Assembly: GCA_021741145.1 (NCBI GenBank)
Contig: JAIOYK010000005.1
Coordinates: forward strand, 62,001 to 126,000
Source of the DNA: Rhodospirillum sp.
GTDB taxonomy: Bacteria; Pseudomonadota; Alphaproteobacteria; Rhodospirillales; Rhodospirillaceae
Length of the DNA stretch: 64,000 nt
Direction of reading: 5' to 3'
This document shows, piece by piece, positions 1-64,000 of this stretch. Numbering within the stretch: position 1 is the first letter of the stretch; every line of letters starts with the position of its first letter. The translations under genes were made by a program, and so were the position numbers. The notes under the pieces were generated by a model. The model was given only the letters and a program-made list of their open reading frames with translations. It searched no databases and was not told where the DNA came from.

Positions 1-1338
1 GCCGAGGACCCCAGCGTCCGCATGGTCGATTTCGTCGTGGATTCGGGTTTGTCCTCGTCTCCCTCCCCTAGGGCCACATCGGTGAAGCGGAGCGGAGAAA
101 GCAAGGGAAGGTCCATCATACCCTTGGTGGAAGACGGGTCCGATCCGACCCCGGGGGTCGACGCGGTCACCCGGAAGGGCCGGAAGGGGGAGATCACCCC
201 CGATCCGGCGGTTCCGGCGCGAGTGGACCAGTCGGCACGGAATGCCTTCGGGGATCGTCGGGATACCGAGCGGGGGGATGCCGAGCGGGGGGATACCGAA
301 CGGGTGGATAACGGCCTGTCCGCCCCCCTCGACCCCCGGTTCACCTTCAAGAATTTCGTGGTCGGCAAACCCAACGAATTCGCCTACGCCGCGGCCAAGC
401 GGGTGGCCGAATCGGATCAAGTCGCCTTCAACCCTCTGTTCCTCTATGGGGGCGTTGGTCTGGGCAAGACCCATTTGATGCACGCCATCGCCCGCCACGC
501 CCGGGAAAGCAATCCGGCCCGTCGGGTGATCTATCTTTCAGCCGAGCAGTTCATGCACCGCTTCATCCGCGCCCTACGGCAACAGGACACCCTGTCCTTC
601 AAGGAACAGTTCCGTAGCGTGGACGTGTTGATGGTCGACGATATCCAATTCATCAGCGGCAAGGACAGCACGCAGGAAGAGTTTTTCCACACTTTCAACG
701 CCCTTGTGGACCAAGGCAGTCAGATCGTGCTGTCCGCGGACAAATCCCCCAACGACCTGGAAAACATCGGGGCCCGTCTGCGCTCTCGCATGGCCAGCGG
801 CTTGGTCGCCGACATCCATCCCACCACCTACGAACTGCGCCTGGGGATTCTCGAATCCAAGGCGGAGCAATTGGGGGCTTCCGTGCCGGAGAAGGTGCTG
901 GAGTTCATTGCCCATAAGATCACCACCAACGGCCGGGAGGTGGAGGGCGCCCTGATCCGTCTGGTCGCCCATGCCCAATTGGTCGGCCGATCCTTGAACC
1001 TGGAGACGGCGCAGGAGGTCCTCCACGACCTGCTGCGGTCCTATGACAAGCGGGTCACCGTGGACGAGATCCAGAAGAAGGTGGCGGAACATTTCAAGAT
1101 CCGTCTGGCCGACATGCACTCCGCCCGGCGCTCCCGCTCCGTTGCCCGGCCCCGTCAGGTGGCCATGTACCTGAGCAAGCAACTCACCAGCCGCTCCCTG
1201 CCGGAGATTGGCAAGAATTTCGGCGGACGGGATCACACCACCGTGATGCACGCCGTGCGTAAGGTGGAGGAATTGATCACCGGAGATCCGGCCTTCGCCG
1301 AGGACGTGGATCTGCTGCGGCGCATGCTTGAGGGGTGA
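1..1338 (+). CDS. dnaA: Chromosomal replication initiator DnaA (5' end outside window)
   Basis: DnaA binds DnaA boxes at oriC, forms an ATP-dependent filament and melts the origin. The reading frame is open from base 1, and the residues before the first ATG (base 22) resemble the end of domain I, so the true start lies upstream. Numbering from that ATG, a long unconserved linker (domain II, about 10-100) is followed by the AAA+ domain with Walker A GGVGLGKT at 143-150 and a Walker B ending MVDDIQF. The C-terminal DNA-binding domain has the signature [11 protein letters not shown]. The linker contains a short degenerate repeat, [14 protein letters not shown]. dnaN, recF and gyrB follow on the same strand, the usual order around a bacterial origin. 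Identity is certain; only the N-terminus is missing. Confidence 0.97.
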
Positions 1339-1524
1339 GACTCCGAGCTGGGATGGACCTCGCGGTCTCTTTCGGTGCCCGATGAGAGGTGAAAAGCGCT
1401 TGGGTCATGGCGCCGCCCCGCGTATACTTCCGGCCCTTTCGGCGGGGCTCACCCGCCGGTCATCCCACCATCCACGGGCGGACGCCTTTCGCGGTGTCGG
1501 CCCGGATTTCAAGTAGGCCAGTCC

Positions 1525-2643
1525 ATGAAGCTGACCATCGAGCGCACCGCCCTCCTGAAATCCTTGGGACATGTGCAAAGCGTCGTCGAACGCCGCAACA
1601 CGATTCCCATCCTGTCCAATGTCCGGATGGAAGCGACGGATCGTGGGGTGAGCCTAAACGCGACCGACATGGATCTGGAAATCGTGGAAAGCGTCGCCGC
1701 GCAGACGGCCGTGCCCGGGTCCACGACGGCGCCCGCCCATACCCTCTATGACATCGTCCGCAAGCTGCCCGACGGCAGTCAGGTGGAGCTGGCCTACGAT
1801 GGCGGGGATGGGCAGTTGGTCTTGAAGGCCGGACGCTCCCGTTTCTCGCTCGCCTGCCTGCCGGTCGAGGATTTCCCGGCCATGAGTGCTGGCGCGTTCT
1901 CCCACACCTTCTCGTTGGCCGCGGCGGAGTTGCGGGGTCTGATCGACCGCACCCGATTCGCCATCTCCACGGAAGAGACCCGCTACTATCTGAATGGCAT
2001 TTTCCTGCATGCCGCGGACAGCGACGGCCTTCCGGTGCTGCGGGCCGTCGCCACCGATGGCCACCGTCTGGCCCGGGCCGAGGTGCCCCTGCCCGAGGGC
2101 GCCAAGGACATGCCGGGGATCATCATTCCCCGGAAGACCGTGGCCGAGCTGCGCAAACTGATCGACGAGACGGGCATGGATGTGACCCTGGCCCTGTCCG
2201 ACCAGAAGGCACGCTTCGACTTTGATGACACCCGCCTGACCTCCAAGCTGATCGACGGCACCTTCCCCGATTACGAGCGGGTCATCCCGACGGAGAACGA
2301 CAAGGTTCTGGAGGTGGACTGTAAGCTCTTCGCCCAGGCCGTGGACCGGGTCTCCGCGATCTCCACGGAAAAGTCCCGGGCCATCAAGGTCACCGTGGAT
2401 TCCGGCAGCCTGACCCTCTCGGCCTCCAGTCCCGACGCGGGCAGCGCCGTGGAGGAGATCGAAGCCAGCTATGACTCCACCGCCATGGATATCGGGTTCA
2501 ACTCCCGGTACCTGCTCGACATCCTCGGTCAGGTCGAGGGGGACGCCGTGCGCCTGACCCTGGCCGATGCCGCCTCTCCCACGGTGGTGCGGGACGTGGC
2601 CGATGCGTCCGCGGTCTATGTGCTGATGCCCATGCGGGTGTGA
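1525..2643 (+). CDS. dnaN: DNA polymerase III beta subunit (sliding clamp)
   Basis: This is the ring-shaped processivity clamp that tethers DNA polymerase III to DNA and docks many replication and repair proteins. The product is 372 residues, normal for the family. It starts MKLTIERTALLKSLGHVQSVVERRNTI-type, typical of domain 1, and ends with the family C-terminus YVLMPMRV. It lies 186 bases after dnaA and 34 bases before recF on the same strand. The 1339-1524 gap probably carries its promoter; I could not define one. Confidence 0.97.
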   Translation: MKLTIERTALLKSLGHVQSVVERRNTIPILSNVRMEATDRGVSLNATDMDLEIVESVAAQTAVPGSTTAPAHTLYDIVRKLPDGSQVELAYDGGDGQLVLKAGRSRFSLACLPVEDFPAMSAGAFSHTFSLAAAELRGLIDRTRFAISTEETRYYLNGIFLHAADSDGLPVLRAVATDGHRLARAEVPLPEGAKDMPGIIIPRKTVAELRKLIDETGMDVTLALSDQKARFDFDDTRLTSKLIDGTFPDYERVIPTENDKVLEVDCKLFAQAVDRVSAISTEKSRAIKVTVDSGSLTLSASSPDAGSAVEEIEASYDSTAMDIGFNSRYLLDILGQVEGDAVRLTLADAASPTVVRDVADASAVYVLMPMRV

Positions 2644-2677
2644 CCGGGACGAGGCTTGCCAAGGGGACGTCCTTCCC

Positions 2678-3928
2678 GTGACCGATGTCCGCTCTCCACC
2701 AAACGAGGCTCCGGCTTCCGTGCCGCCTCCTCCCTGGCTCCCTCCTCCCCCCGTGCCCCCTTCGACCAAGGGGCGCCTGGGGGCGGCGGTTACGCGTTTG
2801 ATCCTTACCGATTTCCGGTGCTATGCCAGCCTTCGCGTGATCGTCGAGCCCCGGTCGGTCGTTCTGACCGGACCCAATGGCGCGGGCAAGACCAACCTGT
2901 TGGAGGCCCTGTCCTTCCTCGCGCCGGGCAAGGGCTTGCGTCGGGCCGCCATCGCCGAGGTGGCGCGACGGGGACCCGGTCTGACCGCCGCCGCCGGGGA
3001 TGGGGGATGGGCCGTGGCCGCGCGGGTTTCCCCCGTCGAGGGCCCTCCCGTCGACCTGGGAACGGGTCGGGAACCGGGTCCCCTTGACCGCCCCGGAAGC
3101 GACCGGCGGGTCGTGCGGGTGGATGGGGAGGCGGCCTCCGGCCAAGGGGTCCTGGGGGAACGGCTTTCCGTCCTTTGGCTGACACCGGATATGGATGGCC
3201 TGTTCCGGGGTGGCGCCTCGGACCGGCGCCGCTTTCTCGACAGACTCGTGACCGCGCTTGATCCCGACCACGCCAGTCGGGCCAATGCCTATGCCCATGC
3301 CCAACGGGAGCGGGCCCGTCTGCTGCGGGAGGGACGGGGAACCGATGCCTGGCTCGCCGGATTGGAGGATGCCATGGCGCGCCATGGGGTGGCCCTGGGC
3401 GCCGCCCGGCGGGAGTTGGTGGAGCGCCTGTCCGCGTCCGTGTCCCGGGCGGTGGGGTCCTTTCCCCGGGCGGGGTTGGCCCTGGAGTCGGAAGTGGACC
3501 AATGGCTGGCCGAAGGACCGGCCCTGGCCGCGGAGGATCGCCTGCGGGATGCCCTGGCCTCCTCCCGCCGTCGGGATGCCCAAGTGGGCGGAGCGGCCCA
3601 TGGCCCCCACCGGGATGACCTGCTGGTTCGCCACGGTCCCAAGGATCTGCCCGCGGGACAGGCGTCGACCGGGGAACAAAAGGCGGTTTTGATCGCCCTT
3701 CTGCTTGCCCAGGCCCGTGTTCAGGCGGGCACCCGGACGGGCGCGCCCTTGCTTTTGCTCGACGACGTCTCCGCCCATCTGGACGAGGGACGGCGGTCCA
3801 CCCTGTTCGAGGCCCTGGATGGTTTGGGCGTCCAGGCTTGGGTCACCGGCACCGACCGCCAATCCTTTGAGTCTTGGGAAAAATCGGCGCAATTCCTGCG
3901 CATTGAAGAGGCGTCCGTGGTAGAATAA
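2678..3928 (+). CDS. recF: DNA replication and repair protein RecF
   Basis: RecF is an SMC-like ATPase that helps load RecA at single-stranded gaps. Walker A GPNGAGKT is at residues 65-72, the ABC signature-like STGEQKAVLIAL lies near 330, and Walker B LLLLDDVSAHLDE near 360. The GTG start at 2678 is preceded by AAGGGGA. The first 35 residues are proline-rich and precede the usual RecF beginning (RLILTDFRCYASL), so the true start may be one of the in-frame GTG codons slightly downstream. At 416 residues it is a little longer than typical RecF because of this extension. Confidence 0.95.
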   Translation: MTDVRSPPNEAPASVPPPPWLPPPPVPPSTKGRLGAAVTRLILTDFRCYASLRVIVEPRSVVLTGPNGAGKTNLLEALSFLAPGKGLRRAAIAEVARRGPGLTAAAGDGGWAVAARVSPVEGPPVDLGTGREPGPLDRPGSDRRVVRVDGEAASGQGVLGERLSVLWLTPDMDGLFRGGASDRRRFLDRLVTALDPDHASRANAYAHAQRERARLLREGRGTDAWLAGLEDAMARHGVALGAARRELVERLSASVSRAVGSFPRAGLALESEVDQWLAEGPALAAEDRLRDALASSRRRDAQVGGAAHGPHRDDLLVRHGPKDLPAGQASTGEQKAVLIALLLAQARVQAGTRTGAPLLLLDDVSAHLDEGRRSTLFEALDGLGVQAWVTGTDRQSFESWEKSAQFLRIEEASVVE

Positions 3929-4087
3929 AACTGTCATCCAGAAGGACCTTCGGGTCCCCCGGGTTGTTCGTCTTTGCTGTCGGATAACCCTTCTATTTTT
4001 CAACCAGTTGGCGCCGCTCCGTCCGGGGATTCCACCGACCCCTTGGATCCCCTTGGAGATGTTTTGGTTCGGCGCCGGTCAACATGA

Positions 4088-6511
<2,424 letters not shown>

Positions 6512-6681
6512 TCGGATGTCGGCCCGCCCCGGAGGTCCGCTTCAGGCCGAGAATACTCGTGAGATGAATTTTTGCCTTCCCAGCCGCCACCACAAGGGGC
6601 CCGCCCCAGGGCTGTTCACATGAGGTGCGGGGCGGGGGGGAACAGACGCTCCGTTCCCCCCCGCCCAGATAGCACGGACCG

Positions 6682-7047
6682 TTACCGGTTGCACTCCGGT
6701 GGAACAACCGTGCAGCCCGCGCCACAGGACTGAAGCGCCCTTTGCTTGGCGCGATCCTTCGTGGCGCCAATGGCCACCTGAGGAGGGCTGTTGGGCCGGC
6801 TCGCTAAGGTGGCGCATTCCCGGGGACCAAAGTTTTCCAGAAGAGCGCAATCCGGTCCACAGGTACCCAGCGCCTCGCGGCGCGCGGCATCCGGACTGGA
6901 CTTGCCCCAACTCACGCCATAATCGCGGGTTCCCGCGTTAAACGCGACGGCTCCGTATTCGGCGGACCGTTGGGCGGGAACCTGGGCGCAACCGGAAACA
7001 GCGATTGCACCGACACCGACTAGTAAAAGGATCCAGCGCGACATCAT
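6682..7047 (-). CDS. DUF4189-type lipoprotein
   Basis: A small predicted lipoprotein of 121 residues. The N-terminus has a short charged start, a hydrophobic stretch (WILLLVGVGAIAVSGC) and a lipobox ending in Cys about residue 20. The mature part has the pattern of the DUF4189 family: YGAVAFN, then GVSWGKSSPDAARREAL, with regularly placed cysteines (CGPDC, CATL, CGAGC). The start ATG overlaps the stop of the upstream repeat-protein gene as ATGA, and GGGGA sits 8 bases upstream, so the two are probably translationally coupled. The function of the domain is unknown to me. Confidence 0.7.
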   Translation of the reverse strand: MMSRWILLLVGVGAIAVSGCAQVPAQRSAEYGAVAFNAGTRDYGVSWGKSSPDAARREALGTCGPDCALLENFGPRECATLASRPNSPPQVAIGATKDRAKQRALQSCGAGCTVVPPECNR

Positions 7048-7586
7048 GACAGATGTCCCCGCTTGGAGCCGCCGTCGTGATCACTGCCCCCGGATTGATC
7101 CTCTCCATCGCGACCCCGTCCACCATTCCATTCATCTCCATTGCGATCATGGCCACTGGAACTGTCGTCTCCACCGCCGCTGTTGCTGGAGCCGCCATCG
7201 CTGGAACCGCCGTCGCTCGAACCGCCGTCGCTCGAACCGCCGTCGCTCGAACCGCCGTCGTGGCCGCTATCACTGGAGCCACCATCATTGCCACTGTCGT
7301 GACCGCTGTCGTGACCACCGTCATCGCCGCCATCATGACCGCCGTCATCGCCGCCGTCGTGGCCACCACCATCGCTATCTCCACCTCCATCCCCATCGGC
7401 ATGGGCCAGATTCGACACGACGAGGCCGTCCTTGAAGGACGTCGGGGAAAGAGGAGCGCAGACGCCGATGGCGATAGCCAACCCCGCCGTCGCGAATAGG
7501 GCGGAGCGTCGAAACTCAAAACCACGGATACGCCCTTCCATTTCGGTTCTGGCTTCATAATTCAACACATCATTTCTAGACTTCAT
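7044..7586 (-). CDS. Secreted Gly/Asp/Ser/His-rich repeat protein
   Basis: I recognise no family. The ATG at 7586 is preceded by GGAG at 6-base spacing. After a short cytoplasmic segment containing RR, residues about 28-45 form a hydrophobic export signal, followed by ANLAHA-like residues and an almost pure low-complexity mature part. That part begins with GGHDGGDDGG and GHDSGHDSG repeats, then at least four exact GGSSD units, then a charged Gly-rich tail. Such His/Asp-rich chains often bind metal ions, which is inference only. It overlaps the DUF4189 lipoprotein gene by 4 bases. A Gly/Ser repeat also makes strand-slippage length variation likely. Confidence 0.65.
   Translation of the reverse strand: MKSRNDVLNYEARTEMEGRIRGFEFRRSALFATAGLAIAIGVCAPLSPTSFKDGLVVSNLAHADGDGGGDSDGGGHDGGDDGGHDGGDDGGHDSGHDSGNDGGSSDSGHDGGSSDGGSSDGGSSDGGSSDGGSSNSGGGDDSSSGHDRNGDEWNGGRGRDGEDQSGGSDHDGGSKRGHLS
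7204..7260. repeat. 15-bp tandem repeat inside the Gly/Ser-rich gene
   Basis: A near-perfect 15-base unit (aaccgccgtcgctcg on the plus strand) repeats about four times and encodes GGSSD on the minus strand. The copies are exact at the DNA level, not only in protein, which suggests recent expansion by slippage. Confidence 0.85.
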
Positions 7587-7767
7587 GTCGTTCTCCACTT
7601 CTATTTATTTTTATCTATTATTGATTTCATAGCCCTCTTCCCCGGGAGCCAAGATCGACAATACGACCGAAATCTGACGCCATCCTGACCAAGAGTCGTT
7701 TTCTTGAAGTGTGTTTGAAAACTAATCGGGCCAGGGGGAGGGCAGATCACCTCCTCCCGATCAAGAA

Positions 7768-7799
7768 AAAAGGGGAGTGGCTCGAGCCACTCCCCTTTT
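7768..7799 (-). terminator. Rho-independent terminator of pheST
   Basis: A perfect 32-base palindrome (16-base arms, aaaaggggagtggctc and its complement) lies 24 bases past the pheT stop. Read on the minus strand it ends in a run of T. The convergent side also has TTTT, so it could act in both directions. Confidence 0.9.
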
Positions 7800-7822
7800 C
7801 CCTCGACAAACAGTACCGAGGA

Positions 7823-10219
7823 TTACCCCCGTAGAACGCCTCCGGTGGCCTTCACCACCGCGTCGACGATTTTGGTGGAGACCGCCTCGATTTCCTCGTC
7901 GGACAGGGTGTGGTCCATGGGTTGGAGGGTCACCGCCAAAGCCAAGGACTTTTTGCCCGCGTCCATCCGATCGCCTTGGTAGACGTCGAAAATCGCGGCC
8001 TCGGTGATCAGGGTCTTGTCCGCCCCCTTCACCGCGCGCACCACGGTCTCCGCGGGGACATCGGCATCCACCACGAAGGCGAAGTCGCGGCCCACCGGCT
8101 GGAAGGGCGACGAGACCAGCGCCGGGCGGGTCTTCGTCGGCCTGGCCTTGGGCAAGGGCAGACGGTCCAGGTTGACCTCATAACCGACCACCGGTCCCTT
8201 CACGTCGATCAGCTCCAGCACCGTCGGGTGGATCTCGCCGAAAGTGGCCAAGACCGTCTTACCCAGGCGCATCTGACCCGAGCGGCCCGGGTGGTACCAA
8301 TCCGGCGCGTCCTGGGAGATCTGGAGGTTCGCCACGGGCACGCCCGCGGCCTCCATCACCGCCAGCACGTCGGCCTTGGCATCGAACAGATCCACTTCGC
8401 GGGCGGGACGCGACCATTCCCGACCAATCCTCTTGCCCGCCCGGGCGCCGGCGGCCACCAGGGCCTGCTCCCCGGGCTCCCCACCGTGGAACCGGGGCCC
8501 CACCTCGAACAGACCCAGGTCCGGGAAACCCCGGGCGGCGTTGCGGCCCAGGGCGGCGATCAGGTTGGGTAGAATCGCCGGGCGCATGGCATCCAGGTCA
8601 CTGCTGATCGGATTGGCGAGCATCATGGCGTCCTGCCCGCCACCAAAACGCTCGGCCCAGGCGCGGGGCATGAAGGACCACGTTACGGCCTCGAGCAACC
8701 CACGGGTGGCGAGGCACCGCTTGACGGTAACCATCCGCCGTTGGCCCGGTGTCAACACCGCCTTGGGCTGGGGATCCCGGGGCAGGGGCACGGCCGCCAC
8801 ATTGTCATACCCAAACAGGCGGATCACTTCCTCCACCAGATCATGCTCCTCGTGGACATCGACCCGCCAACTCGGAGGGGTCACGGCCAGGACATCGCCC
8901 TTGTCCTCCACCTGGCACCCCAGGCGGGTCAGGGAGTCGACCATGTCGACCTGTGGGATCTCCGCCCCACCCAGGCGGGCCACCCGCGCCGGCCGCAGGG
9001 CGATGGTCCGCTTCCAGGCCGGAGGCGCCCCGGCGATCACCAGCTCCGAAGGCTCACCCCCACAGAGGTCCAGGATCAATTGGGTCGCCAGTTCGGCGCC
9101 CAGGACACAGCTTTCCGGGTCCACGCCCCGCTCGAAGCGGTAGCGGGCGTCGGAGTCGATGCCCAAAGCCCGGCCCGAGGCGGCGACGCGCGCCGGGTCG
9201 AACAGGGCGGATTCCACGAAGACGGTGACCGTCTCCAGCGAGCAACCGCTGTCCAACCCGCCCATGATGCCGCCAATCCCCTGGGGACCCTTGGCATCGC
9301 AGATGACGACGGTCTCGGCGTCGGGGCTGTACGTGACCTCGTCCAGGGCGATCAGGGATTCCCCGGGCTTGGCGAAGCGGGCGGTGATGGGACCTTCGAT
9401 CTTGTCGGCGTCGAAGACATGTAGGGGCCGCGCCCGATCGTAGGAGACCAGATTGGTGATATCCACCAGTGCGCTGATGGGCCGCAGGCCAATGGCCGTC
9501 AGTCGGTCCTTGAGCCAAGCCGGGCTCTCGCCGTTTTTCACGTTGCGGATCGTTCGTCCCACGAACATGGAACACCCCTCGACCGCCTTGACCTCCGGGG
9601 CGATCTCGACCCCGATGGGGCTCTGGAACGTTCCAGACACGGGGCTAACGGCATCGGGTTTCAGGGTCCCCAAGCCCCCCGCGGCGAGGTCGCGGGCGAT
9701 GCCACGCACACCCAGGGCGTCGGCCCGATTGGGGGTGATGGCGATCTCGATCATCGGATCAATGGACAGGAGCGACAGCAGCGGCGCGCCCACCGGCGCG
9801 TCCTCGGGCAGTTCGATGATACCATCGTGGTCTTCGCCCAGGCAGAGCTCCCGGTAGGAGCACATCATGCCCAGGCTGTCCTGTCCGCGAATCTTGCCCT
9901 TCTTAAGTTTCTCCCCGGTCACGGGAATGAGCGTACCCACCTTGGCCAAGGCCACCTTGAGGCCCTTGCGGGCATTGGGGGCTCCACAGACGATCTGAAG
10001 GATCTCGTCCCCGGCGTCCACCTTGCACAGCTTCAAGCGGTCGGCGTCGGGGTGCTTGTCCGCTTCCAGAACATGGCCCACGACGAAGGGGCCGAGCAGG
10101 GCGCCAGGATCCTGGACCTCTTCCACTTCCAGACCCAGGGCGGTCAGCTTTTCGGCGATCTCGGAGACGCTGGCGTCGGTCTCCAGGTGGTCCTTGAGCC
10201 AGCCGATGGTGAACTTCAT
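7823..10219 (-). CDS. pheT: Phenylalanyl-tRNA synthetase beta subunit
   Basis: The beta subunit of the heterotetrameric PheRS binds tRNA-Phe and edits Tyr-tRNA-Phe. The start at 10219 gives the standard beginning [14 protein letters not shown] and 798 residues. The order is an N-terminal OB-fold tRNA-binding domain (about 40-150, with LKLCKVDAG), B3/B4 editing domain, B5 domain, the catalytic-like core and a C-terminal ferredoxin-fold anticodon-binding domain ([15 protein letters not shown] onwards). Its ATG overlaps the pheS stop as ATGA, so both subunits are coupled. An in-frame ATG 63 bases upstream lies within pheS and is unlikely to be used. Confidence 0.97.
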
Positions 10220-11292
10220 CGGGACAGCCCTCCATGAACGGTGGGAAAATCCAAGGCGGCGAAGCCGTAATGGCGCAGCCAACGCAGGTCGGACTCAAAG
10301 AAAGTCCGCAGGTCGGGAATGCCGTATTTCAACATGGCGATCCGCTCCAGGCCCATGCCGAAGGCGAAGCCCTGGTATTCCTCCGGATCCAAGCCACAGG
10401 ACGTGAGCACGTTGGGGTGCACCATGCCGCAGCCGAGGATTTCCAACCAACCTTCACCCTCGCCGATACGCAGTTCGCCGCCCTTGCGGGAACAGCCGAT
10501 ATCCACCTCCGCCGAAGGTTCGGTGAAGGGGAAGAAGCTGGGGCGGAAGCGCATGGGCACCTTGTCCACCTCGAAATAGGCCTGAACGAATTCCTGGAGG
10601 CAGCCCTTTAGGTGGCCGAAATGGGTCGCCTTGTCGATCACCAGCCCCTCGAACTGGTGGAACATGGGCGTATGAGTCATGTCCGAGTCACAGCGGTAGG
10701 TCCGGCCCGGCGCCAAAATGCGGATCGGCGGCTGTTCCGTCACCATGGTGCGGATCTGCACCGGCGAGGTGTGGGTCCGCAACAGGTGTCGGGTGCCATC
10801 TTCCCGCGTGGGTAGGAAGAAGGTGTCGTGCATCTCCCGGGCCGGGTGGCCGGGGGGGAAGTTCAACGCCGTGAAATTGTGGAAGTCGTCCTCGATCTCC
10901 GGACCCTCGGCCACGATAAAACCCATCTGGGCGAAGATGGCGACCACCTCCTCCCAGGTCTGGGTGATCGGATGAATGGCGCCGCTGGCTTCGCCGGGGG
11001 CGGGGAGGGTGACGTCCATCCACTCGGTTACCAGTCGGGCTTCCAAGGCCTGGGCGGCCAGGTTGGTCTTGCGGGTCTCCAGGGCCTGGGCAACCTCGTC
11101 CTTGACCGCGTTGAGCGCCTGGCCAGCGGCCTTCCGAGCCTCGGGATCCATTCCCCCCAGGCCTTTCATCAATCCGGTGATACGGCCCTTCTTGCCCAGG
11201 GCGGACACCCGGATGGCGTCCAGCGCCTCCAGATCCTCGGCCTTGGCGACGGCGTCGAGCAGATCGCCGCGCAGCTCTTCCATGTTGTCCAT
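10216..11292 (-). CDS. pheS: Phenylalanyl-tRNA synthetase alpha subunit
   Basis: The alpha subunit holds the class II aminoacylation site. Visible motifs are the motif 1 region [20 protein letters not shown], motif 2 [19 protein letters not shown] and motif 3 near [19 protein letters not shown] prefer the ATG at 11292 ([12 protein letters not shown]), preceded by GAG, over the ATG at 11307, which lacks a ribosome-binding site. The N-terminal coiled-coil arm (about 1-90) binds tRNA. It is first in the pheST operon and separated from rplT by a terminator. Confidence 0.96.
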
Positions 11293-11467
11293 GTGTCTCG
11301 GTTCCATGGTTTTTTACAAGGTGGGCGACAGCATGGGAGCCGACAGGCCCTCCCAAGGATCCCCCCCCCCTAAAGGGTCGGAAAGTTCGTGGCCTCTTAA
11401 GTACCCGCCCTGCCCGGTGAATGCCAGACCACGCGGACCCTTTCGAAGCGAAAAAGCGCGGAGCACG

Positions 11468-11507
11468 AAAAAAGCGGGAGCCGCCCATCAAGGCGACTCC
11501 CGCTTTT
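11468..11507 (-). terminator. Rho-independent terminator of rpmI-rplT
   Basis: A 16-base stem with one G-T pair (aaaagcgggagccgcc against ggcgactcccgctttt) and a 6-base loop lies about 50 bases after the rplT stop. A run of six T follows on the minus strand. Confidence 0.9.
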
Positions 11508-11556
11508 GTCTACGCATCAACCGTTCGAGGACTGCGAACACCCTCGGGAACGATCC

Positions 11557-11913
11557 TTACTGGAGTGCCGCCTTCGCCTGGGAAACCAAGTTGGCGAACG
11601 CTTCGGGCTCGTGCACGGCCAGGTCGGCCATGACTTTGCGGTCCAGTTCGATGCCGGCCTTGTTCAGGCCGTCGATGAAGCGGGAATAGGTCATATCGTG
11701 CTCGCGCACACCGGCGTTGATGCGTTGGATCCACAGGCTGCGGAAGTTGCGCTTCTTGTTGCGGCGGTCACGATAGGCGTACTGGAGGCCCTTCTCCACC
11801 TTTTCGATCGCGATGCGATAGTTGGTGGAATTCCGACCCCGGTAGCCCTTGGCGAGCTTCAGGATCTTTTTATGGCGGGCGTGGTTGGTCTTGGCGTTTG
11901 TCGCGCGGGACAT
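11557..11913 (-). CDS. rplT: 50S ribosomal protein L20
   Basis: L20 binds 23S rRNA early in assembly of the large subunit and represses its own operon in bacteria where this was studied. The 118-residue protein starts [18 protein letters not shown] and contains the conserved [36 protein letters not shown] stretch. It follows rpmI by 66 bases, the standard L35-L20 order. infC, often just upstream, is not here. Confidence 0.98.
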
Positions 11914-11979
11914 GGTTCAGCTCCCAATAAGCGTGCTGTCATCGATCAGTCGGGAAATGCGAAAAATGTGATCGGAGGA

Positions 11980-12177
11980 TCAGCCGTAGGGCATGAACTT
12001 CTTAATGATCTTTTCGTCCGCGTCGCAGAGGATGAACGTGCCGCGCGCGTGGCGCTTCATCTTGGTGCTCTTGTTGGAAAGCAGGTGGCTTTTGTAACCG
12101 ACCTTGACCTTGACCTTGCCGGTGCCGGTCAGGCTGAAGCGCTTCTTAACCGCGCTTTTGGTTTTCATCTTGGGCAT
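11980..12177 (-). CDS. rpmI: 50S ribosomal protein L35
   Basis: L35 is a small basic protein of the large ribosomal subunit. The ATG at 12177 gives the usual start [14 protein letters not shown] and 65 residues. AAGGA lies 7 bases upstream of it, whereas the longer reading frame upstream has no support. It is followed by rplT on the same strand. Confidence 0.97.
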
Positions 12178-12698
12178 TTTCAGTTCCTTTTTAGGGGTTG
12201 GCCCTCTCCCCTGTGAGGGGAGGACGCGCCGAACCACCGGTTTACCCTATCGGACGACTGGGCATGCCCGGGGTCCAAGGGACCCACCGCCGCGCCGTCC
12301 GGCATATCACGAAGGCGAGGGTTATACAGAACGGGACCTCTTCGCGCAACAGGAGTCCGCGGCCCCTTCAGGGCAATCAGGTGAAGATGATTGCCCTGGC
12401 GTCCCCTCCCCGTGCCCCATCCCTTTGGCAAACCCAAAAGGTCGGCTTGTATTCCCCCCGAATCAGACACGGTAAACGATTATTCCAACCCATACCTCAC
12501 GCCATCCTGAAATTACCCCATGACATCGTAAAGTACTCAACCCGTGCAGAATAGGCAACTCCTGATAGTCTGACGTGAAAAAACCCAAAAAACTGGCAAT
12601 TCGGGCATATCTTTTCTGGACATAAGGATGCTTGCGCCCCCATATCGCACTTACAAGGTGACTTTAGGTCACGGAATTTTACTGTACGGACAATGTAA
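12178..12698. other. Intergenic region between rpmI and the XRE regulator
   Basis: No convincing gene is present in these 521 bases. The left end must hold the rpmI-rplT promoter and leader; a hairpin ctcccc-tgtga-ggggag lies at about 12206-12222. The right half is AT-rich and should carry the promoter of the XRE gene. I could not fix promoter hexamers with confidence. Confidence 0.5.
12658..12672. promoter_or_regulatory. Candidate operator of the XRE regulator
   Basis: A perfect dyad gtgac-tttag-gtcac lies 27-41 bases before the XRE start codon. Its position fits autoregulation by the encoded helix-turn-helix protein, which is inferred from location alone. Confidence 0.3.
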
Positions 12699-13247
12699 AT
12701 GCGCAAAGGAAAACAAGCGGAGGTACGCCCGTATTCGAGCGACAACCCAGATCCGCTGGATAAAGAAGTGGGACGACGGTTGCGGCTCCGCCGCAAATTG
12801 CTGGGGTTGAGTCAACAGCAATTGGCGGACGCGGTCAGCATCACCTTTCAACAGGTGCAGAAGTACGAACGGGGCGTGAACCGGTTGAGTTCAAGCCGCC
12901 TGTGGGATTTCGCGACGATCCTAGGGGTCAGCGTTTCGTTCTTTTTCGAGGACCTCGAAGCGGCGGACGTGGATCGCACCATCCCCCGCGCCCGCAAGGA
13001 CGCGTTGGAACTGGGGAATACCCTGCCCGTTTCAGAGGATCCCCTGACCCGGACGGAGACCTTGGAACTGTGCTACGCCTTCTGGGCGGCGTCCCCCCGG
13101 GTTCGCAAACGGTTCCTGGACTTCCTGAAAGTCACCGCGACCCTGGAGAAGCCCGCCTACGAGGATGGAAACGAAAGCCGCGAGGGTCCCACCGCCGCGC
13201 CTTTAGGCCCATTCCCGGAGCAGCAAGCCGATGGATCGCGTCCCTGA
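12699..13247 (+). CDS. XRE-family helix-turn-helix transcriptional regulator
   Basis: A 182-residue DNA-binding protein. Residues about 22-85 form a Cro/C1-type HTH: RLRLRRKLLGLSQQQLADAVSITFQQVQKYERGVNRLSSSRLWDFATILGV, split here into recognised helices; QQVQKYERG is the typical recognition helix. The rest is an alphaproteobacterial-type tail with FWAASPRVRKRFLDFLK and a disordered end. The gene points at the luxI operon and may or may not be related to it. The start has a weak ribosome-binding site, and later starts are possible. Targets cannot be told from sequence. Confidence 0.85.
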   Translation: MRKGKQAEVRPYSSDNPDPLDKEVGRRLRLRRKLLGLSQQQLADAVSITFQQVQKYERGVNRLSSSRLWDFATILGVSVSFFFEDLEAADVDRTIPRARKDALELGNTLPVSEDPLTRTETLELCYAFWAASPRVRKRFLDFLKVTATLEKPAYEDGNESREGPTAAPLGPFPEQQADGSRP

Positions 13248-13328
13248 TCTTCGCTGATCCAGAGAGTCCTTTCCGATCGGGCTGAATCCCATCACACCTT
13301 TGGTGTGCTTCCAGCGCACCCATTCTAT

Positions 13329-13367
13329 CCGGCCGGACTGAATCGAATGGCGATTCGGTCCGGCCGG
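13329..13367. terminator. Long hairpin between convergent genes
   Basis: Arms of 17 bases (ccggccggactgaatcg and cgattcggtccggccgg) pair with one G-T and a 5-base loop. It lies between the ends of the XRE gene and the luxI operon. There is no T run on either side, so it is a hairpin likely to stop or stabilise both transcripts rather than a classical terminator. Confidence 0.5.
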
Positions 13368-13396
13368 AAGAGTGCTTTGGCGCGAGACGGAATGCC

Positions 13397-13651
13397 TCAA
13401 TGAAAAGGGTTCGGTCGCCCCGGTTCTGGCGGCGGATAGCCACCCCAGCGGCGTTCCAGGGATTCCCGGGCGCAGCCAATCAGAACACTGATTTCCTGCC
13501 CCCCCACCTTCAAGGCCTCCGTCTCCAGATAGGCCAGTGCTTCCCAAAGGCCCCGCACCCGGTCCGGCCCATCATCGACGATCTCGACAGTGTCCATTTC
13601 GTCCCGGGAAGTGGCCAGGGTATCGGTGTGGGTTTTTTCGCGCGCCCCCAT
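13397..13651 (-). CDS. Small ORF translationally coupled to luxI
   Basis: An 84-residue ORF whose ATG shares one base with the luxI stop codon (TAATG), so ribosomes could pass directly from one to the other. The product begins MGAREKTHTDTLATSRDE, is acidic in the first half and has an amphipathic middle (VRGLWEALAYLETEALKVGG) and a proline-rich tail. I do not recognise a family. The arrangement is reminiscent of rhizobial cinI-cinS, where a small coupled protein acts in quorum-sensing output, but no sequence similarity is claimed. A longer reading frame upstream overlaps luxI and is not used. Confidence 0.6.
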   Translation of the reverse strand: MGAREKTHTDTLATSRDEMDTVEIVDDGPDRVRGLWEALAYLETEALKVGGQEISVLIGCARESLERRWGGYPPPEPGRPNPFH

Positions 13652-14271
13652 TATGCGGCCCTCCGGATGTCTTCGACGGAAAGCATCTCCACGGTAACCT
13701 TGGCGCGCCGCTGGGCGATCGCCAGGATTTCCTCGGAGATTTCCACCTCCAGGGCCACCACGCCGGTCCCGTCCATTTTCACCATGCCCCCCAAACGCTT
13801 GAAGCGGTAGCCACCGCGGCGAAGGATCGGTTCCATGCGCACATCCGAGACGGAGACGTAGGTGTCGAGGCCTTCCCGCAGGCCGTATTCTTGCAAGGCG
13901 CAGAGCAGCATGCCACATAGGTTCCCGCACCCGTCGGTCCGCTCTGGGCGGTGATCCACGGCGAACCGCGTCACATCAACCACCCCTTGGCGCCGAGGGA
14001 TCTCCCCCTCCACCAGCATCGGGAATGCCTCGCCCAGCAGACTTCTCTTCGCCGTGTTAAGCAGCCGGGCACCGGCCACGACCTGACCACGCGGGTTCTT
14101 GGTGGTCAGGTAGATCGCGTCCTGATCATCGAATTGGTCAATTTCCCGCCCGGGAGGACAGACCAAAGGCCATTTCAGCCGATTGATGAAGATTTCGTGC
14201 CGCAACTCGGAAAACGAGTGAATGTCATACGCGTTGGATATCGCGTTATGCCGATCCGTAATCGTAAACAT
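13651..14271 (-). CDS. luxI: LuxI-family acyl-homoserine lactone synthase
   Basis: It makes an N-acyl-homoserine lactone signal from S-adenosylmethionine and an acyl carrier. The 206-residue protein carries the family's invariant residues at the expected places: R24, F28, W34, D45, D48 and R69 (in GARLL). A GGGGAGA ribosome-binding site lies 6 bases before the ATG. It stands 262 bases downstream of luxR on the same strand, behind a terminator and a candidate lux box. A small coupled ORF follows. The acyl chain cannot be predicted from sequence. Confidence 0.93.
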   Translation of the reverse strand: MFTITDRHNAISNAYDIHSFSELRHEIFINRLKWPLVCPPGREIDQFDDQDAIYLTTKNPRGQVVAGARLLNTAKRSLLGEAFPMLVEGEIPRRQGVVDVTRFAVDHRPERTDGCGNLCGMLLCALQEYGLREGLDTYVSVSDVRMEPILRRGGYRFKRLGGMVKMDGTGVVALEVEISEEILAIAQRRAKVTVEMLSVEDIRRAA

Positions 14272-14364
14272 CTGGCATCTCCCCGCCTGTGAATTTCAGG
14301 AAGAGAGCAGACTTCGAGAGCCTTGAAATCCCGGATACATTCAGGGGGGAAGGTTCCCTCCGGA

Positions 14365-14411
14365 ATTTTACCGAGTTGACTTTTAAAACGCTTGGAAACC
14401 CACGGGTTTCC
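14365..14411 (-). promoter_or_regulatory. Candidate lux box and promoter of luxI
   Basis: An 18-base perfect dyad, ggaaacccacgggtttcc (14394-14411), lies 123 bases before the luxI ATG and just after the luxR terminator. On the minus strand a TAAAAT -10-like hexamer (14365-14370) starts 23 bases after the dyad, putting the dyad centre near -44, the classical position for a LuxR-activated promoter. The bases do not match the Vibrio lux box closely, so binding by the adjacent LuxR is inference. Confidence 0.5.
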
Positions 14412-14434
14412 TCCCTGTGCACTCGAAATGGTTC

Positions 14435-14472
14435 AAAAAAGAAACCCCGCCGATTATCAATCGATGGGGTTT
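14435..14472 (-). terminator. Rho-independent terminator of luxR
   Basis: On the minus strand a hairpin (AAACCCC, then CGATT-ATC-AATCG nested, then GGGGTTT) is followed by CTTTTTT. It lies about 60 bases past the luxR stop and separates luxR transcription from luxI. Confidence 0.8.
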
Positions 14473-14533
14473 TAAATTGCCGGACTCGGAGCCGAATTCC
14501 AAAGTCCAGACGAAGAAGGGAGCCGCGCGACAC

Positions 14534-15283
14534 TCACATGGTCAACAGACCCCGGGTCAGGGCGACCACCACCGCGTGGGTCTTGGAATAGGTCCCCAGC
14601 TTTCGCTTGGCGTTCTCCAGATGGGATTCCACGCTTTTGACGCTGATGCGCACGATACTCGAAATCTCGCCAGAGGTTTTGCCCTCGGCGGTCCAGCGAA
14701 GCATTTCCTGCTCGCGGGGACTGAGCAAGGTCTTCTGGCGGCGCGATGTCATGTTTGCATTGATCAAGGGACTGCGGGCGCGGCGGTCGAAATAGATCGC
14801 CATCAGATGCAGCAAATTGGCCTTTTCAGCGACCAACGCATCCCCCCCCTTCACGTCGTCGGCGATCACCGACAGTGTAGCGTAGTCCCCATGCATACCG
14901 GGAATGGGAACGGAATAGCCCTCGCGCACTCCGGCGTCCGCGGCTTCTTCGAACAAACGGATTTGAAGCTTGGACAGGCTCTCCACTTCGACCGCGTCCC
15001 GCCAGAAAAACGGCAAGATCCGATCCGGTCTCGATTGAAGAATGGGATCGACGTCCAGATAGCCTTCCTTGAAATAGTGCTCCGCCCAAGACTCCCCGTA
15101 ATTGTGCATCACATAGGGAAGACGATGGCCCGTCCCTTCCAACCGAACGACATGGTAACAGGCGTGCCGGAACCCCATGGTCGCCAATGTGTCGGTCAAC
15201 ACCGTGGTGAGATCCGCCGGGGACGTTACCGCCCCCAGCGCCCCCACGAAGGAGGCCAGAACTTTCCCATCGCCAGATGTCAT
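14534..15283 (-). CDS. luxR: LuxR-family quorum-sensing regulator
   Basis: An acyl-homoserine-lactone-responsive transcription factor of 249 residues. The N-terminal autoinducer-binding domain (about 15-165) has the conserved W66, Y70, D79-P80, W94 and G122. The C-terminal LuxR HTH starts at LSPREQEMLRWTAEGKTSGE and includes VESHLENAKRKLG. luxI lies downstream on the same strand and is its likely partner. The conserved signal-binding residues argue against an orphan that has lost ligand binding. Confidence 0.93.
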   Translation of the reverse strand: MTSGDGKVLASFVGALGAVTSPADLTTVLTDTLATMGFRHACYHVVRLEGTGHRLPYVMHNYGESWAEHYFKEGYLDVDPILQSRPDRILPFFWRDAVEVESLSKLQIRLFEEAADAGVREGYSVPIPGMHGDYATLSVIADDVKGGDALVAEKANLLHLMAIYFDRRARSPLINANMTSRRQKTLLSPREQEMLRWTAEGKTSGEISSIVRISVKSVESHLENAKRKLGTYSKTHAVVVALTRGLLTM

Positions 15284-15725
15284 ATTCCCGTTTCCCCATG
15301 AAATCTGAGCAATTTAACCTACAAAGAATGCATCCAACGGGATGAGCATACTAGGCATTCGCGAGTAATTTAATAAAAAACCCGGAAAACGGGCTCCTCT
15401 TCGGTGTATTTTCCAAGAAAAATAAACTTTAGAGTGTATTACGTCGCAACGGATTCATGAGAATAGCGGGTGAAGATACACTTTAAAAAATACTGAACAA
15501 AAGACATGCAACCGAATCCGATTCCCTCGAGGGACTCCGCGAGACTCATGAAGTCGCCGTCGGTCCGCCCCCCTTCCGATGGCCAATCACTCCCGTGAAA
15601 AGGTCCACCCGGTGGGTTCCGCCATCGCGAAGGCTGGTCCTGAAAGCTGGGATATCGAATTTTCCGGATCGCCCGGGATCGCCCCGAATCATACAACTTA
15701 TGAGATCCGCTTTTGTCTTCCGGGC
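15284..15725. other. AT-rich intergenic region upstream of luxR
   Basis: No gene is supported in these 442 bases. The part next to luxR (15300-15480) is clearly richer in A and T than its neighbours and should hold the luxR promoter; TAGTAT on the minus strand at 15348-15353 is a possible -10. The remaining 250 bases show nothing I can name. Confidence 0.5.
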
Positions 15726-17213
15726 CTATGACATCCCGGAAGCCTTCTGGTCGGCGGACAGCGTGAAGTGAACCGTACAGCCGTTGTCCAGACTACTTTC
15801 GATCCAGATCGTTCCCCCATGTTGGGTCACCACCCGCTTGCAGATGGCCAGACCAACGCCCGTTCCTTCGTAGGATCGGGAGCCATGGAGGCGACGAAAG
15901 ATGGAAAAAACTTTCTCGGCATGGGCGGGATCCATGCCTATTCCGTTGTCTCTAATGGAGAATCTCCACGTCCCACTGCCATCCCACAGGGGTTGTGCCT
16001 TCACGGATATTTCGGGAGGACGGAGGGGAGAACGAAATTTCACGGCGTTGCCCAAGAGGTTTCGGAACAGGTTCGCCAGTTCCTTGCGCCGTCCCCGTGT
16101 TTCCGGCAAATCACCGACCTCGAAGGTTCCTTCCAGACGCTCCATCTCGGACCGCAGTTCGTTGATGGCCTCTTCCACCAGGTCGAGAACCGGGACGGAT
16201 TCCACCTCCAGCTCCTCCGTGCCCGCGCTGAAATAGGCCAGCAAGTCCTGGACCAGGGCCCGCATCCGCTTCGCGCCATCGATGGCGAAGGACATGTATT
16301 CCCGTTCCTGTTCGTCCAGGCGGTCTTTCAGGGTTCGATCCAGCAATTGACAATAGCTGACCACCGCCCGGACCGGCTCCTGCAGGTCATGGGCCGCGAC
16401 CTCGGCGAATCGTTGCAAGTCGTTGTTCGTTTCCGTCAGTTCGGCCACCGTCGCCCGCAGGGTGTTTTCCACTTCCTTCCCCCGGGTTACATCCAGGACC
16501 ACTCCGATCAATCCCTTGTCATGCCCCCCCATCAGTTCGGTCTGCGGGGACGCGGTGACGAGAACCGATCGGGTTTTCCCATCGGCGAAATGGCTCGTCG
16601 ACTCCCAGACCCGCGTGCGCCCCTCGGTCAACAGGATCGCCTCCTCCCGGGCATGACGCTGGGCCTCTTCGTCGGGCAACAGGTCGAACATGGACAAACC
16701 AATGACCTCGGACCGACGCTTGTTATTGGCGTCGAGAAAAGCTTGGTTGCAGATCTCGTAACGCCCTTCGGCGCCTTTGATAAAAACCGGCAGGGGGATG
16801 GCGTCGAGGACACTTTGCTGGAAAGACCGTTGACGCTGGATTTCCGCGTCCGCTCGCCTTTCGGCCGTCACATCCTTGGCTGTTCCCCGGGTTCCCAGGT
16901 GTTCACCGCTTTCGGGATGGAAGACCGGCAAGCCACTGATCAGCAAATAATGGATCCCGCCCCCGTGGTCCGTGGCCTCGAACCGGCGATCCCGGAAGGG
17001 ACTGTCGAAGTCACCACCATCGGGAAAGCGGCCCAGGTCGGCGAAGGTCTTCCCCAAAAGAGCCTGGGCTGGACGCCCCAGGATTTCGAACACCCGGTCA
17101 CTGGCATGGGTGAAACGACCCTCGCGGTCGGTCTCCCAAAGCCAATCGGAAACCAATCGGGTCAGGTCATAAAGACGTTGACGGGTCAGGGAATGGGAGT
17201 CCGGTTGGCTCAT
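15726..17213 (-). CDS. PAS-domain sensor histidine kinase, soluble
   Basis: A 495-residue two-component kinase. Two PAS domains come first (about 16-110, starting SDWLWETDREGRFTHAS, and 130-250, with PLPVFIKGAEGRYEICNQAF). A HisKA domain follows with the phosphoacceptor His near 275 (EVAAHDLQEPVRAV), then a HATPase domain with IRDNGIGMDPAHAEKVFSIF and GTGVGLAICKRVV. No membrane segment is visible, so it probably senses a cytoplasmic cue or a cofactor bound by PAS. GAGGG precedes the ATG. The DUF2336 gene ends 6 bases upstream, so they form an operon. No response regulator is encoded next to it. Confidence 0.92.
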   Translation of the reverse strand: MSQPDSHSLTRQRLYDLTRLVSDWLWETDREGRFTHASDRVFEILGRPAQALLGKTFADLGRFPDGGDFDSPFRDRRFEATDHGGGIHYLLISGLPVFHPESGEHLGTRGTAKDVTAERRADAEIQRQRSFQQSVLDAIPLPVFIKGAEGRYEICNQAFLDANNKRRSEVIGLSMFDLLPDEEAQRHAREEAILLTEGRTRVWESTSHFADGKTRSVLVTASPQTELMGGHDKGLIGVVLDVTRGKEVENTLRATVAELTETNNDLQRFAEVAAHDLQEPVRAVVSYCQLLDRTLKDRLDEQEREYMSFAIDGAKRMRALVQDLLAYFSAGTEELEVESVPVLDLVEEAINELRSEMERLEGTFEVGDLPETRGRRKELANLFRNLLGNAVKFRSPLRPPEISVKAQPLWDGSGTWRFSIRDNGIGMDPAHAEKVFSIFRRLHGSRSYEGTGVGLAICKRVVTQHGGTIWIESSLDNGCTVHFTLSADQKASGMS

Positions 17214-17219
17214 GATCCC

Positions 17220-18419
17220 TCATACCTTCGGCGAACGCTGGGACCGGGATGCCTTCGAGGACTGGGACTCTGCGGTCCCATCTCCCTCCACGGACAACAG
17301 AGCTTTCAGATAATCCTGGTCTCTTTGCCACTTGCGCAGCACCTTCCGGCAGTCGTTGGCGACCATGCGGTCGAACATATCCATGACATGCAGGTGGGCT
17401 TGGCGCACGTTCCGGGACGCCTCCGGTCGCGCCTGGCGGGACATCAGGAACAGCACCGAAAAATCCTCCCGCGAGAAGTCCAAGGCCTTGCAGGCGATGG
17501 CCAAGCCTTCCCCGCCGGGTTCGAACAGCATGCGTTGGACGAGGGTCGCCCGCATGCCGGACATGCGGGCGAAAAGCTGGACGAACAGGGCGATTTCCCC
17601 GTCATGGAGGGCACTGATCAGAAGATCCGGATCGATATTTCCCTTGGCATGAAGCTTCTCCGCGAGCGTCGCGGCGGGCGCCCGCTGGGCCACGGGCTCG
17701 GTCGACAACCCCTCCTGGGCGGCTTTCTCCAAAAGATCGTCCACGGTGTCCGCGTCCAGACCAAATTCGGAGAGGATGTATTTCCGCAGGGCCGCGGAAA
17801 CCCACATGAACATGCGCTTGGCCACGTCCGGGGGCAGATCCTCCCTCCGCAGGATCGGCTCCTGAAAGGTGTCCACCCGCTGGGACTGCTCCACCAAGTA
17901 ATCCATGGTCGCCGCGGAAATCTCCGCATCGGGATTGCCCAACATTTCGGTGATGACCGTCTGGTTTCCGCTTTCCACCAGGGCATCGGTGACCGCCTCG
18001 CTCACCTGAAAGCGGACGGCGATCGCCAACTGATGTTCCAAGGTCCGGTTGCGGATGACCTCGATCAGGTCCGCGTCCTGGAGCACCCGGCTTTGGCTGA
18101 GGATCGGATAGGCGACGTCGATCTCGTCACTGGCCAGGAAACAGATGAGGGCCCGGGGGGCGTCTTGCCGCGTGGCCAGATCGGCGCTGATCCGCTTACG
18201 GACGGAGTGCTCGATCTCGCGCAGCACCCGCTTAAGGATATCGACCATCAAGCTCCGCTCACGCTCGCTCAGGTCGCGGCCACGGGCGGAGAACATGTCC
18301 ACCATCGCCTCGGCGAGACGGTTGCGGCTGCTCACCGTCTTTTCGCGGGCAAGCCTCAGAAGCGTCTCCGCATCCATGTGTCCGTCCGATAGTCCGTCTG
18401 TCCCGCGTTTCTCACTCAA
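17220..18419 (-). CDS. DUF2336 domain protein
   Basis: A 399-residue helical protein of the alphaproteobacterial DUF2336 family, built of HEAT-like helices (DAPRALICFLASDEIDVAYPILSQSRVL is typical, shown in part). No enzyme motif is visible. The TTG start at 18419 has GGAAG 7 bases upstream; an in-frame ATG at 18377 is the alternative. It is cotranscribed with the following PAS histidine kinase (6-base gap), which suggests a shared signalling role; relatives have been linked to cell-cycle or motility signalling, but I cannot assign a function here. Confidence 0.8.
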   Translation of the reverse strand: MSEKRGTDGLSDGHMDAETLLRLAREKTVSSRNRLAEAMVDMFSARGRDLSERERSLMVDILKRVLREIEHSVRKRISADLATRQDAPRALICFLASDEIDVAYPILSQSRVLQDADLIEVIRNRTLEHQLAIAVRFQVSEAVTDALVESGNQTVITEMLGNPDAEISAATMDYLVEQSQRVDTFQEPILRREDLPPDVAKRMFMWVSAALRKYILSEFGLDADTVDDLLEKAAQEGLSTEPVAQRAPAATLAEKLHAKGNIDPDLLISALHDGEIALFVQLFARMSGMRATLVQRMLFEPGGEGLAIACKALDFSREDFSVLFLMSRQARPEASRNVRQAHLHVMDMFDRMVANDCRKVLRKWQRDQDYLKALLSVEGDGTAESQSSKASRSQRSPKV

Positions 18420-18649
18420 GATCAGTCTTCCCCATTGGCTGCTTTCCCACCCAGCGGCAAGCTGAAAACAGGATCGCTTTGCCCCAGACTATAACGACTT
18501 GTCCATCCCGGAAAATGAATTGAATGGGGCTCCGAATACCGCCCCCTTTTCCCTTGGGTGGCGCGCGCGGTTGAATGGTGGCCTGTTTGGGCCTATCTTC
18601 CGGCCCTTCCGCATTCTCGAGCGGCCCCACTCCTATTGTCCGGCGAACC

Positions 18650-20455
18650 ATGAGCGACCTGTCCCATATCCGTAACTTCGCGATTATCGCGCATATCGAC
18701 CACGGCAAGTCCACCCTGGCGGATCGGCTGATTCAGCTCTGCGGCGGCCTGGACGACCGGGAAATGAAGGAGCAACTCCTCGATTCCATGGATCTGGAGC
18801 GGGAACGCGGCATCACCATCAAGGCCCAGACGGTCCGCCTGCTCTACACCGCCAAGCGGGACGGCAAGGTCTACCAGTTGAATCTGATGGACACCCCGGG
18901 CCATGTGGATTTCGCCTACGAGGTCTCCCGGTCCCTGGCCGCCTGCGAGGGCTCTTTGCTGGTGGTCGACGCCAGCCAGGGCGTGGAGGCCCAGACACTG
19001 GCCAACGTCTATCAGGCCATCGACGCCAACCACGAGATCATTCCCGTCCTCAACAAGGTGGACCTGCCCGCGGCCGACGTGGCTCGGGTAAAAACCCAGA
19101 TCGAGGACGTGATCGGCCTGGACACCAGCGAATCCGTTGGTATTTCCGCGAAAACCGGCCTGAACGTGGATCAGGTCCTGGAATCCATCGTCACCCGTCT
19201 GCCTCCCCCCACGGGGGACCTGAACGCCAAGGTCCAGGCCATGCTGGTGGACAGTTGGTACGACTCCTACCTGGGCGTGGTCATCCTGGTCCGAGTGCGC
19301 AGCGGGACCCTGAAAAAGGGCATGCGCATGCGCATGATGCAGACCGGCGCGGTCCACCCGATCGATAAGGTCGGCGTCTTCACCCCAAAGATGCTGGAGA
19401 CCGACAGCCTGTCCGCTGGCGAAATGGGCTTCATCATGGCTGGCATCAAAAGCGTCGCGGATTGCTCCATCGGCGATACCATGACCGATGACCGGAATCC
19501 CACGACGGAAGCCCTGCCCGGGTTCAAGCCCTCCATCCCCGTGGTCTGGTGCGGTCTGTTCCCGGTGGACACCAGCGATTTCGAGCTGCTGCGCGACAGC
19601 TTGGCCAAGCTGCGCCTGAACGACAGCAGCTTCGAATTCCAGATGGAAACCAGCGCCGCGCTCGGTTTCGGCTTCCGCTGCGGCTTCCTGGGCCTGTTGC
19701 ACATGGAGATCATCCAGGAACGCCTGGAGCGGGAATTCGACCTGGATCTGATCACCACGGCGCCCTCGGTGGTCTACAAGATGTATATGACCGACGGCAC
19801 CATGATGGAGCTTCACAATCCCGCGGACATGCCCGATCCGGTGAAGATCGACCGGATCGAGGAACCCTGGGTGAAGGCCACCATCATGGTCCCCGACGAG
19901 TACCTGGGGCAGGTGCTGGCGCTGTGTACGGAGCGGCGCGGGATCCAGATGGACCTGACCTACGCGGGCGCCCGGGCCATGGCCGTCTACAAGCTGCCCC
20001 TGAACGAAATCGTCTTCGATTTCTACGACCGCCTGAAGTCCATCAGCCGGGGTTACGCCAGTTTCGATTACGATATGGCCGACTATACGGAAAGCAATTT
20101 GGTCCGCGTGTCGATCCTGGTGAACAATGAACCCGTGGATGCGCTGGCCTTCATCGCCCACCACTCACAGGCCGAATTCCGTGGTCGCCAGATTTGCGCC
20201 CGGCTGAAGGACCTGATCCCCCGGCATATGTTCAAGGTGCCCATCCAGGCGGCCATTGGAGGCCGAGTCATCGCCCGCGAAACCATCGCCGCCCTGCGCA
20301 AGGACGTCACCGCCAAATGTTACGGCGGCGACATCTCCCGCAAGAAGAAGCTTCTGGAGAAGCAGAAGGAGGGCAAGAAGAAGATGCGCCAGTTCGGTCG
20401 GGTGGAAATCCCTCAGACCGCTTTCATCAACGCCCTGAAGATGGGAGACGACTAG
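18650..20455 (+). CDS. lepA: Elongation factor 4 (LepA), translational GTPase
   Basis: EF4 acts on ribosomes during initiation and stalled elongation. The ATG at 18650 gives the standard start [22 protein letters not shown] and 601 residues. G1 AHIDHGKST is at 14-22, G3 DTPGHVDF near 80 and G4 NKVDL near 135. The C-terminus has the LepA-specific domain ending [17 protein letters not shown]. An upstream in-frame extension of 25 residues is not conserved. cobN follows after 36 bases. Confidence 0.97.
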
Positions 20456-20491
20456 CCCCCGTCCCCTTTCCCTCACCCACCGGGAGCCCCC

Positions 20492-23400
20492 ATGCACCTC
20501 CTCGCCGCCCAACCCGGACGCGTAACCGACGGGTCGGAGGCGGTGGACCTGGGGCAGGATCCCGCCGATATCCTGTTCCTTTCCGCCGCCGACACGGAAA
20601 TCGCCTGCCTCGCCGCGGCCCGTGCCGCCTGGCCCGCCCGATTGCCCGAGTGTCCGTCCATCCGCGCCGCCAATCTCACCCACCTGGGACACCCCATGAG
20701 CGTCGACCTTTGGGTTGACGGGCTCGCGACCAAGGCCAAACTGGTCGTCGTGCGTCTGCTCGGAGGGCGGGGTTATTGGACCCATGGGGTGGAGCGGTTG
20801 GTGGAATTGGCCCGCGAAACGGGCCTGACTCTGGCCTTGCTGCCCGGCGACGCCAATCCAGACGAAGACCTGACCCGCGCCTCGACCCTGCCCCGGGAGG
20901 TGCTCCACCGCCTCTGGCGCTATTGGGTCGAGGGGGGCGTCGACAATGCCGGTCAGTTCCTCCGCCACTGCGCCGATCTCTGCGGCACCGAAACGGATTG
21001 GCGGGAACCGGTTCCCCTGCCCGTGGCCGGTGTCCTGGGCGAGGAACCCGATCCCGAGGACGGTCGCCCCGGCGTGGCCATCGTGTTCTACCGCGCCCTG
21101 GTCCAGGGAGGGGATCTGGCCCCGGTCACCGTCCTCGCCCAAGCCCTGGAGGCCCGGGGACTGCGTCCGGTTCCCCTCTATTGCACCAGCCTGAAGGACG
21201 CCCTGGCGGGCGCGACCGTGGAAACGGTGCTTCTCCGCCAGAATCCAGCCCTGATCATCAACCTCACCGGCTTTTCCGTGGCCGCCCCGGGTGCGCCCCG
21301 AGCCACCCCTCTGGGGGTTGTGGATACTCCGGTCCTCCAGGCCGTGCTGGCGGGCAGCGACGTCGAGCGTTGGCGCACCATGGATAACGGCCTGATCGCC
21401 CGGGATATCGCCATGGCCGTGGCCTTGCCGGAAGTGGACGGCCGCATCCTCTCCCGGGCCATTTCCTTCAAGGGGTCGACGGCGCGGGATGACGCCCTTC
21501 AGACCGCCATCACCCGCCACGACCCCGTGCCGGATCGAATCGCCTTCGTCGCCGACCTTGCCGCAAACTGGATCCGACTTCGCGACGAACCGCCGAAGAC
21601 CCGCAAAATCGCCCTGATCTTGGCCAACTATCCCAATCGGAATGCCCGTCTGGGCAATGGGGTGGGGTTGGACGTGCCCGCCGCGACCGCCAAGGTCCTG
21701 GATGCCCTCGACGGCGCGGGCTATTCCGTCACCGGGCGCCCGAAGGACGGAGCCACCCTGATCGCCCGCCTGCTGGCCGGACCCACCAATGCCCCGGATC
21801 CAAAGAAGCGGGAGGGGGGGGAAATCCTCCTCCCCCTGGAGACCTATCGCGCGTTCCTTGACGGCCTGTCCCCCGGCGCCCGATCCACCGTCTCCAACCG
21901 CTGGGGTCCGCCAGAGGAGGATCCGTTCTTCGTCCGATCCCGGAACGGGTTCGCCCTGCCCCTGATGGTGATGGGAAATGTGGCCCTCGGGGTCCAACCG
22001 GCCCGGGGGTACAATATTGATCCCGTTTCCAGCTACCACGACCCGGCCTTGCCGCCGCCCCATGGCTATCTGGCCTTTTATGCCTGGCTGCGCGGCCCCT
22101 TCGCCGCCCATGCGGTGATCCACATGGGCAAGCATGGGAACCTGGAGTGGCTGCCCGGGAAGGCCCTGGCCCTCTCCGCGGACTGTCTGCCCGAGGCGGC
22201 ACTTGGTCCCCTGCCGCACCTCTACCCCTTCATCGTCAACGATCCGGGCGAAGGAACCCAAGCAAAACGACGGGCCCAAGCGGTGATCCTGGACCACCTG
22301 ACCCCCCCGTTGACTCGGGCGGAGAGCTATGGTGTGCTCCGCGACCTGGAGCGCCTGGTGGACGAGTTCTACGAAGCGGCGGCGGTGGATCCCCGGCGAC
22401 TCGCGGTGCTCAAGCGGGAGATTCTCTCCCTGGCCGAAAGCGCCGGACTGCTCGCCGACCTGGGCCTGTCCGGGGGCATCGACGCGGACAGCGCCCTGGC
22501 GGCCCTCGACAACCACCTTTGCGAACTGAAGGAAATGCAGATTCGCGACGGGCTGCACATTTTTGGGGAATCACCGGAAGGGCGTTTGCGCACCGACCTG
22601 TTGGTGGCCCTGGCCCGGAGTCCCCGGGGCAAAACACCCGCCCAGGAATCCCTGACCCGAGCCCTGGCCAAGGACTTGGGTCTCAAGCTGGATCCCCTCT
22701 CCTGCCCCATGGGCGAGCCCTGGGAGGGCGCGCGACCCACCGCCCTTGATACCCTATCCGCCGATCCCTGGCGTACCCAGGGGGACACGGTGGAGCGGCT
22801 GGAACTGTTGGCCGCAGCCTTGGTGTCGGGGGACAGCGATGCCAATCCGAAATGGTCGGCCACGGCGGCGGTCCTGAAGGATATCCGGACCACCCTGGCC
22901 CCCGCCGTCGACGCCTGCGGTCCGGCGGAGCTCGCGGGTCTGCTGACGGGGTTGGATGGCCGGTTTGTCGAACCCGGCCCCTCCGGCGCGCCCTCCCGGG
23001 GGCGGCCCGACGTTCTGCCCACGGGCCGGAACTTTTATTCCGTGGACGGTCGGGTGGTCCCCACGCCCGCCGCCTGGACCCTGGGCTGGCGGGCGGCGAA
23101 CGTTCTGTTGGAGCGTCACCTCCAGGATCATGGAGATTGGCCCCGCACCCTGGTCCTCAGTGCCTGGGGCACCTCGAACATGCGTACCGGCGGGGACGAC
23201 GTCGCCCAGGCGCTCGCGCTGATGGGCGTGCAACCCACCTGGGATCCGGCCAGTCGCCGGGTCACCGGGTTCGAGGTCATGCCCCTGACCGTCCTGGACC
23301 GCCCCCGGGTCGATGTGACCTTGCGGGTCAGCGGCTTCTTCCGGGATGCCTTCCCAGGCCTGATTGATCTGGTGGACTCCGCCGCCCGGGCCGTCGCCGG

Positions 23401-24241
23401 ACAGGCCGACGAACCGGCCCACCTCAATCCCCTGGCCCAAAGGGTCCGGGAGGACACCCAACGCCTGATTGCCTCCGGAACGGATCCGGAACAGGCGGCG
23501 CATCGGGCCGGACACCGGGTGTTCGGCTCCCGCCCCGGGGCCTATGGGGCGGGCCTGCAAGCCCTGATCGACGAAAAGGGCTGGGAGACCGAAACCGACC
23601 TCGCCAAGGCCTATGTGGCCTGGGGGGGCTATGCCTATGGCGCCGGGTCCGCCGGAGAGGCCGCCCATGGCCAGTTCGAGGCCCGCCTCGCCGGGGCCGA
23701 AGTGATCCTGCAAAACCAGGACAACCGGGAGCACGATCTCCTCGACTCCGACGATTACTACCAATTCGAGGGGGGCGCGACCGTCGCCGCCCGCGTCCTG
23801 TCGGGGCGTCAACCGGTGGTCTACCATGGGGACAACGCCCGGGTGGAAGATCCCCGGGTCCGCACCCTGGAGGAAGAAATCGCCCGCGTGGTCCGCGCCC
23901 GGGTGGTCAATCCCAAATGGATCGAGGGCGTCATGCGCCATGGCTACAAGGGCGCCTTCGAGATGGCGGCGACGGTCGATTACCTTTTCGCCTTCTCCGC
24001 CACGACCCGGGCGGTGCAAAACCACCATTTCGATCTCGTTCTGGATGCCTATCTGATGGACAACACCGTCCGGGCCTTCCTGGCGGAAGTCAATCCGGAC
24101 GCCCTGAAGGACATGGCCGCCCGCCTGATGGAGGCCCAGGACCGGGGCCTTTGGCGAGGCAAACGCAACGATACCCGATCCCTCCTGAGCGCCCTCGCCG
24201 AGGGCCGATTCTCCCCCAAGCCCGAGGAAAACCAATCATGA
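20492..24241 (+). CDS. cobN: Cobaltochelatase subunit CobN
   Basis: CobN is the large subunit of the ATP-dependent chelatase (CobN-CobS-CobT) that inserts cobalt into hydrogenobyrinate a,c-diamide in the aerobic cobalamin pathway. At 1249 residues it has the usual size, and it carries the family's HMGKHGNLEWLPGK motif near 545. GGGAG precedes the ATG. Magnesium chelatase subunit BchH is a relative, but the cobO neighbour supports CobN. Its stop overlaps the cobO start (ATGA). cobS and cobT are not in the window. Confidence 0.94.
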   Translation: MHLLAAQPGRVTDGSEAVDLGQDPADILFLSAADTEIACLAAARAAWPARLPECPSIRAANLTHLGHPMSVDLWVDGLATKAKLVVVRLLGGRGYWTHGVERLVELARETGLTLALLPGDANPDEDLTRASTLPREVLHRLWRYWVEGGVDNAGQFLRHCADLCGTETDWREPVPLPVAGVLGEEPDPEDGRPGVAIVFYRALVQGGDLAPVTVLAQALEARGLRPVPLYCTSLKDALAGATVETVLLRQNPALIINLTGFSVAAPGAPRATPLGVVDTPVLQAVLAGSDVERWRTMDNGLIARDIAMAVALPEVDGRILSRAISFKGSTARDDALQTAITRHDPVPDRIAFVADLAANWIRLRDEPPKTRKIALILANYPNRNARLGNGVGLDVPAATAKVLDALDGAGYSVTGRPKDGATLIARLLAGPTNAPDPKKREGGEILLPLETYRAFLDGLSPGARSTVSNRWGPPEEDPFFVRSRNGFALPLMVMGNVALGVQPARGYNIDPVSSYHDPALPPPHGYLAFYAWLRGPFAAHAVIHMGKHGNLEWLPGKALALSADCLPEAALGPLPHLYPFIVNDPGEGTQAKRRAQAVILDHLTPPLTRAESYGVLRDLERLVDEFYEAAAVDPRRLAVLKREILSLAESAGLLADLGLSGGIDADSALAALDNHLCELKEMQIRDGLHIFGESPEGRLRTDLLVALARSPRGKTPAQESLTRALAKDLGLKLDPLSCPMGEPWEGARPTALDTLSADPWRTQGDTVERLELLAAALVSGDSDANPKWSATAAVLKDIRTTLAPAVDACGPAELAGLLTGLDGRFVEPGPSGAPSRGRPDVLPTGRNFYSVDGRVVPTPAAWTLGWRAANVLLERHLQDHGDWPRTLVLSAWGTSNMRTGGDDVAQALALMGVQPTWDPASRRVTGFEVMPLTVLDRPRVDVTLRVSGFFRDAFPGLIDLVDSAARAVAGQADEPAHLNPLAQRVREDTQRLIASGTDPEQAAHRAGHRVFGSRPGAYGAGLQALIDEKGWETETDLAKAYVAWGGYAYGAGSAGEAAHGQFEARLAGAEVILQNQDNREHDLLDSDDYYQFEGGATVAARVLSGRQPVVYHGDNARVEDPRVRTLEEEIARVVRARVVNPKWIEGVMRHGYKGAFEMAATVDYLFAFSATTRAVQNHHFDLVLDAYLMDNTVRAFLAEVNPDALKDMAARLMEAQDRGLWRGKRNDTRSLLSALAEGRFSPKPEENQS

Positions 24242-24864
24242 CCGAGAGCGAAGCCCCTCAAGAAACCGAGGATCTCCAGCGCCACAAGGAGAAGATGGCG
24301 AAGAAGAAGGCCGCCCGGGACCGCATGATGGCCGGGAAAAGCGGCGAGAAGGGCTTGATCATTGTCCATACGGGGCCGGGGAAGGGCAAGTCCTCCGCCG
24401 CCTTCGGCATGGTTCTGCGCTGTATCGGCCATGGCTTCCAGGTCGGCGTGGTCCAATACATCAAGGGCGCCATGGACACCGCCGAACGGCAGGTCCTGGA
24501 GCGGTTTCCCGATCTGGTGACCATCCGCGCCATGGGCGAGGGCTTCACCTGGGAGACCCAGGACCGGGAGCGCGATATCGCCGCTGCCAAACGGGCCTGG
24601 GAGGTCTCCAAGGGGTTCCTCGCCGACCCTTCGGTGCGCATGGTGGTGCTCGACGAGATCAACGTCGTCCTGCGTTACGGTTACCTGGAGCTGGAAGAGG
24701 TGCTCGACGCCCTAGCGAAGCGCCCCAGTGACCAGCATGTGGTGCTGACGGGCCGCAATGCCGCTGACGAGTTGATGGACGCGGCGGATCTCGTCACCGA
24801 AATGAAAATGGTGAAACACCCCTTCCGCTCGGGCATCAAGGCCCAGCCGGGGGTGGAATTTTAA
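24238..24864 (+). CDS. cobO: Cob(I)yrinic acid a,c-diamide adenosyltransferase
   Basis: CobO transfers the 5'-deoxyadenosyl group of ATP to the cobalt of the reduced corrinoid, the step after cobalt insertion. It has 208 residues, with the P-loop-like GPGKGKSS at 46-53 and RAMGEGFTWETQD further on, typical of the CobA/CobO/BtuR family. The ATG overlaps the cobN stop by 4 bases. It is followed by a hairpin (gcggggc-aga-gccccgc, 24903-24919) and by the convergent ald terminator. Confidence 0.95.
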   Translation: MTESEAPQETEDLQRHKEKMAKKKAARDRMMAGKSGEKGLIIVHTGPGKGKSSAAFGMVLRCIGHGFQVGVVQYIKGAMDTAERQVLERFPDLVTIRAMGEGFTWETQDRERDIAAAKRAWEVSKGFLADPSVRMVVLDEINVVLRYGYLELEEVLDALAKRPSDQHVVLTGRNAADELMDAADLVTEMKMVKHPFRSGIKAQPGVEF

Positions 24865-24928
24865 CCAGGCATGGGGTCCGGGGCCGACGCCCCAGTTGGG
24901 GGGCGGGGCAGAGCCCCGCGACGGCGAT

Positions 24929-24964
24929 AAAAAACCCCTCCGCCCAGGGGATCGGGCGGAGGGG
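24929..24964 (-). terminator. Rho-independent terminator of ald
   Basis: A perfect 11-base stem (cccctccgccc and gggcggagggg, 8-base loop) lies about 90 bases past the ald stop. On the minus strand it is followed by TTTTTT. Confidence 0.88.
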
Positions 24965-25056
24965 GAGGGAACCCGGTCATCGAATGCCATCAACAAACAA
25001 CCGGGGAGAGAGCCAAAACCGCCGGGCCTGTCGGGCTCCGGTAGCGAAACGGGTCC

Positions 25057-26172
25057 CTACTTCAGGACGTCTTCGGCGGGGACATAGGCATAGCCCAGGT
25101 CGCGGGCCACGGGCTCGCAGGTGATCTGACCGGCGTGGACGTTCAGGCCTTCGCGCAGGCCGGGATCATCGGCCAGGGCCTGCTTCCACCCCTTATTGGC
25201 GATGGCCAGACCGAAGGGCAGGGTGGCGTTGTTCAGCGCATAGGTCGAGGTCCGGGCCACGGCGCCGGGCATGTTGGCCACGCAGTAGTGGACAACCCCA
25301 TTGATGATATAGGTGGGATCGGCGTGGGTGGTCGCCTTGGAAGTCTCGAAACAACCGCCCTGGTCGATGGCCACGTCCACCAGAACCGCGCCATTCCGCA
25401 TCTGGCCCAACATTTCCTTGGTCACCAACTTGGGCGCCGAGGCACCTTTCACCAGCACGGCGCCCACAACCAGATCGGCGTCGATAACGGCCGCGGTCAA
25501 AGCGGCCTTGCTGGAGAACACCGTCTTCAGAGCGGATCCGAAACGAGCGGTCAAACGGGCCAGAACCTCCAGGTTCCGGTCCAAAACGGTCACATCGGCG
25601 CCCAGCCCGAGGGCCATCTGAGCCGCATTCTCGCCGACCACGCCGCCGCCGAGGATCACCACCTTGGCCGGGGCCACGCCGGGCACGCCGCCCAGCAGCA
25701 TCCCCTCGCCGCCGTGGGATTTTTCAAGGCAGGTGGCACCCGCCTGAATGGACATGCGCCCGGCAACCTGGGACATGGGGGTCAGCAGGGGCAGACCACC
25801 CTTGGCGTCGGTCACGGTTTCGTAAGCGATGCAGGTCGCGCCGGAGGCCACCAGATCCTTGGTCTGTTCCGGATCCGGCGCGAGGTGCAGATAGGTGTAG
25901 AGGATCTGACCGGCGCGCAGCATGGCGCGCTCGACGGCCTGTGGTTCCTTCACCTTCACCACCATATCGGCGCGCTCGAAGATCTCCTTGGCGGTGGCGA
26001 CAATGGTCGCGCCCTGGGCCTCGTATTCGGCGTCGGCGGCGCCAATGCCAAGACCCGCGCCGGTCTCCACGATGACTTGGTGACCGTGGGCCACATATTC
26101 ATGGACGCTGTCCGGAGTCAGGCCGACCCGGTACTCGTGGTTTTTGATTTCCTTCGGCACACCGACAAGCAT
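25057..26172 (-). CDS. ald: Alanine dehydrogenase
   Basis: It reversibly deaminates L-alanine to pyruvate and ammonia with NAD+. The ATG at 26172 gives the family start [20 protein letters not shown] and 371 residues. The Rossmann motif is [14 protein letters not shown] near 170, and the conserved [14 protein letters not shown] is present. The reading frame continues 45 codons upstream without conservation. An Lrp/AsnC regulator is divergently transcribed 194 bases away, as in other bacteria where such a regulator controls ald. Confidence 0.96.
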
Positions 26173-26293
26173 GAAACCCACCATTCGCTTGAGTTGGACG
26201 TTCCCAATGGAAGCAGGGCGCGGCTGGGATCGGATCCCGGGGCGGCGCCCTCTTCGACAGTGGTCCGAGTATGCGCCGATGGCCTCGAAATGT

Positions 26294-26309
26294 GCTTGCG
26301 TAACCAAGC
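26294..26309. promoter_or_regulatory. Candidate Lrp/AsnC operator between ald and the regulator
   Basis: A dyad gcttg-cgtaac-caagc lies between the two divergent genes, about 120 bases before ald and 57 bases before the regulator. A further half-site-like ttaagcaag follows near 26325. Proposed from position and symmetry only. Confidence 0.35.
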
Positions 26310-26366
26310 GTTTTCATCCTGTATTAAGCAAGAGTATTCGAAGAAGCTGCAATTTTTAGGTGGAAA

Positions 26367-26843
26367 ATGCGACCAATCACCTTGGATACGGTGGATCGTA
26401 AGATTCTTTCGTCTCTTCAGCAGGATGGGCGGATCACCAACGCCGATCTGGCGGAGCGCATCGCCCTCTCGCCGTCCGCCTGTCTGCGACGGGTGAAACG
26501 GCTGGAGGACGAAGGGGTCATCCGCGGCTATATGGCCCTGTTGGATCAGACCGCCATCGGCAAGCCCTCCTCCATTTTCGTGGAGATCAGCCTCGCCAGC
26601 CAGTCGGAAGCCTGCCTGGAGGCCTTCGAGGCCGCGGTCCGCGCCTGTCCGGAGGTGATGGAATGCCACCTGATGAGCGGCGACGCCGATTACCTGCTGC
26701 GCTTTGTCGCCGCGGATACCGCCGATTTCGAGCGCATCCACAAGGTCTACCTCTCCCGCATGCCGGGGGTGGCACGGATCCGGTCGTCGTTTACACTGCG
26801 TACCGTCAGCCGCCGCAACGGCTACGCCCTTCCCGGCGGGTGA
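26367..26843 (+). CDS. Lrp/AsnC-family transcriptional regulator
   Basis: A 158-residue regulator that senses amino acids. The N-terminal winged HTH starts at LDTVDRKILSSLQQDGRITNADLAERI, with recognition helix SPSACLRRVKRLE; the C-terminal RAM ligand-binding domain includes CHLMSGDADYLLRFVA. AGGTGG precedes the ATG. It is divergent from ald and most likely controls it in response to alanine, an inference from the well-known ald-aldR pairing. Confidence 0.9.
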   Translation: MRPITLDTVDRKILSSLQQDGRITNADLAERIALSPSACLRRVKRLEDEGVIRGYMALLDQTAIGKPSSIFVEISLASQSEACLEAFEAAVRACPEVMECHLMSGDADYLLRFVAADTADFERIHKVYLSRMPGVARIRSSFTLRTVSRRNGYALPGG

Positions 26844-26877
26844 AATTACCCGCGTCCTTTCGTCTCCAGGGTTGACC

Positions 26878-28527
26878 ATGTCCAATTCCCTCGCCCAGGC
26901 CCGCGCCTTGCGCAAGCGCGGTCAGGCCGCCCAGGCGGTCCAGGCCTATCTGGCCGCCATCCAGACCCAGCCCAAGGGGGCGCGGCTGTATGGGGAACTG
27001 GCCGAATGCCTGTTTGGCCTGGGTCGTTTCGACGACGCGGAACTGGCCCTGCGCAAGGCCGTGGAGCTGAAACCGGACGACGCCACCCAACGGGGAAATC
27101 TGTCCATGGTGCTAGCCCGGGCCGGAAAACTCGGAGCCGCCATCGACCAAGCCCGGGAGGCCACCCGCCTCACCCCCAAGGAGGCGCCCCTGCGTCTTCG
27201 GTTGGCGCGGCTGTTGCTTTCCGCGGGCCAGCCGGACGAGGCCGAACGCCACGCCCGGGAGGCCACCCGCCGCGCCGTCCGGGATCCAGAGGCCTGGGTG
27301 ACTCTGGCCGGGGCCCTGCTGCTTGGCGAACGGGCCAAGGAGGCGGAGGAGGCCCTGGGCCAAGCCCTCGCCCTGGCGCCCACGGATCCGGAAGCTCTGG
27401 CGCTTGGCGCGGATATTCTCCTCAGCCTGGGTCGCATGGGGGACGCGGAGGTCCGAGCCCGCGCCGCCCTGGCCCGATGGCCGGAGTCCGTGAACGCACT
27501 CGCCACCCTGGCCAAGCTCAAGACTTTCACGCCCGGCGATCCGGACTGGACCGCCATCGAAACACTTCTGAAAAAGGCCGACAGCCTGGGTCCCAACGAC
27601 GCGGTATCCTTGCGCTTCGCCGCCGCCAAGGCCCTGGAAGACCAGGGAGACCTGGACGGAGCCTTCGACCAGCTCGCCCAGGGAAACGCCCTGAAGGGCC
27701 GGACATTGCCCGACGACCTTCCGCCCGTGGAGGCCCATGTGGCCGCCATGGTGACCTGGGATGGCCCGCGCTTGGCCGCGTTCGCGTCGGATGGGGTGGG
27801 ACCGGACGATCCCCTGCCCGTGTTCATCGTCGGCATGCCCCGCTCCGGTACCACGCTCCTGGAACAAATGTTGGCCAGCCATGGGGCCGTCCATGGGGCC
27901 GGGGAAACCCTGCTTCTGGACCACTGTCTGGCCGAAGCCGGATTATCCGCCTACGCCTTGGATCCCGGCGTGATCACGCCGGAGCGCGTGCGAAGGGTAG
28001 GGGAGGGCTATCTGGCCGGACTCCGCGCGATGGCGCCGGAGGCGAAACGAATTATCAACAAGACGCCCGCGAACTGGCTGCATCTGGGGATCCTCCGCCT
28101 CGCTTTACCCGGAGCCCGGATCATCCACAGCCGCCGGGATCCCCTGGACGTGGGGTGGTCCTGCTACAAGAACCTGTTCGGGCGAGGCCATGCCTGGACC
28201 ACGGATTTGTCCCGCCTGGGCCGCTATCAGCGCCTCCAGGACCGGCTGACGGCCCATTGGGCCGCCATTCTTAGTCCGGAACGAATAACCGCCGTGGACT
28301 ACGAGGCCCTGGTGGGCGACCTGGAGGGGGAAGCGCGGCGCTTGGTCGCCTTCCTTGGCCTGGACTGGGATCCCGCCTGCCTGCACCCAGCGGAAACGGA
28401 GCGGGCCGTCCATTCCCTGTCCAAGGTCCAGGTGCGCGCGCCCGTTCACAAGGGCTCCGTTGGCAAATGGCGCAAGGTGGAAAGCCACCTCGAACCCCTG
28501 AAGCGCGCGCTCGAGACGGACGAATAG
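26878..28527 (+). CDS. TPR-containing sulfotransferase family protein
   Basis: A 549-residue protein with two parts. Residues about 1-270 form tetratricopeptide repeats (for example YGELAECLFGLGRFDDAELALRKAVELKP). The C-terminal half is a PAPS-dependent sulfotransferase: the 5'-phosphosulfate loop FIVGMPRSGTTLLEQML near 317 and the 3'-phosphate-binding region with ARIIHSRRDPLDVGWSCY near 415. The acceptor may be a protein tyrosine, a glycan or a small molecule; none can be chosen. The start ATG lies 34 bases after the Lrp gene, so the two may be cotranscribed. Confidence 0.85.
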   Translation: MSNSLAQARALRKRGQAAQAVQAYLAAIQTQPKGARLYGELAECLFGLGRFDDAELALRKAVELKPDDATQRGNLSMVLARAGKLGAAIDQAREATRLTPKEAPLRLRLARLLLSAGQPDEAERHAREATRRAVRDPEAWVTLAGALLLGERAKEAEEALGQALALAPTDPEALALGADILLSLGRMGDAEVRARAALARWPESVNALATLAKLKTFTPGDPDWTAIETLLKKADSLGPNDAVSLRFAAAKALEDQGDLDGAFDQLAQGNALKGRTLPDDLPPVEAHVAAMVTWDGPRLAAFASDGVGPDDPLPVFIVGMPRSGTTLLEQMLASHGAVHGAGETLLLDHCLAEAGLSAYALDPGVITPERVRRVGEGYLAGLRAMAPEAKRIINKTPANWLHLGILRLALPGARIIHSRRDPLDVGWSCYKNLFGRGHAWTTDLSRLGRYQRLQDRLTAHWAAILSPERITAVDYEALVGDLEGEARRLVAFLGLDWDPACLHPAETERAVHSLSKVQVRAPVHKGSVGKWRKVESHLEPLKRALETDE

Positions 28528-28579
28528 GGCCCAGGTCGGACTCGATCCCGAGCCTATCGCGTTGGATGTGACCTTGTGT

Positions 28580-29404
28580 TCAGGTCTCCGCCAACGCGGG
28601 AGAGAGGGTGACAATCACCGGCGCATGGTCCGAGGGGAGCTCCCATCCCCGGGCTTCGTCGAAGACCTCCATCCCCGCCAGACGCGGGGCCAGGGTCGGG
28701 GTAACCCATAGGTGGTCCAAGCGCCGCCCCCGGTTAGCCGCCTTCCAATCCCGCGCCCGGTAACTCCACCAAGTGAACAGCTTTTCCTCCGGTGGTACGA
28801 AGCGTCGCATGGCGTCCACCCAGGGCCCACTCCGCTGGAAGGCCCCCAGTTTCTCCCGTTCGATGGGCGTATGGGTGATAATCCGCCGCATCTTCTTGTG
28901 GTCCCAGACGTCGGTCTCCAGGGGCGCCACGTTGAAATCCCCGGTCAGCAAGGCGGGGATGTCCGGGTCGACGGACCGGCTGGACCAATCGGTCAGGGCG
29001 TCGAGGAACTCCAACTTGTGGCGGAACTTGGGGTTTTCCTCCGGATCGGGCAGGTCGCCCCCGGCGGGGACATAGAGGCAATGGAGATCAATCCCCGCCA
29101 CCCGGGCCCGGACATGACGGCAATCCACCTTACCGCACCAATCCAAGGCTTCCTCGTCTTCAATGGGCAATCGCGAGAAAATCCCCACGCCATTATAGCC
29201 CGGCATGGAATGGACCGCGTGGTGGGGGAACCCCAGGGCCGCCATCTCCATCAGGGGCACCTTGTCGGGCGCCGCCTTGATTTCCTGGACGCAGAGCACA
29301 TCGATGGACCGCGCCCCCACCAGGCGTCCCACCTGGGGCAGACGCAGACGCAGGGAATTGACGTTCCAACTGGCGACGGTCAGGCCGTTCGGGGAGTGCG
29401 CCAT
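28580..29404 (-). CDS. xthA: Exodeoxyribonuclease III (AP endonuclease)
   Basis: It cleaves DNA at abasic sites and trims 3' ends in base-excision repair. The 274-residue protein has the standard motifs WNVNSLRLRL, LCVQEIKA, GDFNVAP, RLDHLWVT and the terminal SDHAPVI. No good ribosome-binding site precedes the ATG at 29404. In many alphaproteobacteria this gene follows lolA and ftsK; here other genes separate them. Confidence 0.95.
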   Translation of the reverse strand: MAHSPNGLTVASWNVNSLRLRLPQVGRLVGARSIDVLCVQEIKAAPDKVPLMEMAALGFPHHAVHSMPGYNGVGIFSRLPIEDEEALDWCGKVDCRHVRARVAGIDLHCLYVPAGGDLPDPEENPKFRHKLEFLDALTDWSSRSVDPDIPALLTGDFNVAPLETDVWDHKKMRRIITHTPIEREKLGAFQRSGPWVDAMRRFVPPEEKLFTWWSYRARDWKAANRGRRLDHLWVTPTLAPRLAGMEVFDEARGWELPSDHAPVIVTLSPALAET

Positions 29405-29424
29405 GGGAGGGGAAGGGAGCGTGC

Positions 29425-30126
29425 TCAGAGAACCGGACCCGGAACGATGGTAACCACCAGGGGGGCGAGCCCCTCCACCTCGGCCCGCAATTCGTCGCCC
29501 TCCACCACGGCGCCCACGCCCGCGGGCGTGCCCGTATAGATCAAGTCACCGGGCTGCAGGACCATCAGGGTCGACAGGAAAGCGATGACGTCCGGGACGG
29601 GCCAAATCATGTCCTCCAGACGGCCGGTCTGACGACTCTCGCCGTTCACGGTCATGGAAATGGCGCCCTCCGCCATCGGCCCACACTCGGCGATGGGCGA
29701 CAGGGCGCCAATGGGCGCGCTGGCATCGAACCCCTTGGACATGTCCCAGGGGCGGCCGCTGTTCTTGGCCTGGGTTTGTAAATCCCGACGGGTCAGGTCA
29801 ATGCCGACGGCGAATCCCCAGACATGGTCCATGGCCCGGTCCACGGGAATGTGGTGCCCCCCCAAACCCAGGGCGACAACCAGTTCCACCTCGTGGTGCA
29901 GGGCCTCGGTTGCCATGGGATAGGGGACGTCCCCCCCAAGGGGAACCAGCGCGTCCTGGGGCTTGGAGAAGAAAAATGGCGGCTCCCGTTCAGGGTCCGA
30001 TCCCATTTCCCGGGCGTGGTCGGCGTAATTGCGACCGACACAGAACACCCGACGCGCCGGGAAAAGGGCGGAAGACCCCCGCAAGGGCAGGGCCGGACGC
30101 GGCCAATCTGAGGGAACCTGAGTCAC
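29425..30126 (-). CDS. Fumarylacetoacetate hydrolase family protein
   Basis: A 233-residue FAH-fold hydrolase, probably cleaving an acylpyruvate such as fumarylpyruvate in aromatic catabolism. The core has FCVGRNYADHAREMG, EPPFFFSKP, the metal-binding HHEVELVVALG and GFAVGIDLTRRD. I chose the GTG at 30126 (preceded by GGAG); the longer frame upstream runs through a non-coding stretch. It lies 20 bases before xthA and is probably cotranscribed with it. The exact substrate is not known. Confidence 0.85.
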   Translation of the reverse strand: MTQVPSDWPRPALPLRGSSALFPARRVFCVGRNYADHAREMGSDPEREPPFFFSKPQDALVPLGGDVPYPMATEALHHEVELVVALGLGGHHIPVDRAMDHVWGFAVGIDLTRRDLQTQAKNSGRPWDMSKGFDASAPIGALSPIAECGPMAEGAISMTVNGESRQTGRLEDMIWPVPDVIAFLSTLMVLQPGDLIYTGTPAGVGAVVEGDELRAEVEGLAPLVVTIVPGPVL

Positions 30127-30554
30127 CGGAAAACTCCATGAGACGAAATGGAGGAGGCAGTATAGACACCGGCCTCGCGATGACAATCCCGGCGCGCCGA
30201 GCCCCAAGGGGCTGGATCCAAAAAACCTGGGAAATGAAGTGATCCCCCCCAAACGAAGTGACGCCCAGCGGGGGGGGCCGCCGGGCGTCGTTTCATCGCG
30301 AACCCGTTAGGGGGGTAACCAGCTCGCGGGAACTCCTGTCGGAGCACGAGGGCGGTAGGGGAAACCGGACCCTCTCTAAGCCATACCGTTCCGGGTAATG
30401 ACCTATACCAGAGTAAATAGGTCCGACATGAGTGAGCACCATTGCAAATAATACCTGCCAGCCATTCGCTTAATGCATGCCACACAAGTGCACGGTTTCA
30501 CGGGATTTTGGATCCAAACGTCCGGTCCTGGGCGGACCGGCCCCTTGCTGGACC
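30127..30554. other. Structured intergenic region between lolA and the FAH gene
   Basis: No protein gene is supported in these 428 bases. It contains three possible stems: gacgccc/gggcgtc with extra pairs (30251-30293), ctcctgtcggag inside ctcg/cgag arms (near 30330-30350), and ccggtcc-tgggc-ggaccgg (30522-30540), the last possibly ending lolA transcription. The region could hold a small RNA on the minus strand; this is discussed as a finding. Confidence 0.4.
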
Positions 30555-31211
30555 CTAGCGACGCTCTTTGTCCTGGTCGAAAATGAACAAGTGCCGGTCA
30601 AAGGCGATTCCCGACCGGGGATTGAACAGGGACACCGTCACTTCCGTATTCTGCGCATCAAGTACCCGCCACTGACGCAATTCAATGGGTGACTTGGTGA
30701 ACACGAGCGTCAAGGTCCCTTGGCCGGGGTCATCGGCCTGAACCATGGAAATTTCCACCACGCCCGCGGCCTCGCGGTAGGCGGTGATGACGATTTCCGG
30801 ATCGGTCAGTGAGAAATGCTCGCGCAACAACACACCCAGGGGCGTGGAATCCAATCCCACATAGGACACCTGGTTCAATTCCTTGTCGTAGAACACCAGA
30901 TGACTGCCATTGGCGAGCAGTAAAATTTCGTCGTTGGGGGGGTCGTATTCCAGGCGCATGCGGTTGGGGCGGCTGATGTAAAGCGTCCCCTCCGCGTAAT
31001 TGCCCGTGGAGGAAATCTGAAGGAACCGGGCCTGAACGGTCGTCATCTTATTCAGGTAGCTCTCAACGGCGGCAACGAAGGCCCGTTGATCCTGAGTGAG
31101 GGCGGGAAGAATGCTCTGGGGTTCCTGGCCCCAAGCGACCCTCGTCACGCCCCCTAGGCTTGACAGCCCAAGGAACAGGGCGAACAGGCGAATGAATAGT
31201 CTGCGCGTCAT
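30555..31211 (-). CDS. lolA: LolA-family outer-membrane lipoprotein carrier
   Basis: LolA carries lipoproteins across the periplasm from the inner to the outer membrane. The 218-residue product starts with a signal peptide (MTRRLFIRLFALFLGLSSL, cut after the following Ala/Gly-rich stretch). The mature part has the LolA pattern VESYLNKMTTVQARFLQ, GTLYISRPNRMRLEYDPP and a long hydrophobic half-barrel. GAGGA precedes the ATG. It is the alphaproteobacterial type often found beside ftsK. Confidence 0.88.
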   Translation of the reverse strand: MTRRLFIRLFALFLGLSSLGGVTRVAWGQEPQSILPALTQDQRAFVAAVESYLNKMTTVQARFLQISSTGNYAEGTLYISRPNRMRLEYDPPNDEILLLANGSHLVFYDKELNQVSYVGLDSTPLGVLLREHFSLTDPEIVITAYREAAGVVEISMVQADDPGQGTLTLVFTKSPIELRQWRVLDAQNTEVTVSLFNPRSGIAFDRHLFIFDQDKERR

Positions 31212-31304
31212 GGACGGTCCTCGCGGTTGTCCCGGCCCCTCCCCCGGAAGGCCCGGCGGTGTCTTCCACCAGTGTCGCGGCAGGGTAGTCGGTAAAGATG
31301 TTCG

Positions 31305-31339
31305 AAAAAAGAGAAACGGACGGCCGAGCCGTCCGTTTC
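31305..31339 (-). terminator. Rho-independent terminator of the RND operon
   Basis: A perfect 12-base stem (gaaacggacggc and its complement, 3-base loop) lies 47 bases past the RND permease stop and is followed on the minus strand by TCTTTTTT. Confidence 0.92.
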
Positions 31340-31385
31340 CTGGGTTTTCAAGATTTTGGCGTCGCCGAAACCGGCGAGGGACCGC

Positions 31386-34300
31386 CTATTCGGCCGCCCG
31401 GGGCAGGGGCAGCTCCCCCTGATTCTCGTCCTTCTCCGAACCTGTCCCATCATGATCGTGGACCGAATGAGGCTGACTGGCGCTGTTCCTGTCCGAAGCC
31501 AAGAAGGTATAAATCACCGGCAGAACGAACAGAGTGAACAAGGTCCCGATACTCATGCCCGCGACGATGACCACGGCGATGGAAAAACGGCTCATGGCCC
31601 CGGCGCCGGTCGCGAACATCAGTGGGATCAAACCCGCGACCATGGCCGCGGTGGTCATCAGGATGGGCCGCAGCCGAAGCTTGGCCGCCGCCTCGATGGC
31701 TTCCGTCCGGCTTAGACCGTCTTCCTCTTGCCGCTCCCTGGCCACTTCGCACATCAGGATACCGTGCTTGGTGATCAACCCAATCAAGGTCACCAATCCC
31801 ACCTGAGAGTAGATGTTCATGGTCGCCACGCCGAGCGCCAGGGGGATCAGGGCGCCACAGATGGACAAGGGCACCGACGTCAGGATCACCAGCGGATCCC
31901 GAAAACTCTCGAACTGAGCGGCGAGCACCAGGAAGATGATGATCAGCGCGAAGCCGAAGGTGGCCATCAGGCTGCTGCCTTCCTGGACGAACTGGCGGGA
32001 CTGGCCCGCATAGTCGATGCTTGCCCCCTGGGGCAGAACCTCCTTGGCGGCCCCTTTCAGGAAACCCAGGGCTTGGCCCAAACTCACGCCCGGCATGGGA
32101 AAGGCGGAGATGGTGAAGGAGTTCAACTGATTGAACTGGTTCAAGGCCGAGGGGATGGTCCGTTGCTCGACGGAGATCAGCGAGGACAAGGGCACATCGG
32201 TCCCATTGGAGGCCCGCACGTAGAACCGACCGAGTTGGCTGGGATCAAGGCGGAACTCCCGAGGCACCTGGGGAATGACCTTGTAGGACCGGCCCTCCAA
32301 GTTGACCAGGTTCACGTAATTTCCTCCGGTCATGGTGGCCAAGGCCGACCCCACCTGAGTCATCGACACGCCATAGGCACCGGCTTTTTCACGGTCAATG
32401 ACCACCACCGTTTGCGGGGTCTGGTACTTCAGATCCCCATCGACGAAGGCGAACATGCCCGATTGAGCGGCCTTGCCGAGCAGCGCGGCTTGCAGTTCCT
32501 CCAACACCGTGTAGTCGTTGGTGGACGACACCACGAACTCCACAGGCAGGCCATCGGCGCCGGGCAGGGCGTTGGGCGCGAAGACGCTCGCCTTGACCCC
32601 CGCGATGCCATTCATGGCCTGCTGGATCGACGCGGTCAGGTCCTTGGCTTGCTTGTCCCGTTGGTCCCAGGGCTTAAGAACGGCGCCACCGAAACCCGAA
32701 CTGGGGGTTCCCATGCCCGCGATCATGAAGGTGTCCTCGATTTCCGGAAACTGAGCCAGGGCCTTGTTGATCTCCCCAACTTGAGCCGACATGTAATCGT
32801 TGTTGGCCGGAGCCGGACCATTGAAGGCCGTAAAGACCACGCCCTGGTCCTCTTCCGGAGCCAATTCCGTGGGAATGGCGGTGAAAAGGAAATAGAGGCT
32901 GCCCATGACGATCAAGGCGAACAGAATGGTCGTCGGTCGATCTGCCAAGGAGGATTCCAGAATCCGCCCATAACGACCCTGCACCTTGTCGAACAACCGA
33001 TCCAACCGAGCCGCGAGACCCTTTTTGTCCGTATCGTGTTTCAGGATGCGCGACGACATCATGGGTGACAGCGTCAGGGCGACAACACCCGATACGACCA
33101 CGGACCCGGCCAATGCCAGGGCAAACTCCTTGAACAGGGCGCCGGTCAGCCCCCCCATCAGGGCGATGGGAGCATAGACCGCGGCAAGGGTGATGGTCAT
33201 GGAAATCACCGGCCCCGCAATCTCCCGGGTGCCGATAATCGCCGCGTCGAAGGGGGTATGGCCTTCCTCGATATGGCGATGAACGTTTTCCACCACGACG
33301 ATGGCGTCATCCACCACCAATCCGATGGCCAAGACCATGGCCAGCAAGGTTAAAAGGTTGATGGAAAAGCCCAACGCCGCCAGCAACACCGCCACACCCA
33401 CGAGGGACAGGGGCACGGTGACCAGGGGAATAAGAACTGACCGCAGGCTGCCCATGAACAGGAAGATCACCACCATCACGATCAGGCCCGCTTCCACGAT
33501 GGTCTTCATCACCTCCTTGATCGATTCCTCGATGAAGATCGTGGCGTCATAGGCAACCTTGGCGGTCATACCATCGGGAAGCTGCTCGATGATGGCGGGC
33601 AAGGTCTTGTCCCGAACCTGGCCAATCACGGTTAACGGGTTGGCGTCCGGAGCGGTGAAGACACCGACGAAGATCGCCGGCTCTCCAGCCGCGAAGACGC
33701 TCATGTCCTCGTTCTCGGCCCCCATGGACACATCGGCCACATCGGACAGACGCACCAGATTTGAGCCGTTGTGGCCGATCACCATTTTCCGGAATGCATC
33801 AATATCGGTCAGATCCGTCTCGGCCTTGGTGGGAACGATATCGAAGGCCCCCTTGGTCGACCCAGCCGCGGAAGACACGTTGTTGGTGGTCAGCGCCGTC
33901 TCAATGTCCGATGCCGTCATGCCCCGCTGGGCCATGCGATCCGGATCCAACCAGACGCGGATGGAGAACTTTTTCTCGCCGAAGATTTCCGGGTTGGCCA
34001 CGCCGGGCACGGCGGCTAGCTTTGGCTGAATCACCCGGTTCACATAGTCTGTTATTTGTTCCTGGGAATACCGATCCGAGGAAAACGCCAGATAGGCCGA
34101 AGCGAAGGTCTGCCCGGTCTCCTTGCTGATCACGGGGTCATTGATACTCCGGGGAAGCTGGGACCGCACCTCGTTGACCTTGGCGGTGACCTCGGTCATG
34201 GCCGCGTCTGGATCGCCGTTGAGTTGAACGTGGGCCGTGATGGTACTCGCCCCGGAAACGGAACTGGAGGTCACGTAATCCAAGCCCTTGGCCGTGGAAA

Positions 34301-34511
34301 CGGCTTTCTGAATGGGCTGGGTGATGAACCCCTGGATCAAGTCCGAATCCGCGCCCGGATAGGTCGTGGTGACGGTGATCACCGTGTTGCTCATTTCCGG
34401 ATACTGACGCACTTGAAGGTTCATCAGCGCCTGAATACCAACGACCAGGATCAGCAGACTGATCACCATCGCCAAAACCGGACGCTTGATAAAGATATCG
34501 AAGGTTTTCAT
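31386..34511 (-). CDS. RND efflux pump inner-membrane permease (AcrB/MexF type)
   Basis: A proton-driven exporter of the hydrophobe/amphiphile efflux family, 1041 residues long with the standard 12 membrane segments and two large periplasmic loops. It starts MKTFDIFIKRPVLAMVISLL and carries the proton-relay motif GLVVDDAIVVVENV near 405. The upstream adaptor gene ends 13 bases before its start. No outer-membrane channel gene is in the operon, so it must borrow one. Substrate range cannot be told; a TetR regulator at the head of the operon suggests induction by a small ligand. Confidence 0.93.
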   Translation of the reverse strand: MKTFDIFIKRPVLAMVISLLILVVGIQALMNLQVRQYPEMSNTVITVTTTYPGADSDLIQGFITQPIQKAVSTAKGLDYVTSSSVSGASTITAHVQLNGDPDAAMTEVTAKVNEVRSQLPRSINDPVISKETGQTFASAYLAFSSDRYSQEQITDYVNRVIQPKLAAVPGVANPEIFGEKKFSIRVWLDPDRMAQRGMTASDIETALTTNNVSSAAGSTKGAFDIVPTKAETDLTDIDAFRKMVIGHNGSNLVRLSDVADVSMGAENEDMSVFAAGEPAIFVGVFTAPDANPLTVIGQVRDKTLPAIIEQLPDGMTAKVAYDATIFIEESIKEVMKTIVEAGLIVMVVIFLFMGSLRSVLIPLVTVPLSLVGVAVLLAALGFSINLLTLLAMVLAIGLVVDDAIVVVENVHRHIEEGHTPFDAAIIGTREIAGPVISMTITLAAVYAPIALMGGLTGALFKEFALALAGSVVVSGVVALTLSPMMSSRILKHDTDKKGLAARLDRLFDKVQGRYGRILESSLADRPTTILFALIVMGSLYFLFTAIPTELAPEEDQGVVFTAFNGPAPANNDYMSAQVGEINKALAQFPEIEDTFMIAGMGTPSSGFGGAVLKPWDQRDKQAKDLTASIQQAMNGIAGVKASVFAPNALPGADGLPVEFVVSSTNDYTVLEELQAALLGKAAQSGMFAFVDGDLKYQTPQTVVVIDREKAGAYGVSMTQVGSALATMTGGNYVNLVNLEGRSYKVIPQVPREFRLDPSQLGRFYVRASNGTDVPLSSLISVEQRTIPSALNQFNQLNSFTISAFPMPGVSLGQALGFLKGAAKEVLPQGASIDYAGQSRQFVQEGSSLMATFGFALIIIFLVLAAQFESFRDPLVILTSVPLSICGALIPLALGVATMNIYSQVGLVTLIGLITKHGILMCEVARERQEEDGLSRTEAIEAAAKLRLRPILMTTAAMVAGLIPLMFATGAGAMSRFSIAVVIVAGMSIGTLFTLFVLPVIYTFLASDRNSASQPHSVHDHDGTGSEKDENQGELPLPRAAE

Positions 34512-34524
34512 GACGCGATGGCCC

Positions 34525-35697
34525 CTATTTGGCTTCGGCGGTCTGATCGGTTTCGGACTCCGGCGCCGGATCGGTCGCGGCGTCCGTCTTGGCCACGGGG
34601 TCGGGCACGCCTTCGCCGAAGGTCACCTTGGTGCCGTCCTGCAACTTGAGCTGGCCGGTGATCACCACCGGTTCGCCGGCGTCCACGCCCTTGACGATGG
34701 ACACCAGATTGCCCCGACGTTCGCCAATGGTCACGACCCGGCGCTCCACCCGCTTGGCGGCCTCCTTGTCTCCCTCGGCGGGGACATCCTTGACCACGAA
34801 CAATGTATCCCCGTGCAGGCTGTAGGATATGGCGTTGGCCGGAACCACGATCACCGAGCGGGACTCGGACCGCCGGGCCTCGAGCCGGGCGAACATGCCC
34901 GGGCGCAGGGCACCATCGGCGTTGTCGAAGTGGCCTTCCACTTTCACCATGCCTGTCTTCTCGTCAACCTTGGGCGCCACCGCGGACACCTTGCCCGTGA
35001 AAGTCCGGTCGGGCCAGGCGTCGGTTGTCATGGTCAGGGTGGCCCCCCGGTTCACCTGGGACAGATCCTTTTGGGACACGGTGAAATCGGCGAGGATCAC
35101 CGACAGGTCCTGAAGGTCAACGAGGGCCTGGCCAGGCTGGACATATTCACCCAGGTCGACGGCCCGCACACCCAGGGTTCCATCGAAGGGCGCCAGAATG
35201 GTCTTCTTGGCGATCAAAGCCCCGATTTCCATCACCTTGGCCTTGGATATGTCCAATTGGGCCAGGCTGTCATCCCGATCCGCCCGGGTTCCCGCGGAGG
35301 AGCGCGCCAGGCGCTGGGCCCGGTCCGCGGCCAGTTCGGACAAGGCCACCTGAGCTTTGGCGGAGGCAAGTTGGCTCTCCTCCTCGCTGGTATCCAATTG
35401 GACTAGAACTTGACCGGTTTGGACCGTCCGACCAGAATCGAAGGCGATGGCCGTAACGATTCCACCAAGGGAGGGACTAACCGACACCCCATTGATCGCG
35501 CGCAGGGTGCCCACGGCGGGAACCACATCGGTCCACTGTTCCGTCAGGGCGTCTTCGACGCTCACGGTCACCACCGGCTCGGGCAGGGTGGCGAAATACT
35601 GCTTGATCATCTGGTCCTTGAAAACAGTGAAGCCGATCACTCCGCCAAAGAGGACCGTGCTTCCAACCAGCATGATAGCCATGCGCATCTTTTTCAT
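34525..35697 (-). CDS. RND efflux periplasmic adaptor subunit
   Basis: A membrane-fusion protein of 390 residues linking the RND permease to an outer-membrane channel. The start at 35697 gives MKKMRMAIMLVGSTVLFGGV, an N-terminal membrane anchor. The rest has the barrel-sandwich hybrid (GGIVTAIAFDSGRTVQTGQVLVQLD region), an alpha-helical hairpin, and the conserved ILAPFDGTLG. A Pro/Glu/Thr-rich C-terminal tail follows. GGAG precedes the start. It is second in the tetR-adaptor-permease operon. Confidence 0.92.
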   Translation of the reverse strand: MKKMRMAIMLVGSTVLFGGVIGFTVFKDQMIKQYFATLPEPVVTVSVEDALTEQWTDVVPAVGTLRAINGVSVSPSLGGIVTAIAFDSGRTVQTGQVLVQLDTSEEESQLASAKAQVALSELAADRAQRLARSSAGTRADRDDSLAQLDISKAKVMEIGALIAKKTILAPFDGTLGVRAVDLGEYVQPGQALVDLQDLSVILADFTVSQKDLSQVNRGATLTMTTDAWPDRTFTGKVSAVAPKVDEKTGMVKVEGHFDNADGALRPGMFARLEARRSESRSVIVVPANAISYSLHGDTLFVVKDVPAEGDKEAAKRVERRVVTIGERRGNLVSIVKGVDAGEPVVITGQLKLQDGTKVTFGEGVPDPVAKTDAATDPAPESETDQTAEAK

Positions 35698-35738
35698 TGG
35701 GGGCTCCAAACGCGTCAAAAATCGAATCTCTAGGTTGA

Positions 35739-36278
35739 TCAAACCGTCAAAAGGGACAGGGCCTTGGCTTTGAGACGATCCAGTTGGGCGTCGTCATATC
35801 GGTTCAAGCCGGTCACCCGGTTCAGAAACAAGCCGTTCAAGGCCAGATCGACAAGGATCGCGAGATCCGGATCGGGGCTCCCCTCGATGATCCTGCTGTC
35901 CCATTCGAGGAACTTGGCGCGGAGCGGTTCCATCAAATCGGGATTCAACGTTATCGCCGCCAGGACCGCCGCGCCAACCGGATCATTGCCCGGACCTCGG
36001 GGGTCGAACGCCGTGTGAATCATGGCGCGGTTCCAGCGATAGGGGTTGTCTTCTTCCTCTTCGAAATAGGACTCGGACAAGGTGTCGCACCGGTCGATCA
36101 TCCGGTGGACCATTTCCCGGATCAACTCATCCTTGGATTTAAAGTGATAGAGAACGCCGCCCTTGGATACATTGGCCACGCGGGCCGCTTCGTCCAGGGT
36201 CAATCGCGCGGGTCCACGCTCCCGCACGATGGTCATGGCCGCGTCCACGATGCGATCACGGGTATCCGCTTTTGCCAT
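35739..36278 (-). CDS. TetR-family transcriptional repressor
   Basis: A 179-residue regulator. The start at 36278 gives MAKADTRDRIVDAAMTIV, and the HTH follows (ARLTLDEAARVANVSKGGVLYHFKSKDEL, about residues 22-50). The C-terminal part is a helical ligand-binding domain. It heads the efflux operon, with 41 bases to the adaptor gene, and probably represses its own operon. A dyad upstream is the candidate operator. Confidence 0.9.
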   Translation of the reverse strand: MAKADTRDRIVDAAMTIVRERGPARLTLDEAARVANVSKGGVLYHFKSKDELIREMVHRMIDRCDTLSESYFEEEEDNPYRWNRAMIHTAFDPRGPGNDPVGAAVLAAITLNPDLMEPLRAKFLEWDSRIIEGSPDPDLAILVDLALNGLFLNRVTGLNRYDDAQLDRLKAKALSLLTV

Positions 36279-36317
36279 CGGTCTTTCCCTTTTCACCAAA
36301 TAACCATAAAAATGAAT

Positions 36318-36335
36318 GTACTGTTCAATCAGTAC
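36318..36335. promoter_or_regulatory. Candidate TetR operator
   Basis: A perfect dyad gtactg-ttcaat-cagtac sits 40-57 bases before the tetR start in an AT-rich promoter stretch. TetR-type repressors commonly bind such short dyads over their own promoter; binding here is inferred. Confidence 0.45.
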
Positions 36336-36484
36336 TGTACCGTCCAGACGGTTATGGTGCACCGCGTACAAAAACTGAATGCACACACTTGCATGGCTGC
36401 CTTGCATAAAAGACATGATTAAAGAAAAAAATGTGAGCCTTCAACAATGTGATCGGTTCCGTGAGCGCCTTCACGATTCCGTGA

Positions 36485-38905
36485 TCAGGTATCCCCACCA
36501 TGGTCCGGCACCAGAACCTCCCGTTTGCCGACGTGGTTCGCGCGACTGACCACGCCTTCAGCCTCCATGCGCTCGACCAGACGAGCGGCCCGATTGTAGC
36601 CGATTTGCAGGTGGCGTTGGACGAAGCTGGTCGAGGCCTTGCGTTCCCGGGCCACCAGGGCGACGGCCTGGTCATAGAGGTCGTCGCGTCCCTCTCCACC
36701 GGAGTCGCCGCCCCCACCCATGCCAGGGATCAGGGTGTCCGCGGCCTCGTCTTCCTCGGTCACCGAGTCCACGTAGTCGGGCTCGGCTTGGGTGCGCAGG
36801 TGGTCACAGACCCGTTCGACCTCACCGTCGGAGACGAAGGGACCATGAACGCGGGTGATGCGCCCGCCCGCGGCCATGTACAGCATGTCCCCCTGACCTA
36901 GAAGCTGCTCCGCCCCCTGCTCTCCCAGGATGGTCCGGCTATCGATCTTACTGGTGACCTGAAAGCTGACGCGGGTGGGGAAGTTGGCCTTGATGGTCCC
37001 TGTAATCACATCCACCGAGGGCCGCTGGGTGGCCATGATCAGGTGGATGCCCGCGGCCCGGGCCATCTGGGCTAGGCGCTGGATGGCGGCTTCCACATCC
37101 TTGCCCGCCACCAGCATCAGGTCGGCCATTTCATCGACGATGACCACGATGAAGGGCAGGGGACGCAGGTCGACCTCCTGCTCCTCGAACTGGGGCTTGC
37201 CCGTCTCGGGATCGAAGCCGGTCTGAATTGTCCGGGTCAATTTTCCGCCCTTATTGACGGTCTCGATCACTTTCTGGTTATAGCCGGCGATATTGCGCAC
37301 CCCGAGCTGACTCATGGCCCTATACCGGTTTTCCATCTCCCGCACGGCCCATTTCAGGGCGACAACCGCCTTGCCCGGATCGGTAACAACCGGTGTAAGC
37401 AGGTGGGGAATGCCGTCGTAAGCGGACAACTCCAGCATCTTCGGGTCGATCATGATGAACCGGACCTGCTCCGGTGACATGCGATAGAGCAGGGAGAGGA
37501 TCATGGTGTTGACCGCCACGGATTTCCCCGACCCGGTGGTTCCCGCGATCAGCAGGTGAGGCATGCGGGCCAAGTCCACGTAAACGCCGATCCCCCCGAT
37601 GTCCTTGCCCAGAGCGAGAATCAATCCGCCGATGTGCTTGACGAAATCCTGGGCGGACAGCAGGTCGCGGAAGAGCACCATCTCGCGCCGATTGTTGGGC
37701 AACTCGATGCCGATGACGCTACGCCCGGGCACCACGGCGATCCGCACGGACACCGCGCTCATGGAGCGGGCGATATCATCGGCCAATCCCACCACCCGCG
37801 AGGTTTTGGTACCCGGAGCCGGTTCCAGCTCATAGAGCGTCACCACCGGCCCGGGGCGCACCTTCACGATGTTCCCCTTCACGCCGAAATCGGCAAGAAT
37901 CCCTTCCAGAAGGCGGGCGTTTTGGGTCAGGGAGTCCTCGTCGATCCGATTGCGTTTGGCCGGATCGGGCAAGGTCAGCAGATCCAGGGGTGGCGGATCG
38001 AACCTGTCCTCTTCGGGCAGCAGGGACCCCTGGCGCGGAGCTTCCGGCTTGGTCGCGGCTCTGGGTTCGGGCGCCCGGGGAACGACCACCGAGCCCCCCC
38101 CCCGGGGCGTGGGGGAGGGTGCCTCCCGCTTTTCCGCTCCCGCGCTCTTCCCCGGACCCAAGGTCGGCTCCCGCCGCGCCTGGGGGGCTCGCCTTTCCCT
38201 TGCCTTGGGCGCGAGGGGATCGCGTCGTGTCCGGTCCGACACCATGCCAACAGTGGACAGACGGGCCGCCAGAGCTGGACCAGCCCCAAGAATGACCGCG
38301 CCGATCCGACCCAGGCTGGCCAGGGTGGCCCCATAGTCCCGCCAGCGAATGGCCGCCACCCATTGGAAACACAGGTAGGCCAGCAGGCCAGCCACGGCGG
38401 AGGAAATCCATCCCAGATCCGACTCCAGCCCCAGAAGGGCCAGCCCGATGGACAGCCGCTCGTCGAGGAGAAGCCCCGCGAACCCTCCCAATCCCGCGCC
38501 AACGGGCCAGCTTTCCGGCGGCTCGAAAAGCGCGAGGGCAAGGGCGGTCAACAGCGTTCCCACAAGGAGGCCCAGGACCCGGGGCCAGGGTGCGGGAACG
38601 GTCTGCCCGGCCATCAAACGCAGACCCCACAGGGCGATGGTCAAGATGGGAAAGGCCATGGCAAGCCCCCCCCATTGCAGCAAAAGGTCCGCCACCAGAG
38701 CCCCCGGCGGTCCCAACAGATTGGCGACGGGCCCATCGCTGGCGGTGTTCAGGGACGGGTCGGACACGGTGTAGGTCAAAAGGGTCGCGGCCACGAGGGC
38801 GCTGACGACGAGCAACAGGAGCCCCAGGCCACGCTTCAGGGCCATCCGCAAGGCCGTCTCGGTGGCCGGGGACAGCAAGGGCGTGAGGCTGGAACTCTTG
38901 GCCAT
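36485..38905 (-). CDS. ftsK: DNA translocase FtsK
   Basis: FtsK anchors at the septum and pumps DNA toward dif during division. The start at 38905 gives 806 residues. About five membrane segments lie in the first 220 residues, followed by a Pro/Arg-rich linker (220-320), and the RecA-like motor has Walker [10 protein letters not shown] near 453 and Walker [13 protein letters not shown] near 582. The C-terminal gamma winged helix that reads KOPS ends the protein ([15 protein letters not shown]). The linker is short, so this is the compact SpoIIIE/FtsK type common in alphaproteobacteria. Confidence 0.96.
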
Positions 38906-38946
38906 GGGTCCTCTGGGAATCCTCTGGATCTGAACATGCGGGAGGC

Positions 38947-38972
38947 ATCGAAGACAGGAGTCCATCTTCGAT
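38947..38972. promoter_or_regulatory. Dyad upstream of ftsK
   Basis: Eight-base arms (atcgaaga and tcttcgat) with a 10-base spacer lie 42-67 bases before the ftsK start. It may be an operator or a leader hairpin; nothing distinguishes the two. Confidence 0.3.
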
Positions 38973-39044
38973 CGTTCCCGATAATCTGGATCAAGATCAC
39001 CCGATAAGCACCAAAGGAAAAGTGATTTTTTGCACCGCGAATGG

Positions 39045-39076
39045 AAAAGGAAGAGCGGGGCTCAACCCACTCTTCC
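39045..39076 (-). terminator. Terminator of the aminotransferase gene
   Basis: On the minus strand GGAAGAG pairs with CTCTTCC across an inner GGG/CCC stem, then TTTTCC follows. It lies about 60 bases past the aminotransferase stop. Confidence 0.7.
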
Positions 39077-39135
39077 CCCAACGCCTTGGCCCAAAAGCGA
39101 CTTTCGCGCCGCCATTTACGCCCTCTTCATCACGA

Positions 39136-40362
39136 TCAATCGGCGATCAAGCGGTCCATGGCTCGCTCCACCACCAGCGCATTGTGGAGGAGGGCGACCC
39201 GCAAGCGGGACCGGCAGGGGTTGTCCGGATCCTCCGGATGGGCGGACATATAGGCACCGGGCAGGACCTTCAGGCCCCGGTCCCGCCACAAGCGCAGAGT
39301 CGCCTCCTCGCCCGTTTCCCCCCATTCGGTGGTATCGAGCCAAAGGAAGAACCCCCCTGGTGGTCGGCGGAAGCCCAAGCGCCCGACCAGATGTTTTTCA
39401 GCCGCGTCGATCTTCTCCCGATAGAGGGTCCGATTGGCGACCACATGGTCCTCGTCGTCCCACAGGGCCGCGCTGGCCTCTTGAATGGGCAGGGGCATCC
39501 CCGCGGCCCCATAGGCGCGAATACGCAGAAAAGCGGCGATCAGGTCCGGATCCCCGGCGATGAAGCCTGACCGCAACCCCGCGGCATTGGAGCGCTTGGA
39601 CAGGCTGTTGGCCACCAGGACGTTCTTGAGGCTTCCCCCAAGGTCGCGGCAGGCTTCCAATACGCCCGTGGGCACCTGTTTGTCATAGATCTCGGAATAG
39701 CATTCATCGGCGACCAGGACAAAGTCCCGGTCCCGGGCCAGGGTAATAAGGGCCTTCCATTGGTCCAAGGACAGCAGGGAGCCCTGGGGATTGCCCGGGG
39801 AACACATGAAGACCACCGCGGCCCGGTCCAGAACCTCGTCGGGCAGGGCGGCGATATCGGGCTGGAAGTCCGTCTCCGGCCCCGCGGGAACGGTCAGGAC
39901 CTCCGCCCCGTTCATCGCCGACGCCCCCAGATAGGGCAGGTAGAAGGGGTCGGGCAGGATCGCCAGGGGGATCCGGTTCCCGCCCGACGCGGTCACTGTA
40001 CCGTCAATCAGCAAATGGCCCATCATGTACAGGGCTTCGCGCGTGCCGCTGGCCGGGATCACGGCGGTTGGATCGACCATACCCTCGGGCAGGCCGTAGC
40101 GGCGGGTCATCCAGGCCACCACGGATTCCTTCCACCGGGGCGCCCCCGCGGCCGGTGGATAACGGCGCCACTGGTCCGCGTGCCGCGCCAATTCAGCGCC
40201 AACCAGGGGAGGGGTCGGATGCTGGGGTTCGCCCAGGGACAACATCAGGGGATCTCCCCCAGGTTCGATGCCATCAAGCAGGGCGGCCAAACGTTGGAAG
40301 GGATAGGTCGGCAAGGCGGTCAAACGCGGGTTGATCATGACATTATCCAATATTGGATCCAA
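39136..40362 (-). CDS. PLP-dependent class I/II aminotransferase
   Basis: A fold-type I aminotransferase of 408 residues. The PLP-binding Lys is in NSLSKRSNAAGLRSGF; other family marks are PASGTREALYMMGH, SPGNPQGSLL and VADECYSEIYD. It resembles enzymes annotated as N-succinyldiaminopimelate or similar aminotransferases, but the substrate is not certain. The start may be the ATG at 40362 or that at 40338 (MINPRLTALPTYPFQRL); neither has a clear ribosome-binding site, and two overlapping palindromes cover the region between them. Confidence 0.88.
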   Translation of the reverse strand: MDPILDNVMINPRLTALPTYPFQRLAALLDGIEPGGDPLMLSLGEPQHPTPPLVGAELARHADQWRRYPPAAGAPRWKESVVAWMTRRYGLPEGMVDPTAVIPASGTREALYMMGHLLIDGTVTASGGNRIPLAILPDPFYLPYLGASAMNGAEVLTVPAGPETDFQPDIAALPDEVLDRAAVVFMCSPGNPQGSLLSLDQWKALITLARDRDFVLVADECYSEIYDKQVPTGVLEACRDLGGSLKNVLVANSLSKRSNAAGLRSGFIAGDPDLIAAFLRIRAYGAAGMPLPIQEASAALWDDEDHVVANRTLYREKIDAAEKHLVGRLGFRRPPGGFFLWLDTTEWGETGEEATLRLWRDRGLKVLPGAYMSAHPEDPDNPCRSRLRVALLHNALVVERAMDRLIAD

Positions 40363-40365
40363 TAT
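40345..40365. promoter_or_regulatory. Overlapping palindromes at the aminotransferase start
   Basis: Two perfect palindromes overlap: atccaatattggat (40345-40358) and atattggatccaatat (40350-40365). They cover the 5' end of the aminotransferase frame, opposite the UbiH promoter. Such TGG-N-CCA symmetry is typical of regulator operators, including GntR-type. Confidence 0.45.
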
Positions 40366-40484
40366 CCCATTACTTTAGGCCAGACGCACCGCTCCGACAA
40401 GGACGGGATTCCCTGTCGAATCTGGACATGCGCGAGGGATCGGGCCATGGTGCCTCCGTCTTATATCCTTAGGAGTTTGGACCG

Positions 40485-41732
40485 ATGCCCACCGCCCCTT
40501 CTTCCTCCACCACCCCGACCCCCTTGGTCAAGGATGTGCTGATTGTCGGCGGCGGTTTGGTGGGCGGCACCCTGGCTTGCGCGCTCGCCCGCCATGGCGT
40601 CGACGTGGCGGTGATTGATGGCACGGACCCGAAGGCGCTGCTCGCGGCGGACTACGACGGCCGCTGTTCGGCCATCGCCCTGGCCTGCCAGAAGGTACTG
40701 GACACCGTCGGCCTGTGGGAACCCATGGCGGAGGAAACCCAGCCCATCCTAGACATCCGGGTGGCCGACGGCGACTCGCCCCTATTCCTGCACTATTGGC
40801 AAGAAGACGCGGGCGGCCCCATGGGCTACATGGCGGAAAACCGGTCCCTGCGCAAAGCCATCCTGAAGATGCTGCCCGCCCTGCCCAGCGCGACCTTGCT
40901 GGCTCCGGCGCGGCTGGCGACCCTGGATCGGTCCGTGGATGGTGTCACCGCGGTGTTGGCGGATGGTCGGGAGATCAAGGCGCGTGTGGTCCTGGCCTGT
41001 GATGGCCGTCGCTCCCAGGTGCGGTCCATGGCCGGGATCGGCATCAAGACGCTGGGCTACGGCCAGACCGCCATCGTCCTGACCGTCGAGCACGAACTGC
41101 CCCATGAGGGCTGCGCGGTGGAACATTTCCTCCCCGCCGGACCCTTCGCCATCCTGCCCATGCCCGGCAACACCTCCTCCCTGGTCTGGACGGAGAAGGA
41201 CCATTTGGTGAAGGGCATCCTGGACCTGCCCGACGACATCTTCCAGGCGGAGTTAGAAAAGCGCTTCGGGGATTTCCTGGGCTGGGTCAAGCCGGTGGGT
41301 CCCCGTTTCGCCTACCCCCTGACCCTCCAGTTCGCCGATCGCTACGTCGATACTCGGCTGGCCCTGGTGGGAGACGCCGCCCATGGCATGCATCCCGTGG
41401 CGGGGCAGGGCATGAACTACGGCCTGCGGGACGTCGCGGTGATCACCGAGATCCTGGTCAACGCCCACCGCCTGGGCATGGACCTGGGAACAAGCACCCT
41501 GTTGACCGACTACCAGGCCATGCGCCGGTACGACAATCTGCTGATGCTGGGGATCACCGACGTGATCGTCCGGTTGTTTTCCAACGACATCAAGCCCGTC
41601 GCCCTGGCCCGCCGCCTGGGCATCGCCGCGGTCGACAAGATGACCCCCTTGAAGAAGCTGTTCATGAACCACGCCATGGGCACCGTCAACCTCGGCCATA
41701 CGCCGAAGTTGATGAAAGGTGAGGCGCTTTGA
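40485..41732 (+). CDS. UbiH/UbiF/Coq6-family FAD-dependent monooxygenase
   Basis: A flavoprotein hydroxylase of 415 residues that adds a hydroxyl to the aromatic ring in ubiquinone synthesis. The dinucleotide fold GGGLVGGTLACALA is near residue 20, and the FAD motif GDAAHGMHPVAGQGMNYGLRD near 300. AGGAG precedes the ATG. Which ring position (C5, C1 or C6) it hydroxylates cannot be told. Confidence 0.9.
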   Translation: MPTAPSSSTTPTPLVKDVLIVGGGLVGGTLACALARHGVDVAVIDGTDPKALLAADYDGRCSAIALACQKVLDTVGLWEPMAEETQPILDIRVADGDSPLFLHYWQEDAGGPMGYMAENRSLRKAILKMLPALPSATLLAPARLATLDRSVDGVTAVLADGREIKARVVLACDGRRSQVRSMAGIGIKTLGYGQTAIVLTVEHELPHEGCAVEHFLPAGPFAILPMPGNTSSLVWTEKDHLVKGILDLPDDIFQAELEKRFGDFLGWVKPVGPRFAYPLTLQFADRYVDTRLALVGDAAHGMHPVAGQGMNYGLRDVAVITEILVNAHRLGMDLGTSTLLTDYQAMRRYDNLLMLGITDVIVRLFSNDIKPVALARRLGIAAVDKMTPLKKLFMNHAMGTVNLGHTPKLMKGEAL

Positions 41733-41735
41733 GGG

Positions 41736-41945
41736 TCAGACCTTCCGCGCCTCTCCTTCGTCCAGAGCGCGGGCCTCGTCGATGAGCATGATGGGGATGC
41801 CGTCGCGGATGGGGAAGGCCAAGCCACCCCGGTCATCGATCAGCTCCTGGGCTTCCGCGTCGTAGCGCAGAGTGTTATGGGATCCGGGCGCCACCAACAA
41901 CTCGAGCAGTTTGGGATCCGTGGGGCGAGAGGAACCTTCGGTCAT
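41736..41945 (-). CDS. Trm112-family small protein
   Basis: A 69-residue protein of the Trm112/YcaR type: [17 protein letters not shown], then [19 protein letters not shown]. In most relatives the first motif reads LVCP; here the Cys is replaced by Ala. Eukaryotic Trm112 activates methyltransferases; the bacterial role is unclear. GGAGA precedes the ATG. It is third in the thioredoxin-LON domain-Trm112 operon. Confidence 0.88.
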
Positions 41946-41969
41946 CGATCGATTCTCCGTGAATGAGAT

Positions 41970-42626
41970 CTACTGGGTGGCGCCGCCGGTGAAGGAGGTC
42001 GCCGCCCCCATGCGCAGCAGACCATACAACAGGTCCGCCCGGTCCCGTACCGTTTCCGATTCCAGCAAGGCCTGCTTTTCCGTCGGTTCGAAAGGGCAGG
42101 CCATGCAGAGCGCCGTCACCAGGGCCGGATCGGCCACATCCTGGATAGCCGACCAGTTGAACGTCAACCCATGAGTCCCGGCATAGGCCTTCAGGGCCTC
42201 CATAAAGCCATCCCGGTCCAAGCCAAGGGCCTGGGGTGGGGGATTGAGATCGTCGGCGTAAGGCCCATAGTCGGCCCGGACCCGGCGATAACCCTCCTTG
42301 CCCTCGATCTCCTCCACCACCTTCAAGCGCGATACCCCCAAGAGGGTGATCATCAACCGCCCGTCGTTGGTCTCGTTGAAGCTGACGATCCGTCCCAGGC
42401 AGGCCACGCCGTGCAAGGGCGAGGGATCAAGGGTTGGATCCCTGGGTTCGACCATGGCGAACATGCGCCCCTGGGCCAGGGCATCCAGGGTCATGGCCAG
42501 GTAGCGGGGTTCGAAAATCGTCAGGGGCAGGTGACCGGCGGGAAGCAAAAGCGCCCCGGTCAACGGAAAGACGGCCACCTCCCGGGGGAGATCCTGGAAT
42601 CGGGGCTGAAAAACCTGTCCACTCAC
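41970..42626 (-). CDS. LON peptidase N-terminal substrate-binding domain protein
   Basis: A 218-residue protein that consists of a stand-alone LON substrate-binding domain: VAVFPLTGALLLPAGHLPLTIFEPRYLAM, then GCLGRI-like VACLGRIVSF. No ATPase or protease domain is present. The GTG start has AGGGG upstream. It lies 38 bases after the thioredoxin gene and 24 before Trm112, a gene trio commonly seen in alphaproteobacteria. Its function is unknown. Confidence 0.9.
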   Translation of the reverse strand: MSGQVFQPRFQDLPREVAVFPLTGALLLPAGHLPLTIFEPRYLAMTLDALAQGRMFAMVEPRDPTLDPSPLHGVACLGRIVSFNETNDGRLMITLLGVSRLKVVEEIEGKEGYRRVRADYGPYADDLNPPPQALGLDRDGFMEALKAYAGTHGLTFNWSAIQDVADPALVTALCMACPFEPTEKQALLESETVRDRADLLYGLLRMGAATSFTGGATQ

Positions 42627-42664
42627 GGCCTAGACCCCTTCACACGGCGATCCCGAAGGATGGC

Positions 42665-43627
42665 TCAGGAAAACAGAATGGAGGACAGCCTGCGCCGTCC
42701 CGCGACCGTGACCTTATGGGCATGGCCCAGGGCCTCCCAGAACTTCAGAAGCTGTTTACGGGCGGCCTCCTCCTCCCAGGTTCGGTCCCGACGGATGGAT
42801 TCGAGAAGCTGGTCCTGGGCCTCGGCTTCGGCGCCGCCGGCGAACAGGGCGAGCGCGAGATCCATGCGGGCCTGGTGGTCGTCGGGATTGGCGTCCACCT
42901 TGGCCTGGAGTTCCGACGCCGGTCCGGCGGCGCTGGCCAGATCGGCGACCTCCAGCGAGGCCTTCACCGCCTGGATTTCCGGATCCTTCAGAAGCTCGGG
43001 CGGCAACTGATCAAACAGGCCGCGCACGTCATCCGTGGCGCCCAGGGCGATCTGGCAGCGCAGGGCGCCCGCGATGGCCCCCGCGTGCCGCGGATCCTGG
43101 GCGAGCACCTGCTGGTAGACCCCCAAGGCATTGGCCGGGTCGCCCCCGTCCAGCAGTTCCTTGGCCTGAGCCAGGGCGTCGTCGATGACATTCGCCGCCC
43201 CGCCCGTCAGCTTATCGATGAACGCGGCGATCTGACTCTCGGAGAGGGCACCCATGAAGCCGTCGACCGGCTGGCCATCACGGAAGGCGTAGACCGTGGG
43301 AATGGACTGGACCCGGAATTGAGCGGCCAGATCCTGGTTCTCGTCCACATTGACCTTGACCATGCGCACCGCCCCACCCCGGGCGTTCACGGCCTTTTCC
43401 AGGGCCGGACCAAGGGTCTTGCAGGGTCCACACCAGGGCGCCCAGAAGTCGACGATCACCGGAACCCGCATGCTGGTCTGGACCACGTCGTCCATGAACC
43501 GTTCAGTGTCGGTCTCCGTCACCAAGGCCCCCGAGGGAGCCCCGTTCGGCCCCGCCCCGTTCGGTCCTACTCCGCCCGTTTTGCCCGACGAAATGGGCCG
43601 TCCGCTTCCATCAATGATCAGAGACAT
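42665..43627 (-). CDS. Thioredoxin-TPR protein (CnoX/YbbN type)
   Basis: A 320-residue protein with an N-terminal thioredoxin fold and C-terminal tetratricopeptide-like helices. The active site WCGPC is at 65-69, so unlike E. coli CnoX it keeps both catalytic cysteines. The family acts as a chaperone or redox partner that feeds clients to GroEL and DnaK. A Gly/Asn/Pro-rich leader of about 35 residues precedes the fold. It is first in its operon. Confidence 0.92.
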   Translation of the reverse strand: MSLIIDGSGRPISSGKTGGVGPNGAGPNGAPSGALVTETDTERFMDDVVQTSMRVPVIVDFWAPWCGPCKTLGPALEKAVNARGGAVRMVKVNVDENQDLAAQFRVQSIPTVYAFRDGQPVDGFMGALSESQIAAFIDKLTGGAANVIDDALAQAKELLDGGDPANALGVYQQVLAQDPRHAGAIAGALRCQIALGATDDVRGLFDQLPPELLKDPEIQAVKASLEVADLASAAGPASELQAKVDANPDDHQARMDLALALFAGGAEAEAQDQLLESIRRDRTWEEEAARKQLLKFWEALGHAHKVTVAGRRRLSSILFS

Positions 43628-43938
43628 AAGCCCTGTTCCCTCACCTATCCGTTCCGTCCGTCACATGGCCTCGCGCCCATCCCGGGGGGCGCTTTCACGG
43701 CCCTTATGTGACTTGTTCCCAGCCTATTCGCAAGAGGGCAAGGAGAAATGGCGGGGTTTCCAAGCCCGGTCCTGGGTTCGAAGAAAAAAAATCCCTCTCG
43801 GAAAAAAGGCGCTTGCAATCGATCCCATCCTAAGTATTATCCGCCTCCACCGCGCCACGGAACGACACAGTCCTCCACCGGCCGGTTACCCTGGATCCAG
43901 GGCGGTTCACTTGGTACGAACCGACTTGGATCACGGAT
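43628..43938 (+). promoter_or_regulatory. Intergenic region with the tRNA-Gly promoter
   Basis: No gene is seen in these 311 bases. A good sigma-70-type promoter for the tRNA is ttgcaa (43813-43818) and tattat (43835-43840) with a 16-base spacer, about 95 bases before the tRNA. A 14-base palindrome ccctggatccaggg lies at 43889-43902. The left end also holds the promoter of the thioredoxin operon. Confidence 0.5.
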
Positions 43939-44013
43939 GCGGGTGTAGCTCAGGGGTAGAGCACAACCTTGCCAAGGTTGGGGTCGAGGGTTCGAATCCC
44001 TTCACCCGCTCCA
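43939..44013 (+). tRNA. tRNA-Gly (anticodon GCC)
   Basis: A complete cloverleaf: acceptor gcgggtg pairs with cacccgc, D arm gctcaggggtagagc, anticodon stem caacc/ggttg with loop ttgccaa giving anticodon GCC, T arm with gggttcgaatccc, discriminator T and an encoded CCA end. It reads GGC and GGU/GGC-type glycine codons. Confidence 0.97.
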
Positions 44014-44037
44014 GTCTAGAGGCCTTCATCGGCTTCC

Positions 44038-44067
44038 AAAAACGGCTCCCTTCGGGGGGCCGTTTTT
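44038..44067 (+). terminator. Rho-independent terminator of tRNA-Gly
   Basis: aaaaacggc pairs with gccgttttt around an inner tccc-ttcg-ggggg stem, with a T-rich end, starting 25 bases after the tRNA. Confidence 0.88.
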
Positions 44068-44166
44068 GTTTACACAACCCGGATGAGGCGTGGTGTGAGC
44101 AAAATGTAAGCAGATGGGGTCCGATTTGCCCGACTCCGGGTTCTCCACCGCCATGGCCCCTTCACC

Positions 44167-45619
44167 TTACCCGAGCGCGCTCCAGAACGAAGACTTGCGG
44201 CCATGCTCCCGACGGAGACGGGCCTCGTAAGCCTCGTGTGTCTCGACCTCCCCGAAGTCACGGATGGTCAACGACAAACTGGCGCACTCCAGAAGGTGGC
44301 GGGCGGCATGCTTGTAGCGGCTCGAGCGCCCTTGGGTCAGGGCGAAATCGATCATGGCCCGAAGCGTCAGGGTCGCGGCCAGTGGATGCTTTTCCGCAAG
44401 AAGCCGAGCCGCCGGGGTCAGGGTTTCATACCGATCGCCGTCCAACTCCTTGGCATGGTCGAAGACCACCTTGGCGGCCCGATCCAAGGCAGGCCAATCA
44501 GTCAGAAACCGCAAGGCCGAAAGCCAATGGTCATGGTGTTCGACATGATCGAGCGCCTTTTCCTCGGCTTCCACGTCATCGAAATCGGGAAGTTGTTTCA
44601 GATAGGCCCGCAAGTGCTCCGCCGACAGGACGCGATCAAAGCAGTCCCATCGGACCCGCTGGGCCTCCTCGCGCCGCCCGAGAGTATCGAGGACCGTAAT
44701 CCGGGCATCTTCCCACGCGAGGTCCCGCCACATCCAGGTCCGCCCGTCCTCCGACCCGCGCCGCTCGGCGGCATCAAGAATCTTTAGGGCCTCTTCCGCC
44801 CGCTCCGCCGTCACCAACCGAAGCGCGATCTCCGCGGCGATACCTGGCACCTTGCGCGTTTCCCCGTCGTATTGGGCGATGAAGGCATCAACATCTCCCT
44901 GGGCCTCGGCGATGTCCTTCAGGGCCAGACGAACGACACTAACCCGCGACTGTTCCCGGATTTCATCGGCGTAGATCGGCCCCGACGACGACCAGCCAAT
45001 CTGCTTGCGATCCCTCTCCGCCGGTCGTTTGACAGGGGTTTCGGACAAGATGATCATACGCTGTTTCAGGTGCTCCAGACCGGTCGCTCCCAAGGCGGGA
45101 GCCAGGATCGGAATCAAACCGTCGAACTGACCGTAGTCGGGGCCTGTCAGCGCGTTGAATGCCCGATCGGCCAAGGGTTTCGGATCGGCCTTGGCCGTCA
45201 CGGCCAAATCGCCGAGAGCACCGAGGGGCCTCGCGGAAGACGTCACCGATGGTTCCGTTGTCATCACTTCGCTCGTAGGTGGGTTCCGCCAGATCCATAA
45301 AGCGCCATAGAAGGTCGAGGGCCTCATTCGGATCCGCTGGCGCCAGGGTTTCGACAATAGCTCGACGCTGCGTATCGAGATCGGCGGCGAGGGCGCGGAT
45401 ACCCGACCAATCCACGAAAGACCGCGACTGGGCGAGGGTGGTCAGACGCTTGCGGATTTCCTTGGCCAGATCACCCGGCCCTTGCGCCGCCGCCAGTTCA
45501 ATGCGCAACCGACGCTTGGCCGCCGCGTCTCCGGTACTGATTTCGATCAGCAGGGCCACCAGACGCTCCACGCCAAGGGCTTCCAGGTTTTTCGCGTTCA
45601 AGGTCTTTTTCGAAGCCAT
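44167..45619 (-). pseudogene. DUF6880-type gene with a frameshift
   Basis: Two overlapping frames together make one protein of the alphaproteobacterial DUF6880 type. The first part starts MASKKTLNAKNLEALGVERL (ATG 45619) and runs to GDVFREA; the sequence then continues in the other frame from GALGDLAVTAKADPKPLADRA to the stop at 44167. The change of frame falls near 45215-45235, in the C-run ccgaggggcc on the plus strand. An upstream SWIM-like domain seen in some relatives is absent. It may be a real pseudogene, a programmed event or a sequencing error. The domain has no known function to me. Confidence 0.75.
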
Positions 45620-46147
45620 GGTCACATCCCAAGTTTCAAGTCATGCAAATGGTCGCGGCTGGTTCGCGGAGAGACTTTTGTTTTCTTGTCACCATAAGCA
45701 AGCAAGCGGCAAAGGCCAATTATTCGATGATCGTGTCCCTGGAATTGGTGTAACAGCGTGATCGCCGTTTTATCTCCGGCAGGCTTGGCTGGGTTGATCA
45801 GGCTGCCGCGACGGGCGGCAGGCTGGTGAGGGGATCATCGCCCAAGGGGGCAACGGATTCCAGGGTCATGTAACGGGATCGCTGGACGGCCCCTCCGAGC
45901 CCACGACCAGGGACACGATTCCCTCGTCGGGGCCGATAAAGTCATCGTTTTGACTCGTGCCATGATCGTATGATCCATCGCTATTCGAGTGGATCGACCG
46001 CATCATCTGGGTCCCCTCGGAAGAGCAGTGGCCCCCCATACAAACCACTCGATAGCCGCAAAAAGTTAATCCATCATTTAAAACTCTCGTGGTTCGATGA
46101 GAAAGTTTCGCACCACGCGTGACGGGAAGAGACCAAAGAGGAAAAGA
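45620..46147. other. Intergenic region before the glycan cluster
   Basis: These 528 bases show no clear gene apart from a small doubtful ORF. The part nearest 46148 is AT-rich and should hold the promoter of the first glycosyltransferase. Confidence 0.4.
45866..46048 (-). CDS. Doubtful small ORF
   Basis: A 60-codon frame starting with GTG and encoding a hydrophilic Ser/Asp/Gly-rich peptide (SNSDGSYDHGTSQNDD). No ribosome-binding site or family is recognised. It could be a remnant of a decayed gene or chance. Confidence 0.2.
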   Translation of the reverse strand: MVCMGGHCSSEGTQMMRSIHSNSDGSYDHGTSQNDDFIGPDEGIVSLVVGSEGPSSDPVT

Positions 46148-47917
46148 ATGTCGATTGCAAATTACCCATCTGGTAAAGAATTAGCGATTATTCGATCTCT
46201 TCCTTTTGATTATAAGATCATTCTGGATAATATACAAACGCAAGGCCTGTCAGATCGGCTCGAGACCGAGCGAAGCCTTGTCGAGGATGGTCGCCTTGTC
46301 ATGGGAGACGGACGGCCAATCCGCGTTGGGGCCTTGGTGGTGGGTGCCGATCCACTGACACCCCATGCCAGGGAGTTGCTTTATTCCCTGGTGGTTCAGA
46401 GTTTCCTTCCAACTTCTGTCGCGTTGCTTCCCGCGGTCGGTGTTGATCCCGATCACCTGGAGATCTGGGCGATGACCATGGGATCCTTGCCCACTTGCGT
46501 GGTATCCGACGTTCGCGCCTGGATGGCCGCCGAAACTCTCGATCTCGTGGTGGTTTTGGGAGAAGGGACGGTCGCTCACCCCGGCCTATTCATGGGCGTG
46601 GCCCGAGCCGCGCGGCGGGACCAGCCTGATTTCATGGTCTGGAACCATGTGCTCATAGCGCCAAGCGGGGACATCGATGGGGTGACGTACTTGCGGTGCC
46701 CCGATCCGCGCACCCAACCTCACGCCTTGGACCATATGGATATCTGCGGTCCATCCTGGGCGATTTCGCCCGCTTTACTGTCCTCGATCGAAGGTCCGTT
46801 GGAAACCCGTCTCGTTGAAGGATGGCGCCATCCCTTGACCATCGAGCTCTTTCGTCGAGACTTTAAGACCACGCGATTGACGGAGTTTTTGGGTGCTCAC
46901 CATCGGGACACCTTCCACATCGACGCCTGGCCTTTGGCGCGGGACGCTCTCGCTGATTATCGGCGATTGCTGGAAACGGAGGGATTCCTCCTCGTGGTCG
47001 ATCCGGAGAACGCGCTGCAACCCATTCGTCGTTCGCCCCTGCGTCGGGCACTCACCATTGATGCTATCATCAGCTTTCGAAATAAGGCGGACTTGACCAT
47101 CAAGGCCTTGCGGTCCTTGGAGAGGCAGGAAACCACCGCGCGACTTTGCGTTTTCCTGGTTGACAACCAATCGGATCCAGAAGAACGCCGTTTGGTGGAG
47201 GACGCGGCGCGGACAACCCGTGATGGGGTCGTGGCGCGGGTCTTGTCCTATGATCGTCCCTTCAATCACAGCGCTCAGACCAATCTGGCCACGGCCGTGG
47301 GACAGGGAGAGGTCTTGCTGTTCATGAGCAACGATTGCGTTTTGGGGCCAGCAACCTTGGACGAAATGGCCGCCTGGGCCCTTGTCCCCGACATTGGATC
47401 GGTGGGGCCACGGATCGAAACCGCCGAGGGAAAGCTCAGTTGTTCGGGAATTAGCGCTCTTTATCTCAATCAGAATTTCCTGCCCCTTGTTGTGGAGGGG
47501 TTCGATCATCACCTTGCCGGGTCCATTCGCGAGGTGGTTGCCAATACCTTCGCTTGTGCTTGCGTTTCGCGGGCCGTTTTCCAGCACGCGGGACCGCTAA
47601 ATGATGTGGATTTTCCCATCGGCTTGAACGACGTGGAATATGGCTTGCGTCTGGAGCGTTTGGGGTATCGGAATCTCTATCTTGGTCCGATCTTGGCGGA
47701 GCACGAGGCCTTAGGGAGTCGCGTGGGTGCCGATGATGGGGCTCAGGCGGATCTGTTGAGAGTGGCCTACCCGTCCTTGTTCACCGACAAGGAGCGTCGT
47801 TTCGAATTCGACTTCCTGCGCCAAGCGAAGGCGGTGGTTTTGCGGAGCGAACTGCATCGCAAGCTCTCGGAGATTGAGGAAGCTGGCGACTACAGACGGA
47901 GTTTCAAGGAATTATGA
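46148..47917 (+). CDS. Two-domain GT2-family glycosyltransferase
   Basis: A 589-residue enzyme likely adding sugars to a surface polysaccharide. The N-terminal half (about 50-280) looks like a degenerate GT-A domain; the C-terminal half is a clear GT2 (IISFRNKADLTIKALRSLERQ, VFLVDNQSDPEE, then LLFMSNDCV with the metal-binding Asp and a later NDVEYGLRLERLGYR). The ATG at 46148 has AGAGGA directly upstream, whereas the ATG at 46097 has none. Base composition is less GC-rich than the housekeeping genes, consistent with transfer. It converges with the FkbM gene. Confidence 0.85.
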   Translation: MSIANYPSGKELAIIRSLPFDYKIILDNIQTQGLSDRLETERSLVEDGRLVMGDGRPIRVGALVVGADPLTPHARELLYSLVVQSFLPTSVALLPAVGVDPDHLEIWAMTMGSLPTCVVSDVRAWMAAETLDLVVVLGEGTVAHPGLFMGVARAARRDQPDFMVWNHVLIAPSGDIDGVTYLRCPDPRTQPHALDHMDICGPSWAISPALLSSIEGPLETRLVEGWRHPLTIELFRRDFKTTRLTEFLGAHHRDTFHIDAWPLARDALADYRRLLETEGFLLVVDPENALQPIRRSPLRRALTIDAIISFRNKADLTIKALRSLERQETTARLCVFLVDNQSDPEERRLVEDAARTTRDGVVARVLSYDRPFNHSAQTNLATAVGQGEVLLFMSNDCVLGPATLDEMAAWALVPDIGSVGPRIETAEGKLSCSGISALYLNQNFLPLVVEGFDHHLAGSIREVVANTFACACVSRAVFQHAGPLNDVDFPIGLNDVEYGLRLERLGYRNLYLGPILAEHEALGSRVGADDGAQADLLRVAYPSLFTDKERRFEFDFLRQAKAVVLRSELHRKLSEIEEAGDYRRSFKEL

Positions 47918-48031
47918 AGGATTAGTTTTCTGAACTGCCTTCTGGGGGAATAACGATTTGTGGATTCGGAAAATTTATATCTGATAAGCTAAAATTCGCA
48001 ATTTTTACTATAAAATTTAGTTGAACTCAAA

Positions 48032-48829
48032 TCACGAGTCAATGTAGATGTCACCCCACAATAATGGATCGGCATCCGCATGAAGATAATCGATCAAGAA
48101 GGCTTTATTCTCCCAAGTACCGAAACAAAAAAACGGATCTTCTGCTCGACAAAAATTGAACCGGTCATACCCCAAAGTCTCCAGATGGTCGAGCGCCCGG
48201 AAAACACTCTTGGCGGCTTCCACGGCATACTCCAGGGAGAGAATCCCAATCTTCCGGCCCAACCCCGCAACCACGCGTTCCTCGAACCCTTCCACGTCGA
48301 TCTTACAATAGGTTGGCGAACCATGGCGAGCCACCAGATCGTCCAGGGTCGTGACCGGAATCAAGAGGGATTTTTCCCATCGGTAACCCGCGAATCGACC
48401 GTGCTTCCACGCTTCGGAAAACGTACTGATGGTGGGCGCGTCCTCGCATATGGACAGGGGCAGCACCCCCGACCGATCCGCCAATCCAACCGGCTCGATC
48501 AACACGTCAGGGAGATCGGCGAACCGTTGCGCCAAAACGGCCAGACAAGCCGGTTGAGGCTCCACCAGAATCAGACGGCAGCCTTGCTCAAGAAACGGTC
48601 TCGCCTTTTCTCCGCGATGGGCGCCGATATCGAACACCAAATCCCCGGCCTCCACGAGGTCGATGATCCGGCGGCACCGCAAATCCGCCTCTCTCCGCTC
48701 CGCGAGACCGGTCAAACGGGTGATCTGGGCGGAAACAGTCGGCTGCGGGAAGGCCGCGTATAACGCCAAAGCTTGCTGGAAATCTCGCGCTCGGTGCGAA
48801 GCCAGAGCAGCCTCGAACAAGGCACCCAT
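48032..48829 (-). CDS. FkbM-family methyltransferase
   Basis: A 265-residue SAM-dependent O-methyltransferase. The SAM motif is LVFDIGAHRGEKA at 64-76, followed by the family's LVEPQPACL, TLDDLVARHG and YCKIDVEGFEERVVAGL. The ATG at 48829 lies 4 bases after the stop of the GT2 gene, so they are cotranscribed; the longer frame upstream runs inside that gene. It probably methylates a sugar hydroxyl of the surface glycan. Confidence 0.85.
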   Translation of the reverse strand: MGALFEAALASHRARDFQQALALYAAFPQPTVSAQITRLTGLAERREADLRCRRIIDLVEAGDLVFDIGAHRGEKARPFLEQGCRLILVEPQPACLAVLAQRFADLPDVLIEPVGLADRSGVLPLSICEDAPTISTFSEAWKHGRFAGYRWEKSLLIPVTTLDDLVARHGSPTYCKIDVEGFEERVVAGLGRKIGILSLEYAVEAAKSVFRALDHLETLGYDRFNFCRAEDPFFCFGTWENKAFLIDYLHADADPLLWGDIYIDS

Positions 48830-48833
48830 GGGA

Positions 48834-49751
48834 TCAGCCAAGCGCCTGTCCTTCCCACCCGATCTCTCCGACCTCCGCCGAGGGGGACCGGCCAGCGGCA
48901 ACCGGATAGGATCGCTCGCAGGCCTCCATGACACGCCCGAGCGCGAGAATATCGGAGGACGACATCTCTCCATACATGGCACCAGAGCCGCTTCGAAACG
49001 TCTTTACTTCACCACCCCTAAAGATGGCGCGACGGTGGGCGTCCACTCGTTCCACATAGTCCTTGACCGTCTTCTCGTTGTCCTCGCGGTTAATTTCCGT
49101 TTGGGAATTAGGATGAAGACGACCATAGGCGGCCACGATGGGAATGAAAGTCGATTGATAACCCCTAAGATTGAAATTCAAAACCATTTCAAGAAATGGG
49201 TTAGCTCGGGACATTAAGTCGTTCCGCTCGGCGGACGGAAAGCAGTCTTCGAAAACGGAGCGCCGAACAATGTAATTGATTTCCGGGTACCATAGGCGTG
49301 TCGCGAACCAGAAGCCCAGAAAAGCTTCCCCCTTAGGCGGAGGACGATCAAGCAGAACCGGCCACCACAGATGAATGAGACCACCATCTTCTTCCATATA
49401 CTGGCAACCGCCCCAAACAAGAGACAGCCGTGGATCGGCATCGAGCGCCGCCACGGCGCGGGCAAACCAGTTGCGAGACATGTAACCGTCCGAGGCACAG
49501 CAATGGCCGATGTATTCACCGGTCGCCATGGCCAAACCCTTTCGGAATCCCTCCAGCATGCAACTGTCCGGTTCCGATATCCATCGGAGATGATCATACC
49601 GGTCCAACAAGGCCTGCGTTCCGTCCGTGGATGCGCCGTCCACAACGATGTGCTCGTAATCCGAGAAACGCTGGAATTGGACGGATTGGATTGCCTCTTC
49701 CAATGTATGGGCGGAATTCTTAGTCGTGGTGATGATCGAGAGTTTGGACAT
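48834..49751 (-). CDS. GT2-family glycosyltransferase
   Basis: A 305-residue single-domain GT-A enzyme. It starts MSKLSIITTTKNSAHTLEEAI, with HIVVDGASTDGTQ and WISEPDSCMLEGFRKGLAMATGEYIG, and the acidic motif ASDGY where relatives have ADD. It resembles the type that transfers a hexose or aminosugar to a growing chain. Cotranscribed with the FkbM gene. The donor is unknown. Confidence 0.88.
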   Translation of the reverse strand: MSKLSIITTTKNSAHTLEEAIQSVQFQRFSDYEHIVVDGASTDGTQALLDRYDHLRWISEPDSCMLEGFRKGLAMATGEYIGHCCASDGYMSRNWFARAVAALDADPRLSLVWGGCQYMEEDGGLIHLWWPVLLDRPPPKGEAFLGFWFATRLWYPEINYIVRRSVFEDCFPSAERNDLMSRANPFLEMVLNFNLRGYQSTFIPIVAAYGRLHPNSQTEINREDNEKTVKDYVERVDAHRRAIFRGGEVKTFRSGSGAMYGEMSSSDILALGRVMEACERSYPVAAGRSPSAEVGEIGWEGQALG

Positions 49752-50118
49752 GCGTTGTATGAGCCCTTTCCAGTGCCCAAGGGGACGTGCGGTTGGTTCT
49801 GGCGAAAGGAGAGTTGTGTTTGCCTTAGCGTCTGACTCATGAGGGCTTAGCGCCCGGATTGATTGCTCAACTCATGACGTTTGTCATGAACAGTAGGACA
49901 CGGAAACAGGAGAGCACGACCAGATATGGATCAAGCATAAACAATGACCTTAAAATCGGGACTGGACAGTGTCAACGGAATTGGGGCCCGTTTCTTTTGA
50001 ATTGAAACTTCATTTTCTTATAATTTTCCATTGGGATAGCGCCAAATAGCCAGAGGGCGGATCGGGGATGGCTTTCCCGGCTGCGTTTGATCCCGATCGA
50101 TGGTGGTTCCAATGCTCT
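49752..50118. other. Intergenic region upstream of the GT2/FkbM pair
   Basis: No gene in these 367 bases. It contains a perfect dyad tcatgac-gttt-gtcatga (49872-49889), about 120 bases before the GT2 start, a candidate operator or hairpin. The stretch 49990-50040 is AT-rich and could include the promoter. Confidence 0.4.
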
Positions 50119-50877
50119 TCAGGTCAAGGATGCCGTGAGTCGCGCGGCGACGGGTTTTCCGTCAGGTTCCACGGAAGCCTCGCGCCGGGTAAAATGAAAG
50201 CAACCGCAACCATAGACCTGCGCGTCGCCCCGAGCCGGATCGGAGTGTCGTTCCAAGCCACCGCGCGGATCATCGGGAATCAAAGCAAATTCCGTCAAGT
50301 CGCAGTCATCGGCGAACATTCGGACCACCTCGGTCGCGGCGTAGATACGGTGCGCATTGTAAACCAACCGAGGCGTCCCCACTGGCACCACAAACAACAG
50401 GTCGCCACCGGGGGCAAGAACACGTTTCAATTCGGCCACCGCATCCAAGTCCCCCTCATAGTTCACCGGATCCCCATAGCGCCCCAGTCCCACATGTTCG
50501 ACAACATGCATGCAGGATAGGGAAGGAAGGCTCGCGTCGGCGAAGGGCAAGGCCGTCACGTCCGCGCGTTCCGACACCAAATTGTCCAAAACGATAGGCG
50601 CCGGACGGATATCCACGAAACGGATTGGAACAAAAGCCGACAGCAAGGTCGCGAAATAAAGGTAAGAAGAAATGTCGACATGCTCTACCGGAGCCCGATC
50701 TCGAACCACGCGTGCCGCCCAGGCGGTATGGTAAACATAGTGCGCATCAAAATCCGTTTGAGATTGATCATCCTCCAAGCATGGATAAATCTCGTTCGGA
50801 GACAGGATAAATCGGGGATTTTTCCGGTGCCCCGCCAGAAGGGCTGAATAGTTTTTTTTGAATATTTCCTCATCCAT
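50119..50877 (-). CDS. DUF268-type protein, probable SAM-dependent methyltransferase
   Basis: A 252-residue protein of the DUF268 family: VDISSYLYFATLLSAFVP, then SLSCMHVVEHVGLGRYGDP and LKRVLAPGGDLLFVVPVG, the pattern of a methyltransferase fold. The ATG at 50877 is preceded by GAGG at about 9 bases. It lies 92 bases after the fucosyltransferase fusion gene on the same strand. It probably acts on the glycan or its precursor. Confidence 0.8.
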   Translation of the reverse strand: MDEEIFKKNYSALLAGHRKNPRFILSPNEIYPCLEDDQSQTDFDAHYVYHTAWAARVVRDRAPVEHVDISSYLYFATLLSAFVPIRFVDIRPAPIVLDNLVSERADVTALPFADASLPSLSCMHVVEHVGLGRYGDPVNYEGDLDAVAELKRVLAPGGDLLFVVPVGTPRLVYNAHRIYAATEVVRMFADDCDLTEFALIPDDPRGGLERHSDPARGDAQVYGCGCFHFTRREASVEPDGKPVAARLTASLT

Positions 50878-50969
50878 GATGAGCACCCTCGTTCAATCAA
50901 ATCAATGGGACGGCCAGGGGGAAAGTCCAGGGCAAGACCGATGCCGAAGGCCCAATCGAGAAGCAGCCA

Positions 50970-52547
50970 TCAACCTTCGGAAATCTTGATCGCGCGAACA
51001 TGGTATCCATAGCAACCAAGAGCCGCCGACCCCTTGTCCTTACCCGCTAGATCGCACAGCCGCTCGGTCAAGGTCGTCACCGCCCGATCACCGATTTCTC
51101 CCAGGCCATCGCCCCCGTATTGCCGCGCCACGCTATCCAGACGACCCAGTTCTTGGGCCAGAAGATGGAAGTATGACCCATTGGGGGTCAGCTCCTCGAT
51201 CTTGAATCCCAATTTGGCCAAGTGAGTTTCGTAGAAATATCGATTGAAGCCCGTGGCGAAGTGATAGGGTGCGAAATGGGTCAAGCTCAGAAAGGGTGCG
51301 GTCAAAAGCAGGACACCACCCGGACGCAGAAGACGGGTCAGCTCCCGCAGAGCGTCCAAGGGATCGGGGACATGCTCCAGGACCTCGGTGCACAGAATGG
51401 CGTCGAAGGCCCCGTCGGGCTCGGGGATCGCGGAGATATCGCTGACAATGTCGAGTTCTTCTTGATCCCACCGCCCCATTTGCAGGCCCGTGGCGTCTCC
51501 CTGACCGTCATACTGGGCGAAATCCTGGGAAATATAGTCAAAAAGGGCACAATAGGGGGCGTAGATGCGTTCTCCGGCACCCGCATCCAGAAGACGGGTG
51601 CCCGGTGGTAAGGTACGCAACTGCTCAATGACCCATTGGTGACGTCCCGCTTCGTTGTCCTGCCCAGGCAATCGGGGCGACGGTCTGATTCCCAAACCCA
51701 TTTCGGCGGCGGGGATGACCCGCCAGCCCGAGGGAAACAGGTCGACCGCGTCCGGTGGGGTCTGGGCGGGACCCAACCATATGGCCGGGTCCGGGGCGAC
51801 GACAGGCTTGCCGACCCCATCACCCAACCAGGCGGCCCACCAACTGAAGGTGCTATTGGCGATCACAAGCTCATCGCAGCGACGCAACACTTCGAAATCC
51901 CTGATTTCATCCTCGCCTTCCAACACATCCATCGGCCGGGTTCCGGCGATCCCGGCGAAAGCTTGGCGACACCAAACGGGGTCATCACTGGCGACCACCA
52001 CCGCCGCCTCGCAGCCCGGGTCCAATAGAGACAAAGCACGAAGATGATACCGCAAGGGAAGCAGGGTGTGGTTTCCCCGCCCGTCCTCCACCCGATAGTC
52101 ACCACGCCGGACGTGCAGACCGATAAGGCGGGCGCGTTCACCACAAGCATCAACCACCCTGGTCGCGGCGGTTTGGACGGAAGGATGAGACGCCAAAGGC
52201 GTCAGCTCCTCGCGGACAATGTCGGCGATTTCCGTGAAATAGCGGAGACTTTGCCAATAGCCTTCCAAAACCGTCCCGTCCCCCAGTTTGGAAAACTCCG
52301 GGGCATACCCCACCCCTTGCTGACGAACCCAGCTAAGGCCCGGCTGGCGCCTGTGAAAGGGCATGACGGGCAAGGCTGTGATCGGAAAGGCATCCAGCAT
52401 GTACGCTCGTCCTCGATCGTTGCTCGCGGACTCCAGGAGAGAAAGGTCCAACCGCAATTCCGCCCCACGGGCTTCGGCCAAGGCCCGCCCCGCGGCATAT
52501 TGGAAAAGCTGATTGCCCAACCCCCCTTGCAAGGTGATGATGATCAT
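50970..52547 (-). CDS. Alpha-1,2-fucosyltransferase fused to a methyltransferase
   Basis: A 525-residue fusion. Residues 2-283 are a GT11 alpha-1,2-fucosyltransferase: IITLQGGLGNQLFQYAAGRA, the catalytic HVRRGDY at 145-151, and ELVIANSTFSWWAAWLG. Residues about 300-525 are a class I SAM methyltransferase with LLDAGAGE (319-326), CTEVLEHVPDPLDALREL and a PGGVLLLTAPF motif. There is no stop or frameshift between them. GAGG lies 9 bases before the ATG. The natural reading is that one protein adds a 6-deoxy sugar and methylates it or its neighbour. The donor is probably a GDP-6-deoxysugar. Confidence 0.88.
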   Translation of the reverse strand: MIIITLQGGLGNQLFQYAAGRALAEARGAELRLDLSLLESASNDRGRAYMLDAFPITALPVMPFHRRQPGLSWVRQQGVGYAPEFSKLGDGTVLEGYWQSLRYFTEIADIVREELTPLASHPSVQTAATRVVDACGERARLIGLHVRRGDYRVEDGRGNHTLLPLRYHLRALSLLDPGCEAAVVVASDDPVWCRQAFAGIAGTRPMDVLEGEDEIRDFEVLRRCDELVIANSTFSWWAAWLGDGVGKPVVAPDPAIWLGPAQTPPDAVDLFPSGWRVIPAAEMGLGIRPSPRLPGQDNEAGRHQWVIEQLRTLPPGTRLLDAGAGERIYAPYCALFDYISQDFAQYDGQGDATGLQMGRWDQEELDIVSDISAIPEPDGAFDAILCTEVLEHVPDPLDALRELTRLLRPGGVLLLTAPFLSLTHFAPYHFATGFNRYFYETHLAKLGFKIEELTPNGSYFHLLAQELGRLDSVARQYGGDGLGEIGDRAVTTLTERLCDLAGKDKGSAALGCYGYHVRAIKISEG

Positions 52548-52557
52548 CAAACACGCC

Positions 52558-53496
52558 TCATAAATTGTTGTAAGTGGCGCCGCGAACCATCTGGAACCCC
52601 TTGATCAGTTCCACGATTCCGTCATCCAAGGAGTGAGCGCAGCGGAATCCGGTCGCCTCCAGCCGGGCGTTGGAGACAATGTAGTCCCGTTTGTCCGGAT
52701 CTTCGCCCAAGGGCGCCTCCAGGATATGGAAATCTGGCAGGTGCCGCTTGATGGTCTGGCATAGATCCATCTTCGACAGGTTGGCGTCGCTCAGACCCGC
52801 GTTGTAAGGCCAGCCCCGCATCCCGTCGAAATGAGTCAAACCGTGCAGGAAAACCCGCGCCACATCATGCACGTGCAGATAATTCCGCTTGAAGTGAGGC
52901 TCGAACAAGACCACCGAGCGATCATAGACGGCCCGGTGGACAAAATCGTTGACCAGCAGGTCCAAACGCATCCGCGGCGACATGCCAAAAACCGTGGCCA
53001 AGCGAAAGGTCAGCGTGTTCTCCCGTTCCAAGGCGGCGGCTTCGGCTTCCACCTTGGTCCGCCCGTACAGGGAGATCGGGCGCAAGGGAGAAGTCTCGTC
53101 ACAGGCCTGACCGGGGCGACCGATCCCATAGCCACTGTTGGTGATCGGCATCAGCACCCTTTGGTCCGGAGACAACAATGTCAGGGTCTCGCGCACCGCG
53201 TCCAGGTTCAAGGTCTTCGCCGCTATGATATCGGCGGCGCAGGCGGGCGCGCCCACCACCGCGGCCAGGGGAATGACCGCGTCGACCTCGGCCAAAAGGG
53301 GCTTCACAAGCGTCATGTCCCGGGCGTCGCCACGCACAAGGGACAAAGCGGGGTTCCAGCAGACCTGGGCCAAGGAGACCTGTTTGAAGTGGAAATTGTC
53401 CAGGACCGTCACCTGATATCCGGCGGCCAGCAGTTCGGGAACCAGGATCGAGCCCAGATAGCCAGCTCCACCGGTCACGAGAATGCGCATGTTCAT
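52558..53496 (-). CDS. NAD-dependent epimerase/dehydratase
   Basis: A short-chain dehydrogenase-type sugar nucleotide enzyme of 312 residues. It starts MNMRILVTGGAGYLGSILVPELL (NAD motif GGAGYLG), with the catalytic Tyr and Lys in LYGRTKVEAEA (SLYGRTK). A second ATG two codons later is an alternative; AAGGACCAGGA precedes both. It ends 10 bases before the fucosyltransferase fusion. The exact reaction (C4 or C2 epimerase, or reductase) cannot be told. Confidence 0.85.
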   Translation of the reverse strand: MNMRILVTGGAGYLGSILVPELLAAGYQVTVLDNFHFKQVSLAQVCWNPALSLVRGDARDMTLVKPLLAEVDAVIPLAAVVGAPACAADIIAAKTLNLDAVRETLTLLSPDQRVLMPITNSGYGIGRPGQACDETSPLRPISLYGRTKVEAEAAALERENTLTFRLATVFGMSPRMRLDLLVNDFVHRAVYDRSVVLFEPHFKRNYLHVHDVARVFLHGLTHFDGMRGWPYNAGLSDANLSKMDLCQTIKRHLPDFHILEAPLGEDPDKRDYIVSNARLEATGFRCAHSLDDGIVELIKGFQMVRGATYNNL

Positions 53497-53598
53497 GGTC
53501 GTCCTGGTCCTTATCCCCTGAGATGTCCCCGCCGGTCGTCGGATCAAGGACTTCAATCTCGCGCACCGTCCGATGGCTCTTTTGGAAGCATCGATCCG

Positions 53599-54405
53599 CT
53601 AGGACCGATGCGCGGCCATGGAGGCGATGACCCCCATCCCCAAGCGGCCCTCCTCCAGATCCCGACGCAGCAGGTCGTTGATAATCATGGCGTGAAAAAA
53701 CAGATGCTTATCAAGCCCGGCGGTAACCGTATTGGCCAGTGCCGGATCGGTGGTGTCGGGACGGTGGTGGTAATTGGCCAAAACGGAAGGGACCACCATG
53801 ATCTCGAAATGGCGCAGCATCCTGATATTGAACTCCCAATCCCCCAGAACCGGCAAGTCCGCCCGATACCCTCCGACCGCCTCCAGCACACGCCGTTCAT
53901 AAAGAAGAGCCAGATTCGGGATGAAATTGGATCCAGCCATGCGCCACAGCGGAACCTCGCGGAAGGGATCTCCGTAAAACTCCATGTTCTTTACGGTGAC
54001 GCCTTCGTCGGTCACCTCCTCGATCACCTTGCGGGTCCAACAGGCCACGGCGCCCACTTTCGGATGGGGCTTGCTTGCCAGGGCCCCCAGCATGACTTCC
54101 AGATAGGTTGGTTCCCAAGAGTCGTCGTCGTCATGGACAACGATATGGTCCCCTTGGGCCACCTCCAGGCCGGCATTGGAGGCATCCTCCATGCCCAGGC
54201 TTTCCAATCGGTGCACCACGTGAATCTTCCCTCTTTCCGCGACGGGAAAGATGTGGCGGTACAATCGCTCCACCGGTGCCGGATCTCCAACGTCATTGAC
54301 CACGATCAGTTCCCAGTCTCCATGGGTCTGCGCGCGAATGCCCATCATGGCCCGGGCAAGCATGAGCGGACGGTTCTTCGTCCGCATGATGATGGAAACG
54401 GTCAT
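53599..54405 (-). CDS. GT2-family glycosyltransferase
   Basis: A 268-residue GT-A enzyme. It starts MTVSIIMRTKNRPLMLARAM, contains ELIVVNDVGDP and the metal-binding HDDDDSWEPTYLEVM, then GAVACWTRKVIEE. GGAAG precedes the ATG by 6 bases. The donor is unknown. A 21-base tandem repeat lies 55-96 bases upstream. Confidence 0.88.
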   Translation of the reverse strand: MTVSIIMRTKNRPLMLARAMMGIRAQTHGDWELIVVNDVGDPAPVERLYRHIFPVAERGKIHVVHRLESLGMEDASNAGLEVAQGDHIVVHDDDDSWEPTYLEVMLGALASKPHPKVGAVACWTRKVIEEVTDEGVTVKNMEFYGDPFREVPLWRMAGSNFIPNLALLYERRVLEAVGGYRADLPVLGDWEFNIRMLRHFEIMVVPSVLANYHHRPDTTDPALANTVTAGLDKHLFFHAMIINDLLRRDLEEGRLGMGVIASMAAHRS

Positions 54406-54459
54406 TGAGATCTTCCGGTTCAAGGCGAAGAAACGAGACCCTATCCGTTCCCTTGAAAA

Positions 54460-54501
54460 TTTTCCTTAACGGGTCGGGATTTTTCCTTAACGGGTCGGGA
54501 T
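54460..54501. repeat. Perfect 21-bp tandem repeat upstream of a GT2 gene
   Basis: Two exact copies of a 21-base unit (ttttccttaacgggtcgggat) lie side by side at 54460-54480 and 54481-54501. The unit is in the promoter/leader of the GT2 gene and could alter its expression by copy number. Confidence 0.9.
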
Positions 54502-54597
54502 AATGTATCGGTTGATCCACCAAAGCACGACCCCGCGATCAACCGAGGGCGTGTTCTAGATATTTGAATTTAGAACAGTCTTCCGGCCGGAAAATGC

Positions 54598-56613
54598 TCA
54601 AGACCGTGGGACGACAACGGGGGGAGACGTTGGAGGCACGCCGATGGCGGCTTCCGTCCAACTGAACGTGGCCTGAAACGTACCGCCCCGTCGGGCATAC
54701 AGCAATTTTGTTCGCGCGAAATCCCATCCACTCTCGAAGACTTCCTCGCTGGGATAGGCCAAATACTCCCCGCGGATCATGTCTTGCCCAGTCCCATCAA
54801 GGCCGTCAAACCAGGTCGGCCAATCCCGCGTAAAAAACGCCGCGCCGCGCCCTTCGGACTTGAGCGCGGATTTAGGCTGGGGAACCGTCAAGCGTTGATA
54901 GGCGATGACCTCCGCCACTTCCTCGGGATCATGCTCCCGTCCGACCGTCACCAGATACCGCGAGACAAGGCGCTCCAATTCCGCGAAAAAGGGGGACGCC
55001 CGATCCGCCAAGCGCAGAAAGCTGGCCTCTTCCACCGCCCAATAGAGATCTCCAAATCCGTCCACGACCACGCCCCGACCTTTTCCGGCGGCGATGGCAT
55101 CCATGAACGCGCCATAGTGGTCGAGTTCCGCCCGCCACAGGGGAACATCGTCGCCAATGCGTCCTTCGTCGGAGAGCCAACCAAGAAAATCACTGTAGGG
55201 CACCCCCAGTCGATGGCGCAGATAGCGAAGCAGATAACTCCCAAGACGCAGACCCATCAGAGTCATCGTGCACCATGAGAAAATTCCCGCCCGCCTCCAG
55301 TCGGCCACTGGCATGCTCTCGCTTCCGATCACATAATCGATGTATTCGACGACCCGCGCTCCGTCATGAATGTTGCTATGAACCCCATGACTCACGTTGC
55401 GACGAACGACCAAGCCGTGGCGCTCCCGATAGGCGGGATCGGCCATTTCGGTATTGGGATACAATTCGCACAGGACGATGATCAACTGGGCATCACTCGA
55501 TAATTCCAACAGCGCACCCACACCCCCCACCATGCTTTCGTAGGTCTCGCCAGGTAAGCCCAGGATCAATTCACAAAAGACGGGAATCCCCGCGCCTTCG
55601 AACCGTTTTTGCAGGGTGTGATAGGTATCGAGTTGAATGTTATCCCGTTTGGTGGCCGCCAAGGCGGTGGGGGACATGGACTGGCGAGAGAGCCCCACTC
55701 CCTTTTGCATGCCATGGGCGTGCAGACGCCGGGTAATCTGGAAAATGCGCTCATTGGTGTTCTTGCCGTAGAGGTTCACCACCTTTTCCGGTGCCCCATG
55801 GCGGCGGCGGGTTTCCACCATGTATTCCGCGATGTCCTCGTCCCGCCGGTGCATCCCGAAGTTGGAGTCCGCATTGTAGACGAACAGAATGCCATTGCGG
55901 CCCATCCAGTCCAGTTCCCCACGCACCCGATCCAGACCGAAATAGCGGTATTTTCGACTCAACCCCCCCTTTCCCCAATAGCAGAACGTACAGTGGAAGG
56001 GGCAACCTCGATTGGTTTCGATGATTGCTTGAAAGCGCGTCCCGGGATGGGCGGCCAGAACAGGATCGAACAACCCCTCAAGGTAGGGCGAGGGATAGAG
56101 GTCCAGATCGCGCTCGAAATCGAGCGGGGCCGGGTTGACGATCACCCTGTCCGTCCCCCCCTCCCTCCAGGTCAGATTGGCGATATCGGCAAAGGTCCTC
56201 TTCCCTTCCGCCAAGTGACGCAGGACCGCGCGAAAGGGCTCTTCTCCCTCGCCACGAACCGCGCAATCGATAAAGGGATGGGTGTCGAAATACTCCCGAC
56301 TATCATGGGGAACCTGGGTGCCACCGAACACAATCAGACAATCGGGCCACCGGTCCTTCACCGCCGCGGCCACCCGCAAACACAGCTGCTCGTTCCATAT
56401 CGCCGCCGAGAACGCGGCCACGGAGGGATCGTCATAGGCGGCCAGGATCGTTTCTGGGCCGTCAATGCGGAACAGGTACGGCATGAACGTGCATTCGGCC
56501 CGAACCTTGGAATCCGTCAGGGCATGGGCATGCAATTTTCCGGAAACCAAGGGAAGGTACGCGGTGTTCGCCACGTAAGGATTGTATTCATTTAAGTATA
56601 TCCGCATGGACAT
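54598..56613 (-). CDS. B12-binding-type radical SAM protein
   Basis: A 671-residue radical SAM enzyme. The N-terminal ~190 residues resemble a cobalamin-binding Rossmann domain (AAFSAAIWNEQ, LIVFGGTQVPHD, GEGEEPFRAVLRHL), although the usual DxHxxG signature is absent. The 4Fe-4S cluster motif CPFHCTFC is at 204-211. The remaining C-terminal half has LGLPGETYESMV and a helical extension of unknown role. Such enzymes often methylate unactivated carbons. Its place at the head of a glycan operon suggests a sugar or lipid substrate. The start may also be two codons later (56607). Confidence 0.85.
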   Translation of the reverse strand: MSMRIYLNEYNPYVANTAYLPLVSGKLHAHALTDSKVRAECTFMPYLFRIDGPETILAAYDDPSVAAFSAAIWNEQLCLRVAAAVKDRWPDCLIVFGGTQVPHDSREYFDTHPFIDCAVRGEGEEPFRAVLRHLAEGKRTFADIANLTWREGGTDRVIVNPAPLDFERDLDLYPSPYLEGLFDPVLAAHPGTRFQAIIETNRGCPFHCTFCYWGKGGLSRKYRYFGLDRVRGELDWMGRNGILFVYNADSNFGMHRRDEDIAEYMVETRRRHGAPEKVVNLYGKNTNERIFQITRRLHAHGMQKGVGLSRQSMSPTALAATKRDNIQLDTYHTLQKRFEGAGIPVFCELILGLPGETYESMVGGVGALLELSSDAQLIIVLCELYPNTEMADPAYRERHGLVVRRNVSHGVHSNIHDGARVVEYIDYVIGSESMPVADWRRAGIFSWCTMTLMGLRLGSYLLRYLRHRLGVPYSDFLGWLSDEGRIGDDVPLWRAELDHYGAFMDAIAAGKGRGVVVDGFGDLYWAVEEASFLRLADRASPFFAELERLVSRYLVTVGREHDPEEVAEVIAYQRLTVPQPKSALKSEGRGAAFFTRDWPTWFDGLDGTGQDMIRGEYLAYPSEEVFESGWDFARTKLLYARRGGTFQATFSWTEAAIGVPPTSPPVVVPRS

Positions 56614-56787
56614 GCTTCCGTGATATTCGGGAACAGGCTTGTCCCGCCCCATGGTCGAGCTTACCAGCGGAAAAAGCTCATCGCAAATTTAGTCGGTTTC
56701 CAAATTCCATGTTTTCCATTTAAACCTTTCTTAAGGTGCTGACTTTAAGGTTTGTTGAAAAATAGCGGGTCAAGGAGTGACCTTAAA
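56614..56787. promoter_or_regulatory. Divergent promoter region of the two glycan arms
   Basis: An AT-rich 174-base stretch separates the divergent rSAM and cupin genes. It holds an inverted repeat aaacctt...aaggttt (56722-56728 and 56747-56753) and two copies of ttaaggt 14 bases apart (56731-56737 and 56745-56751). These are candidate regulator sites common to both arms. Confidence 0.4.
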
Positions 56788-57306
56788 ATGCGAATATCAG
56801 AAACTGATATTGCCGATGTTCGAGTGATCACCCCCGATGTATTCGAGGATTATAGGGGCGAGTATATAGAAACGTATAACGAGGAAACCTACAAGGAAGC
56901 GGGTATTTTCGTTGACTTCGTTCAGGATGACATTTCGTATTCCAGAAAAGATACGTTAAGGGGCCTGCATGGCGACGGGGAGACCTGGAAGCTGGTATCC
57001 TGCGTGCTTGGTGACATCTATCTGGTGGTGCTCGACTTACGACCTGAATCCCCGTCTCGCGGTCGATGGTGTTCCTTCATGATCACCGACCGCAACCATC
57101 GGCAGGTCCTGGTCCCCCCAGGATGCGCCAATGGCCACTTGGCGCTCAGTGACCGGGTGGGCTTTCATTACAAGCAATCCACCTACTACAAGCCCGGAAC
57201 CCAGTTCACGGTGCGTTGGGACGATCCCGATCATGCGATCCACTGGCCAATCACGCGGCCCCTTCTTTCCCGACGGGACGCCTCGGGCGGGACGAGATCC
57301 CCATGA
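56788..57306 (+). CDS. RmlC-like sugar nucleotide 3,5-epimerase
   Basis: A 172-residue cupin of the dTDP-4-dehydrorhamnose 3,5-epimerase type. It has TLRGLHGD, KLVSCVLGDIYLVVLDLR, SPSRGRW and VPPGCANGHLALSD followed by FHYKQSTYY. The neighbours point to GDP-heptose, so it may act as the MlghB/DdahB-type epimerases of Campylobacter do; this is inference. The ATG at 56788 is preceded by AAGGAG. The kinase start overlaps its stop as ATGA. Confidence 0.85.
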   Translation: MRISETDIADVRVITPDVFEDYRGEYIETYNEETYKEAGIFVDFVQDDISYSRKDTLRGLHGDGETWKLVSCVLGDIYLVVLDLRPESPSRGRWCSFMITDRNHRQVLVPPGCANGHLALSDRVGFHYKQSTYYKPGTQFTVRWDDPDHAIHWPITRPLLSRRDASGGTRSP

Positions 57307-58283
57307 TCATTACCCGCACCCCGTTCCGCATATCCTTTTTCGGTGGCGGGACCGACTACCCCGAGTGGTTCGAGACCAATGGCGGCGCGGTCCTGGCGAC
57401 CACCATAAACCGCTATTGCTACCTCACTTTGCGCAGGCTTCCGCCCTTTTTTACCGAACGGCACCGCGTCGTTTACAACCGCATCGAACTGACCCAGGAG
57501 TTGGACGAGATCCAGCACCCGGCGGTCCGGGCTTGTCTGAAGGCCCATGGAATCAATGACGGCGTGGAATTGGTCCATAACGCCGACCTTCCCGCCAGAA
57601 CGGGCCTTGGGTCCTCCAGTTCCTTCACGGTCGGCCTGCTGAACGCCCTGAATGGTCTGGATGGACGCCTGCGCGACCAACGGTGGCTGGCGACCGAAGC
57701 CATCCGGCTGGAACGAGAGGTCATGGGCGAAAACGTGGGGTGGCAAGATCAGATCCTGGCCGCCTTCGGAGGCTTCAACCGCATCGACTTTTCCTCCGAT
57801 GCCTTTCACGTGCGGCCCCTGCCGCTCACGCAAACCTGCCGCCAGAACCTGCTTGACCATCTGCTGCTGTTTTACACCGGCGTCTCCCGCTATTCCTCCG
57901 ACATCGCCCGCGACCAAATCCGCAATATTCCAAGACGTGAAACCCAACTCCGCGAGATGGCCGCTTTGGTTCCCTTGGCCACGGAGGCCCTGATGGCGGA
58001 GGATTACCCAACCTTTGGCGCCATGCTCCATGAAAGCTGGATTCGCAAACGCTCTCTGTCCGACCGAGTCTCCACCGAACAAATCGACGATCTCTATGCC
58101 CGTGCCCTGGCCGCGGGAGCCTGGGGAGGCAAGGTTCTGGGCGCCGGTGGTGGCGGCTTCATCCTGATCATGGCCGAACCGGGCCGGCATCAGGCCATTC
58201 TGAGCACCCTGGGTGATCTGCTTCACGTGCCCTTCCGCTTTGAAACGGAAGGAAGCCGGATCATCTTCCTCAGCGACGAGTAG
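57303..58283 (+). CDS. hddA: GHMP kinase, D-glycero-D-manno-heptose 7-phosphate kinase type
   Basis: A 326-residue sugar kinase. It starts MIITRTPFRISFFGGGTDYPEWF, and the ATP-binding motif GLGSSSSF is at 101-108. The GGGTD-YPEWF motif and length fit HddA, which phosphorylates heptose 7-phosphate at C1 before activation with GDP. A third GHMP motif, LGAGGGGFILIM, is near 280. The ATG overlaps the previous stop by 4 bases, and the next gene starts 9 bases downstream. Confidence 0.85.
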   Translation: MIITRTPFRISFFGGGTDYPEWFETNGGAVLATTINRYCYLTLRRLPPFFTERHRVVYNRIELTQELDEIQHPAVRACLKAHGINDGVELVHNADLPARTGLGSSSSFTVGLLNALNGLDGRLRDQRWLATEAIRLEREVMGENVGWQDQILAAFGGFNRIDFSSDAFHVRPLPLTQTCRQNLLDHLLLFYTGVSRYSSDIARDQIRNIPRRETQLREMAALVPLATEALMAEDYPTFGAMLHESWIRKRSLSDRVSTEQIDDLYARALAAGAWGGKVLGAGGGGFILIMAEPGRHQAILSTLGDLLHVPFRFETEGSRIIFLSDE

Positions 58284-58292
58284 GGGACGGAG

Positions 58293-59102
58293 ATGCCACA
58301 TCCCGACGGCCTTTCGGCCATCATTCTCGCCGGCGGTTTGGGCACCCGGCTACGCTCGACCGTCGGTGATCGACCCAAGGTTCTGGCACCGGTCGCCGAA
58401 CGCCCCTTCCTGGACTGGCTTCTCGCCATTCTCGCCGCCTCCGGTCCCGTGACGGAGGTGGTACTGTCCCTCGGCTACGGAGCCGAGCAGGTCATTGCCC
58501 ACCTGTCGCATGGATCCCTTCCCCTACCGGTCCGCTGGGTCGTCGAGGAGCGACCCCTTGGCACGGCGGGTGGCGCCCTGCTCGCCGCCCGCGAAACCCG
58601 AACACCCCTGGCCCTGGTTCTAAACGGCGATACATTTCTGGGCCTGGACATCGGTGCCATGGCGCGGGACCACCGGACGGCGTCCCCGGTCGCCACCATG
58701 GCCGTGGTTCACCAGGATAATCGGGACCGATATGGTGGCGTCGATCTTGATGGTGATCGCGTGACGGCCCTTCGGGAAAAGGCGCCCGGCCTGGGTTCTG
58801 GTCTTATCAACGCCGGAGCCTATATGATGGCGCGGACGGTTCTCGTCGACCGCCGCGTGGCCCCCCTGTCGATGGAGACGGACCTGTTGCCCGCGCTGAT
58901 ATCCCTCGGCGTGGCGGCCCATCGGGTCGAGGGACCCTTCCTCGATATTGGCCTGCCCGATACCTACGCCCAAGCCACCGCCCTGCTGCCCAGACTGGTG
59001 CCCCGCACCTCCCGGGCCTTGTCCTCGCCTCTCGGAGCCCAAGCCAGTTCCCTCCATCCCAGTCCCCTCCATCACCGTCGTTCCCCCGGGAGGCCATCGT
59101 GA
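58293..59102 (+). CDS. hddC: Sugar nucleotidyltransferase, heptose 1-phosphate guanylyltransferase type
   Basis: A 269-residue nucleotidyltransferase with the signature LAGGLGTRLR at 12-21 and RPK at 27-29, then VLNGDTFLGLD with the metal-binding Asp. It follows HddA-like kinase, the same pair as in Campylobacter and other GDP-heptose loci, so the likely reaction is formation of GDP-D-glycero-D-manno-heptose. Mannose-1-phosphate is an alternative substrate. The last 30 residues are low-complexity. Its stop overlaps the next GTG start. Confidence 0.82.
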   Translation: MPHPDGLSAIILAGGLGTRLRSTVGDRPKVLAPVAERPFLDWLLAILAASGPVTEVVLSLGYGAEQVIAHLSHGSLPLPVRWVVEERPLGTAGGALLAARETRTPLALVLNGDTFLGLDIGAMARDHRTASPVATMAVVHQDNRDRYGGVDLDGDRVTALREKAPGLGSGLINAGAYMMARTVLVDRRVAPLSMETDLLPALISLGVAAHRVEGPFLDIGLPDTYAQATALLPRLVPRTSRALSSPLGAQASSLHPSPLHHRRSPGRPS

Positions 59103-59938
59103 CCCGTTCTGATGTTTCCGCTCCCCATTCGCTGCCGCGGGTGGCGAATCATCTGCGCAATCAGGTTCTGGAACTGTGTTACCGCCACGGTGGCCATGCT
59201 TCCACGGCGTTCAGTTGCGTGGAGATCCTCGTCGCCCTCTATCACGGGGGCATCCTGCGGGTCGATCCAAGCGCGCCGGAGGATCTGGATCGGGACCGTT
59301 TCCTGCTCAGCAAGGGCCATGGGGAAACCATTCTCTATGCCGTTCTCGCCGATCTGGGCTTCTTTCCAGAGGATTGGCTGTGGACCCACTACCGGTCGGG
59401 CGACCACCGCCTGGGCGGCCATGTGGACCATCAAACCCCGGGCATCGAAACCACCTCCGGCGCGTTGGGACACGGTCTGGGACTGGCCTGCGGTTTGACC
59501 CTGGCCGCGCGCATGGATGGCCAGGCTCGGCGCCATGTGGTCCTCATGGGTGACGCGGAATGTTCCGAGGGATCCGTCTGGGAGGCCGCTCTGTTCGCCG
59601 CCCAATGGGGCCTGGGGCGCCTGACCGCGATTGTTGATCGCAACCATATCGGGTCCCTGGATCACACCCGGAACTATTTGGCGCTTGAGCCCTTCGCCGC
59701 CAAATGGGAAGCCTTCGGCTGGGAGGTCGTCCCCGTCGATGGCCACGACCTGACGGCCCTGGACAAGGCCCTGTCGCCCCGGGGCGAAGCCGAGGGCAAG
59801 CCCCGTCTCGTTCTCGCCGAAACGGTCAAGGGCAAGGGCTGTCGGATGATGGAAAACGATCCCATCTGGCACGTCCGACCGGTGACGGACGATGTCATCG
59901 CCCAGTGCAGGGAGGATCTGACATGGACGGGACCCTGA
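59099..59938 (+). CDS. Transketolase N-terminal subunit
   Basis: A 279-residue protein equal to the thiamine-diphosphate-binding half of transketolase. The TPP motif runs GDAECSEGSVWEAALFA near 152; it also has LLSKGHGETILYAVLA and TSGALGHGLGLACG. The GTG start overlaps the previous stop. The C-terminal half is encoded by the next gene, which overlaps this one. Split transketolases occur in sugar-biosynthesis loci; here it could supply sedoheptulose 7-phosphate or add a two-carbon branch to a sugar. Confidence 0.92.
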   Translation: MTRSDVSAPHSLPRVANHLRNQVLELCYRHGGHASTAFSCVEILVALYHGGILRVDPSAPEDLDRDRFLLSKGHGETILYAVLADLGFFPEDWLWTHYRSGDHRLGGHVDHQTPGIETTSGALGHGLGLACGLTLAARMDGQARRHVVLMGDAECSEGSVWEAALFAAQWGLGRLTAIVDRNHIGSLDHTRNYLALEPFAAKWEAFGWEVVPVDGHDLTALDKALSPRGEAEGKPRLVLAETVKGKGCRMMENDPIWHVRPVTDDVIAQCREDLTWTGP

Positions 59939-60897
59939 CCATGGATCACAGCCGTATGGACATGCGAGACGCCTTTTTCTCCACGCTCTTCGACAGGGCC
60001 CGGAACGACGCCAACATCCTGGTGGTCTCGAACGACTTCGGCGCGCCCAGCCTGGACCGCTTTCGCGCCGAGTTGCCCGGCCAGTTCATCAACGCCGGTA
60101 TTTCCGAACAGAACATGGTTTCGCTGGCCGCCGGACTAACCATGGGGGGAAAGACGGTGGTGGTGTATTCAATCGCCACTTTCGTCACCTTGCGCTCCTG
60201 CGAACAGATTAAGATCGATCTTTGCGCCATGCGCTTGCCGGTGACGATCCTGGGCGTGGGTACCGGCTACGCCTACAACGCCGACGGCCCCACCCACAAC
60301 GCCATGGAAGACATGGCCGTGATGCGCGCCATGGCCCATATGACGGTCCTTTCCCCCAGTGACGCCGAGGTGGCCAAGGTCTGCGCCGAGCGTCTCCCCC
60401 TGGCCAAGGGGGGGCCGGTCTATCTTCGCTGCGACCGGGGCACATGGCCCGCCCTGGGCGAGGCTGAAACCCTGGTCGAAAAGGGGCTGGTCCCCCGCCG
60501 CGCGGGCACGGACCTGGCCCTTGTGGCCACCGGCGGCATGGTCCATCGAGCCTTGGACGTGGCCTCCCGGCTGGAAAGCGAGGGGCTGTCCACCTGTGTC
60601 ATCGATCTGGCCCGGGTGAAGCCCATCCCCATGGACCTGATGGCCTTGCTCGCCTCCGTGGCCGCGGTGGCGACCATGGAGGAGCATACCACCCATGGCG
60701 GCCTGGGCGGAGCCGTCGCCGAATTCATGGCCGACCACAACCTGGTCAAACCCTTGCGTCGTCTGGCCATCGATGACGATCACCTTTACGCCTATGGCGC
60801 CCGTCCGACCCTGCACGTCCAACGCGGTCTGGACGCCGAAGGCGCCACGACAACCCTTCGTTCCTGGATCAACGACCGCCGGAAGTCCACGCCATGA
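59923..60897 (+). CDS. Transketolase C-terminal subunit
   Basis: A 324-residue protein equal to the pyrimidine-binding and C-terminal domains of transketolase. It has RFRAELPGQFINAGISEQNMVSLAAGL, where the conserved Glu of the cofactor site sits in ISEQNM, and ends with a typical transketolase C domain. The ATG at 59923 has GGAGG upstream and overlaps the previous gene by 16 bases; the ATG at 59941 is a weaker alternative. Its stop overlaps the next start as ATGA. Confidence 0.92.
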   Translation: MDGTLTMDHSRMDMRDAFFSTLFDRARNDANILVVSNDFGAPSLDRFRAELPGQFINAGISEQNMVSLAAGLTMGGKTVVVYSIATFVTLRSCEQIKIDLCAMRLPVTILGVGTGYAYNADGPTHNAMEDMAVMRAMAHMTVLSPSDAEVAKVCAERLPLAKGGPVYLRCDRGTWPALGEAETLVEKGLVPRRAGTDLALVATGGMVHRALDVASRLESEGLSTCVIDLARVKPIPMDLMALLASVAAVATMEEHTTHGGLGGAVAEFMADHNLVKPLRRLAIDDDHLYAYGARPTLHVQRGLDAEGATTTLRSWINDRRKSTP

Positions 60898-61907
60898 CCG
60901 TTTCCCCTTCCTCCGCCATGACCTTCCGCAGAGTGGTGGTCACCGGGTCCTCGGCGGTGGCCGGAACCGCCCTGCGCGCCCTGGCCCCCCAGCTGCATCC
61001 CAAGACGGAATGGCTGTTTCCCTCCTCCCGGGACTGCGACCTGACCGACTGGACCGCCACCCGGGATTGGCTGGACGCCGCCCGCCCCGATGGGATCGTC
61101 CACCTCGCCGCCGTCAGCGGTGGCATCGGACTGAGCATGAAGCATCCGGCCAGCCTGCTGCGGGACAATACCCTGATGGGCCTGAATGTGTTGGAGGCCG
61201 CCCGCCGTCTGAAGGTTCGCAAGGTGGTGATGACTCTGACCACCGGCGCCTATCCACCCGAAGCACCCTTGCCCCTGCGAGAGGAAAGCCTACAGGCGGG
61301 CCCCCCCCATGAGTCGAACTATGGGTCGTCCTACGCCAAACGTCTGATGGAACCGGCCATTCAGGCCTACCGGGAGGAATATGGCCTACCCGCGGTGGGT
61401 CTTGTCCCCAACGGAATTTTTGGACCCAACGACAATTTCAACGAAAACGATGCCCCCATGTTGCCCGCCCTGATCCGCCGCTTTTATGAAAGCCGGACCG
61501 GAACGGACCCCATCGTTATCTGGGGTGATGGAACGCCCTTGCGCGAATACACCTATTCCGACGACGTGGCCCGGGCCTTCCTGTGGGCTCTGCATGAATA
61601 TGACGACGGCCAGGTCCTGAATTCCGGAACCACCGAGGAATTGCCGATCGCCGATATCGCGCTCATGATCGCCGATATCCTGGGAATTGACCGAAACCGC
61701 ATCGCCTTCGACACCAGCAAACCCAAGGGAGTGTTCCGCAAGAACACGGACAACAGCCGGTTCGTCGCGGCCTCTGGTTTCCGCTATACGCCGTTCCGCG
61801 AAGGGTTGGAGAAAACCATCGCCTGGTTCGTCGAGGCCCGCGAAACCAATCCGCGAAGCCTGCGCCTCGGCGGCAAGCTGGACGGTCACAAGGACACTGT
61901 CGCATGA
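60894..61907 (+). CDS. GDP-L-fucose synthase-like epimerase/reductase
   Basis: A 337-residue short-chain reductase of the Fcl/WcaG type. It has a degenerate Rossmann motif (VTGSSAVAGTALRAL), the catalytic YGSSYAKR, and the family block GPNDNFNENDAPMLPALIRRFYE. In GDP-fucose synthesis such enzymes epimerise and reduce a 4-keto sugar; in Campylobacter relatives (MlghC) the substrate is a GDP-heptose. Given the neighbours the latter is likelier. It overlaps the genes on both sides. Confidence 0.85.
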   Translation: MTVSPSSAMTFRRVVVTGSSAVAGTALRALAPQLHPKTEWLFPSSRDCDLTDWTATRDWLDAARPDGIVHLAAVSGGIGLSMKHPASLLRDNTLMGLNVLEAARRLKVRKVVMTLTTGAYPPEAPLPLREESLQAGPPHESNYGSSYAKRLMEPAIQAYREEYGLPAVGLVPNGIFGPNDNFNENDAPMLPALIRRFYESRTGTDPIVIWGDGTPLREYTYSDDVARAFLWALHEYDDGQVLNSGTTEELPIADIALMIADILGIDRNRIAFDTSKPKGVFRKNTDNSRFVAASGFRYTPFREGLEKTIAWFVEARETNPRSLRLGGKLDGHKDTVA

Positions 61908-62908
61908 CCCCCCGCGCCCAACGGAGCCTTTGGGTCGGCGGCCCGAAGGTATCGGAAATCGGGTTCGGCACCTGGGGACTTGGTGGAGAGTCCTACGGTC
62001 CCATGGACCGGGCGACGGCGATCCCCCTGCTGCGCGCCGCCCGCGACCGCGGCGTGACCTTCTACGACACCTCCGACCTGTACGGCGGAGGTCGCGCCGA
62101 GGAACTCCTGGGAGAAGCCTTCCTTGGCACCCAGGGAGACAGCGTGGTGATCGCCACCAAGGGCGGCCTTCTCCCCCATCGGGGCTTCACCATGCCCGAG
62201 GATTTCTCCACCCGTCACATGCGCGCCGCCCTGGAGGACAGCCTCCGTCGTCTCCGCCGCGAGCGGGTGGATCTCTACCAGTTGCACAGCCCCAGCCGGG
62301 AGACTTTGCGGGAAAGGGGCGATGCTTTGACAGGCCTTTTCAGCGACCTGCGGGACAAGGGGATGATTGGCGGGCTTGCCCTGTCCGCCCGGTCCCCATC
62401 CGACGCCCTGGAGGCCTTGGAGGTCCTGGCCCTACCCTTCGACGCGGTTCAGGTGAACCTGAACATGATTGACCAAAGAGCCGTGGAGAACGGCTTGCTT
62501 TCCCTGTGCCATCGGCGCGGGATAGGGGTTATTGCCCGGACCCCCCTCTGTTTCGGCTATCTGACCGGCCGATTGACCGGCCAGGACCACTTCCCCGGCC
62601 AGGACCATCGGGCCAATTGGCCCGATGACCAGTTGAGCCGCTGGGCCGGCGCCCCAGGCTTGTTCGACGCGCTCCATGGACCCGCCAGCGGTCGGACGGC
62701 GGCCCAACTGGCGCTGCTGTATTGCTTGGCCCAGCCCGGCGTCGCCACCGTGATCCCCGGCATGATGACCCAGCAACAAATGGAGGAAAATCTGGTCGCC
62801 GCCACTCTTCCTCCCTTGACGGAAGCCGAGTTGGACCGGATTACAACCATTTACCGCGCCAACACCTTCTACGACACCGGCGCCAAGACCAGAGAGCGCC
62901 ATGTCTGA
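61904..62908 (+). CDS. Aldo/keto reductase
   Basis: A 334-residue NADPH-dependent reductase with the barrel signatures GVTFYDTSDLYGGGRAEELLGEAF and VVIATKGGL, with the family's Asp, Tyr and Lys in place (FYDTSDLY, TKGG). Aldo/keto reductases in glycan loci reduce keto-sugars. The start overlaps the previous stop by 4 bases. Which keto group it reduces is unknown. Confidence 0.85.
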   Translation: MTPRAQRSLWVGGPKVSEIGFGTWGLGGESYGPMDRATAIPLLRAARDRGVTFYDTSDLYGGGRAEELLGEAFLGTQGDSVVIATKGGLLPHRGFTMPEDFSTRHMRAALEDSLRRLRRERVDLYQLHSPSRETLRERGDALTGLFSDLRDKGMIGGLALSARSPSDALEALEVLALPFDAVQVNLNMIDQRAVENGLLSLCHRRGIGVIARTPLCFGYLTGRLTGQDHFPGQDHRANWPDDQLSRWAGAPGLFDALHGPASGRTAAQLALLYCLAQPGVATVIPGMMTQQQMEENLVAATLPPLTEAELDRITTIYRANTFYDTGAKTRERHV

Positions 62909-63686
62909 CACCCCGACCCAGCGGAAAGCCGATCCCAATCGATTCCTGGAACCCGCGCGCACAACCGCCGCCGAAGTGGACTATCGCCGGGGCATGGAAG
63001 AGTATTTCGCCGCCAGTCCCGGCAGCAACATGGAAAAATTACAGAACTTCCCGAAGTACGTCCCGGTTCAGGACATGCGCCGCTTTGTCTGCCGGTATGA
63101 ACTGTTCAAGCAGGTCCTGGAGGTCCATGGCTCGATCGTGGAATGTGGTGTGCTGTTTGGCGGCGGGTTGATGACCTGGGCCCAGTGCTCCGAAATTTTC
63201 GAACCCTTCAATCATCTGCGAACCATCATCGGATTCGACACCTTCGACGGCTTCCCCGCGCTCCATGACCATGATCGGGGGGGCAGCGCCAGCCAACTCA
63301 AGGAACGGGGGTTGGCCGTCGACAGCGAAGCGGACCTCCGCGACTCCATCGCCCTTTTCGACGCCAATCGGGTCCTCAAGCATCTTCCCAAGGTGGATCT
63401 GGTCCGCGGCGACGCGAACAAGACGATTCCCGCCTATCTGGAGCGGACTCCCCATTTGGTGGTCAGTCTGCTTTGGCTGGATTTCGACATTTATGAGCCG
63501 ACCAAAACAGCACTCACCCATTTCCTGCCTCGCATGCCCAAGGGGGCGATCGTGGCCTTCGATGAACTGAATCACGCGGTGTGGCCAGGCGAAACCGTGG
63601 CGGTCATGGATTCCGTCGGGATCTCTCACCTTCGCCTGCGGCGATTCGCCCATGGGTCGACCGTCTCCTACGCGGTCATCGAGTAA
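62901..63686 (+). CDS. TylF/MycF-type O-methyltransferase
   Basis: A 261-residue SAM-dependent methyltransferase of the macrocin-methyltransferase type. Marks are GSIVECGVLFGGGLMTW, IIGFDTFDGFP, VDLVRGDANKTIPAYL, and LLWLDFDIYEPTKTALTHFLPRMPKGAIVAFDELN. These enzymes methylate sugar hydroxyls with Mg. AGAGAG precedes the ATG; it overlaps the previous gene by 8 bases. Confidence 0.85.
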   Translation: MSDTPTQRKADPNRFLEPARTTAAEVDYRRGMEEYFAASPGSNMEKLQNFPKYVPVQDMRRFVCRYELFKQVLEVHGSIVECGVLFGGGLMTWAQCSEIFEPFNHLRTIIGFDTFDGFPALHDHDRGGSASQLKERGLAVDSEADLRDSIALFDANRVLKHLPKVDLVRGDANKTIPAYLERTPHLVVSLLWLDFDIYEPTKTALTHFLPRMPKGAIVAFDELNHAVWPGETVAVMDSVGISHLRLRRFAHGSTVSYAVIE

Positions 63687-63689
63687 CCC

Positions 63690-64000
63690 ATGGCGCCGGA
63701 TTCCTGGGTTCCTCTGACTCCGGCCCTGTTGGCTCCCCTTTTCGGCGGGTCCGCCGAGGACATCCAACGGGCGAGCACGACTCTGCCCCCCGCGGATCTC
63801 GCCCTTCGCCTTCTGTCGCGCGCCCGGCGGGACGACCTCGTCCAGGACACGCACGCGCGCCTGAACCAGGGGTTTCCCCGCTCCGGTGAAAACCGCCTCG
63901 CCGCATGGGAACGGGGATGGGGCGAAAACTTGATGGCGTTCCAGCGAACCGGAAATCTGGACGCTCTCGTGCCAGGGTATGTTCGCCCCGGGGAAATACT
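63690..64000 (+). CDS. Partial ORF, possible sugar methyltransferase
   Basis: An ATG at 63690, 3 bases after the TylF stop, opens a frame that is still open at the window's right edge (103 codons). It contains ENRLAAWERGWGENL and GNLDALVPGYVRPGE, a pattern I associate with uncharacterised O-methyltransferase-type glycan proteins, though not with certainty. It continues the operon. Confidence 0.5.
   Translation, partial: MAPDSWVPLTPALLAPLFGGSAEDIQRASTTLPPADLALRLLSRARRDDLVQDTHARLNQGFPRSGENRLAAWERGWGENLMAFQRTGNLDALVPGYVRPGEI

Follow-up and report, generated by a model that had tools for sequence, protein, structure and literature searches.

A split transketolase in Rhodospirillum sp. is encoded within a compact set of sugar genes, found in a 64,000-nucleotide stretch of DNA (the window); judging by their homologies, the products of these genes probably activate a surface sugar of seven carbons and oxidise it. 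The reading we favor, with a probability of roughly 0.55, is that this transketolase transfers a two-carbon branch to GDP-4-keto-heptose. The odds are about even for a wider proposal, in which the enzyme is a hydroxyacetyl transferase leading to a C4-branched, nine-carbon envelope sugar, the split transketolases of CDP-glucose- and ADP-heptose-type loci act likewise, and E1-like pairs in sister cassettes perform an acetyl version, so that one interchangeable ThDP-dependent branching step would serve several nucleotide-sugar routes in at least three phyla. The genes concerned are as follows.

52558..53556, minus strand: EpiB, an SDR related to GDP-heptose C4-dehydrogenase (362.6 bits to PDB 6vo6)
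56788..57306, plus strand: RmlC-like C3/C5 epimerase (PF00908, 174 bits)
57303..58283, plus strand: HddA-type GHMP kinase (best solved match 4usk, 150.5 bits)
58293..59102, plus strand: HddC-like sugar-1-phosphate nucleotidyltransferase (NCBIfam scores and solved-structure matches)
59099..59938, plus strand: split transketolase N (ThDP-binding) subunit, TKN (four catalytic-site His kept)
59941..60897, plus strand: split transketolase C subunit (pyr+C), TKC (H461 equivalent is Gly; D469 and H473 equivalents kept)
60894..61907, plus strand: Fcl-like SDR with an altered active site (S to T, Y to S, C to G, H to P, by alignment)
61904..62908, plus strand: aldo/keto reductase with the tetrad D55/Y60/K86/H128, candidate branch ketoreductase
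62901..63686, plus strand: TylF-type O-methyltransferase (8-base overlap with the aldo/keto reductase gene)
63690..64625 on the contig (window part 63690..64000), plus strand: second methyltransferase, 311 aa, 3 bases after the TylF-type gene

The seven open frames between 56788 and 62908 are present and overlapping, with junctions that are either 4-base overlaps or gaps of 2 to 9 bases, and open reading frame calls and profile matches agree with the gene identities, order and start-stop overlaps given in a preliminary description of this DNA. That description ended the operon at 62908, which is too early, as the two methyltransferase genes continue it, the second running past the end of the window. 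EpiB lies in a divergent operon on the opposite strand, and its true start is probably inside the frame listed. ATG 59941 is the probable start of TKC; the upstream codon at 59935 is CTG, and the TKC query used in searches began there and was thus two residues longer.

Two Azospirillum genomes and MAGs of Desulfobacteraceae and Anaerolineae, three phyla overall, share with the window a cassette that comprises the nucleotidyltransferase, the HddA-type kinase, the split transketolase, EpiB, the Fcl-like protein, the aldo/keto reductase and the TylF-type methyltransferase. The window proteins are 56 to 75% identical to those of the Azospirillum sp. B510 cassette and 47 to 74% identical to those of four further genomes, a recurrence that indicates a gene set beyond chance; the TylF-type methyltransferase shows 61 to 75% identity in the cassettes of four other genomes. 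EpiB accompanies the kinase and split transketolase in all five other cassette genomes (6/6 counting the window genome), and the RmlC-like gene is near the cassette in two of those five. Related kinase loci differ in their ThDP gene. Among the 40 best, 20 carry a PDH-E1-like alpha/beta pair and 2 a split transketolase, while 19 carry a 3-dehydratase-like PLP gene, whose motifs, where inspected, have His at the position of the PLP Lys. No ThDP gene is seen in 5 of 23 kinase loci with EpiB, and a ThDP pair occurs without EpiB in 7 of the 40 best. Azospirillum lipoferum 4B has the kinase, with no EpiB, E1 or transketolase found within 10 kb (4 of 8 kinase-bearing plasmids examined).

The top solved match of EpiB, far above the next at 71.3 bits, is 6vo6, which we take to be the Campylobacter GDP-heptose C4-dehydrogenase Cj1427; EpiB is a candidate for the C4 oxidase that the preliminary description had sought. 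The RmlC-like protein resembles MlghB/DdahB in its H61/K68 spacing of 7, N115 and H117 (alignment with residues given in passages of PMC7949155), and Y128 is also present, while the Y132 equivalent is Phe and the Asp spacing differs (D164 instead of 167). The proposed kinship with MlghB is upheld by this spacing and by the N and H residues, but the gene also clears the NCBIfam dTDP-RmlC cut-off (159.1 versus 155.75). The Fcl-like protein had been likened to the C4 reductase MlghC, and the alignment does not support this: the catalytic Tyr, Cys and His are lost in all five cassette genomes compared, where the SYK triad has Ser replaced by Thr and Tyr by Ser. Two Fcl2 sequences from other kinase loci retain Tyr, Cys and His. 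With these residues gone the protein would be no ordinary C4 reductase, and a 4-ketone free of such competition would be left for carboligation.

The split transketolase has equivalents of H26, H66, H100, H261 and H473, the ThDP-binding and catalytic histidines, and its nearest solved relative for both subunits is that of Carboxydothermus hydrogenoformans (6yaj/6yak, 197 and 146 bits). In the phylogenetic tree, which excluded L005, L148, L135, and L123 (no N-subunit frame), the cassette transketolases form one clade (support 100/98) nested in a 36-row clade of sugar-locus split transketolases (98/99). At the position of H461, presumably the phosphate-site histidine of transketolase, 35 of the 36 have Gly and one, L083, has Ser, whereas the C. 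hydrogenoformans enzyme and four full-length transketolases of the window's own genome have His. Of the other residues that we take to form the phosphate site (R358, S385 and R520), the cassette enzymes keep R358 and R520, as they keep D469, like ordinary transketolases; the S385 column is ambiguous. The C. hydrogenoformans enzyme keeps the equivalents of both H461 and D469, whereas the cassette enzymes carry Gly at the former. Loss of D469 was dropped as evidence, since other clade members lose it and six cassette enzymes keep it. Unrelated split transketolases either have a non-His residue at H461 for other reasons (4/12) or keep His, so the site is not diagnostic. Three clade members (L116, L117 and L118) have a CDP-glucose 4,6-dehydratase above cut-off in the same locus, beside or near the transketolase, and L118 also has RfbH; these two enzymes lead to a CDP-4-keto sugar of the kind used in the YerE route outlined in passages of PMC12247030. 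Listeria split transketolases show 46 to 47% identity, and those of nine Pelagibacteraceae loci 30 to 34%.

The cassette would constitute a nucleotide-sugar route for an envelope glycan, in which GDP, the heptose and the attachment point are all predicted along with the reactions themselves. Steps of the GmhA and GmhB type may be supplied by genes elsewhere in the genome, and the kinase and nucleotidyltransferase would convert heptose 7-phosphate to a GDP-activated heptose. EpiB would oxidise C4, the RmlC-like enzyme would epimerise C3 and/or C5, and the split transketolase would pass a hydroxyacetyl unit from a ketose phosphate to the C4 ketone, so that the product is a branched sugar of nine carbons, whose branch ketone the aldo/keto reductase may then reduce. 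One or two methyltransferases may methylate hydroxyls. The branch is favored by the constant linkage to EpiB, the clade with Gly or Ser at H461, the CDP-glucose 4,6-dehydratase loci, the E1-like pairs in related kinase loci, the residue loss in the Fcl-like protein, and the precedent of Pau7, an aldo/keto reductase that reduces a C4 branch in paulomycin according to passages of PMC4753412. It is weakened by the ketone acceptor, whose use has so far been shown for no transketolase (PMC12247030, section 9), by the D469, R358 and R520 equivalents kept as in ordinary enzymes, and by the loci in which EpiB and a ThDP gene do not coincide.

The preliminary description had preferred a different role, in which the transketolase is dedicated to providing sedoheptulose 7-phosphate for the GDP-heptose route, with a two-carbon branch on the activated sugar as the alternative. 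The supply role is unlikely, if suited by several loci: among the 40 best split-transketolase loci, HldE-like genes occur in 16, GmhA-like genes in 16 and both in 15, one Desulfobacteraceae genome has GmhA, HldE, nucleotidyltransferase, kinase and transketolase in a single row, and in locus L045 GmhA adjoins the kinase and transketolase. The kept donor-site residues also agree with it. However, it would be redundant, since four full-length transketolase-like genes are present elsewhere in the genome (three keeping R358/H461/D469/H473); no GmhA was found in the examined cassette stretches of the window, B510, ATCC 49958 and the Anaerolineae MAG; and H461 is lost. Relatives adjoining CDP-glucose genes have no evident use for sedoheptulose 7-phosphate, and the swaps for E1-like pairs likewise suit the branch better. 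That the transketolase instead lengthens a phosphorylated precursor (e.g., an octulose phosphate) before activation, giving a longer linear sugar, fits the donor-site residues and the GmhA-type neighbors but leaves the E1-like swap and CDP-glucose loci unexplained, and we consider it very improbable.

The same branching of a 4-keto sugar might act on a hexose or other activated sugar, which is less likely again than the supply role. The kinase and nucleotidyltransferase score far under the NCBIfam HddA and HddC cut-offs (126.6 versus 600 and 121.9 versus 300), the latter in a near-tie with the mannose-1-P model (125.1), the RmlC-like protein passes the dTDP-rhamnose model, and GmhA is missing from most cassettes. 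Against this, heptose enzymes are the best solved matches of both: heptokinases for the kinase (150 and 129 bits; fucokinase 60), whose R9 and D149 are counterparts of the catalytic WcbL R13 and D163 (alignment with passages of PMC4691232), and "6-deoxy-mannoheptose pathway" proteins for the nucleotidyltransferase (109.9 bits; human GMPPB 79). The EpiB match to 6vo6, the GmhA and HldE of the Desulfobacteraceae row and a nucleotidyltransferase-GmhB fusion near the B510 cassette point the same way. No gmhA or gmhB lies beside the window operon, but GmhA-like (contig C32), GmhB-like (contig C67) and HldE genes are present elsewhere in the genome. Heptose chemistry is supported, short of proof, and so is the GDP-heptose setting first suggested for the operon.

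The C. jejuni GDP-heptose pathways (HddA, HddC, Cj1427, MlghB and MlghC; passages of PMC10680097 and PMC7949155) are alike in kinase, nucleotidyltransferase, C4-dehydrogenase relative, RmlC-like protein and Fcl-like SDR. The window cassette differs in adding a split transketolase, an aldo/keto reductase and methyltransferases, in an Fcl-like protein without catalytic residues, and in having GmhA and GmhB outside the operon; the PMC10680097 passages on these pathways contain neither "transketolase" nor "branched." Split-gene transketolases of the miharamycin/amipurimycin type, from secondary-metabolite clusters of Streptomyces (13 sequences, none tested; PMC12247030), are proposed to add hydroxyacetyl to a keto sugar. 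The cassettes, likened to them by description only, instead occur in glycan-type loci of Gram-negative bacteria and Anaerolineae, together with enzymes of the GDP-heptose type. In YerE/yersiniose and AviB1-AviB2-type E1 systems, too, a ThDP enzyme acts on a 4-keto sugar in nucleotide-bound or glycosidic form (passages of PMC12247030), but YerE is a decarboxylase-group flavoprotein, and E1 pairs transfer acetyl from pyruvate where a transketolase would give hydroxyacetyl. Searches of the open-access literature, outside which most subscription papers fall, turned up neither a report of a split transketolase encoded in an operon for GDP-heptose or envelope sugars nor a glycan structure for any strain with the cassette.

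That a transketolase makes sugar branches has so far been proposed for only a few Streptomyces antibiotics and never demonstrated (PMC12247030, section 9). With a compact, recurring cassette in culturable Azospirillum, the branching reaction could be tested directly. The cassette transketolase would be a new enzyme for tertiary alcohol synthesis, and the cassette could account for branched sugars in bacterial glycans.

The seven genes that the preliminary description had placed in one operon proved to be real reading frames of the families named, encoding an RmlC-like protein, a kinase, a nucleotidyltransferase, the N (TKN) and C (TKC) subunits of a split transketolase, an Fcl-like protein, and an aldo/keto reductase, with junctions that are 4-base overlaps or gaps of 2 to 9 bases. 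The row, in the window (bases 62001 to 126000 of contig C81, from a genome of 5.47 Mb in 110 contigs), continues into a TylF-type methyltransferase and then a second methyltransferase. Divergent from this row are the genes for a B12/radical SAM protein, a first glycosyltransferase, EpiB, a GT11-methyltransferase protein, and more glycosyltransferases. Window features are as follows.

43939-44013, tRNA-Gly, bordering a lower-G+C stretch (43939-56652)
50970-52550, GT11 fucosyltransferase-like and methyltransferase domains fused in a single frame
52558-53556, minus strand, EpiB
54598-56652, divergent from the cassette, B12-binding radical SAM protein
56788-62908, the seven-gene row
60894-61907, the Fcl-like protein within it

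The G+C content is 0.574 at 46 to 56.6 kb versus 0.633 at 1 to 44 kb, with 0.628 in the transketolase row, and the stretch 43939-56652 is possibly an island. The B12-binding protein has a KedN5 family C-methyltransferase as its top NCBIfam match (252 bits; cut-off, 700) and a relative (45%) in locus L061.

The proposed GDP-heptose setting is likely, on the strength of solved structures and residues, with family scores and the best solved match of the RmlC-like protein pointing the other way. The best solved match of the kinase is 4usk, which we take to be WcbL, at 150.5 bits, followed by others at 129 and 110 and a fucokinase at 60. Residues R13 and D163, catalytic in WcbL according to PMC4691232, correspond to R9 and D149. 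The nucleotidyltransferase best matches a mannoheptose-pathway protein (110 bits; human GMPPB, 79), and in the RmlC-like protein H61 and K68 are 7 apart, with N115 and H117 at the places of N121 and H123. PMC7949155 gives H67-K74 (spacing of 7), N121, and H123 for MlghB/DdahB, and a spacing of 10, by its numbering, for RmlC. Against this, neither kinase nor nucleotidyltransferase reached an NCBIfam cut-off, the latter scoring 125.1 with the mannose-1-P model versus 121.9 with HddC, and the RmlC-like protein passes the dTDP-rhamnose cut-off (159.1 versus 155.75) and matches Salmonella RmlC (131 bits) above the GDP-heptose epimerases (111.5). The operon itself lacks gmhA and gmhB; GmhA-like (186.4 bits; cut-off, 209.45), HldE (over cut-off), and GmhB-like genes lie on other contigs of the genome. 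The C4 oxidase that the preliminary description asked for has a candidate in EpiB, which matches PDB 6vo6 at 362.6 bits (second-best solved match, 71.3); the database labels 6vo6 only a putative sugar-nucleotide epimerase/dehydratase, and it is presumably C. jejuni Cj1427. According to PMC10680097, Cj1427 oxidizes GDP-heptose at C4 prior to C3/C5 epimerization and C4 reduction.

The cassette is real and conserved, although two of its three phyla are known from MAGs alone, where binning errors are possible. In Azospirillum sp. B510, plasmid pAB510f (L164) carries TKN-TKC-Fcl-AKR-TylF (AKR, aldo/keto reductase) divergent to kinase-NUDIX-EpiB, at 56 to 75% identity; about 12 kb from that kinase, a nucleotidyltransferase is fused to a GmhB-type HAD phosphatase (L164:26691-27914; GmhB model, 165.7 bits; cut-off, 178), a further point in favor of heptose. 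When genomes were scanned with the aligned N subunits of B510 and the window, 14 loci were returned. The close matches were A. brasilense ATCC 49958 (L169, 66%), an Anaerolineae MAG (L170, 64%), and Desulfobacteraceae MAGs (L171, 57%; L182, 50%), all four with kinase and EpiB relatives; of the others, L172 (47%) lacks the cassette and nine are from Pelagibacteraceae (30 to 34%). In ATCC 49958, TylF is followed some 8 kb further on by an RmlC-like gene; the Anaerolineae contig (L194, which overlaps L170) has such a gene as well, along with two related glycosyltransferases. One of the Desulfobacteraceae MAGs has a contig end (L195) that reads GmhA-HldE-nucleotidyltransferase-kinase-TKN and has exactly 127 bases in common with the contig carrying TKN-TKC-EpiB-Fcl-AKR-TylF.

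Between the two roles first suggested for the transketolase, sedoheptulose 7-phosphate supply now appears the less likely, and we put at about 0.55 the probability that it would transfer a two-carbon branch to GDP-4-keto-heptose, judging from CDP-glucose loci, exchange of ThDP enzymes, active-site residues, and the Fcl-like protein. Split transketolases matched in 70 of 385 genomes. Among the best 40 loci of the listed matches, HldE-like and GmhA-like genes occurred in 16 each and together in 15, the best support for supply; any of HldE, GmhA, HAD, or APH occurred in 21, and most of the nine loci from Pelagibacteraceae gave similar matches. A row HldE-GmhA-SDR-HAD-APH-like-TKN-TKC recurs in alphaproteobacteria across L119 to L152 (e.g., L125:2624-9257 and L149:2162-8927). 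Twelve loci had no further match to the query set; of the remaining 28, 26 had one and 21 had an SDR of the set. Several of the stretches are short contig ends, and L114 and L115 showed no match. Loci L116, L117, and L118, however, make a 4-keto sugar with no evident use for sedoheptulose 7-phosphate: all exceed the CDP-glucose 4,6-dehydratase cut-off, L117 and L118 exceed that for glucose-1-P cytidylyltransferase (L116 falls just under, 290.2 versus 300.25), and L118 has RfbH. Their split transketolases are candidate makers of branched 6-deoxyhexoses. In a 51-row tree, the cassette transketolases form one clade (100/98) with L045 as sister (99/98), nested in a 36-row clade (98/99) with the HldE/GmhA-row and CDP-glucose-locus groups.

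In E. coli transketolase numbering, R358, D469, H473, and R520 are kept in all six cassette pairs, and the catalytic His in all five complete N subunits (that of L182 is partial). H461 is Gly in all six pairs and in 35 rows of the 36-row clade (Ser in L083), and D469 is lost in every member except the cassette six. His is kept at H461 in the genome's full-length enzymes, in 6yaj, and in 4 of 13 other split rows. The H461 loss fits an altered acceptor site and is not proof of a ketone acceptor. A second split transketolase of the genome (L005:1426-3308) has unusual residues at several catalytic positions.

Relative to human GDP-fucose synthase, the Fcl-like protein has Ser to Thr, Tyr to Ser, Cys to Gly, and His to Pro substitutions, with Lys kept, as do those of B510, L169, L170, and L182; Fcl2 of L045 and L048 keeps all five residues. 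All five Fcl-like proteins have another Tyr, two positions ahead of the one lost, that might stand in for it. These losses remove the obvious C4 reductase and leave the aldo/keto reductase (D55, Y60, K86, and H128 present) as the likely reductase, comparable to Pau7 of paulomycin as described in PMC4753412; it could instead reduce C4 itself. They raised our estimate for branch transfer from 0.50 to 0.55.

The kinase matched in 55 of 385 genomes. Its best 40 loci held both E1-like subunits in 20 cases and at least one in 23, EpiB in 23, GmhA and RmlC in 6 each, a split transketolase in 2, and a PLP gene in 19, with the HH motif of 3-dehydratases where the motif was printed. A ThDP carboligase accompanied EpiB in 18 of 23 loci, making a carboligase beside kinase and EpiB the rule; the fetched stretch held none in the other 5, and 7 of the 40 had one without EpiB. 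Solidesulfovibrio magneticus pDMC1 has a continuous row kinase-E1a-E1b-Fcl-DegT-EpiB-nucleotidyltransferase, and in A. argentinense Az39 the radical SAM, EpiB, and kinase genes diverge from a split transketolase. A tight row E1a-E1b-PLP 3-dehydratase-like-EpiB-(Fcl2 or radical SAM)-nucleotidyltransferase-kinase is seen in L044 to L064, L073, and L166:8007-16985. The logic of 4-oxidation, 3-dehydration, and C2 addition resembles that of yersiniose as described in PMC12247030, and the row is a candidate for a yersiniose-like pathway acting on GDP-heptose. The open-access literature searched yielded no described operon with a dedicated split transketolase in a GDP-heptose pathway, in line with the preliminary description; genomes, however, contain many arrangements of this kind.
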